Assembly: GCA_016285835.1 (NCBI GenBank)
Contig: JAEERM010000004.1
Span: forward strand, 1-64,000
DNA length: 64,000 bases
From: Fibrobacter sp.
Lineage (GTDB): Bacteria; Fibrobacterota; Fibrobacteria; Fibrobacterales; Fibrobacteraceae
Direction: 5' to 3'
Positions 1 to 64,000 of this stretch are shown here, piece by piece. Position 1 is the first letter of the stretch. Each line of letters opens with the position of its first letter. Made by a program: the position numbers and the translations under genes. Below the pieces are notes generated by a model. The model was not told where the DNA came from. It saw only the letters and a list, made by a program, of their open reading frames with translations, and searched no databases.

Positions 1-532
1 TGCGGTAGCCCTGGTAGATGAGGCCCTTGTCGAAGCACTGCTTGAACACCCACCACACAGATTCCATGAAGTTCTTGTCCATGGTCTTGTAGCCCTTGTC
101 GAAGTCCACCCAGCGGCCCATGCGGCGAACGGTCTTCTTCCATTCGCTGGTGTACTTGAGCACCTTGCCGCGGCAAGTTTCGTTGAACTTATCGACACCG
201 AGCTTCTGGATTTCGGCAACGCCCGCGAGACCGAGTTCGTTCTGCACGAGAGATTCAATGGGGAGGCCATGGCAGTCCCAACCGAAACCGCGCGGAACCT
301 TCTTGCCCTTCATGGTCCAGTAACGCGGAACGATATCCTTGATGGTACCGGCAAGCAGGTGACCGTAGTGCGGAAGGCCCGTTGCAAACGGAGGGCCATC
401 GTAGAAAGTGTACGGTTCAGTTTCCGGACGGCTGTCAAGCGACTTCTTGAAGCTTTCGTCCTTGTCCCACAGAGCAAGAACACGCTCTTCGATCTGCGGG
501 AAGGTCTCTTCTTTCTTTACTTCACGAAACAT
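1..532 (-). CDS. ileS: Isoleucyl-tRNA synthetase, N-terminal part (runs off window start)
   Basis: Reverse-complement reads [32 protein letters not shown]...[37 protein letters not shown]...[10 protein letters not shown], the class I IleRS N-terminus with HYGH signature. Confidence 0.93.
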
Positions 533-546
533 GTTTACCTCTAAAT

Positions 547-581
547 AGTAGGCAGTAGGAAGTAGAAAGTAGACAGTGAAT
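547..581. repeat. Heptad-periodic repeat (5 x 7 bp) upstream of ileS
   Basis: AGTAGGC AGTAGGA AGTAGAA AGTAGAC AGTGAAT. Confidence 0.75.
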
Positions 582-719
582 CTGCTTGAACCTCTACCGA
601 CCACAAGGCGTTAAATTTTCGGGTTCAAATTTAGCAAAAGGCGCGCATTGTGGCAAAATCAAAACATTTTAAAATTATTTTTAAAGAGGAAAAAAACACC
701 TTTTTGGAGGAGAGCACCA

Positions 720-3467
720 ATGAAATCCTTTTGCAAGGAACTCGTATCGTTATTTGCCACAGCATTACTCATCTGTTGCGCGGGTTCCAATTCGTCTTCC
801 GAGAAAAATACCGAACCGAAAAGACAGGCCCTGATTAAAGCCGGAACACCCGCAGCCGACTCCCTTGAAGCAAGATTACCGACATTCGCTCAAACGACAT
901 TCAAGAAAACTTTTGACTCCATCCCCGGAGAATACTATTACGTTATCCAAAACAACCAAATCGACAGTCTGTTTAAACTGGAGGGAAACACATACAAACC
1001 GATAGCCTCCATCGCCTACGATTCACTTGGCGGCCAGGACAATTACGACCTGAAGATGGGAAAAACCTTTTACTCCGTCAAAGACGGGAACCTCAGCTAT
1101 TCTTTTGAAGGGGAAATGGTCGCTGACAAAACCGGGGAATTGGAGCCCAAAAAAGGCATTTCAAAAAAATACAATTTGAACGGAAACCCGGAAACAGAAG
1201 TCCACTATTCAGACATAGATAAAATTGAACTCGTGCGAACTTATCACGACAATGGTCAAATTGAATTTGAAAAAAAAGGAACTATAACCCGCGACAACAG
1301 AAATTTCGTTCTTTCAACAGGAGAAAAAAAACAATTCAACGAAAACGGATTGCTTGTTGCACAAATCATCGTAAAACCAGATTCTTCTTTCACAAGAAAA
1401 GAATGGAATAATGAAGGAACATTGATAAAAGACGTTGATTTCCCAAAAACGTTTAAAGAATATTGGGACAATGGATCATTAAAAATGGACATGAAGGGAA
1501 AACTCGCTTGGGGCAATCTGGGAGCAGTCGTTGTGGACAGCGGCATTGCAAATGCTTATTTCGAAAGTGGAAAATTATACATACATGAAGTTCACAAAAG
1601 CAAATTTGAATTTATTGCGACATCCTGGAACGAGTCTGGAAACATTATAAAAGAAACAGATTATCCACATCATATTAAGGAGTATTGGGACAACGGGAAA
1701 ATAAAGACAACAGCTACCGGAATTTTATACATGGACTCAAATGGCAATTTCCAAACAGATAGCGGACGTTCAGAACTATACTTTGAAAGTGGCAAGCTCC
1801 AACAACAAAACGACTGGAAAAACAAAACGGCTATTGCAAGCAAGCAATGGAACGAAGAAGGGATATTGGTAATTGACCTAGAATTCCCTAAATACATAAA
1901 AGAATATTGGAACAATGGAAACCTAAAAGCAAAAATGGAAGGTGAACTTTATACAAATGATAATGGAAATTTCTCATTGATCAATGGGCTCCGTGAAATA
2001 TATTTTGAAAACGGGAAAATCAACGAAATCAGCGAGTGGAAAGATAAAGCTCCTATTACATGCAAGATTTGGAACAAGAACGGAATTCTAAAAACAGATT
2101 ATAATATTAACAAAGAGTACAAAACATATTGGGACAACGGAAATTTAGAAACAAAAGCAACAGGTTTCCTTTATAGAGATTTTGACAATAACTACAAAGT
2201 AGACTCCGGCACTTCAGAGATATATTACGAAAATGGGAAAAAAAATGAACAGAACAAATGGAAAAATAAACATCTTATTTCACACAAGAAATGGAACGAA
2301 AAGGGCAAACTGCTAAAAGAGTCAAGTGGAGACTCTCTCGGGCAACCAATCTTTGACAAAGAATGGAACGAAAACGGAATCCTAATTAAGGATCTTAAAT
2401 TCCCTATTTATTTTCATGAATTTTATGATAACGGCAAGCCAAAAGCGAATTTAACAGGGGCTCTTTATCCAGGCGACAACAACAGCATTCAATTAGATAG
2501 TGGAATCTTTACAGGTTTTTACGAAAATGGAAAAATGAGCGAACAGACTGTGTGGAAAGACAAATCGCCTATTTTTCATAAAAAATGGGACACAACGGGG
2601 ATTTTGGTAACTGAATTCGATTTATCAAAAGAGTACAAATCCTACTGGGATAACGGGACACTGAAAGAAATAAAAAAAGGCATTCTTTATGTAGATGATC
2701 AAAAACTTATTCAACTGGATAGCGGGCTCTCGGAAAAATATTATGAAAGCGGAAAAATCTTTGAACAATGCTATTGGAAAAATAAGCAGTACATTGCGTG
2801 CAAAAATTGGGACGAAAACGGAATATTGAAAATGGAATTCGATTTTCCCAAAACGATGAAAACATATTGGGACAATGGAAAATTGGAAAACGAAGCAACA
2901 GGAATTCTTTATAAAGGCGAACAAGATGTCATTCTTTTGGACAGCGGTCTACATGTATCCTATTCAGAAAGCGGAAAAAAAATTACACAGACCCATTGGA
3001 AAAACAAAAAGGAAATTGCATCTAAAAAATGGAATGAAATCGGAATTTTAACACTCGATTTTTCTTTTCCGAAATACCTGAAATCATATTCCCACAACGG
3101 AGACATAGAAATTGAGATGGTCGGAACTCTATTCTATAACGATCAAGGAGATATAAAGATACAGGATGGTTTCCGAAAAGAGTATTACGAAAACAAAAAA
3201 ATGGGATTACATCAAATTTACAAAAACAAGAAATTGATTAGCAAAAAGGAATGGAGCGAGGATGGAGCCTTGTTATTGGTTGCAGAAATGCCTAACTCCT
3301 ACAAGGAATATTACGAAAACGGGAAACTCAAGCAAGAAGTCACGGGAAAACTTGTCGAAGAAGATGGCTCCTTCAAAATAAAGGATGGCATATTTAAAGA
3401 GTACGATCAAAATGGAAATATTATAGATTCCGCAACCTTCAAGAACTTCCATAGAATTTCAGATTAA
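720..3467 (+). CDS. Lipoprotein with tandem MORN-variant (YwqK-like) repeats
   Basis: ORF 648-3467; ATG at 720 with GGAGG upstream; signal peptide and lipobox (LLICCAGS); about nine ~75-80 aa modules of the type EYWDNGKLK..TGxLY...DSG...YYENGK...WKNK...KKWNENGIL. Confidence 0.8.
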   Translation: MKSFCKELVSLFATALLICCAGSNSSSEKNTEPKRQALIKAGTPAADSLEARLPTFAQTTFKKTFDSIPGEYYYVIQNNQIDSLFKLEGNTYKPIASIAYDSLGGQDNYDLKMGKTFYSVKDGNLSYSFEGEMVADKTGELEPKKGISKKYNLNGNPETEVHYSDIDKIELVRTYHDNGQIEFEKKGTITRDNRNFVLSTGEKKQFNENGLLVAQIIVKPDSSFTRKEWNNEGTLIKDVDFPKTFKEYWDNGSLKMDMKGKLAWGNLGAVVVDSGIANAYFESGKLYIHEVHKSKFEFIATSWNESGNIIKETDYPHHIKEYWDNGKIKTTATGILYMDSNGNFQTDSGRSELYFESGKLQQQNDWKNKTAIASKQWNEEGILVIDLEFPKYIKEYWNNGNLKAKMEGELYTNDNGNFSLINGLREIYFENGKINEISEWKDKAPITCKIWNKNGILKTDYNINKEYKTYWDNGNLETKATGFLYRDFDNNYKVDSGTSEIYYENGKKNEQNKWKNKHLISHKKWNEKGKLLKESSGDSLGQPIFDKEWNENGILIKDLKFPIYFHEFYDNGKPKANLTGALYPGDNNSIQLDSGIFTGFYENGKMSEQTVWKDKSPIFHKKWDTTGILVTEFDLSKEYKSYWDNGTLKEIKKGILYVDDQKLIQLDSGLSEKYYESGKIFEQCYWKNKQYIACKNWDENGILKMEFDFPKTMKTYWDNGKLENEATGILYKGEQDVILLDSGLHVSYSESGKKITQTHWKNKKEIASKKWNEIGILTLDFSFPKYLKSYSHNGDIEIEMVGTLFYNDQGDIKIQDGFRKEYYENKKMGLHQIYKNKKLISKKEWSEDGALLLVAEMPNSYKEYYENGKLKQEVTGKLVEEDGSFKIKDGIFKEYDQNGNIIDSATFKNFHRISD

Positions 3468-3481
3468 ATGAGAGTTAATTT

Positions 3482-5029
3482 ATGAAGAAGTTTATGATTT
3501 TCATTCGCAAAGTCGTGGTACCAATACTTGCGACATTTGTACTTGTTGGCTGCGCAAGCCAACCGGGAAGACATTTAATCAAAATGGGGACCCCTGACGC
3601 CGATACCCTTGCATCCAAAACACCGGCATACGCAAAAGACAAAATCAAGGAATTAACAGGATCCATCCCAAGCGAATACTACTTTACCGTAACCGACAAC
3701 GGCATTGACACCCTGTTCAAAAAGGAAAACGGGAAATACGAAGTTGCCATTTCTATAAAGTACGATTCTCTTAAAGGGCTAAAACATTACGCAATAGCGA
3801 AAGGAGATTCGCTTTACATAATCATAGATGAAAAACTTCGTAGCCTGCAAACGAATGGAAGCGACTCCTCCTTTAAAAGAAAGGTCTGGAACGAGAACGG
3901 GGTATTAGTTCAATTTATCGACCACCCAAACGAATACAAAGAATTTTGGGACAATGGGAAACTAAAAATAGATTTGAAAGGAAAAACCCATAAATGCAAT
4001 ACAGGTTTTTGCTTTTCCAAAGGGCATATAAAAATGTATGATGAAACCGGAAATCTTCTCGTGGAAGAACTCGTCGAAAATGACTCCACATATAAAAGAC
4101 AGGAATGGAACGAATCCGGAGTTTTAATTAAAGAAGCAAATGCCTCTGAATTGATAGAATATTCAGGAAACGGAAACAAAGTCATGGAATGTAAAGGCAA
4201 AGCGATCAGAATGGATGACGACACCTTTAATATGGATAGCGCCCAATGCAATTACTTTTACGATGACGGGAAACTCTTGAGACAAACAAATTTTCTCAAG
4301 AATGCTATTTACATGAAGGAATGGAACGAGGATGGGAAAGTGATAAAGCAGGGTGGTTTCGACAGCACCTCCAAAGGCGAATACTGGGAATTTTGGGAAG
4401 ATGGAACAATAAAGATGGAGTTGACAGGACTCCTATACTTAAAAAAATCTCTTCAAGACAGTAACGTCATAAAATTCAATGTTAAAGAAGGCGTTGCAAA
4501 AACCTTCTTCGAGAATGGAAACCTGCAATCCCAAGAAACTCACGAAGGTAAGGATGTTTTCCATTCAAAAAAATGGAATGAAAATGGAACATTGATTAAG
4601 GAAATCAAATTTCCCCATGAGTACAGAGAATTTTGGGAGAACGGCAAAATAAAAAAAGAATTTATAGGTTTACTTTCTTATCTTGACCGCGAAAACTTAC
4701 AAAGAGAAAGCGGAGAAGCTAGTCAATTCTACGAAAATGGCCAAAAGAGCAATTGGGAATTAGTAAAAGACAGGCAAATACAAAGCCGAAAGACATGGAA
4801 CGAGAAAGGAGTCTTGATAGAAGAGATTGAAATTCCCCGATATATAAAGCATTATTACGATGACGGAACCTTAAGTGCCGAATGTCAAGGAAAAATATCC
4901 CTTTCAAATGGAATGGCCGACATCAAAACTGGATACTGCAAACAATACCAATTCGACGGGATCCACACAATAGAATACCGGGATTACTTGATTGTTCGGG
5001 AGCATTTCGAAGCATCCGAAGGGGAGTAA
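3482..5029 (+). CDS. Lipoprotein with MORN-variant (YwqK-like) repeats, paralogue of the preceding gene
   Basis: Lipobox LVGCASQPG; N-terminal homology to upstream ORF (IKMGTPDADTL vs IKAGTPAADSL); repeats EFWDNGKLK, EFWENGKIK, NENGTLIKEI. Confidence 0.8.
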   Translation: MKKFMIFIRKVVVPILATFVLVGCASQPGRHLIKMGTPDADTLASKTPAYAKDKIKELTGSIPSEYYFTVTDNGIDTLFKKENGKYEVAISIKYDSLKGLKHYAIAKGDSLYIIIDEKLRSLQTNGSDSSFKRKVWNENGVLVQFIDHPNEYKEFWDNGKLKIDLKGKTHKCNTGFCFSKGHIKMYDETGNLLVEELVENDSTYKRQEWNESGVLIKEANASELIEYSGNGNKVMECKGKAIRMDDDTFNMDSAQCNYFYDDGKLLRQTNFLKNAIYMKEWNEDGKVIKQGGFDSTSKGEYWEFWEDGTIKMELTGLLYLKKSLQDSNVIKFNVKEGVAKTFFENGNLQSQETHEGKDVFHSKKWNENGTLIKEIKFPHEYREFWENGKIKKEFIGLLSYLDRENLQRESGEASQFYENGQKSNWELVKDRQIQSRKTWNEKGVLIEEIEIPRYIKHYYDDGTLSAECQGKISLSNGMADIKTGYCKQYQFDGIHTIEYRDYLIVREHFEASEGE

Positions 5030-5147
5030 AAACAGCGAACATATTCCAAGTTGGAATAAATTTTTCGGCTTTTTATTCAGTATTTCTTGTTTTTTTCGTA
5101 AGAATCAAATAGTTTATTCCTAGAACATTCAAACCTGAGAGGTTCTA

Positions 5148-6539
5148 GTGTCTAACGCAAAATCGAATTTCGGGCATATCATGTTGATTACCCTGTCCGC
5201 GGCTATCGGCGGATTCCTCTTCGGCTTCGATTCCTCCGTCATTAACGGTGCGAACGGAGCCTTAAAAATTCACTTCAATGCGACAGATTACCAGCTGGCC
5301 TGGGCAGTTTCTCTTGCACTGATCGGAGCCGCGGTTGGTGCCTACTTTGCCGGGCGCCTGGCCGATTCGTTTGGGCGCGTGCGCTGCATGCTCGCCGCCT
5401 CGGCGCTATTCCTTGTGAGCGCCATCGGTTCAGGTGTCCCGTTCGGCATTCCGGACTTTATCGTGTGGCGTGTCATTGGCGGCGTGGGTATCGGTGTTGC
5501 AAGCATCATCGCGCCTATCTACATTGCCGAAACCGCACCGGCCCACTTGCGCGGGCGCCTCGGCTCCATGCAGCAGTTCGCCATCGTGATTGGTATCTTC
5601 GTGGCACTGCTCTCGAACTACCTCATCGTGCGCATCGCCGGTTCTGCCAACAATACCTGCATCGGCGGATTCAAGGCATGGCAAATCATGTTCTGGGTCG
5701 AAATCATCCCGGCCGCGCTTTATGGAATCGCCGCCTGGAGGCTCCCGGAATCTCCGCGCTACCTCGTACAGAAGGGCCGCCTGGAAGAGGCCAAGGAAGT
5801 TCTCTCCAAGATCGATTCCGACGGCGTGGACAAGGAAATTGAATCCATCCACGAAACGTTCAAGAACGAAAAGCCCGCAAAGCTTGCCGACCTGCTCGAA
5901 ATCGTCGGTGGCAAAAAGCGCATCGCCCCGATTGTATGGGCGGGCCTCGGACTTGCCATCTTGCAGCAACTCGTGGGCATCAACGTAATTTTCTACTACG
6001 GCACAATGCTCTGGCAGAGCGTGGGATTCGGCGAAAGCGACGCATTCTTTACGAGCGTGATTTCGAGTGGCATCAACCTGGTCATGACCATTGCCGCTAT
6101 CATGCTTATCGACAAGATTGGCCGCAAGCCACTCCTGCTTATCGGTAGCGTGGGCATGGCCGTTACCCTCAGCACCCTCACCATCTGCTTCATGAGCGCA
6201 GGCGCCGACGGAAGCCTCCCGAGTGCAGCGGGTGTCACCGCCCTCATCGCGGCAAACCTCTACATCACCTTCTTCGCGGTGTCCTGGGGCCCGGTCATGT
6301 GGGTGATGCTTGGCGAAATGTTCAAGAACCGCATCCGCGCTGTGGCTATCGCCATCTGCGGACTTGCCCAATGGGGTGCAAACTTCATCGTATCCTGGAG
6401 CTTCCCAGTGCTCACGGGCAAGGACGGCATCGGTGTCGGCCCGACATACGCCATCTATTCGTTCTTCGCCATCTTCAGCATCTTCTTTGTTGCGAAGTTC
6501 ATCAAGGAGACAAAGGGCAAAGAACTCGAAGAAATGTAA
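5148..6539 (+). CDS. MFS sugar porter family transporter
   Basis: GFLFGFDSSVINGA, RLADSFGR, PESPRYLVQKGR, VGINVIFYYG, DKIGRKPLL motifs; GTG start. Confidence 0.9.
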   Translation: MSNAKSNFGHIMLITLSAAIGGFLFGFDSSVINGANGALKIHFNATDYQLAWAVSLALIGAAVGAYFAGRLADSFGRVRCMLAASALFLVSAIGSGVPFGIPDFIVWRVIGGVGIGVASIIAPIYIAETAPAHLRGRLGSMQQFAIVIGIFVALLSNYLIVRIAGSANNTCIGGFKAWQIMFWVEIIPAALYGIAAWRLPESPRYLVQKGRLEEAKEVLSKIDSDGVDKEIESIHETFKNEKPAKLADLLEIVGGKKRIAPIVWAGLGLAILQQLVGINVIFYYGTMLWQSVGFGESDAFFTSVISSGINLVMTIAAIMLIDKIGRKPLLLIGSVGMAVTLSTLTICFMSAGADGSLPSAAGVTALIAANLYITFFAVSWGPVMWVMLGEMFKNRIRAVAIAICGLAQWGANFIVSWSFPVLTGKDGIGVGPTYAIYSFFAIFSIFFVAKFIKETKGKELEEM

Positions 6540-6561
6540 TCCCCCACCAATACACACACGA

Positions 6562-6585
6562 GAAAACGCCCTTCGGGGCGTTTTC
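6562..6585 (+). terminator. Rho-independent terminator after the sugar porter
   Basis: GAAAACGCCC-TTC-GGGGCGTTTTC hairpin. Confidence 0.8.
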
Positions 6586-6698
6586 TTGTATATAAAGGGA
6601 TTTATTTTTGCACTGCGTCACCAACATTCAGTACAAAGTGGCAAACGAAGCGGTAAACGCAGCACGTCGTTACGACAAAAAGCGGAGCCTCGCAAAAA

Positions 6699-7040
6699 TT
6701 ACTTTGCCCTGAGATCGGCGATTTCCTGCTCCAGTTTCTTGTTGTAGCCATCCTGCATGGCGCAAGCGTTTTTCAGGTTCTCGATTTCTCCGGCCTGCTG
6801 CCCAACCTTGGACTTCAGCTCTTCACATTCAGCAGCGAGCGTCTGTTCCGTTTCAATGTGCTTCTTGAGCTGGCCCATCAGGTCTTCGCTAGCGGCACGG
6901 GACTGTTCCGCGACACCTTCCGCAGCCTTGATAGCGGAATCATCGGCATTTTTCTGGACCTTCTTTTGGACTTCCCTTGCAGCGATAAAGGCGACACAGG
7001 CTCCTACGGCAACACCGGCAAAAAAACTTTCAGGTTTCAT
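6699..7040 (-). CDS. Small membrane-anchored coiled-coil protein (YtxH-like)
   Basis: N-terminal hydrophobic segment then Lys/Glu/Ala-rich coiled coil. Confidence 0.5.
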   Translation of the reverse strand: MKPESFFAGVAVGACVAFIAAREVQKKVQKNADDSAIKAAEGVAEQSRAASEDLMGQLKKHIETEQTLAAECEELKSKVGQQAGEIENLKNACAMQDGYNKKLEQEIADLRAK

Positions 7041-7105
7041 TGTTTACCTCGCTTTTTCAGGTTCTTTTTGAACAATATAAACAAAAAAAGCGAAAAAATC
7101 CACTC

Positions 7106-7423
7106 TTAGAACAAAAGTGCAGCGCCGTCCACGCCCAAAACGGTCAAGCACGCCACAATGGCCACCACAACCAGTCCCCGGCCAAGCAAGCTGGCAATAA
7201 CAGCCGTTACCAGGGCAGCCACCCCAGCCAACCGGCTATCCGTCGCATAGAAGATTGCAGGTACGGTCATGGCACTCAAAACCGTATAAGGGACATAGTT
7301 CAAGAAGGACTTCCAGAAACGGCTTTCCAGTTCGCCCTTGAGCAAAATAAACGGCACCGTACGAAGCAGGTACGTAACCCCCGCCATAACGAACAAGTAT
7401 TCGAAATACGTCTTCAGGTCCAT
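7106..7423 (-). CDS. azlD: AzlD-family branched-chain amino acid transport protein
   Basis: ~105 aa, four hydrophobic segments, TYLLRTVPFILLKG; directly follows azlC-like gene. Confidence 0.8.
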   Translation of the reverse strand: MDLKTYFEYLFVMAGVTYLLRTVPFILLKGELESRFWKSFLNYVPYTVLSAMTVPAIFYATDSRLAGVAALVTAVIASLLGRGLVVVAIVACLTVLGVDGAALLF

Positions 7424-8145
7424 CAGCGAGCCTCCTGGGGCGGCTTATTGGCCGGAGCATCGCCTATGGGGAACAGCGCGGCACACACAAGCGAAGCGAC
7501 CACCGCGCAGATGATAATGGCAAACCCCGCCCCCACGCCGCTCAACACCGGCACAAACTTGAAGGCGAAACTAAGCGCAATCGCAATCAGCACAGCCACA
7601 AGTGTGGGGCGGTGGGACTTCATTGCAGGCACGACAATAGCGACAAACATTCCATACAAAGCGACTCCGAGTGCATTCACCACCATATCGGGCAAAATCT
7701 GCCCGCAGACAGCCCCCGTAAGCGTTCCACCGCCCCAACCAAGGTAAGGCAGCACCATCAGCCCCAAGAAATACTTCGCATTCACCTTGCCCGGCTTGGA
7801 CATGGCTACGGCGTAGATTTCATCGGTAATCCCCGTACTCAAGAGGATGCGCTTGAGCGTCCCGAAATTAGAATCCACCTTCTGCGAAAGGGAAATAGCC
7901 ATCAAGGAATAGCGCAGGTTGATGAACAGGCTCGCTACAGCCATCTCTAAAAGCGTTCCTGTTGCCGAAGCCATGATGTTGAGCCCGGCAAACTGGCCGG
8001 CCGAAGTCAAGTTTGTCATGGAAATCAGCGTAGCGAGAATCCATGAATGTAAGACAGCGCCTGCATTGATGCCAAAAGCAAAGGACACCGCGAAATAACC
8101 AATTCCGATAGGTAGCCCGTCTTTTACACCTTTCGTAAATTTCAT
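7423..8145 (-). CDS. azlC: AzlC-family branched-chain amino acid permease
   Basis: KFTKGVKDGLPIGIGYFAVSFAFGINAG..., SAGQFAGLNIM, TDEIYAVAM; overlaps azlD stop/start. Confidence 0.85.
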   Translation of the reverse strand: MKFTKGVKDGLPIGIGYFAVSFAFGINAGAVLHSWILATLISMTNLTSAGQFAGLNIMASATGTLLEMAVASLFINLRYSLMAISLSQKVDSNFGTLKRILLSTGITDEIYAVAMSKPGKVNAKYFLGLMVLPYLGWGGGTLTGAVCGQILPDMVVNALGVALYGMFVAIVVPAMKSHRPTLVAVLIAIALSFAFKFVPVLSGVGAGFAIIICAVVASLVCAALFPIGDAPANKPPQEAR

Positions 8146-8224
8146 GGCCCAAATATAGCAAAAAAATATAAGAAAACTATGCAAATATGCAAATAAACGC
8201 AAAATGCGATTAATGTACAAAAAA

Positions 8225-8925
8225 AGTGACCCGCCGGCGAAGCCGGCGGTTCTTCATATACGGGCGTAGCCCTACAATACTAGCGGCGTGCAAGGGCACG
8301 CACGTCAATCTGCCACCTGCAAGGGTCCTTACTAGGCCGCCCGTAAACGGGCACTACTTGTCAAACATGGTTTGTTGTTCGCCCAGTTTGTCCTCCTCTA
8401 ATTGTTGTTGAATATATGCCTTGATGCGGTCTGCGTTTTTCCCAGCCGTGTCAACATAGTATCCTCGACACCAAAAGACCCGGTTCCGGTACCTTTTTTT
8501 TCAGTTCCGGAATAATATCAAACAATTCAAGGCTACTCTTCCCCTTCAAATATCCCATGAAACTTGATACCGAGAGTTTGGGCGGTATCGCCACCAACAT
8601 ATGTACATGGTCTGGGCAAACCTCCGCCTCTATTATTTCCACATCTTTCCATTCACACAGCTTCCTTAGAATTTTCCCAACGACCTCCCTCTTCTGACTG
8701 TACAGAATTTTCCTTCTGAACTTTGGAGCGAACACGATATGGTACTTACAATTCCATGTGGTATGGGCTGTCGATTTATTTCTATCATTCATTTTAAATC
8801 CTTTGATTTTATTGTGATGCAGTTGGCAGACCGCATTTCAATATTAATCAAAGGATTTTTTTCTCATGACCGCCAGAAGGCTTTTACGGAACTACCGGCG
8901 TAGCCGGTAGTTTTCTTTATACAAA
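8225..8925 (-). mobile_element. IS200/IS605-type element bounded by terminal hairpins
   Basis: Hairpin CCGCCGGC-GAA-GCCGGCGG (8231-8249) followed by TTCTTCATATAC, and hairpin AACTACCGGC-GTA-GCCGGTAGTT (8890-8912) followed by TTCTTTATAC, around a Y1 transposase gene; ~0.7 kb. Confidence 0.75.
8354..8792 (-). pseudogene. tnpA: IS200-like Y1 transposase TnpA, frameshifted at an A8 tract
   Basis: MNDRNKSTAHTTWNCKYHIVFAPKFRRK...CPDHVHMLVAIPPK...GYLKGKSS; frame breaks at 8494-8501 (T8 on + strand) and continues in the next frame as RYRNRVFWCRGYYVDTAGKNADRIKAYIQQQ to a TAG at 8354. Confidence 0.85.
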
Positions 8926-8953
8926 AAAGGGCCCGCCGAGGCGGAACCCTTTA
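8922..8953 (-). terminator. Terminator of the GH5 gene
   Basis: AAAGGGTTCCGCC-TCG-GGCGGGCCCTTTTTT on minus strand. Confidence 0.7.
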
Positions 8954-8972
8954 ATTTCGTTTTTTAGAAGGA

Positions 8973-11684
8973 TTAGCGAATCGTGACGCGAGCAGCCTTG
9001 ACTTCGCTACCGCGGACGATGCGGACGATGTAGCTACCCTTGCTCATCTTTTCGAGAGACACGGTGTTGGCACCGGCGTTCATCGATTCAATAGTGTTCG
9101 AAACAGCGTGACCCATCAGGTCGAAGATCTGGACGCGGACAGAACCAGCCTTGTCGAGGTTGACAAAGAGGCTGTTGCCCTGGACACCGAGCCTGATGGT
9201 GTTGGAAACGATGCGGACACCCTTGATTGCATCCTTAATGATATTCACGCACTTCAGGTCGTCAATGTAGAGGAAGTCCTTGGACGGCTGCTGATCAGAA
9301 TTAGCCCAGCCCAGAACTTCCCAAGCCATCTTCGTAATAGCGGCATAGTTCAGTTCCTTAGCTTCGCCCCAGCCATCCTGCGTGAAATTATCCAGATTGT
9401 AGGTGGAAGTCTTCCATTCATCGGAAGCCTGATTCTTGACATAGTGATAGTCGTAGTCCTTCACGGAACCATCCTGAAGCTTGAAGCTATGTGCAGCACC
9501 CTTATAGCGGTAGGAGAGAGCGGAGCACTGGCTCAAATCAATACCCTTAGTCGTGTCGGCGTTCGTGTTCAAACCGATAGCGACAAACGGCTTTTCTTTG
9601 TAGGTACCCGGATTCAAAACAATTCCCTTCAGGCCGACAAAGCCAGCAGTACCATTAGTCGGATCTTCCGTACCCGGGAACACCACGACATAACCCGGAA
9701 GAGCCGGATCATAAGTGTTCGTGATAGTGGAGAGACCACCCGGAACACTGTCGTTATAAGCATACCAAGTACCGGTCGTCTTCAGGACTTCATCACCATC
9801 TTCAACATCGTCGATATCAACAACGGTAATAACCTGAGTTGCCGGGCCAACACCACTGCTGGAGGAACCGGCAGGACCCGGACCAACAGAAGAAGAAGAA
9901 CCATTCGGAGAAGAAGTCGGACCAGAAGAAGAGCTTTCCAGAGTTTCCAGAGTGGAAATAGCCGTGATAGAAGCGCCATTGCAACGAATGTCATCCACAT
10001 AGAGGTAATCGTAGAGCGGCTGGATTTCGGAAGCCGGGCGGTCAACAACGCCGTTCACTTCCCAAGCCAAGCGGTTGGCCTTGCCCAAGTTTGCCTTCAA
10101 ATCGGTAATCTGCGGATCGGCCCAAGTGGTATGCTGCTGGAACATATCCGGGGTCAATTCAACAGTCTTCCATTCACCCGATGCTTCGGCATCGACAAAG
10201 TGGAAGTTGTAGTTAGTGATCGTGGAGAGTTCGACGCGGAAGTTATGAGCAGCGCCCTTGTACTTGTAGGAAATGGAGGTGCACTTTGCAAATTCAGCAA
10301 AGTTCGCGGTATCCTTCGTCAGGTTCAAGCCCATAGCGACGTACGGAGCCCACTTGTAGGCTCCCTGGTCAATATAGATGCCTTCCATACCGGCCATGAA
10401 CTTGGAATCATCGCCATCCTTAGCGGGAATAAGCACGTCGTAGGTTTCCTTGCCGAAGTCATTGGTGAACTTCTTGTTGCTAATCTTCGTTGCACCGCGA
10501 CCATCCTTGTCGTCATCGGAGTCGGCCCAGGCAGACCAGAAGCCGCCCGTGTAGGTGTAGCGGTCGCCGTCTTCCATGTCGTCGATGAGGTCCGTCGTGG
10601 CGCCATCGGCAACACCGGTAGAGAATCCATTATCGTCCGCATCGGAACCAAGGTGGTTGCCAAGGCCGCAATCGGAATAGGACGCACTCTTGTTCATCCA
10701 GCCCTTCACCATGTTACCAGACTCAGTATATTTCAGTCCCTGGTTCAAAGTCAAAGTCGAAAACGCAGCGGACTGTTCGGCAATAGCGGAGGCAGACCAG
10801 TTCGCCCAGGAGACGCCGTTCTGGTTCATCCAGTTCACCCAAGCCTCGCTAGCAGAACGGTTCGGAGAGCCGTTACCATCGGAACTAACAGTACCCCATT
10901 CCGTAGCGAACACGGGAACGCCCTTGCTCATAGCTTCAGAGGCACGTCCATCATATCCACTACCCACCTGGTGGGCACCTGTTGCAGCATAAAAGTGGAG
11001 AGTACAGCCGTAGTTGTTATCGCTGATGCCGGCTTTGGCGCATTCTTCCGGATGGCTGGACCAATCGGGGCTACCCACGAGGATGAGGTTGTCGGAATGA
11101 GCACGAATAGCAGGAATCACCTGATCCGCATGACTCTTCACATTGGACATGGAAGCGCCATTCGCCGGTTCGTTCCAAATTTCGAAGATAACGTTGTTGG
11201 TCTGACCGAATTCCTGAGCAGCCCAGCTAAAGAATTCCTTCGCATCGTTAGTGTACGATGAAGTACCTTCGGTATGCCAGTCAAGGATAATGTAAATGTC
11301 GTTTTCAACGGCAGCACGAACAAGCTTGCTAACCATTGCCTTCTGGTCGTTGGCACCACCCGTGGTGTAAGAACGACCATGGCTATCGAACTTTTCGTCA
11401 CCGGCACCCAAGGCAAAACGAAGAACTTCGATTCCCATGTCCTTCACCATGAGGCCCATAGCCTGGGCTGTATAGTAAACAAGGGAGCTATCTGCACCCG
11501 AGCTCCAGAAAAGGCTCATACCTCTGACCTGGACTGTCTTATCTTTGTAAGCAGGGCAAGAACCGGACAGTTTTCCGCCGTTTGCCTTAAGTTCGCCGTA
11601 AGTGCTCACAGGACCGACCCTGTTGGGCTTTACAGCGAAAGCCGCTAAAGCGGCAAGCATCATCGTTATAAAAATCTTTTTCAT
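8973..11684 (-). CDS. Secreted GH5 endoglucanase with two CBM11-like modules and type-A C-terminal sorting domain
   Basis: Signal peptide; VRGMSLFWSS, LDWHTEG, IFEIWNEPANG, FATEWGTV; two similar ~190 aa modules joined by a Ser-rich linker (SSSSGPTSSPNGSSSS); C-terminus VRVQIFDLMGHAV...GSYIVRIVRGSEVKAARVTIR. Confidence 0.88.
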   Translation of the reverse strand: MKKIFITMMLAALAAFAVKPNRVGPVSTYGELKANGGKLSGSCPAYKDKTVQVRGMSLFWSSGADSSLVYYTAQAMGLMVKDMGIEVLRFALGAGDEKFDSHGRSYTTGGANDQKAMVSKLVRAAVENDIYIILDWHTEGTSSYTNDAKEFFSWAAQEFGQTNNVIFEIWNEPANGASMSNVKSHADQVIPAIRAHSDNLILVGSPDWSSHPEECAKAGISDNNYGCTLHFYAATGAHQVGSGYDGRASEAMSKGVPVFATEWGTVSSDGNGSPNRSASEAWVNWMNQNGVSWANWSASAIAEQSAAFSTLTLNQGLKYTESGNMVKGWMNKSASYSDCGLGNHLGSDADDNGFSTGVADGATTDLIDDMEDGDRYTYTGGFWSAWADSDDDKDGRGATKISNKKFTNDFGKETYDVLIPAKDGDDSKFMAGMEGIYIDQGAYKWAPYVAMGLNLTKDTANFAEFAKCTSISYKYKGAAHNFRVELSTITNYNFHFVDAEASGEWKTVELTPDMFQQHTTWADPQITDLKANLGKANRLAWEVNGVVDRPASEIQPLYDYLYVDDIRCNGASITAISTLETLESSSSGPTSSPNGSSSSVGPGPAGSSSSGVGPATQVITVVDIDDVEDGDEVLKTTGTWYAYNDSVPGGLSTITNTYDPALPGYVVVFPGTEDPTNGTAGFVGLKGIVLNPGTYKEKPFVAIGLNTNADTTKGIDLSQCSALSYRYKGAAHSFKLQDGSVKDYDYHYVKNQASDEWKTSTYNLDNFTQDGWGEAKELNYAAITKMAWEVLGWANSDQQPSKDFLYIDDLKCVNIIKDAIKGVRIVSNTIRLGVQGNSLFVNLDKAGSVRVQIFDLMGHAVSNTIESMNAGANTVSLEKMSKGSYIVRIVRGSEVKAARVTIR

Positions 11685-11942
11685 AACATCCTTTCCTTCT
11701 AAAAAAAGTGGATTCACCTATCCCAACGTAAAAATAGATATTATTTGTGAATCTTCCTTGTAATTTATTTTGATACAATTCAACGGGTTACGTACAAATC
11801 CGCGAAATACGTTCAAAAACAAGGAAAATCCGTTTTTTTCAACACATTATCACCCAAAATCCGTGATTTGTGTCACCGGAGACGTGTGAGCGAGCACATA
11901 AGAAAAAAACATTTTACACGCGGCAAGGATAGAAACAACAAA

Positions 11943-11962
11943 AACTCCGCCGGAGCGGAGTT
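11943..11962 (-). terminator. Terminator of the small secreted protein gene
   Basis: ACTCCGC-TCCG-GCGGAGT followed by TTTTTG on minus strand. Confidence 0.65.
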
Positions 11963-11991
11963 CCAAAAACGTTTCAAAAGGCCAACAACGA

Positions 11992-12426
11992 TTAGTTTTC
12001 GTTGTTGTGCATTTCGATCTGTTCGCGGTCCATCGTGTGCTGCAAGTATTCCTTGAAGTCACGGTCGATGTTCACGCCATCGAAGTCGATGTCGTCGTTT
12101 TCCAACACGAACACGGCGCTCGGGTTATCGAGCCAGCCAACCACGTCCACGCCTTCCAATTTCATGGACTTGTCGCCAGCAGCCTGTGCAACGTATTCGA
12201 TCTTGGATTTTTCAACCCAACCTTGGCCGCAATTACCTTTCACAAGCACATCCGTATCGGCTTCCTTCACGATGGTCAGTTCGTCATTGAAGCCTGCGGT
12301 ACAGACCACGGATCCACCACCCTTTTCCTTGGTGAGATCAACATCGCCGAGCTTGGATTTAACCTTCTTGGCAGCGAAAGAATTGGCAACCAAGAGGGCA
12401 AGAGCAATAAACAACACCTTTTTCAT
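11992..12426 (-). CDS. Small secreted protein of unknown function
   Basis: MKKVLFIALALLVANSFA signal peptide. Confidence 0.6.
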   Translation of the reverse strand: MKKVLFIALALLVANSFAAKKVKSKLGDVDLTKEKGGGSVVCTAGFNDELTIVKEADTDVLVKGNCGQGWVEKSKIEYVAQAAGDKSMKLEGVDVVGWLDNPSAVFVLENDDIDFDGVNIDRDFKEYLQHTMDREQIEMHNNEN

Positions 12427-12521
12427 AACTTTCCTCAGTTTCATGAAAACATTCAACAATGCTATACGAATATACCTTTTTATTTTTCGATTCGGTTGTA
12501 TTTCTTTTAAATTTTTACTTA

Positions 12522-13529
12522 ATGAAGAAGATTTTTTTTATTTCGACGGTTATTTTGGTCATTTTGGCGATTTTTGCTTGTTTTCAAGCAAAAAATAGGC
12601 TAAATGCGCTCTCCGGCAACGAAAAAATGGTCCTTTTGGAAATCCCGAAGGGCAGTTCCCCCGCAAAAGTATCGCAAATTTTACATGAAAATGGCATCTG
12701 GACCGACGATTTGGCGTTCCAACTGTGGTGTCGTTTGCACAAACCTAACCTGAAAGCGGGCTGGTACGAAGTTCCCGCGAACAGCAAACTCGACGAAATC
12801 ATCGCCCTTTTCGAAAGCGGAAAGAACGCCGTGAAGAAGGTGACCATCCCCGAAGGCCGCGCCTCGTGGGAAATCCCGTCGTACCTCATGAAAGCGTTCC
12901 CGAACCTCGATACAAACCGCTGGAACGCATTGATCCACGACCCGAAGTTCACCCAATCGCTCGGAGTCAGCGCCAAATCACTGGAAGGCTACCTGCTGCC
13001 CGAAACCTACCCATTCGCCGTTGACGCCGACGAAGAGGCAATCATCAAGCAGATGGTCTCGGCAAACCTGAAACTCCGCGAACAATACAAGGACATGGAA
13101 GGGACCATGTGGGAAACTCTCGGCAGTTGGCACAAAGTGCTCACACTGGCAAGCGTGGTCGAAGAAGAAACTGGCAAGCCCGACGAGCGCCCACTCATCG
13201 CGGGAGTGTTCCACAACAGGCTCCGCATAGGCATGCCGCTCGGAGCGGACCCGACCGTCCGGTTCATTTTCAGGAACCTAACGGGTCCCATTTACAAGAG
13301 CCAGCTCAACAGCAACAGTCCCTACAACACGCGCAAGTTCAAAGGCCTCATGCCCGGCCCCATCTCGAACCCGGGCCGCAAGGCTATCGAGGCGGCTCTC
13401 AAGCCCGCAAAGACAGACGCGCTCTACTTTGTCGCAAAAGACGATGGCTCAGGTACGCATTTCTTCAGCAGCAACCTGAAAGACCACAACAAGTACAAAA
13501 ACATCGCCGCAAAGAATCGCGGAGAATAA
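12522..13529 (+). CDS. mltG: Endolytic murein transglycosylase MltG (YceG-like)
   Basis: ASVVEEETGKPDERPLIAGVFHNRLRIGMPLGADPTVRF, SPYNTRKFKGLMPGPISNPG, ALYFVAKDDGSGTHFFS. Confidence 0.93.
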   Translation: MKKIFFISTVILVILAIFACFQAKNRLNALSGNEKMVLLEIPKGSSPAKVSQILHENGIWTDDLAFQLWCRLHKPNLKAGWYEVPANSKLDEIIALFESGKNAVKKVTIPEGRASWEIPSYLMKAFPNLDTNRWNALIHDPKFTQSLGVSAKSLEGYLLPETYPFAVDADEEAIIKQMVSANLKLREQYKDMEGTMWETLGSWHKVLTLASVVEEETGKPDERPLIAGVFHNRLRIGMPLGADPTVRFIFRNLTGPIYKSQLNSNSPYNTRKFKGLMPGPISNPGRKAIEAALKPAKTDALYFVAKDDGSGTHFFSSNLKDHNKYKNIAAKNRGE

Positions 13530-13539
13530 CAAATCCAGA

Positions 13540-15867
13540 TTAGAATAGATTGTAATTACCAATACGGATAAAGTATTTGTAATCGTCAAACTTGTTCAAA
13601 TCACCAGCCGTTTCGAAGTCAACCGTTCGCGACATACCGGCAAGCACATTGATAGACCGGTACACAAACCGGAACGTCGGCTCCATGACGACCTTGTTGG
13701 CACCCAAAGTCACCGACGGATTGCTCTCGAAATCCCGGATATAGGCGCCATAAAGCCACAGTCCGCTCCCTTTGTAGTGCAGGGCAGCACTCATCCTAAG
13801 CAAGCCGTAATGGTGAGATGCGAGTGTCGAGTTGTACCATTCCGTACTCCACGGAGTCGCCTGGGGCTGGAACCTGTAACAGTTACTTAGTACAGCGTAA
13901 TCAAAGTCCTTCGGGTACTCGTAGCCGAAACCTTCCTCATGGTACTGCTCAATTCCGCCTGCGGCTCCGAAGATGAACGTTGCAAACTTCCTGGGAGACA
14001 CGGCATAATAGGCATCCACTTCTCCCTTCCAATAGATGGGAATAAAGTCGGCACGGCCCAGTTCGAACCCAATAGCCTCAAGCCCTAAGTCGGCATTGAT
14101 TGCATAACCCTCTGTAGCAAACCACTTGTCCCGCTTGCCAGAATACTGTTCGAAATGCAAACTCGGCGAAACAGGATAAGTATTAAAGAACTGCTCTTCG
14201 TAGGCGAGCGTGTCCATCTCGAATTCCCTGTTACCGAACATGACACTTAGCGAGATACTCTGCGTTGCGGTAAGCAAATACGTTACTGATGCCGAGAGGT
14301 CGCTGCGGTGTTCCGAATAAATACGGTCCTCATGCGGGAGTTCATCGTTGAAAGACTTGAGGGGGCGAACATTTTGCCACTCATAGGCAAACGAAAGGCT
14401 CCAGTTCTTGTTCCACAACCGGTCTATGTCGAAATAAGGACGCAGGCCGTAGCTATTGTTGCCCCAGAACCCAGCGACATTCACATTGAACTCCATCTGA
14501 TTGATAAAGCGGACACCCATCTCTCCATAGACATTCGGGCCGAAAGCGTTGGAACCAAAACCACCCAAGGCAATATCGAATACGGGAGAAGACTTCGCTC
14601 CAACAATCAAATCGCCGTTCGACTGCATATCCAGCATAAGCGAATCATAGACGGGATTTTGCGTGAGTGCGTATGCAAAGCGGCGCGGAGCGACAATTCC
14701 GGTATCCCCTTCATCCCAGTACGATTTCGCATTGATATGTTTTTCTGCGGACAAACTATCAAACGTGGGGTTGTAACGGAACCACGGATACACTTCGGAC
14801 TTTATTTCTTCGTAATTCTTTCTGCGGTCCTGCTCAAATGGAAGCGAGTTCACCCGTTTTTCCATGGCAGAAAAACCAGCCTGGATAAGAGCATTGTGGC
14901 TGGTTTCCGGAATCGAATGTGCACGCACAATTAGCCCCGGGCGATTGTTCAAGCCCTCACCCGCATACTTTTTCAAAGCACGCTGCCACGGATTTCCTGT
15001 GAGATTAGCACGCACAGGATCGGCAATGGCTATAATGGGATATTCATCGGGAGAATCTTCGGCAGGCAAAGCCAAATACGGGCAAATTTCCCCCGACTCG
15101 CTATTACCCAACCACGGAAGGGATTTCAAGACATCTTCGCTCGTGTTGCCAACCGTCCCGTCGCATGCGAGCACGGAAAATGGAATCTTGGACTTGACAG
15201 ACTGGCGATACAGACTTTCTTGCAACCGCAACTTCCCCAAAGCGCGTTCAACACCGGCCGTATCGAGGATGAGCGGTCTGGGAATGCGATGCGGGATACC
15301 GGTAGAATCCGACCGCAAGGCAAAACGGTACCTGAGACTCGGAATTCCTTCTAAAGAAATAGGCCAGTCAAAAGTATTCCATTCCGTTTTTTCGACAATG
15401 AAGTCATGACCGACAAACGGTTCAAAATCTTCTTCCAGGAAAAGCCTCTGCATATCGTCCAGACGCATTCCCCTAGACCACATAAATCCGACCCAAGCAC
15501 CCCACGACGTACCTACAATGGAATCGACGGGAACATGGTACTCCTCGATAGCGTAAAGTACGCCCAAATAAAACCAAGGAGAATCTTCGCCGCCGCTCAG
15601 ATAAAGCACAGACTTCTGTTTTTTCAAGGACGAATCTACTACCGTAGAATCGGCAGAAACAACCGAATCCGTTTTCACGACAGAATCAAATGCAGCCAAG
15701 ACAGAATCGGCAGAGGGTTGTTGCACCGGAGGTGCTGACAAAGAATCAACAGGAGCAGGTTCGCCTGCTGCAAAAGCAAGCGATGCAAGCAAAACTGTCA
15801 GGGCGTACAAAATACGTCCTAGACCATTTGGGGACAAGTTAACCAAGGCGGGCCGGATTGGAAACAT
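13540..15867 (-). CDS. Patatin-like phospholipase-family protein with C-terminal predicted beta-barrel
   Basis: VGTSWGAWVGF (GxSxG), ADPVRANL corresponding to the patatin Asp motif; C-terminal half rich in alternating beta segments ending YKYFIRIGNYNLF; exact start uncertain. Confidence 0.7.
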   Translation of the reverse strand: MFPIRPALVNLSPNGLGRILYALTVLLASLAFAAGEPAPVDSLSAPPVQQPSADSVLAAFDSVVKTDSVVSADSTVVDSSLKKQKSVLYLSGGEDSPWFYLGVLYAIEEYHVPVDSIVGTSWGAWVGFMWSRGMRLDDMQRLFLEEDFEPFVGHDFIVEKTEWNTFDWPISLEGIPSLRYRFALRSDSTGIPHRIPRPLILDTAGVERALGKLRLQESLYRQSVKSKIPFSVLACDGTVGNTSEDVLKSLPWLGNSESGEICPYLALPAEDSPDEYPIIAIADPVRANLTGNPWQRALKKYAGEGLNNRPGLIVRAHSIPETSHNALIQAGFSAMEKRVNSLPFEQDRRKNYEEIKSEVYPWFRYNPTFDSLSAEKHINAKSYWDEGDTGIVAPRRFAYALTQNPVYDSLMLDMQSNGDLIVGAKSSPVFDIALGGFGSNAFGPNVYGEMGVRFINQMEFNVNVAGFWGNNSYGLRPYFDIDRLWNKNWSLSFAYEWQNVRPLKSFNDELPHEDRIYSEHRSDLSASVTYLLTATQSISLSVMFGNREFEMDTLAYEEQFFNTYPVSPSLHFEQYSGKRDKWFATEGYAINADLGLEAIGFELGRADFIPIYWKGEVDAYYAVSPRKFATFIFGAAGGIEQYHEEGFGYEYPKDFDYAVLSNCYRFQPQATPWSTEWYNSTLASHHYGLLRMSAALHYKGSGLWLYGAYIRDFESNPSVTLGANKVVMEPTFRFVYRSINVLAGMSRTVDFETAGDLNKFDDYKYFIRIGNYNLF

Positions 15868-16840
15868 ATTTCCCCGCATCTTCACGATTGACATAACCCG
15901 AACGAACAAGTTCGGCCAGGCAATCATCCATCAACAACATGCCTTCCGAAGCCGACGACGCAATAATTGAAGGCAACTTGAAGTGTTCACCATTACGGAT
16001 ATGCGTCGCCACATTCTGCGTATTGTACAGGACTTCCCAAGCAGGGACAATACCCTTCTCGTCGGCAGTGGGCAACAGGCGCTGCACCACGACGGCCTTG
16101 AGCACAGCCGCAAGCATCGTACGCACGAGGGAACGCATTTCGGGAGCCGAAGCCGACAGCAAGGCTTCGAGCACGCCAACAGAGTTACCCGCCGTCACGT
16201 TCACCACGACAAGCGCACCCGCATTGGCCGCTTCGAGCATCGGGAGCAAGTTATCGCGTTCAAAATCCCCCATCCAGAAGAGGTCGGTCCCACTGCGAAG
16301 CGCCTGGTCCATTCTCTTTTCTATTTTCGTGGTAGAATCCTGAAGGACAAGGCTTTCGCCAGAATTGATATGCAATTCCTCCTTCCCAATAAAGCTCGCA
16401 CGCAACATTCTGCTCGAACACAGTGTACCCACGTAAGCCGATGCCGTCGTCGTCTTGCCGCTACATGCCGGGCCTCCGAACACGACAAGGCCCGAACTGA
16501 ACCCGAGAAGGTTGTTCATATTCTCTGTAATCCCCAAGGCAGAGAAATCGGGGCACTGCTCCAAAATCGGGCGGAACACGGCGGCATTACCACGCGCTTC
16601 GCGGAAATAACGAACACGCCAATGAGTGTTCACCCACGGGCCGCCAACTAACGAACCGCTCTCCGCTTCGAGTTCGCCCAAAAATTCAACAATCGAGCCC
16701 CGTTCAACAACCGGGGCATCGGGAATCGTACACACACGGCCTGCCAAGCGCACCGAAGGAGATAGGCCTTCCGAGACAATCACTTCGCTTGCACCAATAT
16801 TCAGCGCATAATCCAAAAGAGCTTCTATTTCTGTAGCCAT
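15839..16840 (-). CDS. Divergent PilT-like ATPase
   Basis: FGGPACSGKTTT Walker A; SGTDLFWMGDFERDNLLPMLEAANAGALV; ATEIEALLDYALNIGASEVIVSEG; C-terminal GMLLMDDCLAELVRSGYVN. Confidence 0.75.
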   Translation of the reverse strand: MATEIEALLDYALNIGASEVIVSEGLSPSVRLAGRVCTIPDAPVVERGSIVEFLGELEAESGSLVGGPWVNTHWRVRYFREARGNAAVFRPILEQCPDFSALGITENMNNLLGFSSGLVVFGGPACSGKTTTASAYVGTLCSSRMLRASFIGKEELHINSGESLVLQDSTTKIEKRMDQALRSGTDLFWMGDFERDNLLPMLEAANAGALVVVNVTAGNSVGVLEALLSASAPEMRSLVRTMLAAVLKAVVVQRLLPTADEKGIVPAWEVLYNTQNVATHIRNGEHFKLPSIIASSASEGMLLMDDCLAELVRSGYVNREDAGKYVSNPARLG

Positions 16841-16851
16841 AGTACACCTCG

Positions 16852-18507
16852 TCATTTAGCCGGGCGGTAAGACGCAAAGCGCCTGTTGTCGTAAGCGCGC
16901 TTCCAAGCCTCAAAGCCATCGATGTAACCGGATTCCACACACTTCTGCAGGGAGTCATCCAACGTAATGCCCTGATCGTGCTGGCTGCTTATTGCTGCCG
17001 CGATTTGCGAGAAATCGTTCTTGCGGATCATGTTCGCAACTGTGGACGATACCTTCATTGCCTCGCACGCAAGGATAAGCCCCTGGTTCTGCACAACCGG
17101 CACCAACTGCTGTACAATCACGCCCTTGAGCTGTTCGGCAAGCGTGTAAGCGAAACTCGTCCGCGACGCTTCCGGAACAGAAGCCAACAGACGGGAAAGC
17201 AACGCATGGATGTTATTGCCCGTCGTCACGGCAAACACGAGAGCACCAGCGTTGGAAGCCTGCAACAAAAGCGAAAGTTCTTCCATGTTTTCGAGGTGGT
17301 CGAACAAGATGACATCGGCACCATTGTTCATGGCAAGTTCAATTCCCTCGACTCCCGAATGCACATGCAGCCCGACTTCGCGCTGGGCAACAGCCCCCGC
17401 CGTATTGCGGAGAAGGCGTTCTATAGGCTTCTCGACGGTCTGGATGTAGGTTTCCCTGTTCCGCATGATTGTTTCGGCATAGGTAAGCATCGTCGTCGTG
17501 CGCCCGCTGAACGACGGGCCCGCAATGAGCACAAGGCCACTGGTCAGTTCAGCAAAGCTCTCACAGAACGGCGGCAAATAAAGGCTTTCGAGCGACGCTG
17601 ACTCCGCTTGGATAATGCGAATCGATACACTCGGGACCCCATCAAACCATGTCACCGAAAGGCGAATTCGACCAACGCCCGGAACACCGGCCGTCTTGCT
17701 GAAGTTTTCGCCTTGAACAATCTTGTATCCGTCGTCAAAACAGTCCGCGACATCGTCCAGGCGGTTCGACAGTTCCGAAACGCTCATCGCTTCTTCGGTG
17801 ACAGGGACAATGTTGCCCGACTGACGCATAGCCACCTGGCGGTCCGGATAGAGGTAAATGTCTGTCGCGTTGAACTTGCGGGCAAAAGCAATCATCTCGG
17901 CAAGCGATGTCGTCGGAGAGAGCGATTCGGGAGCCTGGACCGGAGCACCTTCGCCACTTTCAACTGCAAAATGGGTGGGCAAAGCCTTGGCCGGTTCTTC
18001 CGCTGCGGCAGGGGCCGCTGGAGCCTCCGGTTCGCTTTCCTGCATCGTGGGTTTGAACTCGGCAAGCTGGGTCGATTCGAGACCGGCAACCGCCTTGACT
18101 TCCTTCGCCGAAATGGAAGACTTTCCGTAAATGTCGTTTCCTTCGATCTGGAGCTCGCCTTGGCTGGAGGACGCGGGCGCCGAAGGCGCCCCATTCGCCG
18201 CGGCCTTCTTCGCAGGAGGAGTCGCTTGGGCCTTCGCCTGTTCCTTAGCCTGTTCTTTTGCCTTCGCAGCATCCCTTTCCTTGGCCGCGGCAATGGCCGC
18301 CGCATTCGCGGCGGCTGCGGTCTCCGCTTGTGCTTTCTTCGCCTCAAGGTCACGGACGTAAGCAAGGACCTTCTGGTAAACAGCAGGCTTCAAAAGCCCC
18401 ACTTCAACAAGCACCTGCCCGATATCCTTGGAATCGGAGACTTTGTCTTTGTAAGCGTTAATCTGATCCTCGGTCACAAGTTTATTGTAGACAAGGACCT
18501 TCGCCAT
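16852..18507 (-). CDS. Divergent PilT-like ATPase with extra N-terminal domain and Ala/Lys-rich linker
   Basis: IAGPSFSGRTTTMLTYAETIMRNRETYIQTVEKPIE; NGADVILFDHLENMEELSLLLQASNAGALVFAVTTGN; GITLDDSLQKCVESGYID; Walker A Lys replaced by Arg. Confidence 0.75.
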   Translation of the reverse strand: MAKVLVYNKLVTEDQINAYKDKVSDSKDIGQVLVEVGLLKPAVYQKVLAYVRDLEAKKAQAETAAAANAAAIAAAKERDAAKAKEQAKEQAKAQATPPAKKAAANGAPSAPASSSQGELQIEGNDIYGKSSISAKEVKAVAGLESTQLAEFKPTMQESEPEAPAAPAAAEEPAKALPTHFAVESGEGAPVQAPESLSPTTSLAEMIAFARKFNATDIYLYPDRQVAMRQSGNIVPVTEEAMSVSELSNRLDDVADCFDDGYKIVQGENFSKTAGVPGVGRIRLSVTWFDGVPSVSIRIIQAESASLESLYLPPFCESFAELTSGLVLIAGPSFSGRTTTMLTYAETIMRNRETYIQTVEKPIERLLRNTAGAVAQREVGLHVHSGVEGIELAMNNGADVILFDHLENMEELSLLLQASNAGALVFAVTTGNNIHALLSRLLASVPEASRTSFAYTLAEQLKGVIVQQLVPVVQNQGLILACEAMKVSSTVANMIRKNDFSQIAAAISSQHDQGITLDDSLQKCVESGYIDGFEAWKRAYDNRRFASYRPAK

Positions 18508-18518
18508 GTACTGGTTTC

Positions 18519-19328
18519 TCATAAGAAATCCCTCCGGCTAAACCACCAGCTGGCCACTCCGAGGAACACGCATACATAGCCTAGCGCATACAAGGAATTC
18601 CACAGCAGATAAAGGTCCGGCAAAGCAAGCCCGTGGACCACGTAAGTAGAGACATTGAATCTGTACAGCCCAGGGAACACGGCATGCAAGACCACCGCGA
18701 CCTTCTCAAGCACTGCCGTCGAGGCATCCCCCATCTCTCCCATGCGGCTTGCGAAACGCACCTGTTCCAAAAGTTCATCGCTCAAATGCCCAGCAAGGTA
18801 AACGCCAAGCGTAAAGAGAGCGCTGAGCACAGTGCTACTAAAGCTACTAAACAGGAGCGCTACAGCAATGACAACTGCCATTTCGCAGAAAATCAGGTAT
18901 ATCGCGACAAGGAGGTACAGCGTCGGTTCCGCACTCGTGAGGAACAAGATGGCATAGTAGACTCCCGTGAGCAAAACCAAGTGTACCGCCACCACGGCAA
19001 GCAAGCCAAAATACTTACCGATAACAAACGACGCTCGGCTGATGGGCTTGGACAAAAGCGTCAACACCGTCCGCCGTTGAATCTCTTTCTGCACCAAGCT
19101 TATCCCCACAAATATGGAAATCAGAAGGCAAGAAAGGTTCATCACGGTAAGCGTGGTAGACTTAATCACGTAGGCGCGGTCAAACACGGACCATTCGCCC
19201 AGCACAATACTGAACAAGGCAAGCCCAATAGCGAGCAAAATAATGTTATAAAGAATCTTGTCGCGAATCGATTCGCGGAACGTATTGAGGGCAATGATGC
19301 CGATATGCTTAAGCGTCTGCACGGGCAA
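18519..19328 (-). CDS. ABC-2 type transporter permease
   Basis: Multiple TM segments; FRESIRDKILYNIILLAIGLALFSIVLGEW; RTVLTLLSKPISRASFVIGKYFGLLAVV. Confidence 0.85.
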   Translation of the reverse strand: MPVQTLKHIGIIALNTFRESIRDKILYNIILLAIGLALFSIVLGEWSVFDRAYVIKSTTLTVMNLSCLLISIFVGISLVQKEIQRRTVLTLLSKPISRASFVIGKYFGLLAVVAVHLVLLTGVYYAILFLTSAEPTLYLLVAIYLIFCEMAVVIAVALLFSSFSSTVLSALFTLGVYLAGHLSDELLEQVRFASRMGEMGDASTAVLEKVAVVLHAVFPGLYRFNVSTYVVHGLALPDLYLLWNSLYALGYVCVFLGVASWWFSRRDFL

Positions 19329-20220
19329 TCTCCTCCGTCAAAATATCTTCGAGGCTCGGCCGTTTGTGGTCCATCTTCTCGACGGCAATTCCGTTCGAAA
19401 GGCAATAGGCCAGTAGGCGGTCGCGGGCGGCATCGTCGGCGCACACCCACTCCTGCGGGTGCCCCGTCGGGGCAACGCCCTCGGGGAGGTCGTTCTGGAG
19501 TATCGTCGTGCGCGTGCGCACGTGATACTCCACCCCGCAGGATTCGGTAATCTCGTCGACACTGCCTTCGCGGACGATTTTTCCATCGACAATCATCGCC
19601 ACGCGGTGGCTAATCGATTCCACGTCGCTGAGAAGGTGGCTGGAATAGAAAATCGTGACCCCGTCACGGTTGAGTTCCTGGATGGCCTCGCGCACGTCGC
19701 GGCGGCCCATCGGATCGAGCCCGCTCATCGGTTCGTCTAAAATCAGGAGTTTCGGCTTGGCAAGAACAGCCTGGGCAATGCCCACGCGCTGCATCATTCC
19801 CTTGGAATACGAGCGCAAGCGCCTGTCAATCCAGTCCTTGTCGGCATGCAGGAGTTCAAGTGCCCAGTGAATACGGGAATCGAGCAGGGAACCTTCGAGC
19901 CCCACGAGCCTGCCATAGAACTTGAGCAATTCACGCCCCGTCAAGTAATCGTAAAAGTAGGGCTGTTCCGGAGAATAACCGATAAAGCGGCGGCTTTTCA
20001 CATCGCGCGGAGAAATCCCGTTCACCAAAACCTTCCCCGAATCAAAGTTCAAAAGTCCGGTCAGCACCTTAATCGTCGTCGACTTGCCCGCCCCGTTGGG
20101 GCCGATAAATCCGTATACTTGCCCCGACTCCACATTGAAACTCACATCCTTGAGCGCAAGCTTCGGTTTCATCAAAAAACCGCTACGGTAAGTCTTGTGC
20201 AAATGCTCTATCTGAATCAT
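19309..20220 (-). CDS. ABC transporter ATP-binding protein
   Basis: GPNGAGKSTTIKVLTGLL, YSKGMMQRVGIAQAVLAKPKLLILDEPMSGLDP. Confidence 0.93.
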   Translation of the reverse strand: MIQIEHLHKTYRSGFLMKPKLALKDVSFNVESGQVYGFIGPNGAGKSTTIKVLTGLLNFDSGKVLVNGISPRDVKSRRFIGYSPEQPYFYDYLTGRELLKFYGRLVGLEGSLLDSRIHWALELLHADKDWIDRRLRSYSKGMMQRVGIAQAVLAKPKLLILDEPMSGLDPMGRRDVREAIQELNRDGVTIFYSSHLLSDVESISHRVAMIVDGKIVREGSVDEITESCGVEYHVRTRTTILQNDLPEGVAPTGHPQEWVCADDAARDRLLAYCLSNGIAVEKMDHKRPSLEDILTEEIARADA

Positions 20221-20245
20221 GAAATCGCCCATATTTTCCCTTCAC

Positions 20246-20557
20246 CTATGCATTGTCCTTGGGCTCGGCACTGTCTTTCTCGGATTCGGCACTAGAAGCG
20301 TTCCCCCCGAACGCACGTTCCTCGGCTTCCTGGATCTGGCGTTTTCTACGTTCGGCAATGCGCTTCTTGTTCAATACGAAATAAATTGCCGCACCCACGA
20401 GATAGACTGCAATACCCGAATAGAAAATGGGATTGATCGAAGTCCCTTCCAGTCCCGGAAACAGATTGAGAATCAAATTGTGGCCAAAAAGGCTTAGGAG
20501 TACGAGCACAAAACCAAGCGCCCGGAGCACGTAAGTCACAACAACCAATTTCTGCAT
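20246..20557 (-). CDS. Small membrane protein of unknown function
   Basis: Two hydrophobic segments and charged tail; co-directional with downstream ABC operon. Confidence 0.5.
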   Translation of the reverse strand: MQKLVVVTYVLRALGFVLVLLSLFGHNLILNLFPGLEGTSINPIFYSGIAVYLVGAAIYFVLNKKRIAERRKRQIQEAEERAFGGNASSAESEKDSAEPKDNA

Positions 20558-20672
20558 AGCGATACCTCAAAAACAGCACCTTTCGGGTGCGTCCTCTTTT
20601 TCAAGAAAAATACACAATTATTGGGGGGAAAGACGAAGGGCAAAAGAAAAATGCCCAAAAATACGCAAAACA

Positions 20673-20694
20673 GGCCGCATCGCGGTCTGTTCCT
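20673..20694 (-). terminator. Terminator-like hairpin after the AAE transporter
   Basis: AACAGACCGC-GAT-GCGGCCTGTTTT on minus strand. Confidence 0.6.
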
Positions 20695-20711
20695 ATGATA
20701 TGACGGATAAG

Positions 20712-22394
20712 TTAGGCCATTTGCAGAAGCAGAATGGCAAGGACCTGGCCGCTCAGGATACGCAACAGCATGGTGAGCGGGTAGACCGAGGCGTATCCGA
20801 TGTTCACCGCCTCGCTGTCCGCCTGGCCATTCGCGAACGCAAGCGCGGGCGGATCGGTCGTAGCACCGGCAAGTACGCCGCAGAGCGAAAGGTAATTCAC
20901 CTTGAAAACTAGGTGACCGATAGCGGCCATAATGGCAAGCGGCAAGAAGGTAATCAGCGCAGCCAACGCCATATAGTGGAAACCGTCCCCATTCAAAAGC
21001 ACATCGAAGAACTTGATGCCGGCATTCAAGCCCACACAGCTGAGGAAGAGCGTGAGGCCGAATTCGCGGAGCATGAGATTCGCACTACTCGCCATGAAGA
21101 AGTTGAGCGGGCCAATCTTGCGTTTACGGCTAAGCAGAATAGCGACAATCAGCGGACCACCGGCAAGCCCCAACTTGAGCGGAGTCGGCATGCCCGGAAT
21201 CGCAATCGGGATGCTCCCGACAACAACACCCAGGAAAATACCCAAGAACGCAGGCAAGATTTCGGGATGGTCAAGAGCCGTAAGCGAGTTGCCCAATTTC
21301 TTCGCGGCAGCCTCAATCCCCTCGGCAGGTCCAACAACCATTAACTTGTCTGCAAACTTGATGCGCAAATCCAGACGCCCCGTAAACTTGAACCCGCTGC
21401 GGACCACGCGACTCACGTTCACGCCGTAACGTTCTGCAAGGGCGAGCGAGCCGATTGTCCGGCCCAAAACCTTCTTGTTCGTCACGAGGATGGTTTTGAC
21501 CTGGATAGGTTTCGCCGTGTCGGATGCAAATTGGGTTATGGGCTTTTCAAGCCGTTTACCAATGATTTTTTCCATGACGGCAACCGCATCAGGCATGCCC
21601 ACAATATGTACCTTGTCGCCCTCTTCTATAATCGTCTTCCCGTTCGGGGTAAAAATATCGCTGCCGCGCATGAGGCGCGTGATAACCACCCCGCTCGAAA
21701 TCAAATCTGGGATTTCCTTGAGCTGGATTCCGTACAGGTTCCGGTTTTCGACCATCAGGCTGCACGACTCAATTTCGCTCGTATTGGCCGCGATGTCGGC
21801 GGCGTAATCCTTCGCCGCCTGGCTCGGGTTTTGCCGGAACACAAGGCGAGCCAGAATCATCACGAGGATAATCCCTATGACACCGAAAGGATATGCAACA
21901 GCGTACCCGATACCCGTCAACGACGCGTCCACCCCGGCCGCGGCAAAGGCAGAATTCGCGGCACCCAGAGAAGGTGTGTTTGTAACAGCGCCGCAAAGCA
22001 TACCGACGAGCACGGGTACGTTGTTATGCATATCCGTAAAGAAATAAAGGCAAAGCGTCACCACGACACCCAACAAGACGACACCTGTCGAAAGCACGTT
22101 GAGCACCAGGCCGTGACGCCGAATGGAATCCATGAAGCCCGGTCCCACTTGCATACCGATCGTGTAGACAAAGAGGATGAGGCCGAATTCCTGGATAAAG
22201 TGGAGCACATTCCCCTCAACCCGAAGCCCCAGATGCCCAAACAGGATGCCCACGAAAAGCGCACCCGCCCCGCCAAGGCTAATACCCTTGACCTTGATTT
22301 TGCCCAACATCAGGCCAATAGCCGCAGTGAATGCTATCGCGACAACTTGTTGCCCGACCGAGGGCTTGGTAAATAAGTCGATGAGCCAAGTCAT
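20712..22394 (-). CDS. Aspartate:alanine exchanger (AAE) family transporter with TrkA-C domains
   Basis: Two TM halves (LGLRVEGNVLHFIQEFGLILFVYTIGMQVGPGF; ANLMLREFGLTLFLSCVGLNAG) flanking RCK-C-type segments (GKTIIEEGDKVHIVG). Confidence 0.85.
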   Translation of the reverse strand: MTWLIDLFTKPSVGQQVVAIAFTAAIGLMLGKIKVKGISLGGAGALFVGILFGHLGLRVEGNVLHFIQEFGLILFVYTIGMQVGPGFMDSIRRHGLVLNVLSTGVVLLGVVVTLCLYFFTDMHNNVPVLVGMLCGAVTNTPSLGAANSAFAAAGVDASLTGIGYAVAYPFGVIGIILVMILARLVFRQNPSQAAKDYAADIAANTSEIESCSLMVENRNLYGIQLKEIPDLISSGVVITRLMRGSDIFTPNGKTIIEEGDKVHIVGMPDAVAVMEKIIGKRLEKPITQFASDTAKPIQVKTILVTNKKVLGRTIGSLALAERYGVNVSRVVRSGFKFTGRLDLRIKFADKLMVVGPAEGIEAAAKKLGNSLTALDHPEILPAFLGIFLGVVVGSIPIAIPGMPTPLKLGLAGGPLIVAILLSRKRKIGPLNFFMASSANLMLREFGLTLFLSCVGLNAGIKFFDVLLNGDGFHYMALAALITFLPLAIMAAIGHLVFKVNYLSLCGVLAGATTDPPALAFANGQADSEAVNIGYASVYPLTMLLRILSGQVLAILLLQMA

Positions 22395-22462
22395 AGAGGA
22401 TTTGAGGTCGGCACTTCGTGCCTTTGAGGTGTGAGGTCGCGGCAAAGCCGCTTTGAGGATTG

Positions 22463-22497
22463 TTGAAAGTGATTAGTGGTTGGTGATTGGTGGTTAG
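22463..22497. repeat. Heptad-periodic degenerate repeat (5 x 7 bp)
   Basis: TTGAAAG TGATTAG TGGTTGG TGATTGG TGGTTAG. Confidence 0.75.
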
Positions 22498-22514
22498 GAA
22501 GAAGGTAGGAAAAA

Positions 22515-23078
22515 TTACTCTTTTACGCAGCGGACGGAGGCGGCGATGCTCTTGTTGAAATGCTCATAAGCAATGGACGAATCGGTCACGCGGACGAGAT
22601 AGGCGCGCGCATCGTCGTAGCTGTCCCTTGTCCAGAAACTTGCGCTAGCATCCTTGTCTACGAACTTTCCGTCGAAATAGCGGAATCCGGCAAACAGCAT
22701 CTTGAACCCGTCGGCCTTCTTGAGTTCGGCCGCAGTGGCGCTACCGAAGGCGGCCTTGAAATTCTCTTGAGTGGGAAGCGTCCAACCATTGGGGCAAAGG
22801 CCATTATCCGCGGCATTCCAAGTGTAGAGGCGGCCCATCGTTTTGCAGTTAGCATGATCGTTGCCGTAGCAGATGCTGGAATCGGGAACGTAAACTTCCA
22901 TATTTTCAGCCATCCAAACCTTACCCGCAAGAGTCACTGTCTTGTAAGTTTTTTCAGGGCAAGAAAGCGTATTCGCCGATTCATCGTAATTGCAGGAATA
23001 GCCCTGTTCGCAGGCAGCAAAGAACATAGCGGCACACACGATAATGGGCAAAGTGACAGTCTTGAAAAACTGTTTCAT
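22515..23078 (-). CDS. Lipoprotein with Fibrobacter major paralogous (TIGR02145-like) domain
   Basis: YKTVTLAGKVWMAENMEVYVPDS...GRLYTWNAADNGLCPNGWTLPTQENF...ASVRCVKE; lipobox FFAACEQG. Confidence 0.88.
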   Translation of the reverse strand: MKQFFKTVTLPIIVCAAMFFAACEQGYSCNYDESANTLSCPEKTYKTVTLAGKVWMAENMEVYVPDSSICYGNDHANCKTMGRLYTWNAADNGLCPNGWTLPTQENFKAAFGSATAAELKKADGFKMLFAGFRYFDGKFVDKDASASFWTRDSYDDARAYLVRVTDSSIAYEHFNKSIAASVRCVKE

Positions 23079-23227
23079 AACAACTCCTTTATTGCAGAAG
23101 AAAACAATTATTTCGTTTTCGTGGCCAAATTTAAATACGTCAATTCATAATGTCTAATAGATTGTTTATATTGAATTAATCAGTATTTGTTATAGGTTAG
23201 GAAATGAGGCTCGGGGCTCGAGAAAAA

Positions 23228-23425
23228 GCCGTGAGCGGTGAGCTATGAGGTTCGAGATGAGAGGCTAGTGAATAGAGAGTTGAGGCTAGTGAATAAGAAT
23301 CACGCACTTCGTGCGTCAATATAAGACGGCGAAGCCGTGATATTTCTCCCTAGATCCTAGCCTCTAGACCCTCACCCCTCAAAGAGCAGTGAGCGATGAG
23401 CAGTGAGGTATGAGGAGACTAGTCG
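23228..23425. repeat. Heptad-repeat element C with hairpin core
   Basis: 10 in-phase heptads 23228-23297 (GCCGTGA GCGGTGA GCTATGA ...), core with CGCAC-TTC-GTGCG and ACGGC-GAA-GCCGT hairpins, then 11 in-phase heptads 23349-23425; shares a 65-bp identical block with 24434-24498. Confidence 0.85.
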
Positions 23426-23439
23426 CAGGAGACATGTTG

Positions 23440-23994
23440 CTACACAAGATTCATCAGGTCGTAGTACATGAGACGCGTATGCGGATCGCTATCCTCGGCG
23501 TTCATGAAGCGGAAACCATTCTTTTCGTAGAACGGGACTGCATTCAAGTAGGCATCGACAGTAAGGAAGCGACAACCAGTCTTGTTGTTGATAACGAACA
23601 TAGACTTGATGTAGTTCAAAATGGTCGTTCCAATCCGCAGCCCCTTTGCGGTTTCATCAACCCCCAAGCGACACAACTTCACTGCGGGATAACTTTTCAA
23701 ACGTTTTTCATTCGGGAAGCCGCGTTTTTTGCGAAAACGATTGAATTCCGCCTTGTCCTTAAAATCAGTTATGGCAACCTTGTCATTCGCAAGGCTGCCA
23801 TAAGCTAGAACCTGACTGGTATCGTTATCTACAAAAGCATAACTGACAAACAGCAAATGTTTTTGAAAAGCCACCGCATGATGAAGAATGAAATCGTCTA
23901 AATCTTCGTCACCACAACTAAATTTTTCAATTGAGTACGACGGTTTTAAGCGAATGAAGCTTAACTTTTCCCTATCTATACATGCTTGAACCAA
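23440..23994 (-). CDS. GNAT family N-acetyltransferase (possible toxin of a GNAT-type TA pair)
   Basis: FSCGDEDLDDFILHHA..., KLCRLGVDETAKGLRIGTTILNYIK, GCRFLTVDAYLNAVPFYEKNGF. Confidence 0.8.
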   Translation of the reverse strand: MVQACIDREKLSFIRLKPSYSIEKFSCGDEDLDDFILHHAVAFQKHLLFVSYAFVDNDTSQVLAYGSLANDKVAITDFKDKAEFNRFRKKRGFPNEKRLKSYPAVKLCRLGVDETAKGLRIGTTILNYIKSMFVINNKTGCRFLTVDAYLNAVPFYEKNGFRFMNAEDSDPHTRLMYYDLMNLV

Positions 23995-24194
23995 GGGTCT
24001 AATCCTCCATTGGCCGCTTCGCGAGCACGCTGTTCTGCCATGCCACGCTCGTAAGCCTTTTTCATAAATTCGTAATCCCGCAGGCGCTGGGCACGAACTT
24101 CCGGAGGTTCCGGGTGCCGCTCTTCCATACGGGCTAGAAACCGGCGAGCATCCTCGCCGTACAAAATCGGGGTCTCTCGAATTTCGCGAGCCAT
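23976..24194 (-). CDS. Small charged protein overlapping the GNAT gene (possible antitoxin)
   Basis: MAREIRETPILYGEDARRFLARMEERHPEPPEVRAQRLRDYEFMKKAYERGM; 19-bp overlap with the GNAT ORF. Confidence 0.6.
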   Translation of the reverse strand: MAREIRETPILYGEDARRFLARMEERHPEPPEVRAQRLRDYEFMKKAYERGMAEQRAREAANGGLDPWFKHV

Positions 24195-24300
24195 TTTTCC
24201 TCTTTTGTTATGTCCATAAAAGAATGCTGGCATAACGCCAAGCGGCAACCGTTCGGTTACATGTTGTAAATATACCAAAAGATTATTGGGGATGCAATAG

Positions 24301-24540
24301 AGGCTCGAGGCACGAGGCGCGGGGAATAGCCGTGAGCGGTGAGCTATGAGGAGTGAGGTATATTTTTTGTGGTTTTACTACTCATCGCTGACTGCTCAGA
24401 GGGGCTTTAGCCCCGACGCATCTCTCATTATCTCGCACTTCGTGCGTCAATATAAGACGGCGAAGCCGTGATATTTCTCCCTAGATCCTAGCCTCTAGGC
24501 CCTCATACCTCATAGCGACCAAAGGTCGCGACCTCAGTAT
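24301..24540. repeat. Heptad-repeat element D with hairpin core
   Basis: In-phase heptads 24301-24363 (AGGCTCG AGGCACG AGGCGCG ... GCCGTGA GCGGTGA GCTATGA), hairpins GGGGC-TTTA-GCCCC, CGCAC-TTC-GTGCG, ACGGC-GAA-GCCGT, GCGACC-AAA-GGTCGC, and right arm CCCTAGA TCCTAGC CTCTAGG CCCTCAT ACCTCAT. Confidence 0.85.
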
Positions 24541-24550
24541 TACGAAATTT

Positions 24551-25306
24551 TTAACCCTTGATATGAATTGCAGAGGCAAATTCTTTTAAGAGAGCAGGGT
24601 CTTCAACTTTTTCCCACAGCGTTCCGGTCACGATGATGTTCGCGCCGGCAGCCACACGGATGGCGGCTGTCTGCGGGTCCTTGATGCCACCGCCGGTAAT
24701 GATTGTCATTTCGGTTGCCTTGCGGGTATAGGCAATATGCTCTACGGGTACCGGTTCTTCGGCACCGCTGCCCGCTTCCAAGTAAACATAGCGCATACCC
24801 ATAAGTTCAGCGGCAATAGAGTTCACCATGCTAAGTTTGGGTTTGTTCGCCGGTACAGGCATTGTACCGCTAATGTATTCCACTGTTGTACGTTTGCCAC
24901 TATTGATGAGCTGGTAGGCTGTCGGAATGGCTTCCATGTTGAGAGCACGCACCAAGGCACCACCGCGCACCTGTTCGTCGATGAGGTAGTTCGGGTTGCG
25001 ACCGCTCACAAGCGTCATGAACAACATCGCGTCAAAACCGGGAACCACCTGCGAGGCTCCACCCGGGAAAAGAACCACGGGTAAGTCAACATTAGCTTTG
25101 AGAGCAGCTACCTGCTTGGGAAGCGTAAAATTCCCCAAATAAGAACCACCCACCAGCAAGAGGTCGGCTCCGTTCTCGGCGGCCATCGCGCCAGCCTTTA
25201 CAAAGGCGGCCTCGTCCGAAGTATCCGGATCGAGCAGAACGGCAAACAAGGCCCCGCGTTTCTCGATGGCGGCATTCAGGCGAGTTTCGGTCTTTCCGAT
25301 TTTCAT
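24551..25306 (-). CDS. Geranylgeranylglyceryl phosphate synthase family protein
   Basis: FAVLLDPDTSD, ADLLLVGGSYLG, VVLFPGGASQV, YVYLEAGSGAEEPV, IITGGGIKDPQTA, ANIIVTGTLWE. Confidence 0.85.
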   Translation of the reverse strand: MKIGKTETRLNAAIEKRGALFAVLLDPDTSDEAAFVKAGAMAAENGADLLLVGGSYLGNFTLPKQVAALKANVDLPVVLFPGGASQVVPGFDAMLFMTLVSGRNPNYLIDEQVRGGALVRALNMEAIPTAYQLINSGKRTTVEYISGTMPVPANKPKLSMVNSIAAELMGMRYVYLEAGSGAEEPVPVEHIAYTRKATEMTIITGGGIKDPQTAAIRVAAGANIIVTGTLWEKVEDPALLKEFASAIHIKG

Positions 25307-25477
25307 AACAACCTCTTGCGACAAAACTAGAATCTCCCCAAAAGATAACTTTATAAACGGGAAATAACCAAAAAAAGCGCGCATTTCACGTTAAAAATGA
25401 GCGAAATCACAGGAAAATGGAATTTCCAACCTCAAAAACTGCGAAATTTAACGAAAAAAGGCAAAAGCAGGCAAAGA

Positions 25478-25560
25478 GGCGCTGCAGCGTATCACCTAAA
25501 AGTGAGCCAGGGATTTCTTTTTGGGGAGGTGTATACAGAAGATCCCTGGGCTGCAGCGCC
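25478..25560. ncRNA. Candidate structured RNA, three-way junction (strand unknown)
   Basis: 11-bp stem GGCGCTGCAGC (25478-25488)/GCTGCAGCGCC (25550-25560) enclosing hairpin TCAC-CTAAAA-GTGA (25492-25505) and an 8-bp stem CCAGGGAT (25507-25514)/ATCCCTGG (25542-25549). Confidence 0.45.
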
Positions 25561-26133
25561 AAACTCGACAACAGCCAACAACCATCTCCTCAACAGGTGG
25601 CACGCACAATATAAAAAGAAATATTACAACAAGACTCTTTTTAGAAAAATGTAAACAAAAAAAATCTTTTAGCAAATAAATTCGCAACTTTGTTTGTTTT
25701 CTTGTTTGTTTGAAAAATATTCGTTACCAAAAAGGGCTCCATTCTAGCATAAGAAAGCCTTATTGGGACTTTTTTACAGCCCGTGAACAACTTTATCAAC
25801 AACAAACATCAACAACAAGTCAACATTCCCAAAAAAACGTTCTAATTTCGAACAAATCAAATGCTATAAAAATGTTACTTTGAATGAAATTTCAACCATG
25901 CTTTCTAGCAAAAAAAATGACCTTCGGGGGATCGAAAGCGCGTCCAACCATTCCTCCCCAAAAAAGGAGCCTCCCCCCCCTTTTTTTTTCGCCCAAAACA
26001 AAAAAATTTTTCTCAATATTCCCTTTTTGAGCCCAAAAACACCTTTTTGGTGCGATTGTTGTAAATCGTGCAACGAAAACTTTACGTTACAATTGGACAC
26101 CTATACGCCAAATTATTAATTTTAGATAGATTG

Positions 26134-27015
26134 ATGAGTATGATAGACGTACTGGATTACCTAGAATATCGCGAGTACTTGAAGGACTGGTTTGTCGAAA
26201 GCAAAAAAGACAATCCATTCACTTCGTATCGCTATTTGGGCCAGAAAACCGGAGTTGACCCGGCCTGGCTTGTTCGCGTATTCCAAAAAGAGGGGCACCT
26301 GAACGAAAGCACCCTCCCCGTATTCATACGTCTCTGCGGCATGGACGACCGCCGCGCCGAATATTTCAAGACCCTTTACCGTTTTAACAAGACAAAAGCC
26401 AAGCAGACTCTCTCGGAGCTGTATTACAAGCTCATGGAGTTGCGCTCCCTGGAAACAAGGGTCCTTTCGCAGCCCGAATTGGCCTATTTTGGCAGCTGGG
26501 CCTGTGCCGCGCTCCGCGCCCTTATCGGAATTTCTAAAGACACGAGCAACCTGGACAAGCTCGCCAAGCAACTGAGCCCGACCATCAGCCAGGACGAGGC
26601 CCGCAATGCGCTGGGCATCCTCAAACAGCTGGGTTTGGTCGTCCCGGACGACAACAACGGCTGGAACATCACCGACCAGATTTTGAGCACCGGGGGCGAA
26701 GTCAAAAGCCAGGCCGTCAGAAGTTTCCACAGGCGTACAATCGAACTCGCACAAGAATCGCTGGACCGCCACAAACCGGAGGAACGAGACATTTCTTCGA
26801 CGGTGTTCACTGCCGAAGAGGCCGACCTGCCCGAAATCCGGCACCGCATAGAGGAATTCCGCAGGGCGCTCATGAAATTTGCCTGCCGCAGCGAACGGGC
26901 GGATCGCGTTTATGCGCTCAATGTTGCGCTGTTCCCCCTGTCCGAAAAGGTGGACGACCCATTTGTATGCCCTAGCAAAATACAAAACGGCGAAAACAAG
27001 GGAGGTAACCCATGA
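26134..27015 (+). CDS. TIGR02147-like (Fibrobacter paralogous family) putative regulator
   Basis: IDVLDYLEYREYLKDWFVESKKDNPFTSYRYLGQKTGVDPAWLVRVFQKEGHL; overlaps next gene by ATGA. Confidence 0.8.
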   Translation: MSMIDVLDYLEYREYLKDWFVESKKDNPFTSYRYLGQKTGVDPAWLVRVFQKEGHLNESTLPVFIRLCGMDDRRAEYFKTLYRFNKTKAKQTLSELYYKLMELRSLETRVLSQPELAYFGSWACAALRALIGISKDTSNLDKLAKQLSPTISQDEARNALGILKQLGLVVPDDNNGWNITDQILSTGGEVKSQAVRSFHRRTIELAQESLDRHKPEERDISSTVFTAEEADLPEIRHRIEEFRRALMKFACRSERADRVYALNVALFPLSEKVDDPFVCPSKIQNGENKGGNP

Positions 27016-28469
27016 GACTCTCCCGGAAAATAATGTATCTTGAAACTATGCAGCAAAATTCCTCGGGCTTGAGGGGAATCGCCCTGAAATCGTTGACCGG
27101 ACTCGCACTGGGTCTTGGTCTTTGGGCGTGTTCTTCGACCGACATGGCCGGAGGCGGCCCCAGCGGGACGGAAGCCGGAAATGCCATCATGGCGAAACTC
27201 TATAACGAGGACGGCTCCAAGGCAACGTATGCCACGGTAACTCTCATCAAGAAGACCAGCCTCAGCGGAGAGGCGAACGCGTACACAGTCCAAGCTGATT
27301 CCAACGGTCTCGTTGTCATCGACAGCGTAGACGTGGGTGACTATATCATGGAAGGCTCCCTGGAAGGAAACAACGTTCAGATCGACGTTACTGTAGCCAA
27401 CGACAAGGACAGCATTCAGCTCGGCGAACACAAGCTCCAGAAGCCCGTGTACATCAGCGGCTCGCTCGTGGAATATGGTTGCAAGGACTGCGACAGCGCT
27501 TTCGGCACGCTCAAGTTCTTCGGCCTCAACCATTCTACAATCGTGACCAACGGTATGTTCTCCATCGGAGGGCTCCCCGCCGGTAACCTGAACTTTGCGT
27601 TCATCCCGAACATGGGAGCAAAGCTCGACACCATCGTTCTGCCCACAATCAAGGCGAAAGCTGGCGATTCCATTGTCGTGGAACACGTGGCCCCTCCGCC
27701 GCCGGAACCCGAAGACACAACGAAAAAAGATACCGTCCCTAAGCCCGAACGCAAGCTCGAAACGCTTTTGTTAGAAAACTTCACCGATGGTGATGAATTC
27801 CACAACATGGGAGCCCCCTATACAAGGGAGAGGGGTACGGCAATCGGCACCTGGATGCTCATCGTTGGTGATTACGGTGCTATCTCAATAGAACCCAAAG
27901 CCAGCAACAGCGGCTACCCATTCATAGACGTCATCGAAACTGATGACGACGAGAACAAGCTGGTGCATTTCAAGGTGACATTCCCGGACTCGGATTACCA
28001 GGCTTACCCACCACCGTTTTACAATGAGACAGTCTTGCAAACAACAATGGACTCGCTTACCCGGGCCAAAGATTCAATCAACTGGGTCTCGAAATGGTGG
28101 ACGACATGCACCATGCAAATCGGCAAGAGCGGTTTAGGCTACAATTTCTCCTTGGTAGATTCCATTGCATTCGAAGCTTGGGGAACGGGTTCGTTCACGT
28201 TTGAATTCCTGAGTGGGAGTTCAAACATGGCCCCAATGTATTTATACATGTACACCGACCCACGTAATTCCATTATCGCAGCAAAGGATTTTGACCTGTC
28301 CCAAAAGAAGAACCGAATTGCCGTAGCAGTCGCCGATCTCATTCCAGACGAGGAACAGCGGAAGAACATCAGCATGATTGCGTGGACATTCCATGACAAT
28401 GCGGAATTCTCCCTAGACAACGTGGAACTTATCGGGCACGACCTGGAAAGCATCTGGACAAAGGAATGA
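27012..28469 (+). CDS. Lipoprotein coupled to the TIGR02147-like gene
   Basis: Hydrophobic segment ending LGLWACSSTDMAGGGPSGTEAGNA; Ig/CarboxypepD-like YATVTLIKK...; Pro-rich PPPPEPEDTTKKDT linker and C-terminal beta-rich domain. Confidence 0.7.
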   Translation: MRLSRKIMYLETMQQNSSGLRGIALKSLTGLALGLGLWACSSTDMAGGGPSGTEAGNAIMAKLYNEDGSKATYATVTLIKKTSLSGEANAYTVQADSNGLVVIDSVDVGDYIMEGSLEGNNVQIDVTVANDKDSIQLGEHKLQKPVYISGSLVEYGCKDCDSAFGTLKFFGLNHSTIVTNGMFSIGGLPAGNLNFAFIPNMGAKLDTIVLPTIKAKAGDSIVVEHVAPPPPEPEDTTKKDTVPKPERKLETLLLENFTDGDEFHNMGAPYTRERGTAIGTWMLIVGDYGAISIEPKASNSGYPFIDVIETDDDENKLVHFKVTFPDSDYQAYPPPFYNETVLQTTMDSLTRAKDSINWVSKWWTTCTMQIGKSGLGYNFSLVDSIAFEAWGTGSFTFEFLSGSSNMAPMYLYMYTDPRNSIIAAKDFDLSQKKNRIAVAVADLIPDEEQRKNISMIAWTFHDNAEFSLDNVELIGHDLESIWTKE

Positions 28470-29197
28470 GCGGAGCCCGGTCCGTAACATCGAACCAGGA
28501 ATCCGTCCACAAGGACCTCGCAAAAATTGTATGCAAATACGCAAGGACGCAGTACATGCGTCCTATTGCTTTACATACACAGGAAGCGTTTGAGGAAGCC
28601 AGCAAAAAGATCTGTACCTGGGCAGGGCGAACCGACATCGCCTCCATCCCTGTCGTACTGGATTCCGGCTGCGGTACTGGCGAAAGCACAATACACCTCG
28701 CACGGAGATTCCCAGACTGCGCAGTTATCGGAATCGACAAATCCGAAGCGCGTATTGGCAAAGGTTCTGGGGCGCGGGACGCCGAGGCCGAAGGAATTCC
28801 TCACAATGCCTTCTGGATACGCGCCGAGCTCCTGGACTTCTGGAGGCTAGTTCTCGACAACCACTGGGACATCCGCTACCACGCGGTATTCTACCCGAAC
28901 CCGTGGCCCAAGCAGGCCGAATGTACGCGCCGGTTCCACATGCACCCGATATTCCCGACCATGATGCAACTTGCCCCTGTCACGGAGCTGCGGACGAACT
29001 GGGAAATCTATGCGCAGGAATTCCGCGACGCGGTAGGCATCCTTAGCGAAGAAAGCGAAAACATTCCCGAGCTCGCCAGCTTACGTGGCATCCGGGCAGA
29101 ACTTACGTCCCTCTCGCCGGATAATCCTGAAACCGCATTTGAAAGAAAATACGCCGCAGCGGGACAACCGCTGTGGCGAGTCATTGCAAGCCGATAG
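28466..29197 (+). CDS. TrmB-like tRNA (guanine-N7)-methyltransferase
   Basis: LDSGCGTGESTIHLARRFPDCAVIGIDKS, FYPNPWPKQAECTRRFHMHPIFP. Confidence 0.85.
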   Translation: MSGARSVTSNQESVHKDLAKIVCKYARTQYMRPIALHTQEAFEEASKKICTWAGRTDIASIPVVLDSGCGTGESTIHLARRFPDCAVIGIDKSEARIGKGSGARDAEAEGIPHNAFWIRAELLDFWRLVLDNHWDIRYHAVFYPNPWPKQAECTRRFHMHPIFPTMMQLAPVTELRTNWEIYAQEFRDAVGILSEESENIPELASLRGIRAELTSLSPDNPETAFERKYAAAGQPLWRVIASR

Positions 29198-29203
29198 GCC
29201 GAA

Positions 29204-30493
29204 TTACATTTCGGAATTCAGCCAGTTCAAGAAGGCCTTGGTCTGCTTCGTGAAGTTCACGAGCACCTGGGCATCGCGGACAACGATGAATTCGGAGAGG
29301 CCGTAGGTGGGCACACTCTGGGACCAGTCGTAAGTGTAGCCCAGACGAGTCCAGAGGCGCTTGGAAGACTTCTTCTCGTACTTCGCGGCAGTCTCGTCGA
29401 ACCAGTTCTGATACCATATCATGAAGGCTTCGTCCTTCTTGCCGAACGGAGATTCCGCAGCTGGTTCGGTGGATTCGGTCGACGGCATATCGTCGCCTAT
29501 CATAGCCGGTTCTGAGGGCGGAGTATCATCGATAAAGCTGGCGCGCATGGTGTTACCCGTCGGGTCGATCTCAAAAGCCGGACGGACGACATCCTTCGGG
29601 TCCACCCATATTGTACTGAAGTAGTTAAGAGTTGTATCGAGCGAGTAGCCCATCAACTGGTGCAGGCGACGAGTCCAGTTGCGCACGGAGTTCTTGTTCT
29701 GGTTGAACCACTTGCGGAATTCCTTGTCGGCCACGGTCCACAGGACCTCGTCCCCGAGCTTGATAGTACGCCCCTCTTCGAAACGTTCGGGATCGTTATG
29801 CCATACAACAAGGAGAATTTTATTGCGGTCGCCGTTCCAAGTAACCATGTCGGAAAGCGTGTCCAGCGAGATGAGCGGCTGGATTTGATCGCTACCTGCA
29901 GTGGCGGCCTGCTGGATTGCGGACTTGTACGTCTCGGCAAGGAGCGAATCCTTGTTGGCGAACGAAACCTCGCCACCTTTGCTATCGACAATATTGCAAT
30001 ACGGAATCGAGGCGGCGGGGACTGCGACATTCCACCTGTCGAAAACTTCCTCGATCAGGAGGTCGTTATGCGTGAAGAGCTTTTCCCCTTCCACAAAAGA
30101 AATCACAATCTTGCAGAAACCCGTATCCGGAATGACCACGGTCGTAGGAACGGCACCTGTCGAAGGATCGCTCTGGTCCAGCTTCAAATTGAATTCATCC
30201 TTCCAGCACTGGTAGTGGTAAGAATACAGCGTGGCGGGCCCCGGTTTCATCGGGCTGAAGAAAATGTTGTCCTGGTCGTTACTCCAAGTGGGCTTGACCA
30301 AAATCGTGGAATCGCCCAGTTGCATTGTCTGCGGGAGCCCCTCGCTACAGAACGTGGCCGCCTGGCGGAACACACCGATGACACCCGTCTTTGTACGGAA
30401 AGTTTCAGGATTGTTGACCCTAGGCCCCTGAGTACAAGATACCAGGGAAAGAATAGAAACACCGAGAATGGCAAGGGGGAAAATCTTTTTCAT
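29204..30493 (-). CDS. Lipoprotein of unknown function
   Basis: MKKIFPLAILGVSILSLVSCTQGP lipobox. Confidence 0.65.
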   Translation of the reverse strand: MKKIFPLAILGVSILSLVSCTQGPRVNNPETFRTKTGVIGVFRQAATFCSEGLPQTMQLGDSTILVKPTWSNDQDNIFFSPMKPGPATLYSYHYQCWKDEFNLKLDQSDPSTGAVPTTVVIPDTGFCKIVISFVEGEKLFTHNDLLIEEVFDRWNVAVPAASIPYCNIVDSKGGEVSFANKDSLLAETYKSAIQQAATAGSDQIQPLISLDTLSDMVTWNGDRNKILLVVWHNDPERFEEGRTIKLGDEVLWTVADKEFRKWFNQNKNSVRNWTRRLHQLMGYSLDTTLNYFSTIWVDPKDVVRPAFEIDPTGNTMRASFIDDTPPSEPAMIGDDMPSTESTEPAAESPFGKKDEAFMIWYQNWFDETAAKYEKKSSKRLWTRLGYTYDWSQSVPTYGLSEFIVVRDAQVLVNFTKQTKAFLNWLNSEM

Positions 30494-30579
30494 GCCCTAA
30501 ATATATGTTTTTGATTTTTTTAAAGCAACATTTTTTTATGCAGGGAGCACCTGCATAAAGATATTCTAACCAAACGAAC

Positions 30580-32385
30580 CTATCGGGGCAAGACTAGCCT
30601 GCTCGAAATCAGCTTTCCACCGGCCTCGATCTGGACCAGGACAGGACCTTTCGCCCACGAGGACACATCCACCTGGGTAGACTCCCCGTCAAAACGGGAT
30701 TCCAGAGCACATACACCCAGTGCATCGAAAAGTTTCAGGCGTTTGGAGCCCCGCACGGACGTATGCACAGTCAACATTCCTTCACGGATTTGCATTTGCG
30801 CGAGCCCTTGTTGGCGAGCCGGGATGGAGGTCGATTTCGGTTTTGGGCACGATTTTACGCCCTTCTCTTCGCTCAGCACAAAGCACGCCAATGTATCCCC
30901 GTAGACCTTCAAGTCGAAAATGCCGGGAATTTTGGTTTTGCCCTTGTCCCTTTTGAACTTAAAGTCCGCATAGTAATTCTGCTTGCCACCAAGCACCTCC
31001 TTTACTTCTATATGGAGGTGATCGGGGTCCGGGTTCGGATTATTGCTATAAAATGCGGTCTCGTCGAAATCGACATACCATACAAAGACGCCGTTTTCCC
31101 CCTGGACTCCACTGTATTCGGATTCCGAAATTTTCGAATCGAAACCGACTGCCGGGCGATATTCAATGATGTAGTATTCGTCCTCGTCCTTCGGATTCGT
31201 GACAGAATAAGCATGCATCTCGGATAGGGGTTCCAGCATGTGGGGCCTCAGTAAGCTGTCGGTGGACAACTCGTCCAGTTCCATCCATCCCATAGATTCA
31301 CGTTCAAACGCGGAGAACGTCGGAGGAAAACGACCACCACCATTGCGCGTTCCGAGCGCCATCAAATCGAAGGGGAGCGGGCCAATCGTAGCATAACCAT
31401 CCGCATCAACTCCGTACAGGTCGTAAAGTCCCAGCACGTGGCTGAATTCGTGGGCGATGGTCGCCAAGCGATTGAGCTTGCCAGTATCTTCGTCCTTTTG
31501 AGACACGAACGCATAGCTATCAAAAGAATAGCCATCTATCGAATACACCCTCTTCATGAGATATCTCATGGAATACTGGTGAGAAAAATAATTGACATTG
31601 TAGGTCGCCGCTTCTTCGTTTGTAAGCGGATGCATCAGGATAAACGGGATTACCGCCTCGTACTTGTCGGCTCGTTTCTTGAAATCCTCACGTTCCACCA
31701 GTGCATTTATGGCCGAAGTGAGGAACTTGGCTTCGTTATTGTAGTCACCGAAATACTCCGGGAGATCGATCGGATAGACGTCAAACGTCGGCTTGAATTT
31801 TCCACCTGAACATTCGATAAAGTAATCGCGCAGGCTGCCGATATGGCCGTCTTCGCTGTACCCTTTCTTGTTGAGTTTTTTGTAAACCTTCGCCGAGTCA
31901 AAGGATTCATTTTCTATCGTACTCACAAGCAACACCGGGAAATAGCGATTGCCCGTCACGAACGAATTCACGCGACTGCTGGCGCGCAACAACGCTCGGG
32001 GCTTGATTACTGATGGGGCAAGGGTCTCTGGAAATCGCTGTCCATTCAAAGCCCTGTGCTTCGAATGGACCTCGCTTTGATTCAACGTTTTTAGGAAATT
32101 CAATTCGTCGGGAGACCTATCTGCTGCATCCCTGGCAATAAAGCTGGAGGGTTTGCCTTCGGCATCGGCATACACGTAACTGCCCTTTCCGTCGCCCACA
32201 ATAAGAATGCCGTCCATTGTCTTGGTAAAATGGTAGTGTTCATCGCCAAAGTGGCGAATCGTCACAGTAGAGCCGTCCTTCTGCGTATAGACGACAGGTT
32301 CGGGGTTAGCCGGAGCCGCCCACGACAACGCAGGAACAAGACAAACAAACATGCACAATATCAAAAAGAATCTATTAACGTTCAT
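30580..32385 (-). CDS. Secreted M6-like metalloprotease with C-terminal sorting domain
   Basis: Signal peptide; LATIAHEFSHVLGLYDLYGVDADGYATIGPLPFDLMALG; C-terminus LKLFDALGVCALESRF...KGPVLVQIEAGGKLISSRLVLPR. Confidence 0.88.
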   Translation of the reverse strand: MNVNRFFLILCMFVCLVPALSWAAPANPEPVVYTQKDGSTVTIRHFGDEHYHFTKTMDGILIVGDGKGSYVYADAEGKPSSFIARDAADRSPDELNFLKTLNQSEVHSKHRALNGQRFPETLAPSVIKPRALLRASSRVNSFVTGNRYFPVLLVSTIENESFDSAKVYKKLNKKGYSEDGHIGSLRDYFIECSGGKFKPTFDVYPIDLPEYFGDYNNEAKFLTSAINALVEREDFKKRADKYEAVIPFILMHPLTNEEAATYNVNYFSHQYSMRYLMKRVYSIDGYSFDSYAFVSQKDEDTGKLNRLATIAHEFSHVLGLYDLYGVDADGYATIGPLPFDLMALGTRNGGGRFPPTFSAFERESMGWMELDELSTDSLLRPHMLEPLSEMHAYSVTNPKDEDEYYIIEYRPAVGFDSKISESEYSGVQGENGVFVWYVDFDETAFYSNNPNPDPDHLHIEVKEVLGGKQNYYADFKFKRDKGKTKIPGIFDLKVYGDTLACFVLSEEKGVKSCPKPKSTSIPARQQGLAQMQIREGMLTVHTSVRGSKRLKLFDALGVCALESRFDGESTQVDVSSWAKGPVLVQIEAGGKLISSRLVLPR

Positions 32386-32490
32386 TATAAAGCCTCGCGC
32401 GCTGAAAAATACATACTTATTGGCGACAAGAGGCTAACAGCTCTCACTATTTTCTACATTTTGCGCTGTAAAACAAAAAAGAGGTCAATC

Positions 32491-32751
32491 ATGACGTTTG
32501 AAGAAATGTACGCCCTGGCTTGCCAACGCAAGAAAGAAATGCCCGAAGGCAAGGGAACCACTGAACTGTTCAAGAAAGGCCCGCACGCCATTGGCAAGAA
32601 ACTTGTTGAAGAAGCTGCCGAAAGCTGGCAGGCTGCACGCTTCGAAAGCCGCGACGCCCAGTGCCTCGAACTTTCGCAGGTGCTCTACTACGTGGCCGTG
32701 ATGATGGCCGAAAAAGGTCTCACTCTCGAAGAGGTGTACGCAAAACTATGA
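32491..32751 (+). CDS. hisE: Phosphoribosyl-ATP pyrophosphatase
   Basis: MTFEEMYALACQRKKEMPEGKGTTELFKKGPHAIGKKLVEEAAESWQAA...QVLYYVAVMM; overlaps hisG by ATGA. Confidence 0.88.
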   Translation: MTFEEMYALACQRKKEMPEGKGTTELFKKGPHAIGKKLVEEAAESWQAARFESRDAQCLELSQVLYYVAVMMAEKGLTLEEVYAKL

Positions 32752-33587
32752 TCAAGGTAGCTCTCCCGAACAAGGGCATGCTTTTCGAGCCCACGCAGGA
32801 ACTCCTGAAGGCCTGCGGTTACAAGGCTTCCAAGCCTTACAAGACTTTGACCCAGCTCGACACGAAGAACGGAATCGAATTTTTCTTCCTTCGCCCGAGC
32901 GACATTCCCATGTATGTGGGCCGCGGCATCATTGACGCAGGCATCACCGGCATTGACTTCAACGCCGAGGCGAAGAGCCCCGCGGTGAAGGTGCTGGACC
33001 TCCCCTTTGGCGCTTCCAAGATGTGCGCCGCTGTCCCGAACGACAGCCCGGTGCAGTCGCTCGACGAACTGAAGGACAAGACAATTGCCACGAGTTTCCC
33101 GCACATCGTGGAAGGTTTCTACAAGAAGTCGATGGACTTCGTTGTGCTCGAAGGCGCCGTTGAAATTTCCGTGAGCCTCGGCGTGGCCGACGCCATCGTG
33201 GATGTGGTAGAAACCGGCACGACGCTCAAGCAGGCCGGGCTCCGCATTGTGGGCGACCCGCTGTTCAGGAGCAACGCCGCGCTGTTCTGCAACCCGCAGA
33301 AGACCGAACTCGAAGAAGTCAATACGCTCATCCGCCGCATCCAGGGCAAGCTGGTCGCGCAGTCCTACATGATGATCGAGTACGACTGCCCCGCCGAACT
33401 GTTGCAGAAGGCATGCGAAATGACTCCGGGCCTCGATGCCCCGACGGTCACCAAGCTGCACGGCCGCGAATGGTACTCCGTGAAGGCCATGGTCCCGCAA
33501 GAAGAAGCGAACGCCATCATGGACCGCCTCTGGGACGTGGGAGCAAGGAGCATCCTGCTGTTCGGAATCAAGAGCGCCCGTATTTAG
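32748..33587 (+). CDS. hisG: ATP phosphoribosyltransferase (long form)
   Basis: IKVALPNKGMLFEPTQELLKACGYK, DIPMYVGRGIIDAGITGID, VADAIVDVVETGTTLKQAGLRIV, C-terminal ACT-like domain. Confidence 0.95.
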   Translation: MIKVALPNKGMLFEPTQELLKACGYKASKPYKTLTQLDTKNGIEFFFLRPSDIPMYVGRGIIDAGITGIDFNAEAKSPAVKVLDLPFGASKMCAAVPNDSPVQSLDELKDKTIATSFPHIVEGFYKKSMDFVVLEGAVEISVSLGVADAIVDVVETGTTLKQAGLRIVGDPLFRSNAALFCNPQKTELEEVNTLIRRIQGKLVAQSYMMIEYDCPAELLQKACEMTPGLDAPTVTKLHGREWYSVKAMVPQEEANAIMDRLWDVGARSILLFGIKSARI

Positions 33588-33722
33588 ACGAGAGAACGGC
33601 CCTATGGGCCTACAGACGAGAGACGAGAGGTTTACCACCCTCCGTCTTTCGAAACTCGCCTAACCACTTTCGCAAACAATATCAATTGACAATCTCTCGT
33701 CTCTAGTCTCTCGTCTTTCGTC
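33587..33722. repeat. Heptad-repeat element E (inverted arms)
   Basis: GACGAGA at 33587, 33615 and 33622 with hairpin GGCCC-TAT-GGGCC between; right arm TCTCGTC TCTAGTC TCTCGTC TTTCGTC (33695-33722), the reverse complement of the left heptad. Confidence 0.85.
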
Positions 33723-33728
33723 TAAGCC

Positions 33729-34964
33729 ATGCATTCTCTCGCTTATTTAGCACGCCAGCCTATCCTTGACCGCGAAGGCAAGATTTACGCCTACGAGCTC
33801 CTGTTCCGCGATTCGCCCGAAAGCGATACCGCGATTATCGCAAGCGATGTCTTGGCCACGGCCCAAGTTCTCGAAAACGTACTGAACAACATCGGGCTCC
33901 CCAAGCTTATCGGCGACCACAAGGCGTTCATCAACTGCAGCCGCGACATGTTGCTGGATAACGTTTTCGGCCTGCTCAATCCGCGTTGCTTTGTCCTCGA
34001 AGTCCTGGAAGACGTCGAAGTCGACGACTCGCTGGTGAAGGCCGTGATGCGTTACAAGGGCCGCGGGTTCGAAATTGCGCTCGACGACTTCATCTACAAC
34101 GACGATTTCATCAAGCGCTGCGAGCCGCTGTTCCCGTACGTGAGCTACGTGAAGATGGACATCGTCGACAACACCGAAGAGGATCTCGCCGAAGCGGCAA
34201 AGTTCTTCAAGGACCGCGACATCAAGATTCTCGCCGAAAAGGTCGAGACGAAAGAATGCTTCAAGAAGTGCCTCGCCGCAGGATACGACTATTTCCAGGG
34301 GTTCTTCTTTGCGAAACCGGAACTCGTGACCGGCAAAAAAATTGACGCCACCTCGGCGGCCATCCTCCGCATATTGCTGCTGCTCCGCACGCACCCGAGC
34401 CTCGACGAGCTGTGCGACTGCTTCTCGGAATACCCGGAAGTGGCGCAGAACCTGCTGCGCTTTGTCAACTCCGACGCGCAGTACCGCAGCCAGAAGATTC
34501 TGAACGTGCGCGATGCCATTGTATGGATTGGCATGAGGAACATTCAGGAATGGCTCATGCTGATGCTCTACGCCCGCCCCGAGATGGGCATGACGCCGCA
34601 GAGCTCGCCGCTGTTCCAGAACGCAAGCCACCGCGCCAAGTTCCTGGAGCTCATCGCCCGCGTGGTACGCGGTACCGACGACGACCTCCCGGCAAAGGCA
34701 TTCATGGTCGGACTCATCAGCCGCATGGACGCACTCGTAGGCGCCCCGCTCGAAGCCATCCTTACCGACTCGCCCGCCGACGAAGAGATGAAGCTCGCGC
34801 TGCTCCAGCGTTCCGGACGCCTTGGCGACCTGCTTCGCCTAGCCGATGCGGTGGAACAGGACGACCAGTCGACGATTCTCTCGATCCTCAAAGAACTGAA
34901 CATGTCTTCCTCCCTGTTGAACCGTTGCGTCAACGACGCTTACACGTGGGCCCATGAGCGTTGA
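33729..34964 (+). CDS. EAL-HDOD (YuxH-type) signalling protein
   Basis: LARQPILDREGKIYAYELLFRDS, DYFQGFFFAKPELV, HDOD region LLRFVNSDAQYRSQKILNVRDAIVWIG. Confidence 0.88.
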   Translation: MHSLAYLARQPILDREGKIYAYELLFRDSPESDTAIIASDVLATAQVLENVLNNIGLPKLIGDHKAFINCSRDMLLDNVFGLLNPRCFVLEVLEDVEVDDSLVKAVMRYKGRGFEIALDDFIYNDDFIKRCEPLFPYVSYVKMDIVDNTEEDLAEAAKFFKDRDIKILAEKVETKECFKKCLAAGYDYFQGFFFAKPELVTGKKIDATSAAILRILLLLRTHPSLDELCDCFSEYPEVAQNLLRFVNSDAQYRSQKILNVRDAIVWIGMRNIQEWLMLMLYARPEMGMTPQSSPLFQNASHRAKFLELIARVVRGTDDDLPAKAFMVGLISRMDALVGAPLEAILTDSPADEEMKLALLQRSGRLGDLLRLADAVEQDDQSTILSILKELNMSSSLLNRCVNDAYTWAHER

Positions 34965-35550
34965 ACCGGAAAGTCTCGAGGCGCTGATTGCCGAATTTGC
35001 AGGCCTTCCCGGGATTGGCCAGAAGACGGCACGCCGTCTGGCCTACCACGTGCTGACTCGCCCCAAGAGCGATGTCGAGCGGTTCGCAGGCAACCTGACG
35101 AACGCCATCGAGAAGGTTCATCCGTGCCCGCAGTGCCATGCGTTCACCGACCAGGACATCTGCCCGACATGCACGGAACGCGCCGGCGCAAAAGCGCTGT
35201 GCGTCGTCGAGAAATCTTCCGACATCATCCCGTTCGAACGTTCGGGAATTTTCAAGGGGCTTTACTTTGTTCTGGGCGGAGTCCTGTCACCCCTTGACGG
35301 CATTGGCCCCGAGCACCTGCACCTGCCGCAGCTCGCCGCTCGCGTCAAGGACGAAGGCATCGAGGAGCTCGTACTCGCCCTAGGTTCAAGCCCCGAGGCC
35401 GACAGCACAGCGCTCATGATAGACCGCATGCTGGCCGGGGTGAACGTGAAGCGTACGCGCCTTGCCCGAGGCATCCCCATGGGCAGCGACCTGGAATTCA
35501 TTGACGAAGTCACCATGCTCCGCGCATTCGAAGGGAGGGTCAGTCTATGA
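34954..35550 (+). CDS. recR: Recombination mediator RecR
   Basis: LIAEFAGLPGIGQKTARRLAYHVL, zinc finger CPQCHAFTDQDICPTC, Toprim VLGGVLSPLDGIGPEHL. Confidence 0.95.
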   Translation: MSVEPESLEALIAEFAGLPGIGQKTARRLAYHVLTRPKSDVERFAGNLTNAIEKVHPCPQCHAFTDQDICPTCTERAGAKALCVVEKSSDIIPFERSGIFKGLYFVLGGVLSPLDGIGPEHLHLPQLAARVKDEGIEELVLALGSSPEADSTALMIDRMLAGVNVKRTRLARGIPMGSDLEFIDEVTMLRAFEGRVSL

Positions 35551-36200
35551 GCAATACAGCCCCCGTCACCGTTGGCGGATACACAATAACCAGCGCCGAA
35601 TTCGTCAAGTCGGCAGTGAGCCTGAAGGGCCTTCCCGACGAGCGTTTACCGCAGGTGGCATTCCTCGGGCGCTCCAATGTGGGCAAATCTTCGCTGCTGA
35701 ACACCCTCATGGGGCAGAAAAAACTGGTAAAAGTGAGCGCAACCCCCGGAAAAACGCGCGAAATCAATTTTTTTAAAGTCAACAAGCAATTTTTTCTTGT
35801 AGATTTACCTGGTGTAGGCTTTGCCAAAGTGAGCAATTCCAAACGCGACGAAATGGGCGACTTTATCCGCGAATACGTGGAAAAGTGCAAGGACTTGCGT
35901 GGACTCGTTTACTTGGTGGACATACGCCACGGAGGTACTCCCATCGACATCGAAACGGTGGAAAGTATACGTGCCACGGGTTGCCCCGTTCTGGTTGTCG
36001 CCAGCAAGCGGGACAAGGTGAACCAGTCGGAGCTTGCCAAGAACCTGAAACTCATTCAGGCGAGGCTCGGACTCGAAACCAAACCCCTGTGCGTAAGTTC
36101 GCTCAAGAAAACCGGCCTGGAACCGCTCTGGCAAGAAATCCTAGACGCAATAAACGGCAAGGAGCTCGTTGGCAAGAACGATGGAACAGCATCTAAGTAA
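35547..36200 (+). CDS. engB: Ribosome biogenesis GTPase YsxC/EngB
   Basis: FLGRSNVGKSSLLNTLMG, ATPGKTREINFF, VDLPGVGFAKV, VASKRDKV. Confidence 0.95.
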   Translation: MSNTAPVTVGGYTITSAEFVKSAVSLKGLPDERLPQVAFLGRSNVGKSSLLNTLMGQKKLVKVSATPGKTREINFFKVNKQFFLVDLPGVGFAKVSNSKRDEMGDFIREYVEKCKDLRGLVYLVDIRHGGTPIDIETVESIRATGCPVLVVASKRDKVNQSELAKNLKLIQARLGLETKPLCVSSLKKTGLEPLWQEILDAINGKELVGKNDGTASK

Positions 36201-37059
36201 AGAGGAAGAGAAGCTCACCTTCTGCGGAAATTTATTCCACAAGCTCGGGCTTTTCTTGATGAAGCGCACCTTGGGACAACAGGTGGGTCTTTTCGTGCGT
36301 GCCATCGCCTCTATCTTTTCCGAAAGCCGCAGTTTCAAGACGGACTCTAGGAACATCATCCTGCAGACATTCTTCACCGGCGTCGAGATTTTCCCGGTGC
36401 TCTTCGTCGTGGCAACTCTTTTTGGAGCAGTCGTCATCGTCGAAATCATGACGATGATGGGCAAGGTCGGCTTTAGCGATGTGGTCGGAAGCCTCATGGT
36501 GGTCGTGATTATCCGCGAACTCGGGCCGATCCTTACGGCATTCCTGATTGCAGGCCGAAGCGGCTCCTCGCTAACGACCTACGTAGGCGGCATGGTTATC
36601 GATTCCGAAGTCGATGCGCTTGCGACCATGGGCGTAGACCCCATCCGTTACCTCGTGATGCCCGGCCTTATCGGCGGAACCATCGCGACATTCATCATGA
36701 CTATCATCTTCAGCGGCAGCGCTATTGGCGCAGGCTACCTCGTTATCAAGGTCCTCACCGTCATTACCGGAAACGTATTGAACCTGCAGCTGACATGGGA
36801 TTACCTCTCCACGGAAATCCTCAAGGCGATGACGTTCACCGACTTCATCTTCATCGTTATAAAGCCGCTCGTGTTCGGTTGCATCATCACCACGAACGCC
36901 TGCTACCAGGCGATGAACATCCCGCGCGATATCCGCCAGGTGCCGAAGGCCACCGGCAAGTCCGTCATCAAGTCTTTCTTCTACATTGTTTGTGCCGACG
37001 TCGTTCTTTCCCTGTTCTATTTCCTTGACTATTTCAACGAGATATCGAAGATTATCTAA
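36181..37059 (+). CDS. MlaE-family ABC transporter permease
   Basis: VIIRELGPILTAFLIAGRSGSSLTTYVGGMVIDSEVDALATMGVDPIRYLVMP. Confidence 0.92.
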   Translation: MEQHLSKEEEKLTFCGNLFHKLGLFLMKRTLGQQVGLFVRAIASIFSESRSFKTDSRNIILQTFFTGVEIFPVLFVVATLFGAVVIVEIMTMMGKVGFSDVVGSLMVVVIIRELGPILTAFLIAGRSGSSLTTYVGGMVIDSEVDALATMGVDPIRYLVMPGLIGGTIATFIMTIIFSGSAIGAGYLVIKVLTVITGNVLNLQLTWDYLSTEILKAMTFTDFIFIVIKPLVFGCIITTNACYQAMNIPRDIRQVPKATGKSVIKSFFYIVCADVVLSLFYFLDYFNEISKII

Positions 37060-37871
37060 TGAACAACGAAGCACTGCGCATAGAAAACTTGCACCTGTCG
37101 TACAAAGGGCTCGCCGGCACGACTTTCTCGAAGCCGAGTGCACTCGCCTATTTTGACAAGAGCAGCGACATGGACAAGGAGCTGATTTGCGGAGCGAACC
37201 TGGTTTTAAACCGTGGAGAAACGCTGTGCATCGGAGGTCCTTCCGGCCAAGGAAAAAGCGCCCTGCTCAGGGTGATTGCCGGGCTTGCAAGGCCAAGCGC
37301 GGGAAAACTATACTACTTCGGCGAGCACATTCCCGCCGAACGCCAGACTGCACTGGAAATCGCAAAGCGCCAAGTCGGGCTCGTTTTCCAGAACGGCGCC
37401 CTGATTTCTAACCTTCGCGTCCGCGACAACATCGCGCTCCCCCTGCGTTACCACAAGAAAGGTTCCCCGAAGGAAATCGAGGACAAGATCAACATGGCCA
37501 TGGACTTGATGCGCGTAAGGGATTGCGCGACGATGTTCCCCCACCAGTTGAGCGTGGGCATGCAGAAGCGTGTCGCCATCGCCCGTTCCTGGGCCATGGA
37601 CCCCGAGTTGCTCTTGATGGACGAGCCCACCGCAGGGCTCGACAACTACAACCGCCGCAACCTGCTGCCGCTAATCGACAACATGCGAATTCTGTTCAAG
37701 ACGTCCATCATCATCATTACGCACGACCTGATGATTGCTAAAGAACTGAACTGCAACCTGGTGTTCCTGTACAACAAGACCCTGACTGAGCCCCATTCCT
37801 TCGATTACTGGCAGACCGCAGACAACGCCATTTCGCGTGAACTGTTCCGCGATTTGCGGACGAGCGGGTAA
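37059..37871 (+). CDS. ABC transporter ATP-binding protein (MlaF-like)
   Basis: GGPSGQGKSALLRVIAGL, QVGLVFQNGAL, LSVGMQKRVAIARSWAMDPELLLMDEPTAGLD. Confidence 0.92.
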   Translation: MNNEALRIENLHLSYKGLAGTTFSKPSALAYFDKSSDMDKELICGANLVLNRGETLCIGGPSGQGKSALLRVIAGLARPSAGKLYYFGEHIPAERQTALEIAKRQVGLVFQNGALISNLRVRDNIALPLRYHKKGSPKEIEDKINMAMDLMRVRDCATMFPHQLSVGMQKRVAIARSWAMDPELLLMDEPTAGLDNYNRRNLLPLIDNMRILFKTSIIIITHDLMIAKELNCNLVFLYNKTLTEPHSFDYWQTADNAISRELFRDLRTSG

Positions 37872-37892
37872 AGCGCCTTCGGCACAATGTAT

Positions 37893-37948
37893 AATTGATA
37901 ATGGATAATGGATAATTATCAATCATCAATCATCAATTATCAATCATC
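37893..37948. repeat. Heptad-repeat element F (inverted arms, 8 x 7 bp)
   Basis: AATTGAT AATGGAT AATGGAT | AATTATC AATCATC AATCATC AATTATC AATCATC. Confidence 0.9.
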
Positions 37949-37990
37949 CCACATTAGTTCCTATATTGTATCACAAAAAAGGAATTTTCA

Positions 37991-38992
37991 ATGTTTCTCC
38001 CCCTTCCAGACGATTTCCATGCCCACCTGCGCCAGGGCGACTTGATGCCCGGTTATGTACGCGACCTTGTAGCCCAATTCGGGCGAGCAATCATTATGCC
38101 GAACACCGTCCCCGCGATGACCAGCGCCAAGGCGATTGCCGAATACAAGGCGCAGATTTTGGATGCCGCGAAGGACGTGCGCCCGGACTTTGAACCGCTC
38201 ATGACGTTCAAGCTGAACCCGAACTACACGGAGCAGGATTTGAAGGACATGATGGCGGTAGGCGTCGTTGCCGGCAAGTACTACCCCGCGGGCGTCACTA
38301 CGAACAGCGCCGACGGCATCAGCGATTTTGAAGCGGTATTCCCCGTGGTCGCGATGATGGAAAAACTGGGACTTGTGCTGTGCGTACACGGCGAGGAACC
38401 GGGCGAGTTCTGCCTGGACCGCGAACCTGCGTTTATCAAGCGCGTGGAGACGCTGGCCGCAAAGTTCCCGAAATTGAAAATCGTCTTTGAACATTTGAGT
38501 TCCGCAAAGTCGGTCGAGGCGGTAAAGCGCCTGCCCGCAAACGTGGCGGCCACCTTCACGGTACACCACCTGATGATGACTCTCGACGACATCGTCGGAG
38601 ACGCCCTCAGGCCGCACCACTTTTGCAAGCCGTTACCGAAGCGGCCTGAAGACCGTGCCGCGATCCGCGAAGCCGCCTTCAGCGGCAACCCGAAGTTCTT
38701 TCTCGGCACGGACTCCGCCCCGCACCAGCTGGGCAAAAAAGAATGTCCGTGCGGGGCGGCGGGCGTCTACAGCGCTCCCGTGGCCATCCCGCTCCTGGTA
38801 CAGGAATTCGAGAAGGCCGGCCACCTGGACAAGCTAGCGAATTTTATCGCCGGTTTCGGTGCCGATTTCTACGGAATCCCGCGCACCACAAAGCAAATCG
38901 AAGTCGTGAAAGAAGCATGGACAGTCCCGGCCGTGGTGAACGGCGTCGTCCCGCTTGCTGCGGGCCAGACACTTGAGTGGAAAATCAAGTAG
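37991..38992 (+). CDS. pyrC: Dihydroorotase
   Basis: LPDDFHAHLRQGDLM, RAIIMPNTVPAMTS, FEHLSSAKSVEAV, FLGTDSAPHQLGKKE. Confidence 0.94.
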   Translation: MFLPLPDDFHAHLRQGDLMPGYVRDLVAQFGRAIIMPNTVPAMTSAKAIAEYKAQILDAAKDVRPDFEPLMTFKLNPNYTEQDLKDMMAVGVVAGKYYPAGVTTNSADGISDFEAVFPVVAMMEKLGLVLCVHGEEPGEFCLDREPAFIKRVETLAAKFPKLKIVFEHLSSAKSVEAVKRLPANVAATFTVHHLMMTLDDIVGDALRPHHFCKPLPKRPEDRAAIREAAFSGNPKFFLGTDSAPHQLGKKECPCGAAGVYSAPVAIPLLVQEFEKAGHLDKLANFIAGFGADFYGIPRTTKQIEVVKEAWTVPAVVNGVVPLAAGQTLEWKIK

Positions 38993-39054
38993 CGTTTGTC
39001 CTTTCCGCGCAAAAAATATACATTATAGGCATAGATACTAACCCCAGGAATTCT

Positions 39055-39831
39055 ATGTCTGTTTATCGCGCTTTTCTCGCAATTTTATACTACCTCATCG
39101 TCGTCGTCGGTATGTTAATCCTCGGCATCCCCTACATCATCTACAAGGGCTATATCCGCGGGCACAAGGAAGAAATTACGAACGTATGCCAGTTCTTCTT
39201 TACCCACATCGCGTTCAAGCTGTTCCGCATCACCATCAAGGTGGAAGGCGAAGAGAACATTCCCAAGGGTCGCAAGGGATTCGTCATCGTGGCAAACCAC
39301 CAGAGTTTCCTCGACATCAATGTCATCTGGCCCGCCATCGGCAACGCGGCCTTCATGGCAAAGGCGAGTCTCTGGAAGGCTCCCATTTTCGGATGGGTCA
39401 TCAGCACCATCGGTTGCATTCCCGTGCACAAGAACCCGCGCAAGAATGCCGGCATGGGCAAGATGGTCGCCGAGCGCATCGCGAAGGGCTACAACTTTAC
39501 CGTGTTCCCTGAAGGCCACCGCACCGAAGATGGCCACATGCTCAAGTTCCAGAACGGGATTTTCCGCATGGCGAAGGAACAGCATTTCGACATCCTCCCC
39601 GTTACCCTCGTGAACACCGGAAAAATTCTCCCGAAGGTCAAGTGGGCCATATACAGTGGAGAAGTCAAGATGGTCATACACCCGATGGTGAAGGGAGAAG
39701 ACTACGCGGACAAGCCCATGGGCGACCTGCGCGACGAGCTGCACGACCTGATCGAATCCGCGATGCCCTACAAGCAAGAAGAACTTGCAAAAGCGAATTT
39801 AGACGCCGGTACCGGCGCAAAGGAGGCCTGA
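39055..39831 (+). CDS. plsC: 1-acyl-sn-glycerol-3-phosphate acyltransferase
   Basis: VANHQSFLDINVIWP (HX4D variant), FPEGHRTEDGHMLKFQNGIFRMA. Confidence 0.9.
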   Translation: MSVYRAFLAILYYLIVVVGMLILGIPYIIYKGYIRGHKEEITNVCQFFFTHIAFKLFRITIKVEGEENIPKGRKGFVIVANHQSFLDINVIWPAIGNAAFMAKASLWKAPIFGWVISTIGCIPVHKNPRKNAGMGKMVAERIAKGYNFTVFPEGHRTEDGHMLKFQNGIFRMAKEQHFDILPVTLVNTGKILPKVKWAIYSGEVKMVIHPMVKGEDYADKPMGDLRDELHDLIESAMPYKQEELAKANLDAGTGAKEA

Positions 39832-39832
39832 T

Positions 39833-42127
39833 ATGGCACAGCGTTTACCCAGTGAAGAACAGATTATCGCTATACTCCGTGACGAACCGATGGTCGGAAG
39901 CCAGTTGCGCGGTGCGCTCGGGCTCCCGAAAAAGCAGAAGATGGCATTCAAGCAGATGCTCGCCGACATGGTGGAGAGGGGGCTCCTCAAGCGCACCAGC
40001 CATAAGGAATACCAGCTGGGCGACGGGGAAAGCCTCGAAGAAAAGCGCGAGAAGCGTTTCAAGAAGATTGCCGAGCAAGGCGCCGAAGACAACCGCCGCC
40101 CCGGCGCACGCAGCCGCAGGCAGACCGGCAAGGAAAACGAGACCCGCGTAAAACGCGGCATTCTGCACCAGATTGACGAAGAGAAATGGGAAGTGCACGA
40201 ACTCGAGACCGGCAAGGTTTACGAGATGTGCCACCGCAAGCAGGCCCCGGGCAAGGAGGGCGAGACCATCAGCTTTACGCTGTACCCGCACCCGAAACTC
40301 AAGCACAGCTACTTAGCGAAGGTGGACCGCAGCGCCGAGGCGATGAACATTTCGTGGGACGAAGTCAAGACGAAGTTCATGGAAGAAAGCAACCTGCCCA
40401 AGGACTTCTCCCCCGCCATCAAGAAGTTCGTCGAAGGCATCAAGGAACCGGGCCCGAAGGATTTCAAGGGGCGCGTGGACTACCGCAAGCTTGACATCTT
40501 GTGCATTGACCCCGAAGGCGCCATGGACCACGACGACGCCATCAGCGTGGAACGTACCGCAACCGGCTACAAGCTGGGCGTGCATATTGCCGACGTGAGC
40601 TACTACGTACCCGAGGGAAGCGACCTCGACGAAGAAGCCCTGGAACGCAGCTACACGCAGTACCTGCCGTGGACGGCGGTGCCCATGCTTCCCGAAAAGC
40701 TTTCGAGCGGCGTGTGCAGCTTGCACCAGGGCGTAGACCGTTGCGCCTTCACCTGCATGATGGAACTCGACAAGCACGCGAACGTGCTCAGCTGGGATTT
40801 CCACAAGAGCGTCGTGAACATCACGAAGGGCATCACCTACCAGGAAGCGGTGAAGATGATGGAAGCGGGCGACGATTCCATCAAGGCGCTCGCCGAGGTG
40901 ACCGCGATGCTCAAGAAGAACCGCACCAAGGAAGGCCTGCTCGAATTCAAGAGCACCGAATACGGCTGTAAGTTCAACGAGTCCGGCGAACCCGTGCAGA
41001 TTGTGCCGCGCGAGACCGACGAATCGAATTCTTGGGTCGAGGAATGCATGCTCATCGCGAACAACTGCTGCGCGAAGGAACTTGCAAAGCGCAAGCTGCA
41101 GGGCATCTACCGTATCCACGAGGCGCCCGACACCAAGGACATCATGGAGCTGTACTACATGTACCCGGATTTGTTCAAGGACGCCCCCGTGATGTTGCGC
41201 GATTTGGGCAAGCCCCGCAGCGGCGACACGAACCTGAACCCGGTCGCCTTCAAGCTGTACCAGCACCTGGTGAAGCGCGCAGGCGACGACGAGACCCTGA
41301 TGAACCGCATCCTCCGCAGTATGCAGAAGGCCCACTACGACAGCAACAGCTTCGGGCACTTCGCACTCAACTGGCAGGACTACAGCCACTTCACCTCGCC
41401 TATCCGCCGCTACGCCGACCTCTGGTGCCACCGCGAACTTGCGCGCAAGGGCAAGGAAATCAACGCCGAGCGCGCAAACAGCGTAATCGAGGTGTGCGAC
41501 CTGATTTCTGCAAACGAAATCAAGAACATGAAGGTGGAACGCATCTCCATCAAGGTGTGCAGCTGCTGGATATTGAAGAACCACATCGGCGACGACTTCG
41601 AGGCGACCGTCACCGGCATCGAGGAATGGGGCATCTACGTAAGCATCAAGGATCCCATCGCCGAGGGCCTGGTGCGTTTCCGCGACATCGTCGGCGAAGA
41701 CTTCTACGTATTCAATCCCGACCAGGGACTTGCCTTCGGCAAGAAGAGCGGACGCACGTTCCGCCGTGGTGACATCGTGAAGGTGCGCCTGTTACGCGTG
41801 GACCCGCTGCGCGGCCAGGCGGACTTCAGCATCATCGAGAAGATTTCGAGCGAACCGAAAAAGAAGCGCCGCCAGGGCGAATCCCGCGACAGCCACCGCG
41901 ACGTGCACGAGCGCGCCGACCGCGCCGCAGCCGCCGAAGCACTCGGTTACGTGAGCCAGCCCGACGACGACTTTGCCGGAGACGATTTCGAATCTGAATA
42001 CGTTCCCATGAAGCGCAACCGCGAACAGCGCCGCAGGGCTCAGTTCGGCGAGAAGCCGGGCCGCAACAGGGCCGGCGAAAGCGGCCGTAGCCGTGGCAAA
42101 AAGGCGACCCGCACCAGGAAACGCTAG
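39833..42127 (+). CDS. rnr: Ribonuclease R
   Basis: RNB motif CIDPEGAMDHDDAISV, YAHFTSP-type HFTSPIRRYADLWCHR, C-terminal S1-like and basic tail. Confidence 0.95.
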   Translation: MAQRLPSEEQIIAILRDEPMVGSQLRGALGLPKKQKMAFKQMLADMVERGLLKRTSHKEYQLGDGESLEEKREKRFKKIAEQGAEDNRRPGARSRRQTGKENETRVKRGILHQIDEEKWEVHELETGKVYEMCHRKQAPGKEGETISFTLYPHPKLKHSYLAKVDRSAEAMNISWDEVKTKFMEESNLPKDFSPAIKKFVEGIKEPGPKDFKGRVDYRKLDILCIDPEGAMDHDDAISVERTATGYKLGVHIADVSYYVPEGSDLDEEALERSYTQYLPWTAVPMLPEKLSSGVCSLHQGVDRCAFTCMMELDKHANVLSWDFHKSVVNITKGITYQEAVKMMEAGDDSIKALAEVTAMLKKNRTKEGLLEFKSTEYGCKFNESGEPVQIVPRETDESNSWVEECMLIANNCCAKELAKRKLQGIYRIHEAPDTKDIMELYYMYPDLFKDAPVMLRDLGKPRSGDTNLNPVAFKLYQHLVKRAGDDETLMNRILRSMQKAHYDSNSFGHFALNWQDYSHFTSPIRRYADLWCHRELARKGKEINAERANSVIEVCDLISANEIKNMKVERISIKVCSCWILKNHIGDDFEATVTGIEEWGIYVSIKDPIAEGLVRFRDIVGEDFYVFNPDQGLAFGKKSGRTFRRGDIVKVRLLRVDPLRGQADFSIIEKISSEPKKKRRQGESRDSHRDVHERADRAAAAEALGYVSQPDDDFAGDDFESEYVPMKRNREQRRRAQFGEKPGRNRAGESGRSRGKKATRTRKR

Positions 42128-42130
42128 CCA

Positions 42131-43018
42131 ATGTCGAGAACGCCCCTGAAAATCGCGCTCTACGCCAGCTACCAGACCGGAGAAGAAATTCCCGGTTACG
42201 TGCGCTACGCACTAGCGCACCTGGCCAAGACCGATTTCAAGGTGGTGCTACTGACAAACGAACGAACGCTCTCGCAAGCCAGTTACGAATTCCTCGCCGA
42301 CAACAACATCGAACTGTTCCTGACACAAAACCACGGCTTTGATTTCGGCATGTGGAAGCGGTACCTGCACATGCAGGCCATCAGCAATTCCGAGAACGAA
42401 AACATCGAGCGTCTGCTCCTCATAAACGATTCCGTGGTCTATTACCAGGACAAGTTCGAGGAATACTTCGAACAGGCCGAAAAAAGCCACGCCGACGTAG
42501 TCTCGCTAACGTCCAACGACGAATTCGCGCCGCACCTGCAATCGTTCTTTTTGTACATGAAGCCTGCCGCATTGGGCGTATTCTTCATGCACCTCTTTGA
42601 AACGCCGGAACAGGAAAACTTTTACGACGTGACGCGACGCCTCGAAGTGGCGCTCAGCGAAAAATTCGGCGAAGCCGACGTCAAGATGGAATCGCTGTAC
42701 CATACGGAGCGCCCCGTCTTTTTCGCCTACAAAGAACTCATCGAGCAGGGTGCCGGATTCGTGAAGAGAAAGCTGCTCCAACGCCGGTTCAGCTACGAAG
42801 AGAAAAAGCACTTCGTGCGTTACCACGCCTACGACGCCCTGAACGAGAATTACCTCGCCCTCATCAAGAAGGCCGGATTCGCACCCGACTTCAAAGAAGA
42901 ATGGTTCCCGAAGTGCAACGACACGCTCGTTTCCCGCGCCAAGGACTTCCTCTGGGAAAAAGCCTTCCAGGTCGCCGGATTCCCGGCCAAACGCCTTATC
43001 GACAGGTTCAAGAAGTAA
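42131..43018 (+). CDS. RgpF-like (rhamnan synthesis F-like) protein
   Basis: IALYASYQTGEEIPGYVRYALAHLAKTDFKVVLLTNE, NHGFDFGMWKRYL, LLLINDSVVYYQ, DVVSLTSNDEFAPHLQSFFLYMK. Confidence 0.7.
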   Translation: MSRTPLKIALYASYQTGEEIPGYVRYALAHLAKTDFKVVLLTNERTLSQASYEFLADNNIELFLTQNHGFDFGMWKRYLHMQAISNSENENIERLLLINDSVVYYQDKFEEYFEQAEKSHADVVSLTSNDEFAPHLQSFFLYMKPAALGVFFMHLFETPEQENFYDVTRRLEVALSEKFGEADVKMESLYHTERPVFFAYKELIEQGAGFVKRKLLQRRFSYEEKKHFVRYHAYDALNENYLALIKKAGFAPDFKEEWFPKCNDTLVSRAKDFLWEKAFQVAGFPAKRLIDRFKK

Positions 43019-43027
43019 GCGATACAA

Positions 43028-43693
43028 TCACTCCACATCGAACATTTTCATCGGCAGCAAATGCCTCTGTTTTGCTCTCAGCACTTCTAAAACAACCGTA
43101 CTTTCGCCGCCTTGAGGCGCGGAAGTCTTTATCGTCACCTTTTTGAGGGTTCCCGGTAGCGGGCAGGAGTTATCGCAATACTCAAACTCGCTTACGGCAT
43201 TGGCCCCGTTCAAGACCACGTTCATCTTCATCACTCGCTTGTTTTTCTGCGAGTAATAAAGCGTCGGCTTGGCCGGGTCCTTGGGAGTAATCTTCCAGAG
43301 TTTCCCTTCGGCGACAGGGTTATTATAGTCTTCGGGAGAACCCATCTGTTTGTTCACATCGGCTGGGTTCTGCGCAGGCATGTTCTGCGCCGGGAGTTTT
43401 TTCCCTGTTTTCAAGTCCGTGACCTTCATGCGTCCGTTGTTCTGCACCATTTCCATCTGCATCATGCTGGACTTGATGGTTGTAATGGACTTGTTTTCAC
43501 CAGCGGTAAGCAGGGCCATATTCACAACCTGAGGCTGCATATTGGGAAGCGTCACCGTGGTACGCATCTGCATCTCGCAAGTGTCCGGAAAGGCGGATTT
43601 CTTCTGATTCTCGAACACCGTCTGCAAGCTAAGCGCATACCCTTGGATGGCAACAAAAGAAACTGCAGCGAAAATTTTAATCACATTGTTCAT
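43028..43693 (-). CDS. Secreted protein, outer-membrane lipoprotein-sorting-like fold
   Basis: Signal peptide; LolA-like beta pattern; no firm family signature. Confidence 0.45.
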   Translation of the reverse strand: MNNVIKIFAAVSFVAIQGYALSLQTVFENQKKSAFPDTCEMQMRTTVTLPNMQPQVVNMALLTAGENKSITTIKSSMMQMEMVQNNGRMKVTDLKTGKKLPAQNMPAQNPADVNKQMGSPEDYNNPVAEGKLWKITPKDPAKPTLYYSQKNKRVMKMNVVLNGANAVSEFEYCDNSCPLPGTLKKVTIKTSAPQGGESTVVLEVLRAKQRHLLPMKMFDVE

Positions 43694-43703
43694 AATTCTA
43701 TCC

Positions 43704-46700
43704 TTACAGCAAAGAAAGCTTCTTTGTCGATTTAATAGACCCGTTCACCTTGAGCATCAAGTAAGTTCTATTCATGTCGATGCCGTTCCAGTCAACTCGC
43801 ACAAACTGTTCACCCGGAGCGAGCGTCCCACTAAAGATAGATTTTACAGGCGTACCCAAAGCCGTCACCAGACTCAGTTCCACATAGGACCAGTTGTCCA
43901 TCGTGATAACGAGTCCTTCAGGCGTACGGATTATAGGAACGGATCCAGGTGCATGGTAGCCGAAATCGACATTATATATGGAATCCGGATTGACTTCATC
44001 CGGAGCGGGCAACGCCCATACAGGGGTATTGCCGTAGAGCATGTACCCCGTGGAATCGAACACGCAGATGCCGCTAGCTACGCGCATCATCATTCCCAGA
44101 CCGTCGTGACTCGGGTCGTCATTCGCATTCCACATCGCAGCCCAGCCCGGCAGGTGCAGCGCGACCTTCACTGGATTCTGCCACGTCTTGCCAGCGGCAA
44201 GCGGCTTGTCACAATGGACAGTCACCTGCCAGCGACCAGAACCGAGGCTTTCCATCGAGGCGGACGCACATTCGGACTTGTCGTTGATTTCATAATCCGG
44301 CGCAAGGCCTTCTTCCACGAAGAAGTAGTAGCGCACGTCGAAGTTCTTCAACGAGACATTACCCGTATTTTCCACATTGAAGTGAATCTCGCTCGCCTGG
44401 TTGTCGCCGCGCATATCGGCAGCAAGCACGCGGACCTTGGTTTCGAGCGAAACAGGATCTTCCATCTCGGCGCAGGAGCCGCCAATCAGGTTGTTGTCCT
44501 TATCCAGGACGACAACGCCCGCATCCTCGTAGAACCCATCGATATTCGCAACCAATCCGGAATTCGGGTCCACGAAGGACGGGTCGTCGGAAGCACTCCA
44601 CGGAGTAAAATCGGAATTATAGAGACCGAAATGCGGGCCGTCACCACCGAATACTGTTCCGGCAACCGGTATCGTCTCGGCAAACGCCCATTCCACGTAA
44701 CCCGTGTTGGCGCTCTCGGAATGAACCGCAGGGAATGTTGGTCCGTAGTTCGGCCAATAACGGTCAACTCCAGCCTGCGAGGCGTCCTCGCCACGGAAAT
44801 AGTAACGGACAGAGAACCCATTCACGGGCTCATTGGACACGTTGCGCAGGCGGATTCTCGGGCGGAGCGTAGATGTTTCCGGGTATCCCTCGTAGCGCAA
44901 GTACGACTTTATCTTGCGAACCGTATCGACAGGCACAATTCCGGCAACCTTGTCCGAGGTACTTACACCCCAGGCAATCATCGAGGCCGGAATATTGGCG
45001 GTCGTGAGAGCCGCTCCGCCGATCTGGATACCGGCAGGAACCTTCAGCGTCAACGTATGCGTACCCGCCGCAAGATGGACGGATACACCAGAAACAGCCA
45101 CCGCACGCCAGGTATTGGAAACGGCTGCCATTCCGGCCAGCATGCTTGTTTCGCCGACATAGACCGGCTTATCGCCAGCCGTAGCGGACCTTGCGTACAA
45201 CACGACATTGTAATCCGCGGTATTTTCAACGATTACCGACATCGCGAGTGTCGCCGAATCACCCGATACAAGGTACTTGTTACCGGCTACGGAGCAGGAG
45301 AACTCATTCGAGAATCCGCTCACCGCCTCCATATCCTTCACGGCGATGACGATGACATCGGAAACCTCCCCCGCATCGGTGACGGGTTTCGATAGTTCCT
45401 CGACTTCAGCAGCAGTCAACGCACGCGAATACATGCGGATGTCAGCGATATTCCCGAGATAGGACGGGTCACTACCGGTCTTGCCCATGGAGAACGCGCC
45501 CTCCAGTTCTCGCTCCTGTGAAATTCCGGAATCCCGGACTTTCTTCAATTCACCATCGACATAGAACTTGACATGGGCAGAATCAACGGTCACGACGACA
45601 TGCGCCCAGGATTTCTCGCTAATCGGGAGCAGTTCCGATTCCCAGGAATGGGAACCCTCGACTAGTTTCAGCACGCCACCGCGCTGCATGAGTTTGATAT
45701 CGAGGCCGTTCACACCGGCAAAGCCGAGAACCCTGCGCCATGTACTGTAGCCGGAGCCACGCTTGATGCGCGCCTCAAACGAGTACGAAGGAGTACTCCC
45801 AAAATCGACCAAGCCATTGCCGGATGCGAAATCTGTACCCCTGCCAAAATACAAGCCGACATCGCTGCCCCAAGGCCTACTCATATTTGACAAGCCAAGA
45901 TTATGGCCCGTACCGAGCAGTTCATGTGCTATCTTACCGCTGCTTTCACGTGCCGGATACCACAGGGCAAGTTCCGTCGGATATGGATACAGCTTTTCAT
46001 CCGAAACATATTTCTGCTCCGCATGGTTGTGACCGTAGTCTTCCACACGCATTTCCATGGAGAGGTAGCAGCCGGTACATTCGGCAAGCTGCTTTCGGGA
46101 AATACGGACACTTGCAGACACATGACCGGCAGAATCAGGCATCACGTTCATGACACGCAACGTATCGCCCCCGAACACCGGCGTCACTATCACGCGTGCA
46201 ACACCCGACTCGGAGTCATACACATCCGCAGTCGCCGTAAAGATTCTGTCAAGGACCTCGGAAGAATCCTGCACAGAGAAGTTCCTGATGGCAGGACGTA
46301 GAGAATCCGTATAGACTCGCGGACCGGCAATCTGCATATCCATACCGAGAGCGGAAACGCCCACGTAGCGCGATTCATAAATTCCGGACGCAATCTTGCC
46401 CAGGCCGGACACCCCAGAAGTCTTGGAACCATCATAGATTACAGTATCGGGGATTTCGCCGCGAATTTCCGCCACGACTTTTCCATCACGATAGAGCGAT
46501 ACCAACCCGTAACCCGGATGCGTACAGCTGGCACCATAGGCCATATAACCGTTGTCAAGGCCCAGCCACAACGAATCGGACGGAACGGAGCAAGCAAACT
46601 GCGCATTCACAGTCAAAGCGCGAGCCACAGCCGGAGCTGCAGGGAGTTCTTCCATATTTCCATCCGCATCAGGTTCACCAAGGGCAACCACGAATACGTA

Positions 46701-49700
46701 GCTGGTATCAATGGCGTTACCACGGGAAGGCAAGGCGATTCGGGCAAAGCCGTTGGAATCCGCAGTAAAAGCGAGAGTATCCGGCAGAGTAGAATCGCCA
46801 CGATTGGCCCACAGCGAATCATCATCTACGTAAAGCCTAAATCTCGATATGCCATCTACACGGACCGTGCGGTTTGCAGTCGAAGCAATTTCTGGCAGGA
46901 CAGTCACGCTGAAGTTCGGAGTTTCCGCAATGGCGGAATCCATCGCCGTAAACACGGAGAATGTTCTTGTCTCGGCGGAAATCAGCAGGTAGGCCCACTG
47001 GGTCTTATCCGTATAACATCTTTCATCCGTTGCAGTCGAACATGCCGCAACAGTATCAGAAGCTCCTTCAACAAGGGCCTTGCCAAACTTATCAAGATAG
47101 CCATAAAGAACATCTGTAAGTGGAACAAACTGCTTATTTGCAAAATCAACCTTATACAGCCTTACCGTTTGCGGAGTCGCATGCATAGCCTCCATCTCTT
47201 CATAACTTATTTTCATCTGAATTCGTGGCCGCGCAGTATCAGCAAACGTCATTCTCGGCAAAACTTCTACAACCGGACCCTTGAGAGCAAGGTTGTTGAA
47301 TACATCAAACGAGTAATCCGACGCTTCGACTGTTCTGACAGTAATATTCTTCTTGCCGCTAATGGAATGTTCAGGGAAAGTTACGCTAACTTCCTCGAAC
47401 AGCGACTTGACCGTCTTATAGTCAGTCGAATCTACCAAACGACCTATAACCATGTCAAACTTGCTAAAGTTGAACATGGTGCCGTCATCATCGCCCCACA
47501 AAAGCATAAGTTGCGTATTTCCTTGCAACCTATTCACGTCAAACCAGCCCAAACGATACCAACCGCTTGAGTCTGCCCTCAAAGAATCTCTCCATACCGA
47601 ATCAAGCATGGTTTTGGGATATGCGTAGAAGGCTTCTCCGTTCAGATATGCAAGCCGGTAATTTACCCCACTATCCAGATAAGCCCTGACCTCGACAAGT
47701 TCCTTCGGGCGTTTAACAGTAATTGAATCTGCATCCCTAAACTTCACCAGCATATTCAAGGAATCTGGGAATTTTCCATCAAGCAACAAATGAGAATGCT
47801 TACTGGAATCCAGCTGCATCAGCTCGGCACTATTCACCACGACATCATTCACCCATGCGTCATCATTCCTGTAAATTTGATTCATCGTCAACGTATCAGA
47901 CTTAGGACGAACAGGAGACTTCGCAAGAGGATCCTTCGACATGCGGTAGAACGTATCCACAACAAACGAATCAGCCTTGATATAGAGTATCTCGGCATTG
48001 CCCGACAGACTGAGCTTTGATTCAGGAACCTGAATATTGCTCAAATCCACCTTAAGCGATTCAACCTTCGCATGCACACTGCCACCAACAAGTTCACTAT
48101 TTATTTTCACAGCCGTATCAAGTCGAATGTAATATCGATGCGTTCCATTGTCGTAATCATCCGAAGAAGGCCTGACAGTGAACGCCGCATCTTTCTTGCC
48201 TATTTCCGACGCCATGACGACATTCATATACAGGAAATCCTGTGGAGAATTGAAGACTCGGCTCGTCGCATTCTCGATATTGTTTATAACAGAATCCCCA
48301 TGAATAATCAGGGAAGACCAGACCGAATCCGTATAGTCGCCATAATAATAATGGGCTCGTGAACCAAGATTGTAATACTTGTAACAAAGGGACACTCCGT
48401 TATTCACAAAATTCCAGTCCTGGGCGCTATCCTTACATACCGAGTCCTTGGAGGCAAAAAGGACAGAATCCTTGACAAGTTCAGTTACACTTTTCGGAGC
48501 CGGATACGCAATCGAGTCACGATGCCTTACGGAACTCCAGCGGGTATTGCGACCGACAAAGAATTCCACATTCGTGTTGGCGGCGAAATAAGGGGTATTC
48601 TTGACCGTATCGGAAAGTCCCGAATATTTTATCTCGCAAAAACCGGGTATGCCCATTGCACCAAGAACATTTGTAGGGTCAAAATTGCACTGATCGGACG
48701 GCTCGTTGATATCTATAGCGCCCAATACTTTCGCCTCCAAAAAATCGTCCGCACTACTTGGAGTATAGAAGCGCAAGTCAAAACGCGCGGCCTGAGAATA
48801 GGCGGAATCCTCATCCGCAAACAGGAACGTGTTCAGTCCGCCCTCAAGATAGCTCGACGGGAAATAATGCAGCCTTTGCGTCTCAAACGGAGTCAACAGG
48901 CCGTACGTCTTGTCGAACTTCCACTCGTTTCCGTCATGGTACGAACCCATGCCGACAAAGAAATCGTCGCTTTTCACCCTTCTTAAACTATCCAATGCAG
49001 CCCAATAGCCATTGCCATCATTACCGAATACGGTCTTGTTCGTGTGGTCGAAACGGACAGTACGGTTCACAAGGTTGTCCATGCCGAAGGCCGCGTTCCA
49101 ATAAGCCGTGTCCGGAATTGTATAGGTAACATTAAATTTTAGCACCGTATATGCAGCATAATTATCCGCTGTAGGGTTTATTACACCATACCCAGTGTAA
49201 TATTTCCCATCTACCCCAGGATTGATCTCTATTTTAAACAAATTTGCATTCATGTCATATGCCGCATCACCATTCACGCACACAGAATCCAAAGTCGAGT
49301 CGCTCTTGCACCCTACATCAGCGACATCAAACGAATATCTGGGTCCGCAATCATGCCCATAACTTTCGTACGGACTAGGGAATTTTATTTCCGTTCCTCT
49401 TGAAATTTTGTCAAGAGTCCATACTTGATACGGGCTTAGCTTTATGGGATTGTAGCTTATATCGTCAAGGGGCGATTTATTGTATGCAGGATGTTCATCC
49501 AAGAATTTTTTCCATCCGGAAAGCGTAAATACAGTTATGTCATAGCCATTTTCGTCATATTTCTTGAAATCATATCCATAATAACCATGAGCATCATTCG
49601 CTCTCTTCGACTCAGTCAAGGTTATAGTCTTTGTCATCGAATTAAAATGAAGCGTATCTACAAAAATCCGTTCATGCTGATTCGCATCCTTTTTTTCACA

Positions 49701-52700
49701 ATCTGTCAAAGGATACCAATCACCGCAATCAACATAGAACGTATTGTATCGCAAATAGCGGACTGCGACAAGCTTTAATTCCTTCCTATGCCTCTTGATG
49801 GCAAGGCTAAACCTCTTCGGTTCATAACCGATTATCTCCTGAGACCCGGAAATCTGCCCGGTCAGGGGAATTTCGCCTTTACGCAAGGAGTCGGGCAATT
49901 TCCATCCGGAAAGATTGGCTTTCACCAAATAATCAGCAACCGGCTCGTAACGATACGCGTCAACCCTGCTATCGTATAGGGCTTCCGAAACGTGGATGGA
50001 AGGAACAGTGATTTGCTCATTTTTCGGATGGTCCGGAGTCATGTCCAGCATAGTCTCGGCATGCTTAACCTTGAATACGGCCTCGGCCGTCGTGGAATTT
50101 TCACCATCCGTCGAATTGGCAACAATCAAAAGTTTGTATTCACCTATTTCCAGTTTGACATGCCCCAGGCTATCCTTCCCGTTCCAGCTGATTTGGTAGG
50201 CGGTATCACTAGAATTCGCGCGCACCACCGTGGAAATATTCTGCAACTCGACCGTATCGGAACCGCTTACCACATAGATACCTACATTGGCATCCCTGTT
50301 CTTGATTCCGTATTTCGCGACCATCGTCCTAAGCCACAGGACCCTTTTTTCACATGCATTCTCGTCGGTCGTATCCGACTTGCATACCTTGGTCGAGTCA
50401 TTTTTCAACAACACGAAATCAGGCAACGTATCCGCAAGCGAGATTCTAAGAGAATCCGGCACAATCACAACCGTGGCCGAATCAAGGAACACGTGCGGAT
50501 TGGAAGAGACGTTCTCCGTAACCTCCGCATGAATCGTCATCTTGCCCGAAGCGGGATATTTTCCCATCTCAGTTGTGCCGGTCCAGGCATACGTCAACCC
50601 ATAGGCACGAGGATTCACGCTCCATCCCATGACCAGTGGATTGAGGGTATCACTACCGATTTGACCGTCGGCAATCCAGTAGAAGCCGTCAACATCGCTG
50701 CTTCCGAAATAGGCCTTCATTTTCGGCAAGGTCGAATCACCGTAAAGGGCCGCTCTAGATACGCGGAACGCTTCCGTAGCCGTCATCACCGCATGTCCGG
50801 AATTCCCAAACAAGAACATCTCGTGGCTAATTCTTGAAGGCGGAATCCATTCTGGAAAATCTTCCAAATAGGAATTTATGGTTGCCGAGAACAGCCCCAT
50901 GTCAAAGGCGACCGGCCGTGATTCACAACCGCTGTAACTGCAAACATTCCCAAATCCAGCCGAATCATAGGAAACCTTCAAGGTATCGCCTGCGGCAAGA
51001 CCTTTCCACTTCAAATGATACTGACCATCCAGTTCGTAGAACCATACGGCAGAAGAATCGGACGAAGTATCAGCAGGAGCCCCATAATAAGGGTTGCGCC
51101 ACACCTTCGACACGGACTCGTCAAACATGCCGACATGCTTTGAATCCTCCGCATACACGCGCAGGAAATAGCTGCCGTTAAACTTTCCGGACTGGTATAG
51201 CGACAATCTAAGGGTATCCGTCCCTATATGCATGGCGGTATCGGGGCTCGCCGAGAAACGCCAGTCAGGAACATCATTGAACAGTGAATCCCGATTCTCC
51301 CCTAGCAAGATCATCGACGTATCCGTTTTCCACAAGCTATCAGGACCATCGATACAATTTTCTCCGGCACATACTCCAAGTTCTATGGCAAACATCCCTT
51401 CCAGATATTTATTTTCACCAATCTTGCGGTCAAGATAGCCCAGCACTGCATCGTTGCTCTGCGAAACCTTGGAAACATTTCGATGCGAACTGTTCTGCAA
51501 TGCGGAAACGACAAAGATATTGGATGTTTTCCACTCAGGGGTGCTGTCCGTGCCCAAGGAATCAATATTGGCATACCTCAGCCTGTAAACAGTGTTCAAG
51601 GAGTCCGCAAGCTTGACTGGCGGAGCCACGCCCGTAATGGCAACAAGCGATGTATATACGGCTGAATCGCGAGGGGACGAGATTACCGGAGTCCGTTCAC
51701 CAATGAAGAACAGGTCGGTCTTCACGGAAGCGTTGCCCGCAGCGTCTATGCATACGGCATCAAGATAACACTTGCCGCGCATATCTCCAATAGAATCCAG
51801 ATTGAACGTGGCCGAATCGTTCTTCAGCGTCTTGTCCGATATTCTTTTCCACGAAGTCGTCCTTCCGGAGCCACTCACTTGATAAAAGCAGTTCATGCCC
51901 GTACGGTTGGACACGACATCCTGTCTTTCGTTCACAACAATTTTCGCCGAGTAATTCCTGTCGGAATCCGGATATACCAGCTTGGAACTCACAAGGCTTT
52001 CGATATACGGGGCAGTCTTGTCCACACGGAGTTTTTTCTGTAGCCTGTAAAGCGAATCGTTCTTTGCAGCATCACGTACAAGGGCGCGTATTTCGTAGTC
52101 GCCGTCTTCAAGACGCATACCGGCCATTTCGGTCCACGACGTATCCGCAATATCGCCGGACTTCACCAGGACGGAGTCTCCCGCATGGTCTATCTTCGTC
52201 GGATCTCCGTCATGAACAAATTGCCAGGCTACCGTCACGGGTTCCGAATCGCGACCATCCAGCAAATCTCGCACGACATACGATATTTTCAGCAGGCTAT
52301 CATACGAAGCGTAGGCAAACGACGGATTTCGCGCAGGTTTCCTGTCTTGCAGTTGCAGATAAGGGGCCCCCGATGAAGAGACCGCCTCAAGTCGCGGATT
52401 GACCAGTCCAGGACGCCTCGTATCGACGAAGAACGTATCATACACCACGGAAACATTCAGGAAATCGTTCGAATCGGGCCATGACGATTCGGAAACATTT
52501 CCCGGGCTTCCGACTATGGCAGAAACAAGACCGTTCATTTTCGTGTAGGTATTTTCATCAGGCACGGCATTGTCCACCGCATAGGTCCTAATTCTATAAT
52601 AGCCGTCTTTGCCCCTGACAGAATTACGCACCGCGTTGTTCCACTGAATCGCAAACTCCGGAGTACACACATCATACAGGGCCGGGAAATCCGCCACTCG

Positions 52701-55700
52701 CGAATAGCTCGAATTCCTAGAATTGCCGTTCGCCTTTTCCAGGGAAATGCGCATGGCCCGGATATCGGGACTGTTCGCCGAATCCGCCCATGCAAAGCGG
52801 GCCAAGAACGGAATGCTGTCCGGATTCACCATCTTCCCCTCGGCCACAATATTGAATATGGGGGCAGTCGTATCCACGCTGAACGATACATTGTAAGTGT
52901 TCGACGAATCTTTACTGGCCGTATCGGAAACCATGTTGCGAATATCCGCCACGAACTCCCAGTGATATTTGCCCTCGGCAGGATGGTCTTCCTCCCATTT
53001 CGATGTAAAATATGCCGTGGATAAATCCTGAAGACGCCCCGTAGAATCACGTGTCGTGTCAACGTACGATTCGTACCCCATCGACATTTCTTTCGAAGAA
53101 TCGGGCGCAACATTTGTATCGCCAGATTCCAGCACTATTTTGTCCTTTGCACCCATGACCCTGAATCCTTGGTATCCGAGAGCGCTAGCATAGGCCTTGA
53201 AGTTCTTTATTTTGTTCAGCACCATGTTGTACTGCGGCCATACAGGGTCAAGTTTATTCGCCGTAGCCTTGAACAGGTAGTAGAATCGCTGCGTATTGGA
53301 AAGGCCAATCTTGTTCACCGTCGAAATCGTGACCGTATTCTGGTTGTCTTTCTGGATAGCAAGCAAATTGTTGTAGCCATATTCGCCCGGCACAAAATCG
53401 AATTGACCATTTTTCTTGACGGGGTGAGGTACCTTGTCAATTGTTATCCTTCGTTCAATTTTTCCACTATCCGTTTCCACAGAATCTACGATCACAATCG
53501 GGTTTGTCCAAGCACCTCCACCAGAGCGTCCATAGACAGTACAGGCATCATTAGCCTCCGGACTCTTCGATATATCGCACTCCCATGCGATTTCCTCCTG
53601 ATAGTTAAAATTCATACGGATTTGACGGAGGCGATGAGGCATTAAATCATCAACGACAAAAGAGTACTTGTTTATCCAGTCCTCGACCGTAATCGCGGGA
53701 ACTTCGTAACGTTCCACATGACGGATGGGGACACCACCCGGATTATCGCTACCATCAGGCTTTAAGCCATCCACCTTTTCCCAGCGGTCCACCTTCACGC
53801 CCATCTTGGACCAGTCGGATTCGGAATGGAATTTCAAATCGCCCTTTCTAAACTCTGAATAATTCTTTTTCCCATTCGATGCAACAACTTTTCCATCGGC
53901 ACCGTACAGGCCAATCTCGCAAAGTTGCTGTTTGTTTGCATCGTCAGCCTCATAGTAGCACCCCGGTTCTACAGCCCGCAAGGTTGAATCCGACACAAAA
54001 AGTCCCAAGTTTACGAACGGCTTTTCATAGAGAAAATTTTCCATAAGGTAAGGAGTGACATTCTGCGACTTCCCTTGGATCTTTGAATAATTTTTCATTT
54101 CACCAAAATGACTTCTATGAAAATCTAAATTTTTCGGTATATCATGAGATTCTATCAAATCCTGAACTCCTAAATATGTTGATGCAGTTATTCCCCCAAC
54201 CAAGTATAGTGAGCCGGTCACTCCTATAGCAACTTTAGCCGCAGCAGCACAGGCGGAACACCAAATACTCAACGCGACATCCGTCGCAATCATGGACAAG
54301 CCAACAGGTGTAAAGATATCAGTAAAAATATTCTGGTCTCCCGTTTCTGCATGAACAGCAGCATTATATGTTTTTCGAACGATATCCACCTTACCAGATT
54401 CTAGGGCATCAGTATTGCTAGCAAGGCCAGACGACGTGGGTATTAACGCCGACCCGTTTTCCTGAACAGTAATGCCAGCAATCCCTAGCAAAAAGCCAGT
54501 TTCAGCATTAACCACTCTAACTGTCGTAGAACCATCTCCTCCAAAAAAGTGATAACCAGCATTCATCAATGGCACACTAATGATTTCAGGTACAACCAGA
54601 TTGAAATACTCCCTAAAAGACGAATTCGGATCCGTAAAAGTCATGCTGTTTTCCGATCCCAACAGTCTTGCCATTGGAAACGTGGAGTCAGCAGCCCGTC
54701 CCTTCAAGTTATTAATTCCAGAACTCTTCTTTTCTGGGTCAATATAGGCTACAAGCCCATCGTCATATCTATAATCATAGCCATGATCCTCAAAATACAA
54801 GTTCCACGCCAGTTCTTTGGCGACCTGTTGCAAAGCATCACCACCAAAACTAACGGCCATCGTTATCAATGTTGGATAAATAACCGAAGGCGTTTTACCC
54901 ACAGCCAGCAAAGCAATTCCCGCCGCAGACATTCCGGCATATATACTGCTAGAAAAACCGTCTCCCAATTGATGCCTCCACTCATCCAAATCAAGAAGAG
55001 CGTTCAACGCTCCCGTTCCCTCATGAGGACTATCAAGAGTCACAAACTTATCAACATCCCTCTTGTAGTTTGGGCCCTGCACATACTCGCGAATTGCCAC
55101 ACCACCCATGCTATGGCCGACGAGGATATTGCGGGAAGGGATGGTGCGGTATTGATCGACGGGACTCTCGCGGAACATTTTCAAGGTATCCTGCCCATGA
55201 GCCTTGAACTCCTGGGCCTCCTCAATAAGCGAACGACGAGCAGAGCATTTATTTGCTCCCTTCCAGTTTGATTGACCGATTTCGTTTCCATTAAGCGCAG
55301 GAGATCCTGCAGGATGTACAAATGGACGTTGGAGATAAGCAGCATTCGGAGTATCGAAAAGCTCGTCGTTCAGGAAGGGAACCATTTCCTTCATCATGCC
55401 AGCAGCCGTTCCGCCAATTTTACCGCTAGACATTTTAACCCCACCAATACGGGCAGGATTGTAGTACGCCGTATCGCATCTCGTAAATACGGAATCCTTC
55501 ACTGCACCAGAATTATCGGCATCAGGAACTTGAACGGTGTCTGGATGGCACGTAGACGCATCTGTAACAATACCTTCTCTTGAATTATATGATTCTTCAT
55601 AATCTCTCCCGTTAGCTCTAGGATCACCATTTTCACAGTCCAATCCCTGCCATCTGTCTGCGGCACCGTGTACAAGCACTACGTTGTACCTGTTCACACT

Positions 55701-55772
55701 TTCCATGGGCCAAGAGGCGTACAAACTATTTGCTAGAACTAAGGCAAACAAGACTATTATTTTCTTTTTCAT
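43704..55772 (-). CDS. Giant (4022 aa) secreted protein: N-terminal lipase-like alpha/beta-hydrolase, Ig-like repeats, LamG, carbohydrate-binding-like modules, C-terminal sorting domain
   Basis: Signal peptide; VVLVHGAADRW; ILVGHSMGGVAIREYVQ; LDSPHEGTGALN; LamG-like SWAHVVVTVDSAHVKFYVDGELKKV; terminal YVELSLVTALGTPVKSIFSG...RTYLMLKVNGSIKSTKKLSLL. Confidence 0.8.
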   Translation of the reverse strand: MKKKIIVLFALVLANSLYASWPMESVNRYNVVLVHGAADRWQGLDCENGDPRANGRDYEESYNSREGIVTDASTCHPDTVQVPDADNSGAVKDSVFTRCDTAYYNPARIGGVKMSSGKIGGTAAGMMKEMVPFLNDELFDTPNAAYLQRPFVHPAGSPALNGNEIGQSNWKGANKCSARRSLIEEAQEFKAHGQDTLKMFRESPVDQYRTIPSRNILVGHSMGGVAIREYVQGPNYKRDVDKFVTLDSPHEGTGALNALLDLDEWRHQLGDGFSSSIYAGMSAAGIALLAVGKTPSVIYPTLITMAVSFGGDALQQVAKELAWNLYFEDHGYDYRYDDGLVAYIDPEKKSSGINNLKGRAADSTFPMARLLGSENSMTFTDPNSSFREYFNLVVPEIISVPLMNAGYHFFGGDGSTTVRVVNAETGFLLGIAGITVQENGSALIPTSSGLASNTDALESGKVDIVRKTYNAAVHAETGDQNIFTDIFTPVGLSMIATDVALSIWCSACAAAAKVAIGVTGSLYLVGGITASTYLGVQDLIESHDIPKNLDFHRSHFGEMKNYSKIQGKSQNVTPYLMENFLYEKPFVNLGLFVSDSTLRAVEPGCYYEADDANKQQLCEIGLYGADGKVVASNGKKNYSEFRKGDLKFHSESDWSKMGVKVDRWEKVDGLKPDGSDNPGGVPIRHVERYEVPAITVEDWINKYSFVVDDLMPHRLRQIRMNFNYQEEIAWECDISKSPEANDACTVYGRSGGGAWTNPIVIVDSVETDSGKIERRITIDKVPHPVKKNGQFDFVPGEYGYNNLLAIQKDNQNTVTISTVNKIGLSNTQRFYYLFKATANKLDPVWPQYNMVLNKIKNFKAYASALGYQGFRVMGAKDKIVLESGDTNVAPDSSKEMSMGYESYVDTTRDSTGRLQDLSTAYFTSKWEEDHPAEGKYHWEFVADIRNMVSDTASKDSSNTYNVSFSVDTTAPIFNIVAEGKMVNPDSIPFLARFAWADSANSPDIRAMRISLEKANGNSRNSSYSRVADFPALYDVCTPEFAIQWNNAVRNSVRGKDGYYRIRTYAVDNAVPDENTYTKMNGLVSAIVGSPGNVSESSWPDSNDFLNVSVVYDTFFVDTRRPGLVNPRLEAVSSSGAPYLQLQDRKPARNPSFAYASYDSLLKISYVVRDLLDGRDSEPVTVAWQFVHDGDPTKIDHAGDSVLVKSGDIADTSWTEMAGMRLEDGDYEIRALVRDAAKNDSLYRLQKKLRVDKTAPYIESLVSSKLVYPDSDRNYSAKIVVNERQDVVSNRTGMNCFYQVSGSGRTTSWKRISDKTLKNDSATFNLDSIGDMRGKCYLDAVCIDAAGNASVKTDLFFIGERTPVISSPRDSAVYTSLVAITGVAPPVKLADSLNTVYRLRYANIDSLGTDSTPEWKTSNIFVVSALQNSSHRNVSKVSQSNDAVLGYLDRKIGENKYLEGMFAIELGVCAGENCIDGPDSLWKTDTSMILLGENRDSLFNDVPDWRFSASPDTAMHIGTDTLRLSLYQSGKFNGSYFLRVYAEDSKHVGMFDESVSKVWRNPYYGAPADTSSDSSAVWFYELDGQYHLKWKGLAAGDTLKVSYDSAGFGNVCSYSGCESRPVAFDMGLFSATINSYLEDFPEWIPPSRISHEMFLFGNSGHAVMTATEAFRVSRAALYGDSTLPKMKAYFGSSDVDGFYWIADGQIGSDTLNPLVMGWSVNPRAYGLTYAWTGTTEMGKYPASGKMTIHAEVTENVSSNPHVFLDSATVVIVPDSLRISLADTLPDFVLLKNDSTKVCKSDTTDENACEKRVLWLRTMVAKYGIKNRDANVGIYVVSGSDTVELQNISTVVRANSSDTAYQISWNGKDSLGHVKLEIGEYKLLIVANSTDGENSTTAEAVFKVKHAETMLDMTPDHPKNEQITVPSIHVSEALYDSRVDAYRYEPVADYLVKANLSGWKLPDSLRKGEIPLTGQISGSQEIIGYEPKRFSLAIKRHRKELKLVAVRYLRYNTFYVDCGDWYPLTDCEKKDANQHERIFVDTLHFNSMTKTITLTESKRANDAHGYYGYDFKKYDENGYDITVFTLSGWKKFLDEHPAYNKSPLDDISYNPIKLSPYQVWTLDKISRGTEIKFPSPYESYGHDCGPRYSFDVADVGCKSDSTLDSVCVNGDAAYDMNANLFKIEINPGVDGKYYTGYGVINPTADNYAAYTVLKFNVTYTIPDTAYWNAAFGMDNLVNRTVRFDHTNKTVFGNDGNGYWAALDSLRRVKSDDFFVGMGSYHDGNEWKFDKTYGLLTPFETQRLHYFPSSYLEGGLNTFLFADEDSAYSQAARFDLRFYTPSSADDFLEAKVLGAIDINEPSDQCNFDPTNVLGAMGIPGFCEIKYSGLSDTVKNTPYFAANTNVEFFVGRNTRWSSVRHRDSIAYPAPKSVTELVKDSVLFASKDSVCKDSAQDWNFVNNGVSLCYKYYNLGSRAHYYYGDYTDSVWSSLIIHGDSVINNIENATSRVFNSPQDFLYMNVVMASEIGKKDAAFTVRPSSDDYDNGTHRYYIRLDTAVKINSELVGGSVHAKVESLKVDLSNIQVPESKLSLSGNAEILYIKADSFVVDTFYRMSKDPLAKSPVRPKSDTLTMNQIYRNDDAWVNDVVVNSAELMQLDSSKHSHLLLDGKFPDSLNMLVKFRDADSITVKRPKELVEVRAYLDSGVNYRLAYLNGEAFYAYPKTMLDSVWRDSLRADSSGWYRLGWFDVNRLQGNTQLMLLWGDDDGTMFNFSKFDMVIGRLVDSTDYKTVKSLFEEVSVTFPEHSISGKKNITVRTVEASDYSFDVFNNLALKGPVVEVLPRMTFADTARPRIQMKISYEEMEAMHATPQTVRLYKVDFANKQFVPLTDVLYGYLDKFGKALVEGASDTVAACSTATDERCYTDKTQWAYLLISAETRTFSVFTAMDSAIAETPNFSVTVLPEIASTANRTVRVDGISRFRLYVDDDSLWANRGDSTLPDTLAFTADSNGFARIALPSRGNAIDTSYVFVVALGEPDADGNMEELPAAPAVARALTVNAQFACSVPSDSLWLGLDNGYMAYGASCTHPGYGLVSLYRDGKVVAEIRGEIPDTVIYDGSKTSGVSGLGKIASGIYESRYVGVSALGMDMQIAGPRVYTDSLRPAIRNFSVQDSSEVLDRIFTATADVYDSESGVARVIVTPVFGGDTLRVMNVMPDSAGHVSASVRISRKQLAECTGCYLSMEMRVEDYGHNHAEQKYVSDEKLYPYPTELALWYPARESSGKIAHELLGTGHNLGLSNMSRPWGSDVGLYFGRGTDFASGNGLVDFGSTPSYSFEARIKRGSGYSTWRRVLGFAGVNGLDIKLMQRGGVLKLVEGSHSWESELLPISEKSWAHVVVTVDSAHVKFYVDGELKKVRDSGISQERELEGAFSMGKTGSDPSYLGNIADIRMYSRALTAAEVEELSKPVTDAGEVSDVIVIAVKDMEAVSGFSNEFSCSVAGNKYLVSGDSATLAMSVIVENTADYNVVLYARSATAGDKPVYVGETSMLAGMAAVSNTWRAVAVSGVSVHLAAGTHTLTLKVPAGIQIGGAALTTANIPASMIAWGVSTSDKVAGIVPVDTVRKIKSYLRYEGYPETSTLRPRIRLRNVSNEPVNGFSVRYYFRGEDASQAGVDRYWPNYGPTFPAVHSESANTGYVEWAFAETIPVAGTVFGGDGPHFGLYNSDFTPWSASDDPSFVDPNSGLVANIDGFYEDAGVVVLDKDNNLIGGSCAEMEDPVSLETKVRVLAADMRGDNQASEIHFNVENTGNVSLKNFDVRYYFFVEEGLAPDYEINDKSECASASMESLGSGRWQVTVHCDKPLAAGKTWQNPVKVALHLPGWAAMWNANDDPSHDGLGMMMRVASGICVFDSTGYMLYGNTPVWALPAPDEVNPDSIYNVDFGYHAPGSVPIIRTPEGLVITMDNWSYVELSLVTALGTPVKSIFSGTLAPGEQFVRVDWNGIDMNRTYLMLKVNGSIKSTKKLSLL

Positions 55773-55779
55773 ATTTGAT

Positions 55780-56637
55780 TTACTCGTGATTTAAAGGGGC
55801 AAAATAACGTTGATCGCGGTATCTGGCTACTGGTTCCTTGGAAATTTGCCAGTTACTATCGGTCGAATATAAATACCACCCATCTTCTTTCATTCTGCTT
55901 ATATAACGTCCATTAAAACGTTCATGTCGTTCATCATAATCATTAGGCGGTTCTTCATAAAAAGTTGATAAAGTGTCAACCCCATTGCGCACAATAGAAA
56001 AACTAAACTTATTCGGATACAAAACGATTGTAAACAAATCATCTCCGAAATATTGCGCATCATCTACATCATCGGGCCAACCAGCCTCTTCCTTCGTAAT
56101 CTGCGTGATTATATTCGCAGCAGTGTCTAGCAAAGCAAATTTGTCATAATACTTGAAAAGAAATTTGCCGTTTTTCCATGTGCGCATAAGCGCTGCGTTA
56201 AGGGATATAGGCAGTCGTCCGTTCTCCCATTTGGCTTTTTTTAGAACCGGATTTTCTTTTATCTTCCAAAAATAATATTCAAACCATTCGTCTCCGTTTC
56301 GGCCTAAATACAATACTGTAGAATCACTTAGCGGTTCAATCTTCAAACCAGAACACGAATCTATCAATCCTTCCCAATAACAGTATTCCGTTCCACGAGT
56401 ATCAACCAACCGCATTCCCATCTTGGTACATTCTTCCCAATCAGCCCCACTATGTCTTTCATAATGATCATAATAATACACAGCCAAAAGAGCAGTTGTA
56501 TCGCTAACCATAACAAAACTACCCTCCTTCCTTGAACCTGATTCAAGAAATCGAACATCATCTCCACATCCCCACATGCTTACGCACGAAAATGCGAGCG
56601 CCAAAACAGCTAGCAACCTTTTAATTTCAACCATCAT
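55780..56637 (-). CDS. Lipoprotein paired with the giant lipase-like protein
   Basis: MMVEIKRLLAVLALAFSCVSMWGCGDD; near-perfect Shine-Dalgarno AAAGGAGGT upstream. Confidence 0.75.
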   Translation of the reverse strand: MMVEIKRLLAVLALAFSCVSMWGCGDDVRFLESGSRKEGSFVMVSDTTALLAVYYYDHYERHSGADWEECTKMGMRLVDTRGTEYCYWEGLIDSCSGLKIEPLSDSTVLYLGRNGDEWFEYYFWKIKENPVLKKAKWENGRLPISLNAALMRTWKNGKFLFKYYDKFALLDTAANIITQITKEEAGWPDDVDDAQYFGDDLFTIVLYPNKFSFSIVRNGVDTLSTFYEEPPNDYDERHERFNGRYISRMKEDGWYLYSTDSNWQISKEPVARYRDQRYFAPLNHE

Positions 56638-56745
56638 AAAGGATACCTCCTTTGCCACCTATCCACAACCAGACACAGCCCAGAAATATGTGACAGCAAT
56701 CACACACAAATATACTCTATATTTTGTACAAAATCAAGCAATACT
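56638..56745 (-). promoter_or_regulatory. Duplicated 5' region (promoter/RBS) of the lipoprotein-lipase unit
   Basis: Highly similar to 61770-61877: shared GGTGGCAAAGGAGGTATCCTTT, GTGATTG, ACAAAATATAGAGTATATTTG. Confidence 0.65.
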
Positions 56746-59145
56746 GTAGAATCGTTGTGTATTGGAAAGGCCTATCTTGTTCACCGTCGAAATCGTGACC
56801 GTGTTCTGGTTGTCCTTTTGGATTGCCAACTTATTTGTTATGCCATAATCATCGGGAATAAAATCGAACAGGCCATTTTTCTTGACCGGATGACGAACAG
56901 TCTTTTTCGGCTCGCCCCAAGGTTCGCCAGCACTACGCTGATATACCTTACAGGCTTTGTCATCATCCTCTGCTTTTGTAATATCGCACTCCCAAGCAAT
57001 CTCAGTAACGAAATTGAAATTCATGCGGATCTGGCGTAACCTATGCGGCATCAGGTCATCAACGACAAAAGAGTACTTGTTTATCCAGTCCTCGACCGTA
57101 ATCGCGGGAACTTCATAACGTTCCACATGGCGAATAGGAACATAGTCCGAGGTATCCTTTCCTTCAGGGGTAAGTCCGTCCACTTTTTCCCAGCGGTCCA
57201 CCTTCACGCCCATCTTGGACCAGTCGGACTCCGACTTGAAACGGAGAGGCGTTGTCAAGCCCGAAAGGGATTGATTCTTATGGGTCAACGTCAAGTCATT
57301 AGGTGATTTGAACAAGCCCAAAGCACAGTTTACTCCATTCTTTGAACCAATGTAATAACAGTTGCGGTTCAAGGTAGATTTTTCACGGGCTGTAGAGGAC
57401 ATTCCCTGAAGTTGGTTCAATGTCGCCGTATCGTTCAACGCCAGGTTCACGAAAGGACGCTCATAGAGAAAGTCTTCCATGAGGTATGGGGTATAAGAAG
57501 AACCCTCTGACAAACCAATCGGAGAGAAGGTGTTCTTTGCAGCCTTCATGTCGTCAAGGTAATTTTTTTGAAGAGGAATACTGTGTGACTTGACAAGGTC
57601 GTAAATTCCCGTAGACAAAGCAGCACCAACATAAGAACTCGCAACCACAGCAGTCCCGATACCCAAAGCAATTTTCGCACCATCAGACACACCTGTCCAA
57701 GCGAAAGCATCAATAAGGAGCATCGCAACCGAGGTGATTTCCAAAATGGACGACAAATCACCAACAGACGTAAAATCACCTAGCATTGTCGCAACTTCGC
57801 CTGATGCAGCAGGAGCCGCATTGAAATATTCACGTTTGACATCAACACGAGTGTCGTTAAGGACACCCACATTTCGTCCTTCACTAGACGCGGCAGGAAC
57901 AATACTGCTTCCGTTATCTTGCATCGGCATCCCGGAAAAGCCAAGCAAAGAAGACACTAGGGCATTCACGGTACGGGCAGACCAATCACCCGTTCCCATT
58001 AGTTGTGCCCCGTAGTTCGCAATCGGGAAAATAAAGTTATCTGGGAGCAAATAGCCAAGATAGTTGAATACGCCTAGATCCAGTAATTCCGGGTCGGTAA
58101 AAGTCATTCCATCTCTACTCGCCAGAATTCTAAACATGGGAAGAGAGTCAACTTTATTTTCAAAATCGAGTTTATTCAACGAGTCAATGGTTCCATAACC
58201 ATGCTGAAGGGGATCGACATAATGGACCAAGGGATCATCGTAATAGTATATTTCGGGAGCGAACGCATATGCCAAAGCATTGCCAACTTCTTCAATGGCA
58301 AATACTTCGGCCATCATCACAATTCCAGCATAAATTGCGGGCTCTGCACCTTTCGATAAAAACAAGGTTGTCGCAAGGCCCGCAACCAACGGAGCGGCCT
58401 TTAAAAAATTCGTACATGTCAAGTTCCAGAAAGATTCTTCTCTTATACTCTTTTCAATCAACATGTTCAACGCACCAGTGCCCTCGTGCGGGGAATCAAG
58501 CGTAATTATCTTATCCACATCGCCATTGTAGAAGTTGCCTTGCACGTACTCTCGGGAAACGACTCCGCCCATGCTGTGACCAATAAGGATGTAGCGGGAT
58601 GCCAGTTGTCGATAGAGGTCGGGATTCTGACGGATAATTTGGAGAGCATCTTGACCTGTATGAGTTGAATCATTCACGGCATCATACCAAACAGCCTTCA
58701 CTTCCTGAGCTTCTTCAAACAGCGTACGGCGATGCTTGTATTTTGTATCCTTTAAAATCCACGTTCTATCACCCATTTCGTGGGCGTTGTTCAGCGAAGT
58801 GTTCGCCGGATTCGAAAAAGAGCGCCAGTTGTACACATAGGAATTTTTAACATAATCTTCTTTCTCTGTCCATCCCGGTTCTTCAAGAATCTTTGTGGAC
58901 ATCCAATTCGTAATGCGGTCACTATTGTCATAAGCACCTAAAGTTGCTCCATTTTCAAGGGAAGTTCCTGCATAATAGGCCTCGTTGGTATCCTTTTCGT
59001 CTAAAAAGCCTTTTTCCGCACCATACGCCCCATGGATAACCATCACATTATAGTTTTCAATAGACTCCATTGGCTTGGGAACAGACCAACACGCATTTGC
59101 AATAACAAGCAGAACTATTATCAATTTTTTCATTTTTCTTACCAT
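56734..59145 (-). CDS. Secreted lipase-like protein, truncated paralogue of the giant protein (803 aa)
   Basis: Signal peptide; VMVIHGAYGAEKGF; ILIGHSMGGVVSREYVQ; ITLDSPHEGTGALNML; C-terminal ~200 aa near-identical to the giant, then ends RFYSIA*. Confidence 0.8.
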   Translation of the reverse strand: MVRKMKKLIIVLLVIANACWSVPKPMESIENYNVMVIHGAYGAEKGFLDEKDTNEAYYAGTSLENGATLGAYDNSDRITNWMSTKILEEPGWTEKEDYVKNSYVYNWRSFSNPANTSLNNAHEMGDRTWILKDTKYKHRRTLFEEAQEVKAVWYDAVNDSTHTGQDALQIIRQNPDLYRQLASRYILIGHSMGGVVSREYVQGNFYNGDVDKIITLDSPHEGTGALNMLIEKSIREESFWNLTCTNFLKAAPLVAGLATTLFLSKGAEPAIYAGIVMMAEVFAIEEVGNALAYAFAPEIYYYDDPLVHYVDPLQHGYGTIDSLNKLDFENKVDSLPMFRILASRDGMTFTDPELLDLGVFNYLGYLLPDNFIFPIANYGAQLMGTGDWSARTVNALVSSLLGFSGMPMQDNGSSIVPAASSEGRNVGVLNDTRVDVKREYFNAAPAASGEVATMLGDFTSVGDLSSILEITSVAMLLIDAFAWTGVSDGAKIALGIGTAVVASSYVGAALSTGIYDLVKSHSIPLQKNYLDDMKAAKNTFSPIGLSEGSSYTPYLMEDFLYERPFVNLALNDTATLNQLQGMSSTAREKSTLNRNCYYIGSKNGVNCALGLFKSPNDLTLTHKNQSLSGLTTPLRFKSESDWSKMGVKVDRWEKVDGLTPEGKDTSDYVPIRHVERYEVPAITVEDWINKYSFVVDDLMPHRLRQIRMNFNFVTEIAWECDITKAEDDDKACKVYQRSAGEPWGEPKKTVRHPVKKNGLFDFIPDDYGITNKLAIQKDNQNTVTISTVNKIGLSNTQRFYSIA

Positions 59146-59148
59146 ATA

Positions 59149-60036
59149 TCAATACTCAACAACCACCTCATCATCTCGATAAAACTTTAATTCATTACCT
59201 CTCCATGTTACATCAGAACAGGTAATTGAATCATCTTTTATGCTACAGATGTTCCCATTCAGTTTAATCATATCACCCCAAAAGCCTCCAATTGCAAATT
59301 TTCGAGGTGCGGAAATCGAGTCCTGTTTGTTTTTTAAAACAAGACTTTTTTCTCCTTCACTATCAAGGATTACACAATACACTTCATTCCCCCAAGCCCT
59401 AACATCGTCACATTCCTTTATCCATTCCAAGCCCTCATCCAATCGCTTGTAGGTCAGCGTTCTTGCCACCGTATCCAAGACCGCATAATTACAGGTATCG
59501 GCATCGGCGGCCAACGATTCGCCACTCCTACCTATAAATGTTCCGTCAAGCCACTGCTTTAATGAGCTTATCCTAAATTCAACAGAACAACCTTCACTCT
59601 TTTTTGTCAATTTTATTTCATGCGGTCTTTCGCCTATTTTCCATAATTGAACAGATTTCGAAACTTCACCACCCCAAATCACAGAATCCGCCATCTGACC
59701 ACCAAATATCCCAGTCATGTCCTCACTTGAAAGCGAATCACACCATCTTGGACCATCTTCCTGGACACGGTAATTATAAACACACAGGCGTTCGCGGCCA
59801 CAACCGTCTAAATCAATATATTCGCCATTCCACCGATCCGTAATTTCACTCCAACACCGATAATCCCCAACCATAACCAAGGAATCATCAACGAAACCAA
59901 CAACCTTCGCCCCACTGCGACCAGGTTCCCAACGGAAATCCACATCAGAACACCCCCACATGCATATGCATACAAACGCCAGCGTCAAAACAGCAAGCAG
60001 TCTTTCAATTTCAAACTTGTTCAACAGATGTTTCAT
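59149..60036 (-). CDS. Lipoprotein paired with the 803-aa lipase-like protein
   Basis: ERLLAVLTLAFVCICMWGCSDVDFRWEPGRSGAKVVGFVDDSLVMVGDY. Confidence 0.75.
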   Translation of the reverse strand: MKHLLNKFEIERLLAVLTLAFVCICMWGCSDVDFRWEPGRSGAKVVGFVDDSLVMVGDYRCWSEITDRWNGEYIDLDGCGRERLCVYNYRVQEDGPRWCDSLSSEDMTGIFGGQMADSVIWGGEVSKSVQLWKIGERPHEIKLTKKSEGCSVEFRISSLKQWLDGTFIGRSGESLAADADTCNYAVLDTVARTLTYKRLDEGLEWIKECDDVRAWGNEVYCVILDSEGEKSLVLKNKQDSISAPRKFAIGGFWGDMIKLNGNICSIKDDSITCSDVTWRGNELKFYRDDEVVVEY

Positions 60037-60887
60037 GCTCTGTTCTCCTTAAACCTTTTTTGCGCTTTTTTATTACAAAATAATAGCAAACCAAGTTGCA
60101 TGTTGAGCGCACCCGTTCCCTCGTGCGGGCTATCCAGCGTTATGATTTTATCAACGTCCTGATGATAGTAATCGCTATTTTGCACATATTCACGAGAAAC
60201 TACACCGCCCATTGAGTGACCGATAAGGATATAACGTGAAGCAAGTTGGCGATATAAATCAGGATATTTACGTATGGAATCGAGGGCAGTCTGTCCGTAG
60301 ATGTATTTCCTTTCTGTAGAATCATATACTGAAGCTTTTACTTCTTGGGCTTCTTCCATCAAAGCCCGACGACGACCAAAACCACCTTTACCATAATTTA
60401 GATTTCCTTTATTCCAAGCTCTATCGCCCAATTCGTGTGCATTATTACTCGAACTATTTGCTGGATTAGAAAAAGAACGCCAATTGTATATGTACGAATT
60501 ACGAACATTCTCATACTCTTTACTATATATTTTTTCCTCAAATACTTTTTCATTGAGCCATCTCGTTATCCTACTATCCGATGTATAAGACCCCAATGTG
60601 GCTTTTCCCAAAAAAGTCGTATCATCGTATGCAGACGGAAGAGCCGTATCCAGTGCATCAATCACATCGTCTAAACGAGTTCTTATTTCAGACTTGAAAT
60701 CTTCATACCCATAGGAATCTTCCCAATAATCTTCAGACATATGAGGCCATATAAAGCCTTTGTTCCAACCATAAGCTCCGTGCACCATCAAAACATTGTA
60801 GTTTTTAATAGATTCCATCGGCTTGGGGATGGACCACGAATCACAAATTAAAATCAACACCAACAAAAAGACAACATACTTTTTCAT
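60033..60887 (-). CDS. Truncated lipase-like paralogue (284 aa)
   Basis: VLMVHGAYGWNKGF; ILIGHSMGGVVSREYVQ; ends HEGTGALNMQLGLLLFCNKKAQKRFKENRA*. Confidence 0.75.
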   Translation of the reverse strand: MKKYVVFLLVLILICDSWSIPKPMESIKNYNVLMVHGAYGWNKGFIWPHMSEDYWEDSYGYEDFKSEIRTRLDDVIDALDTALPSAYDDTTFLGKATLGSYTSDSRITRWLNEKVFEEKIYSKEYENVRNSYIYNWRSFSNPANSSSNNAHELGDRAWNKGNLNYGKGGFGRRRALMEEAQEVKASVYDSTERKYIYGQTALDSIRKYPDLYRQLASRYILIGHSMGGVVSREYVQNSDYYHQDVDKIITLDSPHEGTGALNMQLGLLLFCNKKAQKRFKENRA

Positions 60888-60890
60888 ACA

Positions 60891-61769
60891 TTACTCCAAA
60901 TCAACGACGACTTCATCATTTTGATAGAATTTTAAAGGTTCTCGCCATGTAAAATCAGGATTAAGGCATATAATTGCTTTCGCTTCTAAACGGCAGATGC
61001 TAGCACGAAGTTCAATCATCTTACCCCAAAAAATACCCCTACTAAATATCAAGGGTGAAGAAAGTGTATCGATATTATTTTTTAGAATATGGCCTTCAAG
61101 AGGGTGTTCGCCAGGTGCTGAACAATAGACATCCTTCGCCCAAGCCCTTACATCGTCACACACCTTAATCCATTCCAAATCCTTATCTAGCCGCTTATAA
61201 GTTAACATCCCCGAAAGCGTATCCAAAACCGCATACTGGCAACTGTCACCACCGGCATTTAATGATTTATCTCCAAGTGCAATAAATCTGCCATCAAGCC
61301 ATTGTTTCACAGATTTCGTTTTGAATTCTACAGAACAGTTGTCATACGAGATTTTAGGATTTATTATATGCGGTTGTTCGCCAATCTTCCACATTTTGAA
61401 AGACCCCGTTAAGGATCCACCCCAAATTATGGAATCCGTCAATTGTCCGCTGAACCAACCGGAAGCATTTTCTTCGACAATGGAATCGCACCACCTGGGA
61501 CCATTCTCCTGCACTCGATAATTGTATGTACATAGTCTGGGATTTGCGGTTCCATCATCTTCCAAATACTCTCCATTCCAGCGTTCCGTTGTCTCATGCC
61601 AAAAAAGATAGTCCCCAACAATCACAAGAGAATCATCCACAAAACCTACAACCTTGGCATTTCCACGCCCCTGCCACTCAAACGACACTTCGTCCGAGCA
61701 CCCCCACATGCATACGCAAGCAAGTGTTGTCAAAGCAATTACGAACAACTTTTTAATTTCAACCATCAT
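60891..61769 (-). CDS. Lipoprotein paired with the 284-aa truncated lipase-like protein
   Basis: MMVEIKKLFVIALTTLACVCMWGCSDEVSFEWQGRGNAKVVGFVDDSLVIVGDY; same RBS block as 56637 copy. Confidence 0.75.
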   Translation of the reverse strand: MMVEIKKLFVIALTTLACVCMWGCSDEVSFEWQGRGNAKVVGFVDDSLVIVGDYLFWHETTERWNGEYLEDDGTANPRLCTYNYRVQENGPRWCDSIVEENASGWFSGQLTDSIIWGGSLTGSFKMWKIGEQPHIINPKISYDNCSVEFKTKSVKQWLDGRFIALGDKSLNAGGDSCQYAVLDTLSGMLTYKRLDKDLEWIKVCDDVRAWAKDVYCSAPGEHPLEGHILKNNIDTLSSPLIFSRGIFWGKMIELRASICRLEAKAIICLNPDFTWREPLKFYQNDEVVVDLE

Positions 61770-61877
61770 AAAGGATACCTCCTTTGCCACCGATCCAAGA
61801 CAAAAACTTTGTCAAAAAAAACATGACAACAATCACACGTAAATATACTCTATATTTTGTTCAAAATCAAGTATAGT
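61770..61877 (-). promoter_or_regulatory. 5' region (promoter/RBS) of the lipoprotein-lipase array
   Basis: Similar to 56638-56745; AGAGTATATT -10-like block. Confidence 0.6.
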
Positions 61878-62030
61878 GGCGGACGATTTCTTCAATCTAA
61901 GCAAACTTGCCAGAAACAGGGTACACACACCGAAGGCACTTGCGACCTGCAAGCGACCCATCCCAGCCAAATGTCCATTTTGGTTTTTACCCAATCCTCT
62001 TAAATTTCGCTCATTCTCCTAATCTACCCC

Positions 62031-62330
62031 CTACTTGTCTCTTTTTCTTCTGTTGCAATCCCTGCACAGCATCTGACAGTTCGTGTCGATGGTCGGACCG
62101 CCTTCGCACCAGGGCGTTATATGGTCGGCTTCCATTTGCACAAGTTCGAAATGTTGTTTACAAATCGGACAAACACCCAGTTGGCGCTCGTAGGCCTTTA
62201 TCTTTTGGTTATCCGTAAACGCACGGATGGAAAGGTTGCGTTCGTCGTGCGTCAACAGGTACGGATAAATTCCTTTCTTGTTGGTTACATCGTCATCCTT
62301 GATGAGCCTGGGCGTTGCGGGTGCGGCGCC
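62031..62330 (-). pseudogene. 3' remnant of an HNH endonuclease (resembles the C-terminus of DUF262/HNH proteins)
   Basis: Open frame reads PRLIKDDDVTNKKGIYPYLLTHDERNLSIRAFTDNQKIKAYERQLGVCPICKQHFELVQMEADHITPWCEGGPTIDTNCQMLCRDCNRRKRDK*, no ATG and no upstream portion. Confidence 0.7.
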
Positions 62331-62465
62331 TGAGCACCCGCAGTGGGGGTAGCGTAAGACCCGGCCGGGACGGGCTTTGGTCAGTATTCCCGAAGGGAAT
62401 GACTATATGGGCGGGGCCGGGGCTGGAGCGAGGGGGACTCTTCCCCCTTTATAATAAAGAAGCGC

Positions 62466-63340
62466 GTGATGCTCAAGGCCACCTACAGCGAAGCCCTCGC
62501 CTACGCCAAGGACCGTAAGCAGTTCGGCCAGGCCATCATCAACTTCCCGGCCGTCTACGAAATGCTTTCCAACATCAAGGCTCGCCTTGATGCCGGCCGC
62601 GCCCTCCTTTACCAGACATCCCGCTACGTGGATATCTACAAGGGCCTCGAAGACATCGAACGTGAACGCAAGCTCACCGACGAAGAAAAGGCTGAACTCA
62701 AGCTTTACACGAAGCTCGCCTCTGCATGCACTCCGCTTGCCTGTGAGCCCCAAAGCCCCATGCGTTAAGCTGGGGCGGGGGCGAGAGTGAGGCGTGAGCC
62801 GAACGGTCGTGTAACTGCATGAACTCCGAATACGCCAACCTGAACAGCTACGACAGCATCCAGGTGCACGGCGGTTCCGGCTACATGCTCGAATACGCTT
62901 GCCAGCGCCTGTACCGCGACGCCCGTATCACTTCGATTTACGAAGGTACGACCCAGTTGCAGACCGTGGCCGCCCTCCCGCACATCACCACCGGCAGCTA
63001 CGGCCTCATGCTCGAAGAACTCGAAGCGGGCGAAGTGGCCGCCGAATACGAAAGCCTCAAGGCTCGCGCCAAGGCCATGGACGCGAAGTTCAACGAAGCC
63101 ATCGAAGTCGTGAAGGCCGCGAACAACAACGAGTTCACCGACCTCTGCAGCCGTCACTTGTACGAGCTCGCCGCCAACTGCGTGATGAGCCAGCTGCTCC
63201 TCCGCGATGCAACCAAGTCGCCCGAACTGTTCGAAAAGAGCATGAAGGTCTATCTGAACCTCGCCGAAGCTGAAGTTGCAAAGCACTACAACCTGATCAA
63301 GAGCCTGGATGTAGCCCAGCTCGAGAATTACAAGAAATAA
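62466..63340 (+). pseudogene. Acyl-CoA dehydrogenase C-terminal portion, 5'-truncated and split
   Basis: Fragment 1 SEALAYAKDRKQFGQAIINFPAVYEMLSNIKARLDAGRALLYQTSRYVD...TKLASACTPLA; fragment 2 (62819) MNSEYANLNSYDSIQVHGGSGYMLEYACQRLYRDARITSIYEGTTQLQ; frames differ, 77 nt between. Confidence 0.8.
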
Positions 63341-63390
63341 TTGAAGGTTGTCTTCCCCGGCTTGACCGGGGATCTCCCCTTGCAAAAGAA

Positions 63391-63418
63391 AACCTCGGTG
63401 ACGAACCGAGGTTTTTTT
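63391..63418 (+). terminator. Rho-independent terminator after the acyl-CoA dehydrogenase fragment
   Basis: CCTCGGT-GACGA-ACCGAGG followed by T7. Confidence 0.8.
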
Positions 63419-63667
63419 GAATTGCTAAAAAAGTACGGCTAAAGTTTTTCCTTGTTCTGTTTTATTTACGTAAAAAATTGTTGTAAAAACAACCTTGCAA
63501 CAACAATTGTACGCCATGGATATTCAAAACGAGACTATACTAAGTCTGAATACTAAGTCTGAAAAGAAAGCTACGCTTTGGCGCTATTTAAGTTTATCAA
63601 ACTTTATCGTTTTATTAAAGAATAAATCTCTTTATTTCTCTAGAGCAAGTTTCAAATTCCATTCATT

Positions 63668-64000
63668 TTAGAATTTTAATTCAATGTTATGTTTCTTGTT
63701 GTAAATAGTAATCTTTCCATCCGAAGAAACCTTTATTGAAGAGCCTTTTTCTCCTAAAATTCTACATGCCATTTGTCCAGTTCCCAGTAGTTTTCCATGC
63801 GAAGTCAATTCACGTTGTTTAACAACAGCACCATGCTTCAACAACAAGCCTTTTTTTGAAATAATAGAAACCCCATCACTCGTAAATATATTGAACAACG
63901 TATTTGTATATGTTTTATCAGAAACATTTACTTCGCCAAGAATGTTCAACCCTTCGTAGGATAAATCACTCTTATAGTCAGAATCTTCTTCCGGAATAAA
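63668..64000 (-). CDS. Unknown protein, C-terminal part (continues past window end)
   Basis: Frame open to window edge: IPEEDSDYKSDLSYEGLNILGEVNVSDKTYTNTLFNIFTSDGVSIISKKG... Confidence 0.5.
   Translation of the reverse strand, partial: FIPEEDSDYKSDLSYEGLNILGEVNVSDKTYTNTLFNIFTSDGVSIISKKGLLLKHGAVVKQRELTSHGKLLGTGQMACRILGEKGSSIKVSSDGKITIYNKKHNIELKF

What the first reader, a model, noticed from the sequence alone, without database searches (positions are those of the whole stretch)
43704..61877. Alternating array of secreted lipase-like proteins and cognate-looking lipoproteins
Seen directly: on the minus strand the order is lipoprotein - lipase (284 aa) - lipoprotein - lipase (803 aa) - lipoprotein - lipase (4022 aa). 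Each hydrolase has a signal peptide, VHGA and GHSMGG motifs and the LDSPHEGTGALN block. Each lipoprotein is about 285-295 aa and shares a [MWGC] lipobox region. Two also share GxAKVVGFVDDSLVxVGDY. Known precedent: antibacterial lipase effectors (Tle families) are encoded beside periplasmic lipoprotein immunity proteins, and polymorphic toxin loci carry truncated effector copies next to immunity genes. Inference: this may be a polymorphic lipase/immunity-type or surface-esterase system delivered through a C-terminal sorting domain rather than T6SS. An alternative is plant-polymer esterase plus surface lipoprotein partners, because the giant copy carries carbohydrate-binding-like modules.
Basis: partly seen in the sequence, partly recalled or inferred. 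Interest (0 to 1): 0.85.

Follow-up and report, generated by a model that had tools for sequence, protein, structure and literature searches.

The report
N-terminal-swapping lipase toxin–immunity cassettes in Fibrobacter
Rumen and gut Fibrobacter bacteria carry a giant surface-type lipase whose front end, together with the lipoprotein gene just upstream, is swapped between species as a cassette, while intact lipoprotein genes outlive their lost lipases; this is what a mirror-image polymorphic toxin/immunity system would look like, although toxicity itself is untested.

Summary
In detail: three lipoprotein (LP)–lipase pairs lie on the minus strand, and two of the lipases are 3'-truncated relatives of the 4,022-aa one. 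Across Fibrobacteraceae, 86 of 86 lipase N-termini had an LP directly upstream. LP is a new all-beta family, found only in this family among the genomes searched. The decisive result is modular co-evolution. In 15 giants, LP identity tracks the first 200 lipase residues (rho 0.84) but not the rest of the same gene (rho 0.01–0.13). DNA identity shows cassettes with sharp edges at the LP lipobox codon and at the GHSMGG…GTGALN motif or the lipase/stalk border. Of 104 near-complete LPs, only 33 still precede a full lipase domain; the others sit beside truncated or remnant lipases or none. Orphan LPs evolve under purifying selection (dN/dS about 0.1–0.2), and some match the LP of another species' giant. 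This supports an exchangeable toxin–immunity system, likely exported by type IX secretion, with the variable toxin at the N-terminus and immunity upstream: the reverse of CdiA/Rhs. Foldase or plant-esterase readings explain the orphans poorly. Toxicity, LP binding and T9SS export are inferred. New variant of a known kind.

The parts
60891..61769 (-). LP-A: lipoprotein (MWGC lipobox), proposed immunity to lipA-type lipase
   Evidence: start corrected from the SD position; LP family
60033..60887 (-). lipA: 3'-truncated lipase, 284 aa; ends just after LDSPHEGTGALNM with the recurrent tail QLGLLLFC..KENR, stop overlapping LP-B start (ATGA). Lacks the rest of the catalytic domain
59149..60036 (-). 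LP-B: lipoprotein, proposed immunity to lipB
   Evidence: modelled, pLDDT 92, all-beta
56734..59145 (-). lipB: displaced lipase copy, 803 aa; full lipase domain plus first conserved stalk block, broken after ..KIGLSNTQRFY
55780..56637 (-). LP-C: lipoprotein, proposed immunity to the giant's lipase
   Evidence: start corrected from the SD position
43704..55772 (-). lipC: giant secreted lipase, 4,022 aa
53855..55772 (-). variable N-terminal lipase domain of the giant (residues 1 to about 640; the first 200 or so residues co-vary most tightly with LP)
43707..43970 (-). C-terminal tail of the giant, T9SS type-A-like sorting domain (divergent)
61690..61871 (-). promoter, SD and LP leader repeat, copy 1 (upstream of LP-A)
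   Evidence: D3-D5
56561..56738 (-). promoter, SD and LP leader repeat, copy 2 (upstream of LP-C); 87-96% identical to copy 1 in the promoter and SD/leader blocks although mature LP-A and LP-C are about 27% identical
   Evidence: D3-D5
56732..56748 (-). recombination junction: giant-stalk sequence (CGATTCTAC) abuts the LP promoter repeat (TTGATTTTG), which supplies lipB's stop
   Evidence: the same ..TQRFYSIA* end occurs in G062
60034..60220 (-). conserved recombination block at the 3' end of lipA: GHSMGG..GTGALNM, tail, SD and ATGA into the LP-B leader

Best explanation
This is a polymorphic toxin-immunity locus with reversed polarity. The giant gene is the expression site: an N-terminal lipase (probable toxin) on a long stalk ending in a T9SS-type sorting tail. 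The lipoprotein encoded immediately upstream is its immunity protein, made first and kept in the producer's envelope, where a folded T9SS cargo lipase would otherwise act. A new [LP mature domain + lipase N-terminus] cassette recombines in through homology at the promoter/LP leader on one side and at the GHSMGG-GTGALN block or the lipase/stalk border on the other. Old pairs are left upstream, so an array of displaced pairs builds up in front of the giant. Their lipases decay while the LPs are kept as protection against neighbours. Shown by sequence: linkage, modular co-diversification, breakpoints, LP retention under selection. Inferred: toxicity, LP-lipase binding, T9SS export, envelope target.
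For: LP lies within 200 nt upstream of 86/86 lipase N-termini. Genome co-occurrence is 51 both, 5 lipase only, 7 LP only, 49 neither (Fisher p about 5e-18). LP identity correlates with giant residues 1-200 (rho 0.84) and 270-630 (0.53), but not 650-900 (0.01) or later (0.03-0.13). The three N-terminal segments correlate with each other (0.64-0.70) and only weakly or not at all with the stalk (-0.08 to 0.37). Direct swaps: G082/G085 share LP+lipase at 93% DNA but the stalk at 69-75%; G069/G077 share leader and backbone (100% in much of the stalk) but not LP or lipase N-terminus; G062's 829-aa lipase and G028's 258-aa form are about 99% identical until GTGALN, then unrelated. DNA identity falls from 0.75 to 0.35 at the LP Cys codon. 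54 LP pairs have leader DNA >=80% identical but mature protein <30%. Orphans: 33 LPs beside remnants, 18 beside none; orphan-orphan dN/dS 0.11-0.15, and orphans matching another species' lipase-linked LP 0.10-0.13. PGAP1-like hydrolase in 32/32 lipases, invariant HSMGG and distal His. SprA and at least 37 T9SS-tail hits in this genome.
Against: No toxicity or binding data. LP and lipase N-terminus are adjacent, so joint transfer alone could give their correlation without direct binding. The giant's own tail does not score against TIGR04183. One genome per species, many are MAGs, and repeats can be misassembled. The classical lipase Asp position is not conserved. The substrate is unknown.
Confidence: 0.75

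Rival explanations
1. The LP is a membrane-anchored lipase-specific foldase (Lif-type) or export chaperone needed for the adjacent lipase, not an immunity protein.
For: One LP per lipase, encoded in tandem; some known lipases need a membrane-tethered foldase. Foldseek's lipase hits include family I.1/I.2 lipases.
Against: LP is all-beta, whereas Lif foldases are helical (established knowledge). LPs persist intact with lipase remnants of 32-80 aa or with no lipase, including in near-complete genomes with no related giant (e.g. G064, G023, G030). A chaperone without a client should decay.
Confidence: 0.1
2. The giant is a nutritional esterase/lipase (plant galactolipids or polymers) and LP is a surface partner or self-protection factor; variation is adaptation to substrates.
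For: Fibrobacter is fibrolytic and is proposed to export plant-degrading enzymes by T9SS (PMC6851124). The giant has one LamG_3 domain.
Against: Does not predict orphan LPs under purifying selection, LP/N-terminus cassette swapping independent of the stalk, or displaced pairs in arrays. No carbohydrate-binding-module family was hit apart from LamG_3.
Confidence: 0.1
3. The array is ordinary tandem duplication with pseudogene decay; nothing is exchanged or selected.
For: Several short copies carry frameshifts or stops, and repeats promote unequal crossing-over.
Against: LPs are intact and under purifying selection. Identical junctions occur in different species. Identity blocks show swaps between species.
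Confidence: 0.05

Closest known systems
Classical polymorphic toxins (CdiA-CT/CdiI, Rhs, MafB; Zhang et al. 2012, PMC3482391)
   Same: Large secreted protein, exchangeable toxin module with linked immunity gene, displaced/orphan toxin-immunity modules, recombination at conserved flanks.
   Different: There the variable toxin is C-terminal with immunity and orphan modules downstream; here the toxin is N-terminal with immunity and displaced modules upstream.
Bacteroidetes TANFOR polymorphic toxins (Life Sci Alliance 2020, PMC7073777)
   Same: T9SS-associated large proteins with predicted toxin domains and immunity genes, in a related phylum.
   Different: TANFOR N-terminal domain with C-terminal toxins; no TANFOR model hit here, and the toxin is at the other end.
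T6SS lipase effectors Tle with Tli immunity (PGAP1-like Tle4; Tle3/Tli3, PMC9860674)
   Same: GxSxG alpha/beta-hydrolase (PGAP1-like) beside an envelope lipoprotein.
   Different: Here a signal peptide, a stalk of over 3,000 aa and a T9SS-like tail instead of T6SS delivery; LP has no detectable Pfam or PDB sequence relative.
Orphan immunity genes of gut Bacteroidales (PMC12247911, PMC10470768)
   Same: Immunity genes kept without their toxin that protect against toxins of other strains.
   Different: Those defend against T6SS effectors; here the orphans sit beside decaying lipase remnants.
Lipase-specific foldases (Lif/LipB)
   Same: Membrane-anchored partner encoded with a lipase.
   Different: LP is all-beta and is retained without a lipase.

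Membership tests
Polymorphic toxin system | Variable toxin module attached to a delivery/stalk part and exchanged independently of it | tested here: met
   N-terminal segments uncoupled or nearly so from the stalk across 15 giants; pairwise swaps. That the module is a toxin is not tested
Polymorphic toxin system | Specific immunity gene linked to the toxin module and co-diversifying | tested here: met
   86/86 linkage; rho 0.84 with the lipase N-terminus, about 0 with the stalk. Binding not tested
Polymorphic toxin system | Orphan/displaced toxin-immunity modules | tested here: met
Polymorphic toxin system | Toxin domain at the C-terminus (canonical layout) | tested here: not met
   Lipase is N-terminal, LP upstream
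Polymorphic toxin system | Toxic activity neutralised by the immunity protein | not testable with these tools
TANFOR T9SS toxins | N-terminal TANFOR domain (TIGR02542) | tested here: not met
   No such NCBIfam hit up to E=1
Tle4-type lipase effectors | PGAP1-like alpha/beta-hydrolase with nucleophile-serine motif | tested here: met
   (GHSMGG, AHSMGG or SHSMGG)
Tle4-type lipase effectors | T6SS delivery | not tested
   Signal peptide and T9SS-like tail make it unlikely
T9SS cargo | Signal peptide plus type-A C-terminal sorting domain | tested here: inconclusive
   Signal peptide by eye. Tail not hit by TIGR04183, but its profile finds a C125 protein (E=0.0018) that is TIGR04183-positive at the same place (27.6 bits)
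T9SS cargo | T9SS translocon in the genome | tested here: met
   SprA_N over cut-off, 2,296-aa frame
Lipase-specific foldase (Lif) | Helical foldase retained only with its lipase | tested here: not met
   All-beta model; orphans

The most novel reading that the evidence does not exclude
The short upstream LP-lipase units, flanked by the same conserved blocks (LP leader and GHSMGG-GTGALN), are a silent cassette store from which the giant expression locus is repeatedly reprogrammed by gene conversion, so a Fibrobacter lineage can change both its weapon and the matching immunity in one step.
Probability: 0.25. Interest if true: 0.9.

Novelty: new variant of a known kind. Interest (0 to 1): 0.8.

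Why it matters
It would be a toxin–immunity weapon system in Fibrobacter, major cellulose degraders of the rumen and gut, for which no paper in the library searched describes one. Its geometry is new: variable toxin at the N-terminus with immunity upstream, which fits a delivery signal at the C-terminus (T9SS), so the direction of module displacement would follow from where the secretion signal sits. The lipoprotein is a new family, and one arrayed genome is a culturable isolate (F. intestinalis ATCC 43854), so the idea can be tested.

Tried and rejected
Pfam, NCBIfam and PDB sequence searches with LP found nothing. Foldseek on LP gives only weak propeller-like matches (TM 0.3-0.4), so LP's fold is stated as all-beta, propeller-like at best. 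I first expected a uniformly conserved stalk behind a variable lipase; the giant is variable along its length, and only the segment-correlation test separated module exchange from plain divergence. The foldase and random-duplication readings were tested against orphans and mosaics and rejected. TIGR04183 does not hit the giant's tail directly. A promoter-like site lies at both repeat copies, but such sites are no commoner than chance in the region. Strain-level variation could not be tested (one genome per species). LP-lipase complexes could not be modelled (single-chain prediction only).
Full report
1. The observation. The three lipases carry a PGAP1-like alpha/beta-hydrolase domain. The three lipoproteins (LPs) match no Pfam or NCBIfam family, and none of the 60 LP family members aligned matches a Pfam family. 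The pairs match in relatedness: LP-A/LP-B 55% with lipA/lipB 52%, whereas LP-C is 24-27% from the others and lipC 35-40%. Only the giant has the tail that resembles a T9SS sorting domain.

2. It is a family-wide arrangement. Lipase relatives were found in 56 of 112 Fibrobacteraceae genomes and LPs in 58 of 112. Both occur in 51 genomes and neither in 49 (Fisher p about 5e-18). LP was not found in the 57 genomes of the phylum outside this family. In the fetched loci, every lipase N-terminus with room upstream (86 of 86: 33 full domains, 18 short, 35 remnants) has an LP ending within 200 nt of it. Several giants (3.6-4.1 kaa) have one or more displaced pairs upstream, e.g. G062, G103, G082 and G058, and F. 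intestinalis ATCC 43854 has a run of three pairs (G098 is that isolate because its contig C9 is the reverse complement of NZ_FUWU01000105.1). The short copies in about nine genomes end at the same place, LDSPHEGTGALNM followed by a tail like QLGLLLFCSKIRRKSFKENRV. In DNA that tail is the 5' region and Shine-Dalgarno of the next LP, whose start overlaps the stop as ATGA.

3. The modules are exchanged. Across 15 giants, pairwise identities of the three N-terminal segments (residues 1-200, 200-270, 270-630) correlate with each other (0.64-0.70) but not with stalk segments for the first two (-0.08 to 0.12) and weakly for the third (0.31-0.37). Stalk segments correlate among themselves (0.73-0.89). 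LP identity follows residues 1-200 (rho 0.84, 0 of 2,000 permutations) and 270-630 (0.53), but not 650-900 (0.01), 900-2000 (0.03), 2000-3000 (0.10) or 3000-4022 (0.13). In a wider set of 49 cassettes the nearest LP is also the nearest lipase N-terminus in 55% of cases. LP and lipase N-terminus therefore travel together and apart from the rest of the same gene. Adjacency alone could keep them together; that is a caveat for binding, not for exchange.

4. Breakpoints. G082 and G085 share LP and lipase at 93% DNA identity over 2.5 kb, dropping at the lipase/stalk border to 69-75%. G069 and G077 are nearly identical through the LP promoter and leader and again in the stalk (100% over long stretches), but at background identity across the mature LP and much lower identity in the lipase N-terminus. 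G062's 829-aa copy and G028's 258-aa copy are about 99% identical from the mature LP to GTGALN and unrelated after it. Over 12 short-copy units, mean DNA identity falls from 0.75 to 0.35 at the lipobox Cys codon. In 54 LP pairs the 75 nt before that codon are at least 80% identical while the mature proteins are below 30%. In the window the promoter and SD/leader blocks are repeated (87% and 96%) upstream of LP-A and LP-C, whose proteins are 27% identical. lipB's end is a clean joint between stalk sequence (CGATTCTAC) and this promoter repeat; the same protein end TQRFYSIA occurs in G062.

5. LPs outlive their lipases. Of 104 near-complete LPs, 33 precede a full lipase domain, 16 a short one, 33 a remnant (many of 32-80 aa) and 18 none; the other 4 lie at ends of the fetched DNA. 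Some genomes assembled at 99-100% completeness keep LPs with no related giant (e.g. G064, G023, G030). dN/dS is 0.15 and 0.11 for two orphan-orphan pairs and 0.10-0.13 for orphans compared with the lipase-linked LP of another species. G077 keeps an orphan LP 91% identical to the LP of G069's giant, although G077's own giant carries a different LP; G038 keeps one 86% identical to the LP of G077's giant. This is the pattern of immunity genes retained against neighbours' toxins. Caveats: LPs were found with an LP profile, so decayed LPs are under-counted; NG86 estimates are rough, and part of the divergence may predate orphaning; a few other pairs give higher ratios, up to about 0.5.

6. Parts and export. 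LP models as an all-beta protein with high confidence (pLDDT 92), propeller-like at best. The lipase model (pLDDT 77) is nearest to secreted bacterial lipases, palmitoyl-protein thioesterase and LCAT/lysosomal PLA2, though no hit reaches E 0.001. The HSMGG serine, a His in the (S/N)H motif near residue 498, and Asp residues 194, 281 and 412 are invariant (numbering of the mature lipB in alignment A2); which Asp is catalytic is not settled. Short copies lack the distal His and should be inactive (inference). This genome encodes SprA and at least 37 proteins with the T9SS tail model. The giant's own tail is a divergent relative, linked through a TIGR04183-positive protein. F. succinogenes cellulases are proposed to use such tails (PMC6851124).

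7. Mechanism proposed. T9SS cargo folds in the periplasm before export (established knowledge), so a lipase there needs an envelope-anchored inhibitor; LP is encoded first and close to the toxin start. The sorting tail and stalk occupy the C-terminus, so the exchangeable toxin is N-terminal and its immunity must lie upstream to move as one cassette. New cassettes recombine in, old pairs are left upstream, lipases decay and LPs stay. This mirrors CdiA/Rhs/Maf loci, where toxins are C-terminal and orphans downstream.

8. Novelty and limits. The library searches found no N-terminal polymorphic toxin of this kind; T9SS-linked polymorphic toxins are known in TANFOR form with C-terminal toxins (PMC7073777). 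The canonical C-terminal layout is not met, so it is filed as a new variant that works like a polymorphic toxin, not as a standard member. Toxicity, binding and secretion are untested.

Noticed in passing
L083 (G051:C1 ~620100), L082 (G014:C17), G057:C11, G110:C10, G055:C35: A second, divergent class of 3.6-4.1 kaa giants with the same lipase core. L083 has no LP upstream; L082 has two LPs about 140 bp upstream. A possible LP-free relative.
   Followed up: partly
G000:C77:11812-12072 (L139): Another C-terminus with the giant's tail near a contig end, so this genome may hold a second giant cut by the assembly.
   Followed up: partly
G000:C89:26-2365 (L063): A further LP plus 779-aa lipase copy, ending after KIGLS like G069's 797-aa copy.
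   Followed up: partly
window 43028-43693 (-): 221-aa secreted-looking ORF directly downstream of the giant, with no significant family match.
   Followed up: no
window 8973-11717 (-): 914-aa ORF with a T9SS sorting tail over cut-off.
   Followed up: no
G000:C19:4956-5135: 5,023-aa open frame with a T9SS-type tail over cut-off, larger than the giant lipase.
   Followed up: no
Many genomes (G084, G088, G015, G014, G041): These arrays often sit at contig ends, so short-read assemblies probably under-count them.
   Followed up: no
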